From a virus: a stretch of 24,830 nucleotides of DNA. The position numbers were made by a program, and so were the translations under genes. Positions 1-24,830 of this stretch are shown here, one piece after another. The stretch lies in the IMG/VR virus record IMGVR_UViG_3300037808_000719, positions 1 through 24,830 of that record. One strand, given 5' to 3'. The notes beneath the pieces were generated by a model. That model was not told the origin of the DNA, did no database searches, and saw nothing but the letters and a program-made list of their open reading frames with translations. Each line of letters starts with the position of its first letter. The stretch's first letter is position 1.

Positions 1-2
1 GT

Positions 3-623
3 ATGAATAGGAATATGCATGCATCTTTTGTATCTAAGGAACGGTGGGAAACAAACACCCCATATACTTATGATACAATATTATCATATATCTATCCAAA
101 TGGGAAAATAAAAGACTCTTTAAATAGTATATCATTGGAGTCTATATATAGAAATTCTGCCGAATATATTTATAATGATCGCGAAACAACAAACAGTGAC
201 AATTATAAAAAATTAATACCATTGTATGAGAATGCAATCGTTGAAATTGTAACGGAAACTACTGCACTGGAAAACACTGCAAATATTGCAGAGAAATTTG
301 TACATTGTGTTATTGGGAGATGCTTTCCTATTATTATTGGAATTTACAAAAATGTAGAATTATATAGAAATATGGGGTTTGACATGTTCGATGATATAAT
401 AGACCATAGTTACGACTTTGAACCAAACCCATTCTACAGAATGAAAATGGCAATAGATTCTAATATCGAAATTCTAACAAATAAGGATTTAGCATTTTCG
501 TTCTACGAAGCAAACAAAAAACGATTAGATGCAAATGTGGAAAATTATATTAAGCAGTATGACATAATACTTGCTGACACCATAGGTAATTTGGATGCTG
601 AACTATCTAAATTCAGCGTATAA
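3..623 (+). CDS. Fucosyltransferase-like protein, C-terminal part (5' truncated by window)
   Basis: The 206 visible residues look like the C-terminal half of a family common in marine phages that resembles the GDP-sugar-binding domain of GT10 (alpha-1,3-fucosyltransferase-like) enzymes. Visible marks are an EKF segment (residues 97-99), a hydrophobic strand, then GFDMFDDIIDHSYD (125-138) followed by an RMKMAID helix. The same block recurs in the gene at 7981-9000 (GFDVFDDIINHSYD, RMKMVVD), so the two are paralogues. The first ATG lies at base 3 and no ribosome binding site can be seen, so the real gene very probably begins upstream of the window. The stop codon is 9 bases before terL and overlaps the late promoter of that gene. 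If active it would transfer a sugar in the cytoplasm; donor and acceptor are unknown. The family call is from recognised sequence pattern, not a search. Confidence 0.6.
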   Translation: MNRNMHASFVSKERWETNTPYTYDTILSYIYPNGKIKDSLNSISLESIYRNSAEYIYNDRETTNSDNYKKLIPLYENAIVEIVTETTALENTANIAEKFVHCVIGRCFPIIIGIYKNVELYRNMGFDMFDDIIDHSYDFEPNPFYRMKMAIDSNIEILTNKDLAFSFYEANKKRLDANVENYIKQYDIILADTIGNLDAELSKFSV

Positions 624-626
624 ATA
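619..626 (+). promoter_or_regulatory. T4-type late promoter for terL
   Basis: Perfect TATAAATA, the consensus bound by the gp55/gp33 late sigma system of T4-like phages. In T4 the last A lies at -6, which would put +1 at about base 632, one base before the terL ATG at 633. The transcript would then be essentially leaderless. The box overlaps the stop codon of the preceding gene. Confidence 0.7.
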
Positions 627-632
627 CATTTA

Positions 633-2201
633 ATGGCATTCCAAGCAGACGATAGTGCATTAGTTAAGAAACCGCACGTTAAAACACCCTTTACGGACGA
701 ACAGTTAACCGAGTTTGCAAAAACTGCTGACCGTATAACGGGCGCGTACTTCTTTATGGATAAATTCTTTTGGATACAGCATCCAGTTAAGGGAAAAATC
801 CAGTACAAGGCGTTTCTGTATCAACGCGAGTTACTTAAAGTTTATCATGAAAATCGCTTTAGTATTAATATGCTATCGCGACAAACAGGCAAAACAACAA
901 CAGCGGCAGGATATTTGTTGTGGTACGCAATGTTTGTTCCTGATAGCACTATACTAGTTGCGGCACATAAGTACGATGGAGCACAGGAGATTATGCAACG
1001 TATTAGATACGCATACGAGAGTTGCCCCGACCATGTACGTGCAGGTGTAACAAGTTACAACAAAGGGTCTATTGAGTTTGATAATGGTAGTCGTATACAA
1101 GCACAAACAACAACCGAAACAACTGGACGTGGTTTATCTATCTCGCTATTGTACGTGGATGAGTTCGCGTACGTAAGACCTACTATTGCAACTGAGTTCT
1201 GGACATCAATATCACCTACGTTAAGTACAGGTGGTCGAGCAATTATAACAAGCACACCCAACAGTGACGAAGACCAATTTGCACTAATTTGGAAAGGTGC
1301 AAATAAGCGCGAAGATGAGTACGGCAATGAAACTGAGTTAGGTGTTAATGGATTTAAAGCGTTTAAAGCAATATGGAAAGAACATCCTGAGCGTGATGAG
1401 AAGTGGGCAGACGAAGAACGCGGTCGCATCGGAGACGAACGATTCCGTCGAGAACATTTATGTGAATTTATCATCAATGATGAGACATTAATTAACGCTA
1501 CTAAGTTATTTGATTTAGAAGGTGTAGAACCGCTATTTAAACACGGCCAAGTACGCTGGTACAAAAAACCAGAACCTGGTAAAATGTACTGTATTGCACT
1601 TGACCCTAGTTTAGGCACAGGCGGAGACCCTGCCGCCATTCAGGTATTCGAAGCAGGTAGCATTACACAAGTAGCAGAGTGGAGACATAATAAGTCTACT
1701 ATTCCACAGCAAATACGCATAATGCACGAAATCATTACGTACATCAACGATGAAATAGATGACCCACAAAGCATTTACTACACGTTGGAGAACAATACAA
1801 TCGGCGAAGCCGCATTAATTAGCCTAGCAGAGTTTGGCGAAGAACAGTTTCCAGGTATGATGTTAAGCGAAGCAAAGAAAGCAGGAGTTGGGAGACGTTT
1901 TAGAAAAGGATTCACAACAACAAACAAAAGTAAGTTAACTGCGTGTGCTAAGATGAAAACACTAATTGAAACAGGAAAACTTACTATTAATAGTAAGTCA
2001 CTTGTATCTGAGTTTAAGAATTTTGTAGCACATGGCACTAGTTACGCAGGTAAGCCAGGAAGTACAGACGACTTAGTAATGTCAACAGTGCTAATAATTA
2101 GAATGCTACAAACACTGCAAAATTATCATCCTGAGTTAAGTAATAATATAAAAGACTACAATGACAGTGTTATAGAACCTATGCCATTTATACTTTTTTA
2201 A
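633..2201 (+). CDS. terL: Large terminase subunit, T4 gp17-like (packaging ATPase and nuclease)
   Basis: This is the DNA-packaging motor of tailed phages, which docks at the prohead portal, pumps DNA by ATP hydrolysis and cuts the concatemer. The N-terminal ATPase domain shows a Walker A variant SRQTGKTT (residues 82-89), a Walker B LLYVDEF (172-178, D176/E177) and a TSTP coupling motif (about 206-209). The C-terminal RNase H-fold nuclease begins with the acidic motif IALDPSLGTGGDPAA (321-335, D324 and D332). At 522 residues it is shorter than T4 gp17 (610) but has both domains complete. ATG 633 is used; no Shine-Dalgarno precedes it and a late promoter ends 6 bases upstream, suggesting leaderless late expression. 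It converges with the minus-strand radical SAM gene, the two stop codons overlapping at 2198-2201. Confidence 0.95.
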   Translation: MAFQADDSALVKKPHVKTPFTDEQLTEFAKTADRITGAYFFMDKFFWIQHPVKGKIQYKAFLYQRELLKVYHENRFSINMLSRQTGKTTTAAGYLLWYAMFVPDSTILVAAHKYDGAQEIMQRIRYAYESCPDHVRAGVTSYNKGSIEFDNGSRIQAQTTTETTGRGLSISLLYVDEFAYVRPTIATEFWTSISPTLSTGGRAIITSTPNSDEDQFALIWKGANKREDEYGNETELGVNGFKAFKAIWKEHPERDEKWADEERGRIGDERFRREHLCEFIINDETLINATKLFDLEGVEPLFKHGQVRWYKKPEPGKMYCIALDPSLGTGGDPAAIQVFEAGSITQVAEWRHNKSTIPQQIRIMHEIITYINDEIDDPQSIYYTLENNTIGEAALISLAEFGEEQFPGMMLSEAKKAGVGRRFRKGFTTTNKSKLTACAKMKTLIETGKLTINSKSLVSEFKNFVAHGTSYAGKPGSTDDLVMSTVLIIRMLQTLQNYHPELSNNIKDYNDSVIEPMPFILF

Positions 2202-2205
2202 ATGG
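2184..2205. terminator. Weak hairpin over overlapping convergent stop codons
   Basis: CCATTTA (2184-2190) pairs with TAAATGG (2199-2205) around an 8-base T-rich loop, giving 7 perfect base pairs that contain both convergent stop codons. A short TTT follows on the plus strand. The stem is AT-rich, so termination activity is uncertain. Confidence 0.3.
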
Positions 2206-3505
2206 TTTCTAGTAACATATCAGTAGAGTAGAAATTATCTTCTGATAGGTCTTTTGTGTAGTATTCGTAGTCTTCTTTAATAACTTCGTACAGTCTAGGA
2301 AACGTAGAAGCGAAATCTTGCTTTCTGTAAATGTCCTGTCTTTTTGCCCATATACAAAATTGTTTAAATACTGCTGTATCCCCATCATTAATGAACATGT
2401 AGTCAACTATGTCGGAGTGGTTGGAACCATGAAATTGTTTTACTTGTTTTTTTAGGTATAACGGTGCATTAGTCACGTTCAACACAGCAGGTGATTCTAT
2501 TGTATTGACATATACATGTCCTATCGTATCTTTTAACCATTTGTATGTATCAGCAACGTTAAACATCGTGAATAAATCAAAGCAAGTTGCTCCTTGAAAG
2601 AACCACTCAGTATCTGGGTACAATTTTGGTAATTCCATGATACGTTCTATATTGTTGCGTACTTTATCCCATTTACCAGGCCATCGCAAGTATTCAAACT
2701 TATCACCTGTTCCGTCCATGCTTAACCCAAGTTCAATTCTTTTGAATCCACTCCACGCTTTGTGTAATCTATCCAATGGATACTGCATGCAATTTGTGCT
2801 GTAGAACAAAGTGCATTTTTTACTTTGTCCTGTACTTACCAAGTATTCCAATAAATCAATGTGTGTTCTATTTAAAAACGGTTCTCCGCCAAAGAATTCC
2901 AACTTCACCACATTTTCACTTATTTTATTAAAACCTTCATACTCCATGTGTGCTTTATCACGTCTTGGAATGAAACGTCTAATGCCGTTTGTTTTAGCGT
3001 ACTCATCCTCCCTTGTACTACTGTATTTGTCCGCATAGTGAATGCCTTCGCTCGCGAATAAACTACTATCCCACCCTGAACAACTTCTACATGCAATATT
3101 ACAAATGTTACTTGTTTTTGTTGTAATGGTGAGTGGTCCGTTTGTCCATTTGCCATTCTTAATGTATTGGTCGTATATATTGTCGATGTTAGGGAAATAG
3201 GTAGGCATTAGTTGTCTCAGACTTTGCTTGTTACCTTTCTCTTCATTCTTGCATCTATGGCATTCATCAGGAAATTCACCATTAATGAACTTCAACCGCA
3301 AATTGTTTAATTCTGGTGCATTCCATCTATCTACTTTCGACATACCACCATAATTCCACGCACCAGCACCGAATGGACACGGAGCAGTTGACCCTTCCTC
3401 ATTTTGGCGTGTGTTGATGAATGGTGCCACACAAAAGTTTTGTGGTATTTCTGAAGGTACTAATTTTGCTATGTCAGCGGTTACTTTATTCATAATTTTA
3501 TTCAT
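2198..3505 (-). CDS. Radical SAM protein with N-terminal cysteine quartet (twitch/SPASM-like)
   Basis: A 435-residue radical S-adenosylmethionine enzyme. The 4Fe-4S-binding CNIACRSC (C135, C139, C142) and the SAM-contacting GGEP (206-209, in EFFGGEPF) are both intact. An N-terminal set of cysteines, C25, C43, C82 and C85 (CHRCKNEE), resembles the auxiliary-cluster motif of SPASM/twitch proteins, but placed before rather than after the radical SAM core. Known relatives in marine T4-like phages have no established substrate; SPASM-type enzymes in bacteria often modify peptides. It is one of only two minus-strand genes in the window, sits between terL and a large phage protein, and has its own upstream AT-rich region, all consistent with an inserted accessory gene. 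A second start (ATG ending at 3493) would remove four residues. No Shine-Dalgarno was seen at either start. Confidence 0.85.
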   Translation of the reverse strand: MNKIMNKVTADIAKLVPSEIPQNFCVAPFINTRQNEEGSTAPCPFGAGAWNYGGMSKVDRWNAPELNNLRLKFINGEFPDECHRCKNEEKGNKQSLRQLMPTYFPNIDNIYDQYIKNGKWTNGPLTITTKTSNICNIACRSCSGWDSSLFASEGIHYADKYSSTREDEYAKTNGIRRFIPRRDKAHMEYEGFNKISENVVKLEFFGGEPFLNRTHIDLLEYLVSTGQSKKCTLFYSTNCMQYPLDRLHKAWSGFKRIELGLSMDGTGDKFEYLRWPGKWDKVRNNIERIMELPKLYPDTEWFFQGATCFDLFTMFNVADTYKWLKDTIGHVYVNTIESPAVLNVTNAPLYLKKQVKQFHGSNHSDIVDYMFINDGDTAVFKQFCIWAKRQDIYRKQDFASTFPRLYEVIKEDYEYYTKDLSEDNFYSTDMLLETI

Positions 3506-3506
3506 A

Positions 3507-3521
3507 ATATATATATATATA
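3507..3521. repeat. (AT)n tract upstream of minus-strand radical SAM gene
   Basis: Fifteen bases of alternating A and T lie immediately upstream of the radical SAM start codon, read on the minus strand. A longer tract with the same left flank (CATAATATAT) lies at 18278-18299 before phoH. Confidence 0.8.
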
Positions 3522-3557
3522 GTTAGTTATACAAAGTACAGTCATATTGTATTTTTT

Positions 3558-3565
3558 AATAAATA
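3558..3565 (+). promoter_or_regulatory. Late-promoter-like box AATAAATA
   Basis: One mismatch from TATAAATA. Predicted +1 is near 3571, giving a leader of about 19 bases for the gene at 3590. The same box followed by the same start-codon context occurs before the gene at 23622. It lies in the right arm of a small inverted repeat (TGTATTT 3548-3554 with AAATACA 3561-3567). Confidence 0.45.
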
Positions 3566-3589
3566 CATAAAACATTACCTTATTGTACT

Positions 3590-4933
3590 ATGCAAAAAAA
3601 CACATCACAAAAATTATTCGATTTATTATTAAGCAAGGATTTTGATATCAAAACACTTGATTCCAATGGTAAATTCATTGCTGATATAACAGATGCCGAT
3701 ATTTTCAGTTTTGATTTTATCAGCAATACTGTAAATTATGGTACCGTGGTTATATTATTGAGCGACGATGGTGCTTTTGAAATTTTCTTTGGTGATAACA
3801 TTGGTCGTGGATTGGAACGGGATGCCAAAAACACGTGGTACGACTTATTGTACCAATTACGTATGTTTGCTAAACGCAATATGATGAGTTTCTCACTTAA
3901 GAACATTAATAAGTTAAAACATACGATGCAGGGATTGGCAACTATCAAGGAAGGTTTGTACGAAGGTTGGAATGGTACTAGTAAGTCTAGTTATAATCCA
4001 CAAAATAACAAAACCAAATTAATCATCCGACATAGTAAAAAAATTGCTGAGGGAGACCAACGCTTTCGTAATATTAATTCAATATTCATCGAAAATGGAG
4101 ATGGTGAGCGGTTTAAGTTACCATTTAAGAGTATTGCTGGCGCAAGAGCAATGGCAAGACATGTTTCGGAAGGTAATACCCCATATGATGTATTTGGTGT
4201 GCACATTACAGAGACAATCAATAACATAAACACTTTGGGAAGTTTCCTGCGTGTTAAATCAATCAATGAGGGCACAGCATCTAGTAAGATAATAGAAACA
4301 TGCCAACATCATAATAAGAGACTAAAAAAGAACATTAAATTAATGAGTGGTGTACGTGGTTACAAGAAGTATATAGAATCTTGGTCACCATCTACTATTA
4401 ACGAAGATGAGCAGATAATTGAGAAAGTACGAAATCTACTAGTGCCAGAAGGAGCATCAGATGATAGGGTCAATGACGTATTGCCTGTACTTGCTAATCT
4501 AATTTCAGAATACCGTGCACGTAAAACAGAAACAAACGAATCTAAAACAGAAACAAACGAATCATTAAAAGTGGAGAATAGTACCATGCGAGAATTGACA
4601 ATGTTTGAAAGTTGGGCAAATAATATTACAGAAGGAACGTGGGCGCTACCAGATTCTCCTGAAGCATTGGATAGATTGAAAGAAATACTAAGTAAAGAAC
4701 TCCTAGTTGGAGTCGATGCTACGAATGCAACCGAAGTTCTTTATGACATTATTGGTGACGATGAATTATTTGATAATCTCGCTGATTTAGCAAGAGATGA
4801 CCCAGAAGCAGATGCAAGATTTGCTATTGTCAATTGGATGAAGGATTACGGGTTAGAAATTAATGAGATGGGTTCTGATATGAAGAATATTATTACTGAC
4901 ATTGAAGGTTCACACACAAGTTTAAGCATCTAG
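3590..4933 (+). CDS. Conserved marine T4-like phage protein, function unknown
   Basis: A 447-residue protein. I recognise the central region (WYDLLYQLRMFAKRNMMSF near residues 84-102, and GERFKLPFKSIAGARAMARH near 171-190) as a type recurrent in marine T4-like phages and never assigned a function. It has no signal peptide, membrane segment or nucleotide-binding motif. The C-terminal third is acidic and holds a direct tandem repeat KTETNES x2 that looks like a flexible linker before a final alpha-helical acidic domain. The late-type box upstream and the absence of a Shine-Dalgarno suggest late expression, so a virion or assembly role is possible but is inference. Its start context, TGTACTATGCAAAA, is shared with the gene at 23622. 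Confidence 0.75.
   Translation: MQKNTSQKLFDLLLSKDFDIKTLDSNGKFIADITDADIFSFDFISNTVNYGTVVILLSDDGAFEIFFGDNIGRGLERDAKNTWYDLLYQLRMFAKRNMMSFSLKNINKLKHTMQGLATIKEGLYEGWNGTSKSSYNPQNNKTKLIIRHSKKIAEGDQRFRNINSIFIENGDGERFKLPFKSIAGARAMARHVSEGNTPYDVFGVHITETINNINTLGSFLRVKSINEGTASSKIIETCQHHNKRLKKNIKLMSGVRGYKKYIESWSPSTINEDEQIIEKVRNLLVPEGASDDRVNDVLPVLANLISEYRARKTETNESKTETNESLKVENSTMRELTMFESWANNITEGTWALPDSPEALDRLKEILSKELLVGVDATNATEVLYDIIGDDELFDNLADLARDDPEADARFAIVNWMKDYGLEINEMGSDMKNIITDIEGSHTSLSI
4523..4564 (+). repeat. Tandem 21-base repeat encoding KTETNES twice
   Basis: Two adjacent copies with a 21-base period and at most one difference at the end. They stay in frame and duplicate a hydrophilic heptapeptide in the probable linker of the 447-residue protein. 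Confidence 0.85.
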
Positions 4934-4966
4934 TAAACGACATATTATATTATATTATTTTAATTT

Positions 4967-4989
4967 AGCCGAAATCATTATTTTGGTTA
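4967..4989 (+). terminator. Possible weak terminator after the 447-residue gene
   Basis: AGCCGAAAT and ATTTTGGTT can form 9 pairs (two of them G-T) around a CATT loop, about 30 bases after the stop codon. Only a short T-containing stretch follows, so activity is doubtful. The rest of 4934-5061 is AT-rich, with a TATAAT at 5020-5025 that lacks a convincing -35 element. Confidence 0.3.
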
Positions 4990-5061
4990 TTTGTGCGGTC
5001 TGTGTAATAAAATACTATATATAATAACAACTGATTTAAAAATACGAAAGTAAACATAAAT

Positions 5062-5069
5062 CATAAATA
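5062..5069 (+). promoter_or_regulatory. Late-promoter-like box CATAAATA upstream of gene 32
   Basis: One mismatch from TATAAATA, preceded by a partial copy (CATAAATC, overlapping by one base). Predicted +1 near 5075 gives a leader of about 88 bases that contains the structured region described next. Confidence 0.45.
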
Positions 5070-5078
5070 GAACCGAAC

Positions 5079-5130
5079 ATATACATAGGTATATCCAACA
5101 TAACCATGAAGGGAATGTTGATTTAGGTTA
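5079..5130 (+). promoter_or_regulatory. Candidate gene 32 autogenous operator (hairpins or pseudoknot)
   Basis: In the gene 32 leader, ATATAC (5079-5084) pairs with GTATAT (5089-5094). CAACAT (5096-5101) pairs with ATGTTG (5115-5120), and its loop carries AACC (5102-5105), complementary to GGTT (5126-5129). T4 gene 32 is translationally self-repressed through a leader pseudoknot followed by unstructured RNA. The crossing helices here suggest an analogue, although the first connecting loop would have zero length, so two alternative hairpins are also possible. Confidence 0.35.
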
Positions 5131-5162
5131 ACACGAAAAGGTAATTACACAGGAGAAAGAAT

Positions 5163-6125
5163 ATGGCTTCATTAGCAGATATCCGTGCCCGTTTAGAGGC
5201 ACAAGAACACAAACCAGCAAACAACAATCAATCAGGTGGGTTAACATACCCTCATTGGAAAATTAACGAAGGTTCACAGGCAATCTTACGTTTCTTACCA
5301 GACGCAAACGAAGAAAATCCATTCTTTTGGGTAGAGCGAGCAATGATTAAATTGCCGTTCCCTGGCATCAAGGACCGTGACGCAAAAGATGTAATTGTGC
5401 AAGTTCCGTGTATGGAAATGTACGGTGACAATGAAGTATGTCCAATATTAGCGGAAGTACGTCCGTGGTTTAAGGATAAGTCAATGGAAGATATGGGTCG
5501 TAAATATTGGAAGAAACGTACGTACGTATTCCAAGGATTAGTACATCAAGACCCAATTGGAGAAGATAATGTGCCGGAAAATCCAATTCGTAAGTTTATG
5601 ATTAGTCCGCAAATCTTTACTATCATTAAGGCTAGTTTAATGGACCCTGAAATGGAAGATTTACCAACAGATTACACTAATGGTTTAGATTTCCGTGTTA
5701 CTAAGACAAGTAAGGGCGGATATGCAGATTACAGTACAAGCACTTGGTCACGTAAAGAAACAGTATTATCTGCAGAAGAAGTACAAGCAATTGAGACATT
5801 TGGTCTAAATGATTTAAGTTCGTGGCTACCACCAAAACCAAACGAAGTTGAATTGAAAATTATTCACGAAATGTTCGAAGCAAGTGTTGATGGTCAGCAG
5901 TACGACGTAGAGAAATGGGGTAACTATTACCGTCCATGGGGCGTTGATAAACCTTCTGGTAATGCACCGATTGTAACTCCGATTGCAGATGTATCTACAA
6001 TGGGTGATTCGCCATTCCAAGAACCAACATCAGAAGTTAAAACTGCAGATGTATCTGGGGCGGATGTGAGTAGCACCAAACCAGAAGATATTTTGGCACA
6101 GATTAGAGCAAGACAAAACGCATAA
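5163..6125 (+). CDS. gp32: Single-stranded DNA-binding protein, T4 gp32-like
   Basis: This 320-residue protein coats single-stranded DNA at the fork and organises recombination and repair with UvsX/UvsY. The N-terminal basic segment (MASLADIRARLEAQ) corresponds to the cooperative-binding domain. The core contains VQVPCMEMYGD and EVCPI (C83, C93) followed by KYWKKRTYVFQGLVHQDP, typical of marine gp32 proteins. The C-terminal 60 residues are low complexity and acidic, as expected for the protein-interaction tail. T4 gp32 uses three Cys and one His for zinc; only two Cys stand out here, so zinc binding may be lost or altered. A strong Shine-Dalgarno (CAGGAGAAAGAAT before ATG) fixes the start. 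It has its own promoter and terminator and heads the gp32-uvsX-uvsY block. Confidence 0.92.
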   Translation: MASLADIRARLEAQEHKPANNNQSGGLTYPHWKINEGSQAILRFLPDANEENPFFWVERAMIKLPFPGIKDRDAKDVIVQVPCMEMYGDNEVCPILAEVRPWFKDKSMEDMGRKYWKKRTYVFQGLVHQDPIGEDNVPENPIRKFMISPQIFTIIKASLMDPEMEDLPTDYTNGLDFRVTKTSKGGYADYSTSTWSRKETVLSAEEVQAIETFGLNDLSSWLPPKPNEVELKIIHEMFEASVDGQQYDVEKWGNYYRPWGVDKPSGNAPIVTPIADVSTMGDSPFQEPTSEVKTADVSGADVSSTKPEDILAQIRARQNA

Positions 6126-6142
6126 TCAATCAACAACCAATG

Positions 6143-6174
6143 AAGGCAGTATTTTTATATACTGCCTTTTTTAA
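6143..6174 (+). terminator. Intrinsic terminator after gene 32
   Basis: AAGGCAGTAT (6143-6152) and ATACTGCCTT (6159-6168) form a perfect 10-base-pair stem with a 6-base loop, followed by a T run through 6172. This is the clearest rho-independent terminator in the window. It separates gene 32 from uvsX, as also occurs after T4 gene 32. Confidence 0.9.
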
Positions 6175-6191
6175 TTTAAAAAGGATTTATT

Positions 6192-7322
6192 ATGGGAAAA
6201 CCATTTGACGTAAGTAAATTTAGAAAGAGTATAACAAAATCAATTGATGGGTTGTCAATTGGATTCAATGACCCAACTGATTGGATTTCAACCGGAAATT
6301 ATGCATTGAACTACTTAGTATCAGGGGACTTTAATAAAGGAATTCCGTTAGGCAAAGTTACTGTATTTGCTGGGGAATCTGGTGCTGGTAAGTCGTACTT
6401 TGCTTCGGGAAATATCATTAAAAACGCACAGGAACAAGATATCTTTGTTGTACTGATTGATTCCGAGAATGCTTTGGACGAAGCATGGTTACAGGCACTT
6501 GGTGTAGATACAGACCCTGCTAAGTTATTAAAACTTAGTTTATGTATGATTGACGATGTTGCTAAAACAATTAGTACGTTTATGATTGATTACAAAGCAA
6601 TGGCAGAAGAAGATAGACCAAAGGTACTATTTGTAATTGATTCACTTGGGATGTTATTAACACCAACTGATGTTAAACAGTTTGAAGCAGGTGACATGAA
6701 AGGTGACTTAGGACGTAAACCAAAGGCATTAACATCACTTGTGCGCAATACAGTTAATATGATTGGTGCTTATAACGTAGGAATCATTGCTACAAACCAC
6801 ACATACGCATCGCAGGATATGTTTGACCCAGATGATAAGATTAGTGGCGGACAAGGCTTTATTTACGCTTCATCTATTGTAGTTGCTATGCGTAAACTTA
6901 AACTAAAAGAAGATGCAGATGGCAACAAAGTGACCGATGTTAAAGGTATTAGAGCGGCGTGTAAGGTAATGAAAACACGTTATGCTAAGCCATTCGAAGC
7001 AGTACAAGTTAAAATTCCATACGAAACAGGAATGAACCCGTACAGTGGATTGACAGACTTAGCAGAGAAACAAGGTTTACTTACCAAGCAAGGTAACCGT
7101 TTAAAGTATCTACCTAAAGGTGCAGAAGAAGGTGAAGAAATTCTTATGTTCCGAAAAGCATGGGAAAAGAATACGGATGGTGCATTAGACACATTGATGG
7201 CAGACATCAGTGCGGAAGATGAGGCAATCTATGATGATATCGATGCTAAACCAACAACTGAAAACATCGAAGCAATGGAAGTTGAAAAAGATTTATCAGA
7301 GGAGTTAGAAAGTGAGTCTTGA
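6192..7322 (+). CDS. uvsX: UvsX, RecA-like recombinase
   Basis: This 376-residue phage RecA homologue forms filaments on single-stranded DNA and drives strand invasion for recombination-dependent replication. Walker A is GESGAGKS (residues 61-68), Walker B is VLFVIDSLGM (145-154, D150), and an ATNHTY segment and an ISGGQGF DNA-binding loop follow. The C-terminal tail is strongly acidic, as in UvsX proteins that interact with UvsY and gp32. AAGGA at 6179-6183 is the Shine-Dalgarno for ATG 6192. The final codons carry the ribosome binding site (GGAG, 7300-7303) of the next gene and overlap it by 11 bases, so the two are translationally coupled. Length is close to T4 UvsX (391). Confidence 0.95.
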   Translation: MGKPFDVSKFRKSITKSIDGLSIGFNDPTDWISTGNYALNYLVSGDFNKGIPLGKVTVFAGESGAGKSYFASGNIIKNAQEQDIFVVLIDSENALDEAWLQALGVDTDPAKLLKLSLCMIDDVAKTISTFMIDYKAMAEEDRPKVLFVIDSLGMLLTPTDVKQFEAGDMKGDLGRKPKALTSLVRNTVNMIGAYNVGIIATNHTYASQDMFDPDDKISGGQGFIYASSIVVAMRKLKLKEDADGNKVTDVKGIRAACKVMKTRYAKPFEAVQVKIPYETGMNPYSGLTDLAEKQGLLTKQGNRLKYLPKGAEEGEEILMFRKAWEKNTDGALDTLMADISAEDEAIYDDIDAKPTTENIEAMEVEKDLSEELESES

Positions 7323-7530
7323 ATTACAATTAGAAATATGGGAAGTACTACAAGAACATATCGTTGACATCAAAGATGCTGCAGATGATTTTGTGGCATT
7401 ATTGATTGAGAATGGAATTGATGGTGAAAAAATTGCCGACATAACAACGAATGATGATATCAAAAAGGCATTATTAGATTATATCGATGTGGAAGTTGAT
7501 GAAGACTACGACGACGACGACGAGTATTAA
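7312..7530 (+). CDS. Small acidic protein between uvsX and uvsY
   Basis: A 72-residue protein that starts with GTG at 7312, chosen because GGAG lies 8 bases upstream and the start overlaps the end of uvsX. It is predicted alpha-helical and ends in an extremely acidic stretch (VDEDYDDDDEY). No known domain is recognised. The coupled position between uvsX and uvsY suggests a role with the recombinase, and the acidic tail could be a DNA mimic or protein contact, but this is only inference. Confidence 0.75.
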   Translation: MSLELQLEIWEVLQEHIVDIKDAADDFVALLIENGIDGEKIADITTNDDIKKALLDYIDVEVDEDYDDDDEY

Positions 7531-7535
7531 GTGAT

Positions 7536-7988
7536 ATGTGGTACGCAAAAGTAACACAAGATTTATCATCAATCCCTCGCTTTATTGACTACTATGATAA
7601 GGAGATAACTAAAGCGAAAGGTGAGGTGATTCTCAATGGGCATGTTGAAACTAATATCAAGGAATTGCCTGGTATCACTGAGAAACGTTTTTATCAATTG
7701 CAGGAAGTAGAAGCGGTATTGGAGTTCCTTAACATCGAACTGCGACGTATCCGACGCAAACATTTTAAGAAATATCTTGAAACATATGCACGAGCATTAA
7801 GTAGCAGGGATGCTGAAAAATATGCCGATGGTGAGGATGAGGTGATTGATTTTGAGTTATTAATCAATGAGGTCGCGTTAATAAGGAATCGTTGGTTAGG
7901 TATTATGAAAGGTTTGGATACGAAGCAATGGCAATTGGGGCATATTGTTAAGTTACGCACTGCGGGCATGGAAGACGTTGTTGTGTGA
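7536..7988 (+). CDS. uvsY: UvsY-like recombination mediator
   Basis: A 150-residue protein recognised as the marine T4-like UvsY type. It begins MWYAKVTQDLSSIPRFIDYY, has a helical core EVEAVLEFLNIELRRIRRKHFKKYLE, and ends with ALIRNRWLGIMKGLDTKQWQ. UvsY (137 residues in T4) loads UvsX onto gp32-covered single-stranded DNA; the basic helix RRIRRKHFKK fits DNA contact. It starts 5 bases after the preceding stop. The location directly downstream of uvsX supports the assignment. Its 3' end overlaps the probable start of the fucosyltransferase-like gene. Confidence 0.85.
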   Translation: MWYAKVTQDLSSIPRFIDYYDKEITKAKGEVILNGHVETNIKELPGITEKRFYQLQEVEAVLEFLNIELRRIRRKHFKKYLETYARALSSRDAEKYADGEDEVIDFELLINEVALIRNRWLGIMKGLDTKQWQLGHIVKLRTAGMEDVVV

Positions 7989-9000
7989 TACACGTAGTAA
8001 ATTTCTATATGTCAATGGGGTATTAGTTTACAACGCTTGGGATAATGATTTTGATATAATCAGGAAAGGAAATTTCCTCACACTATTCAAAGAACAGATG
8101 GTGCTAGAGAATATATCGATTCCTGCGTTGTGTATATTTGATTGTACCAATGAAGGTGTGGGTGCATCGGACATTGGCAATATGGTCAACGCAATCACAA
8201 CATGTTTCACAACAGAAGTTCGTGTTCTATTCAATGTGGTAACTAACCATCATTCCACCTACGAATATAAATGCTTCCCTACACATATGGTTGCGCATTG
8301 TCAATTCCTGCGTCACGTAAATTCATTGAATATAAATTGGGATGATATCGTTGTTGATAGGTATTTCTTATCATTGCAACGCCGTGCATCGCTTAGTAGG
8401 GTCAAATTTACTAAGATGCTGTTAGACACGTTTGATGAGAATCAATATATTATCAGTTGTGCATCACAACCCGATGCATGGATGCATAAATCAAATGCAA
8501 TATCTGATGCATTTCATCCACGTACACTACCTGTTCTCGTTGATGGTGTAGTAGATGGTGATGATAAACAACATCATCACACTAACGAATCATTCTTCAA
8601 GTGTCTTATTAATATAATATCAGAGACTAGTTCACAAACTGATGATGATAGTTGGCGAGATATATTCATAACTGAAAAAACATTTAAAGCATTTGCTTAT
8701 AGGCAACTGCCGTTGTGGTTTGCTGTTCCAAGAACAGTTGCTGTAGTTAGGGATATGGGATTTGATGTATTTGATGATATTATCAATCACTCGTATGATT
8801 ATGAAGAGGATGAAACTGTTCGTATGAAAATGGTGGTCGATGAATTAAGAACGTTCCTCAACAATTATACATATGATGTAATGAATAGTTTGCGAACTCA
8901 GTTATGGAACAGGATAAATAAAAACATGGAATTATTAACCAAGTTGGAATCTACCCATAACATAATTAAGAATAAACTTATATTGGAGTTAATTAAATGA
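7981..9000 (+). CDS. Fucosyltransferase-like protein (uncertain N-terminus)
   Basis: About 339 residues. The C-terminal half carries the conserved block seen in the partial gene at 3-623: TEKTFKAFAYRQLPLWF (from about residue 231), then MGFDVFDDIINHSYDYEEDE and RMKMVVDEL. This resembles the sugar-nucleotide-binding half of GT10 fucosyltransferase-like proteins. There is no in-frame ATG before 8098 (MVLENIS), which would remove a strand-like segment. TTG at 7981 is preferred because GGAAG lies 6 bases upstream and it overlaps uvsY by only 8 bases; TTG 7945 and TTG 7978 are alternatives. A GTGA overlap at 7985 opens another frame (IHVVNFYMSMGY) that stops after 13 codons, so a frameshift near 8013-8020 is possible. 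It is coupled to the methyltransferase by an ATGA overlap. The substrate is unknown. Confidence 0.65.
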   Translation: MCDTRSKFLYVNGVLVYNAWDNDFDIIRKGNFLTLFKEQMVLENISIPALCIFDCTNEGVGASDIGNMVNAITTCFTTEVRVLFNVVTNHHSTYEYKCFPTHMVAHCQFLRHVNSLNINWDDIVVDRYFLSLQRRASLSRVKFTKMLLDTFDENQYIISCASQPDAWMHKSNAISDAFHPRTLPVLVDGVVDGDDKQHHHTNESFFKCLINIISETSSQTDDDSWRDIFITEKTFKAFAYRQLPLWFAVPRTVAVVRDMGFDVFDDIINHSYDYEEDETVRMKMVVDELRTFLNNYTYDVMNSLRTQLWNRINKNMELLTKLESTHNIIKNKLILELIK

Positions 9001-9737
9001 GTTTTAGTTCAGCATATGATAGCCATCAACATAGTTTAGAAACACTTGAATTACTATATGCATATCCTGATTTTATGGAAAGCATTGGTAGTGTTTGTGA
9101 TATGGGATGTGGTAAGGAAGGGTTAGATTTAGAATGGTGGGCAACTAGAGAAATTGATGATGATTCCATTATTCAATTGAATATAAATTGCACTGGAATT
9201 GATATTAATAGCAAGTTATTGATACAACACCAAAACATAAAATACATACAGCACGATTTCGAAGTTGTATTAGATGAAGAATTCGATGTACTGTATTGTC
9301 ACGACAGTTTTCAGTATGTTATGAACCCATTAATGACACTGAGTAATTGGTATCATATGTTATCTGAGGGTGGCATGTTGGTTTTGCAGATACCAAGCAC
9401 GACTAACATAGAATACAATAAATTGGCATCTTCACAGCCCAACTATCATTACTACAATCACACAATAGATGGGTTAATACATATGTTGGCAGTTAATGGG
9501 TTTGATTGTGAATCTGGATTTTTCCAACAGCAAGTAAACGACAATTGGATTAAAGTAATCGTTTACAAAAGTGATGTATCTCCATTAAATCCAAAAACCG
9601 CAACGTGGTATGACTTGGCAGACAAAGGATTAATCCCAAAGACTGGTGTCGAAAGTATTAATAAATACGGTTATATGAAACGTGAAGATTTGGTTCTTCC
9701 GTGGTTAGATTATAGTAATATTTGGTACGGACAATAA
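8997..9737 (+). CDS. Class I SAM-dependent methyltransferase
   Basis: A 246-residue Rossmann-fold methyltransferase. Motif I is VCDMGCGKEG (residues 33-42), an acidic strand end (GIDINSK) serves as motif II, a DVLYCHDSFQYVMNP segment follows, and then the post-motif GGMLVLQIPS. It resembles small-molecule or sugar methyltransferases (UbiE/Methyltransf_11 style) rather than a DNA methylase: no DPPY or PCQ motif was seen. TTGGAG upstream and the ATGA overlap with the preceding gene fix the start. It sits between the fucosyltransferase-like and cytidylyltransferase-cupin genes, so a role in modifying a sugar or glycan is a reasonable inference. Confidence 0.8.
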   Translation: MSFSSAYDSHQHSLETLELLYAYPDFMESIGSVCDMGCGKEGLDLEWWATREIDDDSIIQLNINCTGIDINSKLLIQHQNIKYIQHDFEVVLDEEFDVLYCHDSFQYVMNPLMTLSNWYHMLSEGGMLVLQIPSTTNIEYNKLASSQPNYHYYNHTIDGLIHMLAVNGFDCESGFFQQQVNDNWIKVIVYKSDVSPLNPKTATWYDLADKGLIPKTGVESINKYGYMKREDLVLPWLDYSNIWYGQ

Positions 9738-9738
9738 T

Positions 9739-10500
9739 ATGCAAGTAGCGTTAATTACCGGCGGCTTTGACCCTATACACAGTGGGCATTTAGAGTACAT
9801 AAAAGAAGCACAGAAGTACGGTAGACTCGTGGTTGCTGTAAACAGTGATGAATGGCTAGTACGTAAAAAAGGTCGTGCGTTTATGCCATTAAGTGAACGT
9901 GTGGAGATACTACGTAACATAAAGGGTGTACAGGATGTAATAGTGTTTGATGATGGTGATGATAGTGCATGCGATGCTATAAAAATGACTGCACGTTTAT
10001 ATCACGGTGCTACTATTAACTTTTTAAATGGTGGCGATAGAGTTGAGGGTAATATACCCGAGATGAGAACATGTCCTACTTGGATGGATATTAAATTTCA
10101 TTTTAGTGTAGGTGGAGATAATAAAAAGAATTCGTCGTCATGGATATTACAAGAATGGTTGGCACCAAAGATTGAACGAGATTGGGGTCACTATAGAGTT
10201 ATACACGAAACAAGTACACATAAAGTTAAGGAACTTACTGTAGAACCTGGAAAAACCTTAAGTCTACAAAAACATCACCATCGTAGTGAATTTTGGTTTG
10301 TGTCTGAGGGTCTTGCCACTGTTGAGCAAGGTAATAACTCACGTATTTTATCTAATAGAGAATATGCGGTATATGAACAACTTGTGATACCTGTAGATTC
10401 GTGGCATAGGTTAAGCAACCGTACCAACGAACCTGTGCGTATTATAGAAATACAATATGGTACGCAATGTATTGAAGAAGATATCGTCAGTATTGTATAA
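9739..10500 (+). CDS. Cytidylyltransferase-cupin fusion (nucleotide-sugar type)
   Basis: A 253-residue two-domain protein. Residues 1-130 are an HxGH nucleotidyltransferase (GGFDPIHSGH, 8-17, and GGDR, 98-101), of the glycerol-3-phosphate/ heptose cytidylyl- or adenylyltransferase class. Residues 150-253 are a cupin of the type II mannose-6-phosphate isomerase kind, with the metal-binding HHHRSEFWFV (179-188), a later His in DSWHR (223), and the typical ending IIEIQYGTQCIEEDIV. In ManC-type enzymes a related cupin is fused to a GTP-mannose transferase; here the partner fold is different. Likely role: activating and isomerising a phosphorylated sugar for the neighbouring transferase. The start is one base after the methyltransferase stop, and the stop overlaps a late promoter. 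Confidence 0.85.
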   Translation: MQVALITGGFDPIHSGHLEYIKEAQKYGRLVVAVNSDEWLVRKKGRAFMPLSERVEILRNIKGVQDVIVFDDGDDSACDAIKMTARLYHGATINFLNGGDRVEGNIPEMRTCPTWMDIKFHFSVGGDNKKNSSSWILQEWLAPKIERDWGHYRVIHETSTHKVKELTVEPGKTLSLQKHHHRSEFWFVSEGLATVEQGNNSRILSNREYAVYEQLVIPVDSWHRLSNRTNEPVRIIEIQYGTQCIEEDIVSIV

Positions 10501-10515
10501 ATAGTAGTATAAATA
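10496..10515 (+). promoter_or_regulatory. Two tandem perfect late promoters
   Basis: TATAAATA occurs at 10496-10503 and again at 10508-10515, 12 bases apart. Predicted starts are near 10509 and 10521; the second gives an 18-base leader containing CGGAGAAATAAC before ATG 10539. The doubled box plus a good Shine-Dalgarno predicts heavy late expression of the downstream gene. Confidence 0.75.
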
Positions 10516-10538
10516 TATTAACATACGGAGAAATAACA

Positions 10539-11018
10539 ATGCCATCAAGAACAATCAAAGTTTTCGGACACAGTAGCGGCGCAACTATAACATTTAATTT
10601 TAATGGTGTCGAGGTTTTTAACGGAAATATAACTGCTGGCGGAGCACCGGACACTTTAGTAGAATTATTCACCTTTGACATATCGACTGATGTGGTTGGT
10701 AGTGTTACAAGCACAACCACTGTTTCGGCTGGTGAAGTAACACTAGTGATGATAAGTGCCAATTATTCAACTGAAGTAACAACTGAAACAACTGATGACG
10801 AAGGGAATGTTTTTCCTGCAGTTACAGGGGTAGATTTACCTACTAACTTCAATTGGATGTCAGATGCAACTAACTTATCATCTACTAATAGAACAACTGA
10901 TGGTGTAGTAGCACCTGCGGTTGATGGGGCATCTCCTGTTGGTGCATTGCATAATCCTATATCTGCAGGTGAGGTTTTTACTGCTGATTGGACTATCAAC
11001 ACTGCAATTATAAGTTAA
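10539..11018 (+). CDS. Probable virion structural or decoration protein
   Basis: A 159-residue Thr/Ser/Val-rich, beta-rich protein without signal peptide or membrane segment. The N-terminal half (RTIKVFGHSSGATITFNFNGVEVFNG) looks like a beta-sandwich of the carbohydrate-binding or Ig-like kind found in phage capsid and tail decoration proteins. The second half, after a TEVTTETTDDEGN linker, is Asn/Gly/Pro-rich. The tandem late promoters and strong Shine-Dalgarno support an abundant late product. Nothing shows an enzymatic site. The stop codon lies in a 13-base tandem duplication, followed by the early promoter of the AAA+ gene. Structural role is inference from composition and regulation. Confidence 0.75.
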   Translation: MPSRTIKVFGHSSGATITFNFNGVEVFNGNITAGGAPDTLVELFTFDISTDVVGSVTSTTTVSAGEVTLVMISANYSTEVTTETTDDEGNVFPAVTGVDLPTNFNWMSDATNLSSTNRTTDGVVAPAVDGASPVGALHNPISAGEVFTADWTINTAIIS

Positions 11019-11030
11019 AATTATAAGTTA
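11006..11030 (+). repeat. 13-base tandem duplication across a stop codon
   Basis: AATTATAAGTTA occurs at 11006-11017 and again at 11019-11030. The first copy contains the stop codon of the structural gene and the second abuts the -35 element of the next promoter. Confidence 0.85.
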
Positions 11031-11060
11031 TTAACATTTTTTCTAAAAACTAAGTATAAT
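11031..11060 (+). promoter_or_regulatory. Sigma70-type promoter for the AAA+ ATPase gene
   Basis: TTAACA (11031-11036), an 18-base spacer and a perfect TATAAT (11055-11060). Predicted start is about 11067, leaving a leader of about 33 bases. This is the best host-type (early) promoter in the window. Its -10 box lies inside the left arm of the inverted repeat at 11055-11100. Confidence 0.7.
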
Positions 11061-11100
11061 ACTCCCTACAACTTAAAAAACACTTGTAGGGAGTATTGTA
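11055..11100 (+). promoter_or_regulatory. Hairpin sequestering the AAA+ gene ribosome binding site
   Basis: Bases 11055-11071 pair with 11084-11100 (17 pairs, one G-T, with a perfect 14-base-pair core AATACTCCCTACAA) around a 12-base loop. The right arm contains AGGGAG, the Shine-Dalgarno for ATG 11100. RNA reading through from upstream could fold and hide it, while RNA begun at the internal promoter (about 11067) lacks most of the left arm. No T run follows, so a simple terminator is less likely. Confidence 0.6.
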
Positions 11101-12128
11101 TGAAGGTAATTGTCCGCCATGGTTCGCATCGCAACCAAATAATTAAAAATAAAATATTTGAATTAGTCAGAGGTATACCCTCGAATGTCGATATTAATGG
11201 TTCGTTCATTCTGGTTAAACCAACCAAGACAGTTGGTGATGGTCGGCAGAAAACAGTTAGAATTACTGTCACAAGGGACAATTTAGAAATTTTAACTCCG
11301 AAGAAATACAAGAAAGTTAAAGTTGTGAAGAAACCTGTTGTTAAAAAAGAAACCGACGAGCAGATTATAAAGAGAATTTCTGAGCGGTTTGCTATATTGG
11401 AAGAAATGACAAGGGCAACTATCGCCACTGATATTAAAGCAATGATAGTATCTGGTCCTCCTGGTGTTGGTAAATCATATGGTGTTGAGGGGCAACTTGC
11501 GAAAGCAAGTATGTTTGATGTTATTGCTACAGTTAATCAAAAATACGAAGTAATCAAGGGTGCCATTACTCCAATTAAATTGTACACTGCGTTGTATAAG
11601 CATTCTGGTGAAGGGCATGTTCTCGTTTTTGACGACTGTGACATGTTGCTACAGGATGACTTAAGTCTTAATTTGCTCAAAGCGGCGCTGGACAGTGGTA
11701 CCAAGCGTAGGGTTTTTTGGAGTTCGGAAAGCCATACATTGCGTAGAGAAGGAATTCCGAATGCATTTGATTTTGAAGGTGCTGTGATTTTTATCACAAA
11801 CTTGAAGTTTGACAACGTGCGTAGTAAGAAATTAAAAGACCACTTAGAAGCATTGCAAAGTAGATGCCATTATTTGGACTTAACATTAGACACAATGCAT
11901 GATAAATTATTGCGTGTAAGACAAATCGCAGAAACAGGTGAATTATTCAATGATTATAACTTGAGTGATAAACAGGGAAATGAAATCATAACATTCATGC
12001 AGACTCATAAGAACGATTTGCGTGAAATGAGTCTCCGAATGGCATTGAAGATAGCAGATTTGCGTACAATTAGTGAAAAGCGATGGAAATTGCTCGCTAA
12101 AAATACATGCATGAACAATAGTTTTTAA
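11100..12128 (+). CDS. AAA+ ATPase of marine T4-like phages
   Basis: A 342-residue protein. A basic N-terminal region (about 1-110) with a lysine-rich stretch KKYKKVKVVKKPVVKK (68-83) is followed by an AAA+ core. Walker A is GPPGVGKS (119-126), Walker B is VLVFDDCD (174-181), a sensor-1-like AVIFITN follows, then SKKLKDHLEALQSRCHYLDL, which looks like the arginine-finger/sensor region. I recognise the core as common in marine T4-like phages but without known function; it resembles single-domain clamp-loader or Holliday-helicase-like ATPases more than gp44. ATG 11100 is supported by AGGGAG six bases upstream. The sigma70-type promoter suggests early expression, unlike its late-promoter neighbour. 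Confidence 0.85.
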   Translation: MKVIVRHGSHRNQIIKNKIFELVRGIPSNVDINGSFILVKPTKTVGDGRQKTVRITVTRDNLEILTPKKYKKVKVVKKPVVKKETDEQIIKRISERFAILEEMTRATIATDIKAMIVSGPPGVGKSYGVEGQLAKASMFDVIATVNQKYEVIKGAITPIKLYTALYKHSGEGHVLVFDDCDMLLQDDLSLNLLKAALDSGTKRRVFWSSESHTLRREGIPNAFDFEGAVIFITNLKFDNVRSKKLKDHLEALQSRCHYLDLTLDTMHDKLLRVRQIAETGELFNDYNLSDKQGNEIITFMQTHKNDLREMSLRMALKIADLRTISEKRWKLLAKNTCMNNSF

Positions 12129-12150
12129 CAGGTTCGGTATGTGTTTATTG

Positions 12151-12165
12151 TGTTATAAGTATAAC
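12151..12165 (+). promoter_or_regulatory. Possible extended -10 promoter
   Basis: TGTTATAAG (12151-12159) fits the extended -10 pattern TGnTATAAT with one mismatch, and an overlapping TATAAC lies at 12160-12165. No -35 element is evident. The context AAGTATAAC then CTCCCTA repeats that of the promoter at 11052-11068. Confidence 0.35.
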
Positions 12166-12228
12166 CTCCCTAAATGAACACTACCAAACAGATGCAAGGC
12201 ACCCCCTATATTGTCTTGTGTCAAACTC

Positions 12229-12271
12229 GGGTACAAAGTTTTAGTCACATCCTTTTGTTGGCTTTGTACCC
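12229..12271 (+). other. Inverted repeat upstream of SGNH gene 1
   Basis: GGGTACAAAG (12229-12238) pairs perfectly with CTTTGTACCC (12262-12271) around a 23-base loop, in the leader of the gene at 12304. No T tract follows, so it is more likely a regulatory RNA stem or protein-binding site than a terminator. Confidence 0.5.
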
Positions 12272-12303
12272 ACCTTACTTATATATTAATTAATTGTTAC
12301 ACT

Positions 12304-13098
12304 ATGCATAAAAAAACAATTTTAATATCGGGACCATGTTATTCGAGTGGGACTGGATTGCAATACGAAAAGACAGATAATAAACTGTGGGTGAATCAAT
12401 TAGCCTCACACTTCAACTTAGACGTTGATAATATATCCCATATTGGTAAAGGCAATAAAGAAATATTTTTACATACTGCGTCATCGTTGATTAATAAAAA
12501 ATACAATTACGCAATTGTACAATGGAGAGAAATCCCATGTGAACATATACATTATGGGTTAGAGATGTATTCAACTAAATCGGGTTTAATCAATGATGTG
12601 CATATAGTCAACGACATACATTTGGTTAATGGTATTACATTAGATGCATCTGTTATGGAAAATGCAAGACAATATAATATGCAATACCAAAAGGCGCATT
12701 GGGGGATAAAAGATTTGTTGTACTATGTGAATATTTTAGTAAATCTAGCAAAACAACAAAACTGCAAGTTACTATTTACGAACTATGACATGCCATGGGG
12801 TTCACATCGATACTTTGATAAGATACAATTTGATAAACCATCTGACTTAGATGCATTCACACAAAATATGTTAGATGTGTCGGTTAGGGATGATGATGAA
12901 ATATCAATATTGTATGACAAAGTACATGCAGACTATAGTAGTATAGGTTCAATACATGAGGATAAATGGATAAATTTATATGACCCTATGGTTCGTTTAA
13001 AAGTGGATACAGCAAGTAGTGATGATAGTCACCCAGGTTACAAAAGCCATGATAAATTTTCCGATTTCTTTATTAAACATTTAATTGATATATTTTAA
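12304..13098 (+). CDS. SGNH/GDSL-type hydrolase-like protein 1
   Basis: A 264-residue protein. Block I is SGPCYSSGTG (residues 9-18), a variant of GDS with candidate nucleophile S14 or S15; GKGN (near 49-52) resembles block II; and near the C-terminus DDSHPGYKSHDKFSDFF gives the DxxHP block V with catalytic Asp and His. SGNH enzymes are esterases or acetyltransferase partners that often act on O-acyl groups of sugars. ATG 12304 is used because it places block I nine residues from the N-terminus; an extension from TTG 12211 runs through a hairpin and is rejected. No Shine-Dalgarno is visible. It is one of three SGNH genes in the window. The target is unknown. Confidence 0.75.
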   Translation: MHKKTILISGPCYSSGTGLQYEKTDNKLWVNQLASHFNLDVDNISHIGKGNKEIFLHTASSLINKKYNYAIVQWREIPCEHIHYGLEMYSTKSGLINDVHIVNDIHLVNGITLDASVMENARQYNMQYQKAHWGIKDLLYYVNILVNLAKQQNCKLLFTNYDMPWGSHRYFDKIQFDKPSDLDAFTQNMLDVSVRDDDEISILYDKVHADYSSIGSIHEDKWINLYDPMVRLKVDTASSDDSHPGYKSHDKFSDFFIKHLIDIF

Positions 13099-13113
13099 AC
13101 ACAATAACATATT

Positions 13114-14574
13114 ATGAAAACAGCAACAATAGTAGTAAGAGACGAAGTTAATTGTTCTATCAAGGGGTTGGACATTGATATGAGAAAGAAACTCGTTCAT
13201 GCATTTGAGTATGAAATTCCTGGTGCAAGGTTTATGCCATCGTATAGATTAGGAAGATGGAACGGAAAGGTTTCGTTCTTTAATCTTGGTGGAAGTACAT
13301 ATATCAATTTACTCCCCGATATTCTTCCTATGTTAATTGACGATAGTTGGGAAATAGAGGTTGATGATAAACGACAATACCAACATGATTATGAGTTGGC
13401 AGAAGTTGATAAAGATACTTACAATCACATCACGTGGCCAAAAAAACACCCCATTGAAGGTGAACCAATTGTACTTCGTAATTACCAAATAGAGGTTGTT
13501 AATAACTTCCTAAAAAATCCACAATGTATTCAAGAAGTAGCAACAGGAGCAGGAAAAACATTAGTGACTGCGGCACTAAGTGAACGTGTGCAGGAATACG
13601 GTAGAAGTATCTTGATTGTTCCTAATAAAAGTTTAGTAGTACAAACTGAGGAAGATTATATTAATATGGGGTTGGATGTTGGTGTATTCTATGGCAAACA
13701 ACGTGACTATGGCAAACAACACATGATATGTACGTGGCAGAGTTTGAATATCATGATGAAGGATACTAAGAGTGGAAAGGCAGAAGTTACCATAGGTGAG
13801 TTTCTAGAGGGAGTTGTATGTGTTATGGTGGATGAGGCACATAGTGCAAAGGCAAATGCATTGAAGACTATTTTAACAGGTCCTATGTCACACATCCCAT
13901 TGCGATGGGGTTTGACTGGAACAGTTCCTAAAGAGAAATTTGAGTTCCAATCATTGTACGTGGGGTTAGGAAATGTAGTTAATAAAGTGTCAGCAAAGGA
14001 ATTGCAAGACAAAGGAGTATTGGCTCGGTGTCAAGTTAAGGTTGTGCAATTACTAGACCATGCAGAGCATGCAAATTATCAAAGTGAGTTAAAGTATTTA
14101 CTAACTGATTCGAACCGCTTGGATGTGTTAGTGGAACTCATTACAAAGGCAAACGTTACGGGAAACACATTGGTGCTTGTTGACCGAGTTGAGTCTGGTG
14201 AAGAGTTAGTAAAGAGATTAGGTGATAACGCAGTATTTGTTAGTGGCGTTACTAAAACTGAAGATAGAAAAGGGCATTATGATGAAGTCGCTGATTCCTC
14301 CGATAAGATTATAGTAGCAACATATGGCGTTGCTTCGGTTGGAATTAATATTCCTAGAATCTTCAATCTTATGTTACTCGAACCTGGTAAGTCGTTCGTT
14401 CGTGTGATACAATCAATCGGTCGTGGTGTACGTAAAGCGAAGGATAAGGACTTTGTTCAAATTTGGGACATCACTAGTACGTGTAAGTTTGCTAAGAGGC
14501 ACCTAACGAAGCGTAAGAAGTTTTATAAAGAAGCACAATACCCATTCACCATAGAAAAATTGGAATGGAAGTAA
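13114..14574 (+). CDS. uvsW: UvsW, RNA-DNA and DNA branch helicase (SF2)
   Basis: A 486-residue superfamily 2 helicase. The N-terminal domain (about 1-115) contains the UvsW-type FMPSYRLGRWNGKVSFF. The helicase core has Walker A ATGAGKT (143-149), a DEAH box (VDEAHSAKA, D240-H243), motif III GLTGTVP and motif VI QSIGRGVRK. In T4, UvsW unwinds R-loops at origins and remodels forks and Holliday structures, switching replication from origin- to recombination-dependent mode. Length is near T4 UvsW (about 500). No Shine-Dalgarno precedes ATG 13114. The last six codons (EKLEWK) form the left arm of a 15-base-pair inverted repeat that spans the stop codon. Confidence 0.93.
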   Translation: MKTATIVVRDEVNCSIKGLDIDMRKKLVHAFEYEIPGARFMPSYRLGRWNGKVSFFNLGGSTYINLLPDILPMLIDDSWEIEVDDKRQYQHDYELAEVDKDTYNHITWPKKHPIEGEPIVLRNYQIEVVNNFLKNPQCIQEVATGAGKTLVTAALSERVQEYGRSILIVPNKSLVVQTEEDYINMGLDVGVFYGKQRDYGKQHMICTWQSLNIMMKDTKSGKAEVTIGEFLEGVVCVMVDEAHSAKANALKTILTGPMSHIPLRWGLTGTVPKEKFEFQSLYVGLGNVVNKVSAKELQDKGVLARCQVKVVQLLDHAEHANYQSELKYLLTDSNRLDVLVELITKANVTGNTLVLVDRVESGEELVKRLGDNAVFVSGVTKTEDRKGHYDEVADSSDKIIVATYGVASVGINIPRIFNLMLLEPGKSFVRVIQSIGRGVRKAKDKDFVQIWDITSTCKFAKRHLTKRKKFYKEAQYPFTIEKLEWK

Positions 14575-14603
14575 CATAAATAAATTATTTCCATTCCAAT
14601 TTT
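14556..14603 (+). terminator. 15-base-pair inverted repeat over the uvsW stop codon
   Basis: AAAATTGGAATGGAA (14556-14570) pairs perfectly with TTCCATTCCAATTTT (14589-14603). The 18-base loop holds the stop codon and a CATAAATA box. The stem ends in TTTT but has no long T run. It could terminate uvsW transcripts or protect their 3' end; translating ribosomes would cover the left arm. Confidence 0.5.
14575..14582 (+). promoter_or_regulatory. Late-promoter-like box CATAAATA inside a hairpin loop
   Basis: One mismatch from TATAAATA. Predicted start near 14588 coincides with the beginning of the right arm of the inverted repeat, so RNA from this promoter would not form the hairpin. Next gene starts at 14668. 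Confidence 0.35.
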
Positions 14604-14655
14604 ACTTAAAGGCAAGTTATGGTAGTATGTACTATGATAAGTATTTTCTTTAAGA

Positions 14656-14661
14656 TATAAT
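14656..14661 (+). promoter_or_regulatory. TATAAT box six bases before ATG 14668
   Basis: A perfect TATAAT whose predicted start is the A of the ATG itself. No -35 element is recognisable 16-18 bases upstream. The same spacing and a similar sequence precede the primase ATG at 20117. Confidence 0.3.
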
Positions 14662-14667
14662 AACTAC

Positions 14668-15168
14668 ATGAAAATACATACATTAGACGACACAGCATAC
14701 GAACTAAACGAATTACCAGAAACAATCAATGATATGTGGTTTGCTATATTTGATAATAGCAATCCAAAGGACGCAGATTACTTTTTCGTTCCATTGATAT
14801 TTTTGGAAAGTTTCACATCGCCTGCATTGGTTTTGCGGATAGGTGAGCATGTTATTAAAATGCCATTAGATTGGCAATTGCTTATTGGTGAACCTGACAC
14901 AGGAGATTTAGAGGCAATTCCGTTGACCAGTATTAATGACAGAGATTTCAAAGCATTTTCTTTCAATAGTCTAAGTAGTTACGACGCAAACTTTCTGCCC
15001 GTTGAGGTTATAGACGTATACAACGAAGTTCAATGGTACAATCCAAAACTTAAAAATGGACAATACTTGGCAGTACCGTTAAGTGAAGGTGAGTCACCCA
15101 CGGTTGTGTATTTCATCAAAGATGCATCAAGAAATTGCCAAGTGGTTGATTACGCACAGGCGTGGTAA
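14668..15168 (+). CDS. Conserved protein of unknown function upstream of gp62-like gene
   Basis: A 166-residue acidic protein with mixed alpha/beta character. The central part (LVLRIGEHVIKMPLDWQLLIGEPDTGDLEAIPL, in two strands) and EVQWYNPKLKNGQYLAVPLSEG near the C-terminus are patterns I have seen in marine T4-like phages, without a function. It has no nucleotide-binding motif and no membrane segment. It abuts the gp62-like gene with no gap (stop at 15166-15168, next ATG at 15169), so the two are probably co-translated and it may belong to the replication apparatus. A divergent sliding clamp is conceivable but the protein is short for one and I cannot support it. Confidence 0.75.
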   Translation: MKIHTLDDTAYELNELPETINDMWFAIFDNSNPKDADYFFVPLIFLESFTSPALVLRIGEHVIKMPLDWQLLIGEPDTGDLEAIPLTSINDRDFKAFSFNSLSSYDANFLPVEVIDVYNEVQWYNPKLKNGQYLAVPLSEGESPTVVYFIKDASRNCQVVDYAQAW

Positions 15169-15615
15169 ATGGCACACAAATTAGATATATTTAAGGTATT
15201 ACGGGCAATTGATTCAAAAGATTATGATTTCTATGACAACATGTCAGATGAAGAGAAAAAGGGATTCAGTGCTTTTCTTGGTTTGAAATGGGGTGCTGGT
15301 GTGGAAAGTGATGTATTGACGCAATGTCTTTATGTCATAGGCATGAATAATAGAGCAAACAGACACATGTTCGATATAAACAGAGACCCTAAATTGCAAT
15401 GGTTGACATTAGTAGCGGGAAGTCCTAAGTTAGGAAATCAACGACATGTATGGGCATCAACAAAAAATAAAGCAATTACATCTAGTGTTAAAACTAGGCA
15501 ATCTAAATTGACAAAACTATTCCCTCATTACAAAGATGATGAAATTGAATTATTGAGTAACTTAGTTACAACAAGGCAAATAACAGAATATGCGAAAGAC
15601 TGTGGAGAAAAGTAA
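15169..15615 (+). CDS. Clamp-loader small subunit, gp62-like
   Basis: A 148-residue protein. The N-terminus HKLDIFKVLRAIDSKDYDFYDNMSDEEKKGF and the middle LQWLTLVAGSPKLGNQRHVW resemble the small clamp-loader subunit of marine T4-like phages; gp62 joins the gp44 ATPase to load the gp45 ring for the phage polymerase. T4 gp62 is 187 residues, so this is short. The assignment rests on recalled pattern and on the replication context (uvsW upstream, DnaE-like protein downstream); gp44 and gp45 are not in this window. The end overlaps the next gene by 26 bases. Confidence 0.6.
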   Translation: MAHKLDIFKVLRAIDSKDYDFYDNMSDEEKKGFSAFLGLKWGAGVESDVLTQCLYVIGMNNRANRHMFDINRDPKLQWLTLVAGSPKLGNQRHVWASTKNKAITSSVKTRQSKLTKLFPHYKDDEIELLSNLVTTRQITEYAKDCGEK

Positions 15616-16288
15616 GGTATATACATGTAAATATTGCGATAAGGATTTCAAGCGAGAAACTACATTAATGGTGCACTTATGTGAGCGGAAAAGACGATGG
15701 CAGGAAAAGGACGTTAAAGGTGTCCGTATTGGGTTTAACGCTTTTATAAAATTTTTCCAATACACACAGAATTCAAAAAAACCAAAGACACAAATGGAAT
15801 TTATCAGAAGTAAATTCTATGTCGGATTCGTTAAGTTTGGAAGATATTGTGTTGATATTAGTGCAATAAATGTTAATAATTTTATCGAGTATGTTATCAA
15901 GAAGAATAAAAAACTTGATTATTGGACTAGTGATACGTTATATTCGGAATACATGGATACTCTACTGACGACTGAGAATCCAATTGATACATTGGCACGT
16001 GCTATAAAATACAGTATGGTATGGGCGGAGAATAATGACACCGATAGCAAGGATGTTCTTAGGTATGGAAACAAAAATGTCATTTGTTATGCAATCACAA
16101 CGGGGAAAATAAGCCCTTGGGTTCTTTATAACTGTACGAGTGGAAAGAACTTCTTACATAATTTAACACAAGAGCAAACTGAATTAATATGGGAATACAT
16201 TAATCCGTCTGTATGGGAGGGAAAATTTAAAGATTTCCCAACAGATACTAACTACATTAATGGAATATTATCACAGGCGGGATGGTAA
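15590..16288 (+). CDS. Zinc-finger protein of marine T4-like phages
   Basis: A 232-residue protein. A single N-terminal zinc finger, YTCKYCDKDFKRETTLMVHL then C (C13, C16, H29, C31), is followed by a basic cluster ERKRRWQEK and a conserved alpha-helical domain. Recognisable blocks are KFYVGFVKFGRYCVDISAINVNNFIEYVIKKNKKLDYW (read in two halves), LRYGN and SPWVLYN, and a C-terminal LSQAGW. I recognise it as a conserved marine phage family of unknown function. The finger plus basic patch suggests DNA or RNA binding, and its place between a clamp-loader-like gene and a DnaE-like gene points to replication or transcription. ATG 15590 puts the finger ten residues from the N-terminus; the first 26 bases overlap the previous gene. 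Confidence 0.8.
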   Translation: MRKTVEKSKVYTCKYCDKDFKRETTLMVHLCERKRRWQEKDVKGVRIGFNAFIKFFQYTQNSKKPKTQMEFIRSKFYVGFVKFGRYCVDISAINVNNFIEYVIKKNKKLDYWTSDTLYSEYMDTLLTTENPIDTLARAIKYSMVWAENNDTDSKDVLRYGNKNVICYAITTGKISPWVLYNCTSGKNFLHNLTQEQTELIWEYINPSVWEGKFKDFPTDTNYINGILSQAGW

Positions 16289-16297
16289 CATTATTAC

Positions 16298-16900
16298 ATG
16301 AACACAATATTAATCGCAGGTGATAGTTTCGGCGCAGACTGGACAGTAAAATACACAAATAAAATGGGTTGGCCTAATATTATGGAGAATTCATTTGATG
16401 TAACCAACGTTGCGCAGGCGGGATGCAGTGAGTATAAGATACTGCAACAATTACAAAAAGTTAATTTAAGTGATTATGGTGTGGTTATTGTAAACCACAC
16501 CAGTCCTTATCGTCTTTATGTCAAAGACCATCCCATTCATAAAGATAACGTATTGCACCATTCTAGCGACCTATTGTACGGTGATTTAAAATATCACTTC
16601 GAACAGACACAAGACCAATCTATTATGCCAATTGTTGAGTATTTTGAAAACTACTTTGATATTGATTACGCGAAATTTGTATATAATTTGATATACCGAG
16701 AAATACACACATTATGTGAACCCAACACAATACATCTGAGTCATATTGGCTTATCAGAAATAAAGAAGTTGGAATGCCGTGATATACATGAGATTGATAT
16801 GTTTAAAAACAATTCTGGATTAATGAACCATTACAGCAGTGATGGGAATATTGAAATTGCACGAACCATAACAACAATGGTGAATGGGTTATTAAAATGA
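16298..16900 (+). CDS. SGNH/GDSL-type hydrolase-like protein 2
   Basis: A 200-residue protein with a canonical block I, ILIAGDSFGADW (residues 4-15, nucleophile S10), block II around AQAGCSEYKI (near 39-48) and block III VIVNHTSPYR. A C-terminal His (MNHYSSDGN) could complete the site, but the usual DxxHP is not clear, so catalysis is less certain than for the other two SGNH proteins. It lies between two replication-type genes and overlaps the next by ATGA, so it is expressed with them. Known SGNH enzymes remove acyl groups from glycans or lipids; the target here is unknown. Confidence 0.75.
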   Translation: MNTILIAGDSFGADWTVKYTNKMGWPNIMENSFDVTNVAQAGCSEYKILQQLQKVNLSDYGVVIVNHTSPYRLYVKDHPIHKDNVLHHSSDLLYGDLKYHFEQTQDQSIMPIVEYFENYFDIDYAKFVYNLIYREIHTLCEPNTIHLSHIGLSEIKKLECRDIHEIDMFKNNSGLMNHYSSDGNIEIARTITTMVNGLLK

Positions 16901-17469
16901 AAATGGACGCAGATATAGATATCGATTTCTTTGATAGAGACGATATATTGAAATTAATTAAACATGTGCCAGCGAGACAAGAGACAAATTCTGAATCTAA
17001 GCAACATAATAGTGGAGTGTATGTTACTGATATACCATATGACCCAATGCATAAATGTGCAAGTATTGATTATAAAGAAGCAGAAATGCGCGGATATTTT
17101 AAGATTGATTTCTTGAATGTTAAAATTTACCAACACATAACCAGCCCAAAGCACTATGCCGAATTATTGGCAATGGAACCACCATGGGAAAGGTTGCTTG
17201 ATAAGAATTTCTGTAGTCAACTTATACATATATCAAATCACTTTAATGAAATTGTGACGATGAAGCCTGATAGTATTGCCAGAATGGCAATGTTCTTGGC
17301 ATTGATTAGACCAGCAAAAAAACATTTGATGGGGAAAACGTGGGATGAAATTTCAGATGATGTTTGGTCTAAACCAAATAACAATGCGTACTTTTTTAAA
17401 AAAGCCCACTCAGTAAGTTATGCAATGTTGGTTAAATTACATATGAACATCATTCATCAATGTTCCTAA
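16897..17469 (+). CDS. Miniature DnaE (Pol III alpha)-like protein
   Basis: A 190-residue protein that reads as a condensed catalytic core of bacterial DNA polymerase III alpha, with motifs in the same order. DADIDIDFFDRDDIL (residues 4-18; D6, D8) matches PDFDVDF, which supplies catalytic D401 and D403 of E. coli DnaE. HNSGVYV (37-43) matches HAGGVVI. GYFKIDFLNVKIY (66-78; D71) matches the KFDFLGLRTL motif with catalytic D555. MKPDSIARMAMFLALIRPAKK (122-142) matches QPDCFEDMIALVALFRPGP. YFFKKAHSVSYAML (165-178) matches GFNKSHSAAYALV. The PHP domain, GRGS motif and most of the fingers are absent (DnaE is about 1160 residues). Whether it polymerises, decoys or regulates is unknown. ATG 16897 overlaps the previous stop; ATG 16903 is an alternative. 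Confidence 0.7.
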   Translation: MKMDADIDIDFFDRDDILKLIKHVPARQETNSESKQHNSGVYVTDIPYDPMHKCASIDYKEAEMRGYFKIDFLNVKIYQHITSPKHYAELLAMEPPWERLLDKNFCSQLIHISNHFNEIVTMKPDSIARMAMFLALIRPAKKHLMGKTWDEISDDVWSKPNNNAYFFKKAHSVSYAMLVKLHMNIIHQCS

Positions 17470-17830
17470 TCAATGTTATTGATTTTCTTTTTGTTCGTTT
17501 TTGTGAAATATTATCAAAACTAGTACATGGACCGATGAGTATTGATAGGTTCTTGTTGTTATATGATGTTCTATATGACTTAAATATACTCCACTCATCT
17601 TTAAGGAATAGGTTAATCGGTATGCTTCTGTTTGATTCCCACCACCAAGTCTCACCCAATTCTAAGAACAGTAGTCTCTTTTTTGGGTCACTTATATTGC
17701 CGAAATTGTACATAGTAGTTAATATCTTATCTTGATTCATAATAATACCAATATGTTCTATATTGGCATATTGTATGATTGACAAGAAGGGATATTTTTC
17801 TGCTATTTTGAGAAATAACTCATTTTCCAT
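17450..17830 (-). CDS. Conserved minus-strand phage protein, function unknown
   Basis: A 126-residue protein on the minus strand. The segment LFLELGETWWWESNRSIPINLFL (middle of the protein, split by ET-WWW) and the C-terminal KRTKRKSITLIRNIDE are recurrent in marine T4-like phages; the function is not known. The basic C-terminus could bind nucleic acid. A perfect minus-strand late promoter (17866-17859) lies 29 bases upstream of ATG 17830, so late expression is likely. Its 3' end overlaps the end of the DnaE-like gene by 20 bases. The plus-strand reading frame at 17460-17735 is its shadow. Confidence 0.8.
   Translation of the reverse strand: MENELFLKIAEKYPFLSIIQYANIEHIGIIMNQDKILTTMYNFGNISDPKKRLLFLELGETWWWESNRSIPINLFLKDEWSIFKSYRTSYNNKNLSILIGPCTSFDNISQKRTKRKSITLIRNIDE
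17468..17492 (+). terminator. Candidate intrinsic terminator after the DnaE-like gene
   Basis: AATCAAT (17468-17474) pairs with ATTGATT (17478-17484) around a 3-base loop and is followed by TTCTTTTT. The stem is AT-rich, but position at the stop codon and the T tract fit a terminator. It lies inside the 3' end of the minus-strand gene. Confidence 0.45.
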
Positions 17831-17835
17831 AAATA
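17828..17835 (+). promoter_or_regulatory. Late-promoter-like box CATAAATA, predicted leaderless start
   Basis: One mismatch from TATAAATA. The predicted +1 is 17841, exactly the A of the downstream ATG. The box overlaps the start codon (minus strand, 17828-17830) of the divergent gene. Confidence 0.55.
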
Positions 17836-17840
17836 TTTAA

Positions 17841-18278
17841 ATGTATTCAACTAGAATTTATTTATACAATCAGAGCCAAATTGGGTTTTTCTTTGACCCC
17901 AATGTTACTTCTACTATTCATTTACCGAGGACTAATTACGTGTACTCAAAAATACTAAAAGCAGTTAAAGGCGTGGACACAGTTATAGAGTTCCAATTCC
18001 TTAACCAAGACCAAAAACCTATTAATTTAGAAAACACCACTCTAACATTTAAACTAATTAGTGAGAATGCTGTGCTAATGAGCAAGGCATTAACCATCGT
18101 TACGCCCGCAAAAGGTAAAGCAACAATAACACTAACAAGCAACGATTTAACTGCTGTAGAAACGCAACGTGCTAATTACAGCATAGAGCGTGTGTTTAAC
18201 TCATTAACAGAGTTTGCTTACGTGGATGAACAAGCAGGAACACAGGGCGTGATGGATATACTACCTGCATTAACATAA
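17841..18278 (+). CDS. Probable virion protein, BppU N-domain-like
   Basis: A 145-residue beta-rich protein. The segment DTVIEFQFLNQDQKPINLEN then TTLTFKLISENAVLMSKALTIVTPAKGKATITLTSNDL resembles the N-terminal Ig-like domain of phage baseplate upper proteins (BppU_N) and related T4-like structural proteins. No enzymatic motif or membrane segment is present. The late box directly at the ATG, with no Shine-Dalgarno, predicts a leaderless late mRNA. The stop codon runs straight into an (AT)11 tract. Virion location is inferred from fold resemblance and late expression. Confidence 0.75.
   Translation: MYSTRIYLYNQSQIGFFFDPNVTSTIHLPRTNYVYSKILKAVKGVDTVIEFQFLNQDQKPINLENTTLTFKLISENAVLMSKALTIVTPAKGKATITLTSNDLTAVETQRANYSIERVFNSLTEFAYVDEQAGTQGVMDILPALT
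17859..17866 (-). promoter_or_regulatory. Minus-strand perfect late promoter inside a divergent gene
   Basis: TATAAATA on the minus strand, located in codons 7-9 of the plus-strand virion gene. Predicted +1 near 17853 gives a 23-base leader for the minus-strand gene starting at 17830. It is interlocked with the plus-strand box at 17828-17835. Confidence 0.65.
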
Positions 18279-18299
18279 TATATATATATATATATATAT
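18278..18299. repeat. (AT)11 tract upstream of phoH
   Basis: Twenty-two bases of strictly alternating AT, beginning at the stop codon of the virion gene and ending 17 bases before the phoH start. It may slip during replication and could melt or form a cruciform. Confidence 0.9.
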
Positions 18300-18316
18300 C
18301 ATTAATAGGACTATAA

Positions 18317-19030
18317 ATGGGAAAGAATAAGAAGTCGAATGCAGGAGCAAGTATTGTTTCAAAATTGCATTTGAAACTAGCAGAAATTGAACCAATTACA
18401 ATAGCACAAGGAGATTTTTTTAAGAATTACGATACTGGAAAGTGTCAATTGTTAATGGGTTATCCAGGAACAGGCAAAACGTTCCTTAGTATGTATAAAG
18501 CATTTGAGGAGTTAATCAATGGCGGTACAGACTTAAATCAAATTGTTATTGTGCGTAGTGCAGTGCCAACACGAGACATTGGCTTCCTGCCAGGTGATAT
18601 TAACGAAAAACAGCAAGTATATGAACTACCGTACAAAAAGGTATGTTCTGAACTGTTTGGAAGAGACGATGCGTATGAGATTTTAGTTAAACATGGTATT
18701 GTACGTTTTATGATTACATCGTACGTACGTGGTATTACACTAGACAACTGTATTATCATTATGGATGAATTCCAGAACTGTACGTCACATGAAGCAGATT
18801 CTGTATTAACTAGACTCGGTAAGAAATCAAAGGCGTTATTTTGCGGTGACTTTATGCAAACCGACTTTGTTAAAGATAAAGACAAGGACGTTTGTAAATT
18901 CGTAGAAGTATTAAAATCAATGCCTACTTGGTTTCAAACAAATGAGTTCGGCGTAGATGACATTGTGCGCTCTGGATTAGTTAAAGCGTACATTCGTGCT
19001 AAGTATCTAGTACACAAAGACGGGTTCTAG
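18317..19030 (+). CDS. phoH: PhoH-like P-loop ATPase
   Basis: A 237-residue PhoH-family ATPase. Walker A is GYPGTGKT (residues 48-55), the family signature VRSAVPTRDIGFLPGD lies at 79-94, Walker B is IIIMDEFQN (146-154), and the sensor-like CGDFMQTD follows. PhoH is widespread in marine phages; it is associated with phosphate stress in bacteria and probably acts on RNA, but its phage role is not settled. TAGGACTATAA upstream supplies a Shine-Dalgarno for ATG 18317. An (AT)11 tract lies just upstream. The next gene begins immediately after the stop, apparently without a standard start codon. Confidence 0.93.
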   Translation: MGKNKKSNAGASIVSKLHLKLAEIEPITIAQGDFFKNYDTGKCQLLMGYPGTGKTFLSMYKAFEELINGGTDLNQIVIVRSAVPTRDIGFLPGDINEKQQVYELPYKKVCSELFGRDDAYEILVKHGIVRFMITSYVRGITLDNCIIIMDEFQNCTSHEADSVLTRLGKKSKALFCGDFMQTDFVKDKDKDVCKFVEVLKSMPTWFQTNEFGVDDIVRSGLVKAYIRAKYLVHKDGF

Positions 19031-19031
19031 T

Positions 19032-19730
19032 ATTAAACCACGTAATATCGTATCGTTTGGTTGCAGTTGGGCGTATGGGGATGAATTAGTTGACCCTGAA
19101 TTAGAGAAACAAGGAATACAAGCACACTGTATAGAAAATGATTCATATCGGTTGAATCATTGTTATACAGGTGTACTAGCGAACCATTATGATTTATCAC
19201 AAGAGAATCTAGCATTTCCCGGAGCCAGTTTGCAATCGATGCAATGGAATTTAATGTGGTGGTTGGATAATCACACCGATGAATACATTAACAATTCGGT
19301 ATTGCTTGTTGGATTAACAGAGGAAAGTCGGTTTAGTTGGTACAATCCATTGCATGAAAGTGTGGGTAATGACCCAGATTGGAATAAACACCAACATTCA
19401 GTATGGTTGCATGAATCAAGTGATAATATAGATAGTGGTTGGTTCAAACTACACAAGCATTATTTAAATATGACTGCATGTGATGAACTATATGATTTGA
19501 ATTATAAAACAACAGCACGAATCTTTGATGGAATTGGTTCTGTATACAAGATTCCAGTTGTGCAATTTAATTTATTATCCCAAAATAGTATTGATATCGA
19601 TACATTACATGATATCAATACTCGTAATATACTCAAAAATCATTATAAAAAGCATGGGCATCCGACAGAGGAAGGACACCGAATAATTGCAAATTCATTG
19701 AAAGAAATACTAAACAGTGAATTAATTTGA
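19032..19730 (+). CDS. SGNH/GDSL-type hydrolase-like protein 3 (apparent ATT start)
   Basis: About 232 residues. Block I is RNIVSFGCSWAYGDEL, where GCSW replaces GDS and S is the nucleophile. LAFPGASLQSM is block II, LLVGLTEESRF is near block III, and KHGHPTEEGHRIIANSL gives the C-terminal catalytic His. The frame is open from 19011 but contains no ATG, GTG or TTG until TTG 19152, which would delete block I. ATT at 19032 (IKPRNIVSFGCSW), one base after the phoH stop, gives exactly the expected N-terminus, so it is taken as the start. Either this is a rare AUU initiation, or an ATG has mutated, or the base is an assembly error. It is the third SGNH gene here and probably translated together with phoH. 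Confidence 0.7.
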   Translation: MKPRNIVSFGCSWAYGDELVDPELEKQGIQAHCIENDSYRLNHCYTGVLANHYDLSQENLAFPGASLQSMQWNLMWWLDNHTDEYINNSVLLVGLTEESRFSWYNPLHESVGNDPDWNKHQHSVWLHESSDNIDSGWFKLHKHYLNMTACDELYDLNYKTTARIFDGIGSVYKIPVVQFNLLSQNSIDIDTLHDINTRNILKNHYKKHGHPTEEGHRIIANSLKEILNSELI

Positions 19731-19738
19731 AGTATAAT
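19711..19738 (+). promoter_or_regulatory. Possible sigma70-type promoter into the non-coding region
   Basis: A weak -35 TAAACA (19711-19716), a 16-base spacer and a perfect TATAAT (19733-19738) at the end of the SGNH gene. The AAGTATAAT context matches the promoter at 11052-11060. Transcription from about 19745 would read the 386-base non-coding region. Confidence 0.4.
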
Positions 19739-19871
19739 TGTAATTAATGTACTTGTTGCATTACTCACATGATAGTTGTTAAGTAGTCATGTTATTCCTT
19801 TTGCAGTTAGTTTGGATGTATTCATAGGCAAAGGTGACGTTTTACTCCGCGTCCTCCGAACAGAGTAGCAC

Positions 19872-19908
19872 AACAATTTTGAGTGGTATTGCATACAAAA
19901 TTGTTTTT
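19872..19908 (+). terminator. Hairpin with T tail in the non-coding region
   Basis: A perfect 10-base-pair stem (19872-19881 with 19896-19905) with a 14-base loop, followed by TTT so that five T in a row end the structure. AT-rich but terminator-like. Confidence 0.4.
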
Positions 19909-20013
19909 AATATTAGCGAAGTCCTGCTGTAGCACAACGCTAAGTGCAAAGATATTGTGTTAGTACATGAAGGTTTTTATATTTTTTGTTAAGTTTGCCT
20001 TTTCATATCACGT

Positions 20014-20050
20014 TGACTCTCGTGTGTGCGACAAGAGTCATTTTAATTTA
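20014..20050 (+). terminator. Hairpin followed by TTTTAATTTA
   Basis: TGACTCT pairs with AGAGTCA, and an inner TGT pairs with ACA after a 2-base bulge, leaving a 5-base loop. A T-rich tail follows at once. This is the second-best terminator candidate in the window after the one following gene 32. Confidence 0.5.
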
Positions 20051-20116
20051 ACCATTCTCGGTATTCGGTCGTGCTTAAATAACATATTCCCTACTGCGTT
20101 GATATATAATATCATC

Positions 20117-21124
20117 ATGCTAGATATCATTTCATTATTACCACCCAAGAAAAAAACAACATCAGGAGGATGGATTTCCTTCAATGCAGTGTGTTGCACA
20201 CACAATGGTGAGTCATTCGATAAACGAGGGCGAGGTGGAATTCTACTAGAAAATGACCACGATTGGCGGTACCATTGTTTTAACTGTAATTTCACTACAG
20301 GATTTGTATTGGGTAAGCCAGTAGCACATAAAGCACGCCAATTATTATATTGGTTTGGAGTTAGTAAAAAAGATGTTGATTGGTTAAGTTTAGAAAGTAT
20401 TAGGCATCGTGGGGTTAAAGATTTATTGGATGAGAGAAATGGAAACGATTTGCTAGATGATAAAGATGTAATTATCGATGCGAATAAAAGGTTTAAATCG
20501 GTTGAACTGCCATCATCCGCCAGATTAATTGTAAAAAGTGATACTCACTATGTTGAGTATTTAAAAAGTCGGGCAATAAAATTCAATCAATACACATTCA
20601 TGATTACTCCTACTGACAAAGCACGTAATAAGAACAGAATCATAATACCATATACGAATAAAGGAAAAATCGTTGGGTACACATCTAGGTACTTAGATAA
20701 TAAAACTCCCAAGTATTTAAATGAACAGCAACCAGGGTATGTTTTTGGTATAGATTTGCAGAAAGATGATTGGAAGTTTGTTATTGTGATGGAAGGTGTG
20801 TTGGATGCAATAAGTATAGATGGTGTGGCGGTTCTGCATAATAGAATCAGTCATATACAAGCCCAACAAATAAAACAACTACATAGGGAAGTTATTGTTG
20901 TTCCCGACCAAGATAAAGCAGGACTATTATTAATTAACGATGCATTATCACATGAATTCAGTGTGAGTGTCCCAATATGGGATGACCCATACGTTAAAGA
21001 CGTTAATGATGCAATCGTGAAATACGGAAAGATTACAACTGTTTTGAAAATATTAAAACATAGGTACTCATCTAGTCTAAAAATTAAACTTGCCAAGATG
21101 GCATTAGTAAGGAAGTTGAAATGA
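20117..21124 (+). CDS. gp61: DNA primase, T4 gp61-like
   Basis: A 335-residue primase that makes RNA primers with the gp41 helicase. The N-terminal zinc ribbon shows CCTHNGE (C26, C27, H29) and HCFNCNF (C54, C57). The TOPRIM domain has VIVMEGVLDAIS (E226) and VPDQDKAG (D264, D266). Length matches T4 gp61 (342). ATG 20117 is chosen because MLDIISLLPPKKKT is the normal N-terminus of the family; an in-frame ATG at 19967 would add 50 unrelated residues running through hairpins and is rejected. No Shine-Dalgarno; a TATAAT at 20105-20110 would place a transcript start at the ATG. It overlaps the next gene by ATGA. Confidence 0.92.
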   Translation: MLDIISLLPPKKKTTSGGWISFNAVCCTHNGESFDKRGRGGILLENDHDWRYHCFNCNFTTGFVLGKPVAHKARQLLYWFGVSKKDVDWLSLESIRHRGVKDLLDERNGNDLLDDKDVIIDANKRFKSVELPSSARLIVKSDTHYVEYLKSRAIKFNQYTFMITPTDKARNKNRIIIPYTNKGKIVGYTSRYLDNKTPKYLNEQQPGYVFGIDLQKDDWKFVIVMEGVLDAISIDGVAVLHNRISHIQAQQIKQLHREVIVVPDQDKAGLLLINDALSHEFSVSVPIWDDPYVKDVNDAIVKYGKITTVLKILKHRYSSSLKIKLAKMALVRKLK

Positions 21125-22206
21125 TTTATTGCCCTGAGATATTTCACAGTGTGTTTATTAAATCATATGGAACAAACTACATAGAATTCGGACCGTGTTG
21201 TCAATCTGGTACAAACACAATACAGAATGAAATGTTCGATTTTGATAACTCCACATTCCTAAACAAACTAAGAGAAGAAAACCACAACAACACAAAATCG
21301 TCTGAATGCAACCGATGTTGGGAGGCAGAAGCCAATAATTTAAAAAGTAAACGTGAATCTGCTGTTGAGTTTTATGAAGAAAATAATATTGACGATGTGA
21401 TTAAATTACATACATTGGAATACAATACAACATGGGCATGTAATTTGGGATGCATAATGTGTGACCCAATGTACAGCAGTACGTTAGCAACTGAATTGGG
21501 AGTAACGACTCTATTCAAACAACAATCGGTGGAAAGTAAATCTAATCAAATATTAAATGAGTTGGATTTAAGTAATATAAAACGGGTGCATTTTAACGGT
21601 GGAGAACCGTTGATAAATTCAGTGCATTTGGATGTATTGAAAAAAATACCAACATTAAGTGATTGTAAGGTTTCATATAATACAAACGGTACTAAGATTC
21701 CTAGTGACGAAGTAATGCATTATTGGAGCAAATGTAAGATGGTGCGAATCTTCTTCAGTATTGATGCAATTGGTGATGCATTTAATTATATCCGATGGAA
21801 GGCGGATTGGGATAGTGTCAAAAAAAACATGCAATGGTTCGTTGAGAACGCACCAAGTAATGTTATGTTTGGTATTAATGCAACGGTAGGTGTTTATAAT
21901 TTGCTCGAAATACCAGAAATGTACAATTGGTATAAGAGTGAATTCAGTACAAACCGCGAAGGGGATAGAACAGACTTCAATTGGCAAGTAGCATATAATT
22001 ATGACTTTGCAAATGCATCACATATAATTAAAACCGATGCATTGAATGAATTAGGAAAACATAACATATTGCCATCATTGTGTCATGCGGTAACTGAACG
22101 GCTAAATAAAGAACAAAATGACGATTGGATTATTAATTTGAATAACATAGATGCACGCAGGAATACAGATTGGAAAGCAGCATTGCGAATAGGAAAGTAT
22201 TATTAA
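21121..22206 (+). CDS. Radical SAM protein 2 (N-terminal cysteine pairs, twitch-like)
   Basis: A 361-residue radical SAM enzyme. The cluster motif is CNLGCIMC (C107, C111, C114) and the SAM-contact motif NGGEP lies at 159-163. The N-terminal region has C4, C26, C27 and CNRCWEAE (C63, C66), the same general plan as the minus-strand gene at 2198-3505 (upstream cysteines, then ECxRCxxE, then the core), so the two are probably distant paralogues. The strand pattern after GGEP (KVSYNTNGTK, VRIFFSIDAIGD) is typical. It is inserted between primase and helicase, coupled to both with essentially no spacing. Substrate unknown; peptide or glycan modification are possibilities. Confidence 0.85.
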   Translation: MIYCPEIFHSVFIKSYGTNYIEFGPCCQSGTNTIQNEMFDFDNSTFLNKLREENHNNTKSSECNRCWEAEANNLKSKRESAVEFYEENNIDDVIKLHTLEYNTTWACNLGCIMCDPMYSSTLATELGVTTLFKQQSVESKSNQILNELDLSNIKRVHFNGGEPLINSVHLDVLKKIPTLSDCKVSYNTNGTKIPSDEVMHYWSKCKMVRIFFSIDAIGDAFNYIRWKADWDSVKKNMQWFVENAPSNVMFGINATVGVYNLLEIPEMYNWYKSEFSTNREGDRTDFNWQVAYNYDFANASHIIKTDALNELGKHNILPSLCHAVTERLNKEQNDDWIINLNNIDARRNTDWKAALRIGKYY

Positions 22207-23580
22207 ATGAAGGAATACAATAAAGAAGTACAAAAGTTATTTCTAGAAATGATGCTCAATGATGCGCAAAGTTTCGTCCGTGTACAAAATATTTACAATG
22301 TGGAAAACTTTGACGCATCGTTGCAGGATGCTGCCACTATGATAAGCGAACACTCACTTGAGCATGGTACGTTACCTACCATTGAACAAATTAATGCAGT
22401 AACCCACACCAACCTACGACCAGTGCCTGAACTAAATGATGGTCACTACGATTGGTTCTTGGATGAATTTGAGGGATTCACACGTAGGCAAGAATTAGAG
22501 AGAGCAATTTTGGCAAGTGCTGACCTACTAGAAAAGGGGGAGTACGACCCAGTTGAAAAGTTAATTAAGGACGCAGTACAGATTAGCCTGACAAAGGATA
22601 TGGGTACTGATTACTTTGATGACCCAAGAGCAAGATTAATGTCAATCAAGGATAATAACGGGCAAATAAGTACAGGTTGGTATATGTTAGATAAAAAGTT
22701 ATATGGTGGGTTTAACAAAGGCGAACTTCAAATCTTCGCAGGTGGTTCGGGCTCAGGTAAATCCTTGTTCATGCAGAATCTTATGGTTAATTGGGTCATG
22801 AGCAATAAGAACTGCGTATTCATAACATTGGAGTTGAGTGAAGATTTAACAAGTATGCGTATGGATGCAATGATGACAGATACTGCATCTAGTCGAATAT
22901 TCAAGGAGTTGGATAGCATTGAATTGAAGGTAAAAATGATAGAAAAGAAGTCTGGAAAATTACGCATCAAGTACATGCCAGCACAGAGTACCGTAAACGA
23001 CATACGGTCGTATGTAAAGGAGTTAGAAATACAAGAGAATACCAAAATCGACTGTATGTGTATTGATTACTTGGACTTATTGATGCCGGTTGGCACAAAG
23101 GTTAGTCCAGAAAATCTTTTTGTAAAAGATAAGTACGTATCAGAAGAGATACGCAACTTAGCGAAGGAGTTGGATATTATTATGGTAACTGCATCGCAGT
23201 TGAATAGAAGTGCAGTTGAAGAAGTTGAATTTGACCACAGTCATATATCAGGTGGTATTTCTAAAATCAATACGGCAGATAACGTATTTGGAATCTTCAC
23301 TAGTCGTGCCATGCGAGAACAAGGGAGATACCAATTGCAATTAATGAAGACTCGTTCTAGTGCTGGTGTCGGTCAAAAGATTGATTTAGAATTTGACTTA
23401 AACACCCTGCGTATCACGGATGCAGGAGTAGAATCCGATGTACCAACGGCAGGTGAAGTAATGGATAACATTAAACCATGTGTAACGAGTTCCAATAACA
23501 ATTTACAACAATCGCCGAAGGTTGACGCAGATATCAAAAGTGCCAAGTTACAAAGTCTTTTGAATAGTATCAAAACATAA
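22207..23580 (+). CDS. gp41: Replicative DNA helicase, T4 gp41-like (DnaB family)
   Basis: A 457-residue SF4 hexameric helicase that unwinds the fork and partners gp61. The N-terminal helical domain (about 1-150) is followed by the RecA-like core: GFNKGELQIFAGGSGSGKS with Walker A GGSGSGKS (179-186), FITLELSED (H1a), the Walker B CMCIDYLDLL (283-292, D287), and the H3 segment VTASQLNRS. A poorly conserved tail of about 60 residues closes the protein. Length is close to T4 gp41 (475). ATG 22207 directly follows the previous stop. A late-type box overlaps its stop codon. Confidence 0.95.
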   Translation: MKEYNKEVQKLFLEMMLNDAQSFVRVQNIYNVENFDASLQDAATMISEHSLEHGTLPTIEQINAVTHTNLRPVPELNDGHYDWFLDEFEGFTRRQELERAILASADLLEKGEYDPVEKLIKDAVQISLTKDMGTDYFDDPRARLMSIKDNNGQISTGWYMLDKKLYGGFNKGELQIFAGGSGSGKSLFMQNLMVNWVMSNKNCVFITLELSEDLTSMRMDAMMTDTASSRIFKELDSIELKVKMIEKKSGKLRIKYMPAQSTVNDIRSYVKELEIQENTKIDCMCIDYLDLLMPVGTKVSPENLFVKDKYVSEEIRNLAKELDIIMVTASQLNRSAVEEVEFDHSHISGGISKINTADNVFGIFTSRAMREQGRYQLQLMKTRSSAGVGQKIDLEFDLNTLRITDAGVESDVPTAGEVMDNIKPCVTSSNNNLQQSPKVDADIKSAKLQSLLNSIKT

Positions 23581-23586
23581 TAAATA
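23579..23586 (+). promoter_or_regulatory. Late-promoter-like box AATAAATA
   Basis: One mismatch from TATAAATA, followed by CA as at 3558-3567. Predicted +1 near 23592 gives a leader of about 30 bases for the gene at 23622. A TATAAT also lies at 23594-23599 without a -35. Confidence 0.4.
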
Positions 23587-23621
23587 CAGTATATATAATT
23601 AGTAAATGGATACGGTGTACT

Positions 23622-23870
23622 ATGCAAAATAACACAAGAAGCATATTGGAAGAGTTGGAATCTATGTATGTTGCAAGTGATAAAAAATATATTATTTGTA
23701 GCCGTGCGGAAAACTTAATAGAAAGTGCAGGAAGATTGTTGGATTTAGTTGCCGAAGCATATACTGAAGAAGAAGCGGAAAACTTGACTCGAAAGTTCCT
23801 TAATTCAATCAGAACCAGAGATGGTCGCAAATTTCAACGTAGTTTGAAAAAAGTCAATGAAAGTCAATGA
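23622..23870 (+). CDS. Small conserved T4-like phage protein, function unknown
   Basis: An 82-residue, all-helical, charged protein: an N-terminal TRSILEELESMYVASDKKYI, a middle helix ESAGRLLDLVAEAYTEEEAE, and a basic end FLNSIRTRDGRKFQRSLKKV. I recognise the type from marine T4-like phages, with no function assigned. The start context TGTACTATGCAAAA and upstream AATAAATACA match those of the gene at 3590. No Shine-Dalgarno. A short upstream frame (ATG 23606, 8 codons) overlaps the start. It overlaps the next gene by 14 bases. Confidence 0.75.
   Translation: MQNNTRSILEELESMYVASDKKYIICSRAENLIESAGRLLDLVAEAYTEEEAENLTRKFLNSIRTRDGRKFQRSLKKVNESQ
23851..23870 (+). repeat. 10-base tandem repeat at a stop-start overlap
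   Basis: AAGTCAATGA occurs twice in a row. The first copy supplies the ATG (23857) of the downstream gene and the second supplies the TGA (23868-23870) of the upstream gene. Confidence 0.85.
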
Positions 23871-24543
23871 AGTATTAACTGAGAGCACCGATGTATATTT
23901 GAATACAATCAGTGACCGCCTTAGTACAATGGATGTCAATCATGCAATCGCACGTGGGTTACAAGATTCTAGAATAAGAAGCAAAGCAAGGGAATGGCTT
24001 ACTAAGTGGAATGATAAAGTATCACAATTAAAACAACCTGACAATCAATCGATAATTCAACAATTACTACAGCAAATCGCTTATACTGATATGGAAATTA
24101 CACCAAGTAGTTTGTCTGACAAAGCAGTTCAGCAGTTAGTAGATTTAGCAAATACGAAGCAAACAAATTCTAATATTGCATTAAAGTACTTTACTAAGTT
24201 AATGACATTAAGTCTATTGAAATCAACTGAAGAGAAACAAATTGTTGATTATGGTGATTACTTACCACATGACATGATGCAACCTGGAAGGATAGTTCCT
24301 ATTAAGTTTATATTAGCAAGTGATGATAGTACGTGGGTTAAGTTCAACGGGGAGTGGTTCAAAGACATTGACGAATCCGACCATCAGGTGAGATTAAGCG
24401 ACGAACCTGCATATGAAAGTACTGAAAGATTAGAAAATATGCGTGGTAGAAATATACCTATGCGTGTAGGTTCAACTGGTTCACGTACATTGGAATTTTT
24501 ACATAGAAGCGAAACACAAGATTGGTTTAAAGAATATGAGTAA
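23857..24543 (+). CDS. Conserved phage protein of unknown function
   Basis: A 228-residue protein starting MKVNEVLTE, an N-terminus common among marine T4-like structural or assembly proteins. The first 130 residues are helical and Gln-rich (QLLQQIAYTDMEI); the second part (VPIKFILASDDSTWVKFNGEWFKDI) is beta-rich and looks like a small separate domain that contains Trp-rich strands. No catalytic motif, signal peptide or membrane segment was seen. The start overlaps the previous gene by 14 bases within a tandem repeat and the stop overlaps the next gene by 8 bases, so all three are probably co-translated. Function not assigned. Confidence 0.75.
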   Translation: MKVNEVLTESTDVYLNTISDRLSTMDVNHAIARGLQDSRIRSKAREWLTKWNDKVSQLKQPDNQSIIQQLLQQIAYTDMEITPSSLSDKAVQQLVDLANTKQTNSNIALKYFTKLMTLSLLKSTEEKQIVDYGDYLPHDMMQPGRIVPIKFILASDDSTWVKFNGEWFKDIDESDHQVRLSDEPAYESTERLENMRGRNIPMRVGSTGSRTLEFLHRSETQDWFKEYE

Positions 24544-24830
24544 GTTTGAATTTTTTGATGAATTGAATGAAACAAGGATTTTTAGGAATCTAAATCTTGT
24601 CGATGGAACTAAAGCAGATGACTTAGGTTTGTTATTGGTTAATATGTTCTTCGCGCTTAATATTATATGGCACGAAGATAGAGCAAGTGCAGTTAAATAC
24701 GCACGTAGTATTATGCGCCAATCTGACTTCAAAGGGTTCAGAACAACACAACCCGATATGTACAACGCTATTACTTTGTTGATGCACCAAGAACAGTACT
24801 CTGATAAGTTAGTGACTCGATACGATGTGA
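24536..24830 (+). CDS. Unknown protein, 3' truncated by the window end
   Basis: An open frame of 98 codons beginning at ATG 24536 (MSKFEFFDELNETRIFRNLN) and still open at the last base. It overlaps the previous stop by 8 bases. The visible part is predicted helical: LGLLLVNMFFALNIIWHED, then a basic segment SAVKYARSIMRQSDF, then DMYNAITLLMHQEQY. The hydrophobic stretch is amphipathic rather than a clear membrane segment. Continuous coding without stops and the overlap typical of this genome support a real gene. Family not recognised. Confidence 0.8.
   Translation, partial: MSKFEFFDELNETRIFRNLNLVDGTKADDLGLLLVNMFFALNIIWHEDRASAVKYARSIMRQSDFKGFRTTQPDMYNAITLLMHQEQYSDKLVTRYDV

Follow-up and report, generated by a model that had tools for sequence, protein, structure and literature searches.

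A hairpin that joins an early promoter to the ribosome binding site (RBS) of an AAA+-type ATPase gene is best read, with a probability that we put at about 0.66, as a cis-acting RNA insulator by which RNA from the gene's own early promoter would be translated and late read-through RNA would not. The window, that is the whole stretch of 24,830 nucleotides analysed here, is a 24.8-kb fragment of an uncultured phage that belongs to a T4-related group. In the proposed mechanism, RNA begun at the putative late promoters at 10496-10515, or at any promoter further upstream, would run into the AAA+ gene, as no terminator intervenes. In such read-through RNA, the bases running from the -10 box up to the early start would pair with the Shine-Dalgarno sequence AGGGAG and mask the RBS, so that the AAA+ protein would not be made. 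RNA from the early promoter, without most of the left arm, would be translated. The features concerned are as follows.

10496-10503 and 10508-10515, + strand: two TATAAATA motifs, probable late promoters (T4 type) for the upstream gene
10539..11018, + strand: upstream gene, 159 aa, no known family, probably late
11031..11036, + strand: -35 box TTAACA, read from the sequence, part of the early promoter
11055..11060, + strand: -10 box TATAAT, read from the sequence, inside the left arm of the hairpin
11054..11071, + strand: left arm of the hairpin, holding the -10 box and the stretch up to +1
11067..11068, + strand: predicted transcription start, placed by spacing 7-8 bases past TATAAT
11084..11101, + strand: right arm of the hairpin, with the RBS and the first bases of the start codon
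11088..11093, + strand: Shine-Dalgarno AGGGAG, 6 bases upstream of ATG 11100
11100..12128, + strand: AAA+-type ATPase gene, PHROG 1250, homologue of T4 nrdC.10

The initial annotation had described a promoter embedded in a 17-bp inverted repeat whose right arm contains AGGGAG, with a predicted start near 11067 that removes most of the left arm, and each of these elements was recovered. The promoter, TTAACA-18-TATAAT at 11031-11060, was read directly, with TATAAT in the left arm. It matches at 11 of 12 positions and ranks top of the 88 sigma70-type sites found in a scan of 5000-24830, a class that as such is not commoner there than chance (89 expected in shuffles). The inverted repeat (11055-11071/11084-11100) has arms of 17 nt that are 94% complementary and a 12-nt loop; as RNA, with G-U pairs included, it extends to a stem of 18 bp (11054-11071/11084-11101). 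A 111-nt stretch folds at -26.6 kcal/mol compared to -15.5 +/- 2.9 kcal/mol for shuffles (z = -3.9, none of 200 shuffles as good). Furthermore, when the RBS was fixed and the upstream sequence shuffled, masking in the window amounted to 20.7 vs 7.3 +/- 2.6 kcal/mol, a value equalled by none of 700 shuffles (p = 0.0014). The predicted +1 is T 11067 or, more likely given the purine preference at +1, A 11068, and either start leaves just 4-5 bp of the stem. In seven relatives whose arm lies at the window's place, an A occupies +7.

A terminator search of the + strand from 10515 to 11060 gave none. The hairpin itself was considered as an intrinsic terminator, defined as a G+C-rich stem with a T run, and rejected, as it has no T run. 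Rfam returned no match above the gathering score in 10400-11300. Within the window, TTGTAGGGAGTA occurs exactly solely in this hairpin, and is thus not a repeated element. As a general motif before ATG it was dropped, most of its matches in the viral collection being unrelated.

Folding predictions agree with the earlier claim that read-through RNA hides the RBS and that RNA from the internal promoter leaves it open. For long RNA, with its 5' end at 10510, 10522 or 10900, the predicted cost of opening AGGGAG is 20.5-20.6 kcal/mol. In short RNA, which from its predicted start lacks 13-14 of the 18 left-arm bases, the predicted cost is 2.3-2.5 kcal/mol for a start at 11068 or 11067 and 4.2 kcal/mol for a start at 11066; a start 2-3 bases further upstream than assumed would leave 6-9 kcal/mol of masking in the early RNA. 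The stop codon of the upstream gene (11016-11018) ends about 35-36 bases before the stem, so a terminating ribosome should not open it.

The 159-aa upstream protein has no match in PHROG, Pfam or cultured phages. Eleven relatives have a homologue of its gene at the corresponding position (phmmer E 2.4e-14 or better), and in all of them, as in the window, NATAAATA precedes the start of the gene by 31-49 bases. The late promoter motif is NATAAATA in T4-like cyanophages and TATAAATA in T4 (PMC2984593). The tandem motifs reported initially are present at 10496 and 10508, at a position conserved in the relatives; since the window shows no enrichment of TATAAATA (5 occurrences vs 4.6 expected), its assignment as a late promoter is based on this positional conservation. 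We infer that the upstream gene is late in the window phage, with NATAAATA acting there as a late promoter. In one relative (L093), a further TATAAATA lies in the intergenic region, past the late gene and ahead of the AAA+ promoter and its TATAAT, and RNA begun at this motif would still include the masking arm.

The AAA+ gene is homologous to T4 nrdC.10 (E 3e-46); T4 nrdC.4 and nrdC.5, also considered as the T4 homologue, were wrong. A search of solved structures for the AAA+ protein found nothing. Among 123 distinct loci homologous to the AAA+ gene locus, nearly all have a sigma70-type promoter before the gene, mostly TTGACA/C-17-TATAAT.

The 11 relatives allowed a comparison of arms and terminators. 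The sequence before the start codon, CTTGTAGGGAGTA, is invariant in the window and all 11, so that pairing was judged against shuffles and between classes of loci rather than by two-sided covariation. In the window, L093, L208, L217, L229, L200 (also numbered L005) and L203 (L010), no terminator separates the late gene from the AAA+ promoter, and opening the RBS in long RNA is predicted to cost 20.7, 10.3, 12.6, 6.6, 11.4, 5.9 and 8.9 kcal/mol, respectively. Conversely, L207 (L007), L209 (L231), L124, L204 and L213 (L240) have a terminator between the two genes, and the corresponding costs are 7.0, 5.1, 7.6, 4.7 and 7.5 kcal/mol. Pairing is therefore weaker on average where a terminator is present (one-sided p = 0.037). 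In short RNA, opening costs 1.3-2.9 kcal/mol throughout the group (L208, 2.5, L229, 2.9, L093, 2.4, L203, 1.3), with the exception of L200 (5.4 kcal/mol), where the RBS is paired in the short RNA too. With the RBS fixed, masking stands out from shuffles in L203 (p = 0.004), L208 and L229 (p = 0.009 each) and L093 (p = 0.026), as in the window, and lies within the shuffle range in two loci without terminator, L217 (p = 0.23) and L200 (p = 0.29). Sequence upstream of +1 can thus pair with the RBS in 7 of 7 loci lacking a terminator, clearly in five and weakly in L217 and L200. L207 combines a terminator with a good hairpin.

Comparison of the sequences indicates that the arms are not one inherited sequence, as both their sequence and their position differ among the relatives. 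The arm runs from the -10 box to +1 in L093, L208, L229, L207, L209 and L124, and in L208 TATAATACCCTTACA pairs with TGTAGGGAGTATTATA through one G-U pair and one bulge. In L200 (TACTCCC) and L203 (CCTACAA), the arm lies upstream of the -10 box. The geometry of the dyad varies accordingly among relatives, and in each case all or most of the arm precedes the expected +1, so that the gene's own transcript would lack it. In the protein tree, the window groups with L200, L203, L204 and L213 (100/100), none of which has such an arm after the -10 box; the arm of the window was therefore probably gained separately. L229 and L207 are identical in the arm and the RBS beside the -10 box and differ in the late gene upstream, with a terminator present in L207 and absent in L229; here recombination immediately ahead of the promoter seems to have exchanged the late gene.

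Among the 123 loci, a homologue of the late gene lies directly upstream in 38, and a terminator precedes the promoter in 31 of these, as called by a detector that also fires in 11 of 120 coding stretches. The seven without terminator comprise six from the window's group and L285; L229 is one more, added by hand. L285 had been taken as an exception, with a late-type gene upstream, no terminator and no arm, and was set aside, another gene with its own promoter intervening. The four largest differences between long and short RNA in the cost of RBS opening among the 123 loci were those of the window, L208, L093 and L203. Without terminator, the differences were 18.2, 10.2, 8.5 (L229), 8.0, 7.6, 4.6, 1.2 and -0.2 kcal/mol; with terminator, the median was 0.7 and the maximum 5.9 kcal/mol. 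The contrast between both classes (Mann-Whitney p = 0.0009) and that between loci without terminator and loci with other upstream genes (p = 3e-5) come from tests that ignore the kinship of the loci, and these p-values therefore overstate independence. In a natural control, L220, which has AGGGAG at a similar distance from TATAAT and a different upstream gene, no masking was found (p = 0.74). Outside the close group, L236 has a different RBS, AAGGTAC, and a pairing arm, GTGCCT, directly after TATAAT; its RBS opening costs 6.3 kcal/mol in long and 1.7 kcal/mol in short RNA (shuffle p = 0.04). L236 has a terminator as well.

The comparison in related phages that the initial annotation had proposed thus yielded pairing kept through other sequences (the G-U pair and bulge of L208, the other RBS of L236), arms at different positions in sister phages, and an arm strength that tracks the missing terminator after the late gene. 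The pattern fits an arrangement in which an early AAA+ gene behind a late gene would be shielded by one of two devices, a terminator or a mask over the RBS that exists only in read-through RNA. The late shut-off of the early gene suggested at the outset keeps its masking logic on these comparative grounds; its wording is better replaced by insulation against upstream read-through, because a terminator does the same job in sister phages.

For the window taken alone, the only serious rival is that template switching during replication copied the RBS region in inverted form into the left arm, giving a quasi-palindrome kept by drift without function. The arm indeed repeats the RBS almost perfectly in inverted form, and L204, L213, L200 and L203 lack an arm at the window's place, from which a recent origin of the window arm follows. 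However, RBS-complementary arms occur at varying positions among the relatives, and in L236 with a different RBS, and they are strongest where no terminator stands between the late gene and the promoter. This comparative pattern speaks against a by-product, which we consider unlikely.

A role of the hairpin in the long RNA other than masking, for example in ending or stabilising the late mRNA, in RNase processing or as a temperature switch, appears less probable still. It would be in keeping with a stable stem about 36 bases past the stop codon of the late gene, but neither a T run for termination nor an Rfam match accompanies that stem, and such a role accounts neither for the link between the arm and a missing terminator nor for the fact that the arm always lies upstream of the early start. 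Least probable of all is a DNA operator in which a repressor or activator would bind the dyad and RNA folding would be incidental. A dyad over the -10 box and the start, as seen here, is a usual position of an operator. However, relatives that lack the left arm (L204, L213) still conserve the right arm as an RBS, the position of the arm shifts, and pairing through G-U and a bulge, as in L208, is tolerated by RNA but not by a DNA dyad. Masking of the RBS in read-through RNA thus remains our preferred reading.

The device belongs to a known kind. In T4 e, soc, 49 and I-TevI, as well as T4 segB and Aeh1 mobE, early read-through RNA hides the RBS, and transcripts from a late promoter located in the left arm leave it open (PMC3014915, PMC2988022). 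The parallel with e and soc drawn in the first reading is borne out by both sources, and all genes so regulated are stated to be late genes (PMC2988022). As in T4 e, soc, 49 and I-TevI, the RBS of the AAA+ gene lies in a predicted stable stem of RNA begun upstream, and its own promoter lies in the left arm, which RNA from the predicted start would lack. Unlike in these T4 genes, where both the internal promoter and the gene are late, the internal promoter here is of sigma70 type and the upstream promoter of late type. The anatomy is that of T4 with the promoter classes exchanged, and the mask would therefore act late on an early gene, whereas the T4 masks guard late genes. T4 nrdC.10 itself resembles the AAA+ gene of the window in having its own early-type promoter and being set apart from upstream transcription; in the T4 sequence, however, this is achieved by a UUCG-type terminator, with no RBS mask.

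In its logic, the device comes closest to the protection of insertion sequences. In IS200, one stem terminates impinging transcripts and another occludes the RBS (PMC3196728), the same two devices as found among these phages. Protection of the IS200/IS10 type entails an RBS that is hidden in impinging RNA and free in RNA from the element's own promoter, and the folds predict the same for the AAA+ gene. The genes guarded in that way are transposase genes at the ends of mobile elements, shielded against any neighbour, whereas the AAA+ gene (PHROG 1250) is a fixed gene of the phage that follows a conserved late gene. IS10 and IS50 are also protected from outside transcription. A statement on read-through protection was not found in the literature on IS10, Tn5 and ISPpu9. 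A search of the open literature for the mirror case in phages, an early gene masked on late RNA, found none, which is weak evidence of absence.

In L209, L028, L024, L041 and L047, the -35 box of the AAA+ promoter (TTGACA/T) is embedded in a hairpin with a T run behind it, as in AAAGTGGTTGACAAAACCACTTTTTGGTGCTATAAT of L028; L315, L306, L320 and L332 are doubtful cases. L246 and L247 have a similar terminator-like hairpin at another promoter upstream. An early promoter embedded in a terminator-like element is perhaps a further insulation device.

Taken jointly, these observations raise a broader reading to which we give even odds: that an early gene behind a late gene needs insulation, that a terminator, a promoter with its -35 box in a terminator hairpin and an RBS-masking arm are exchanged at one spot, and that the last of these would be the first described phage mask of an early gene on late RNA. 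Where phages carry early and late genes head to tail, late transcription must be kept from re-expressing early genes. If the reading holds, one masking device works in both directions, and the exchange of terminator and mask among relatives is a natural experiment on gene timing when neighbours are swapped. With the -10 box, the start site and the pairing to the RBS overlapping in about 45 bases, the arrangement would offer a compact route to deafness toward upstream transcription.

Elsewhere in the window, an inverted repeat at 14553-14606, with 22-nt arms that are 91% complementary, lies at the end of a UvsW-type helicase gene and carries the late-promoter-like CATAAATA in its loop at 14575. 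A strong terminator-like hairpin (6142-6169) follows the gene for a single-strand-binding protein, and 9739-10500 encodes a cytidylyltransferase-cupin fusion. Two ORFs among the replication genes, 2198-3505 (- strand) and 21121-22206 (+ strand), contain the radical-SAM-like cysteine motifs CNIACRSC and CNLGCIMC.
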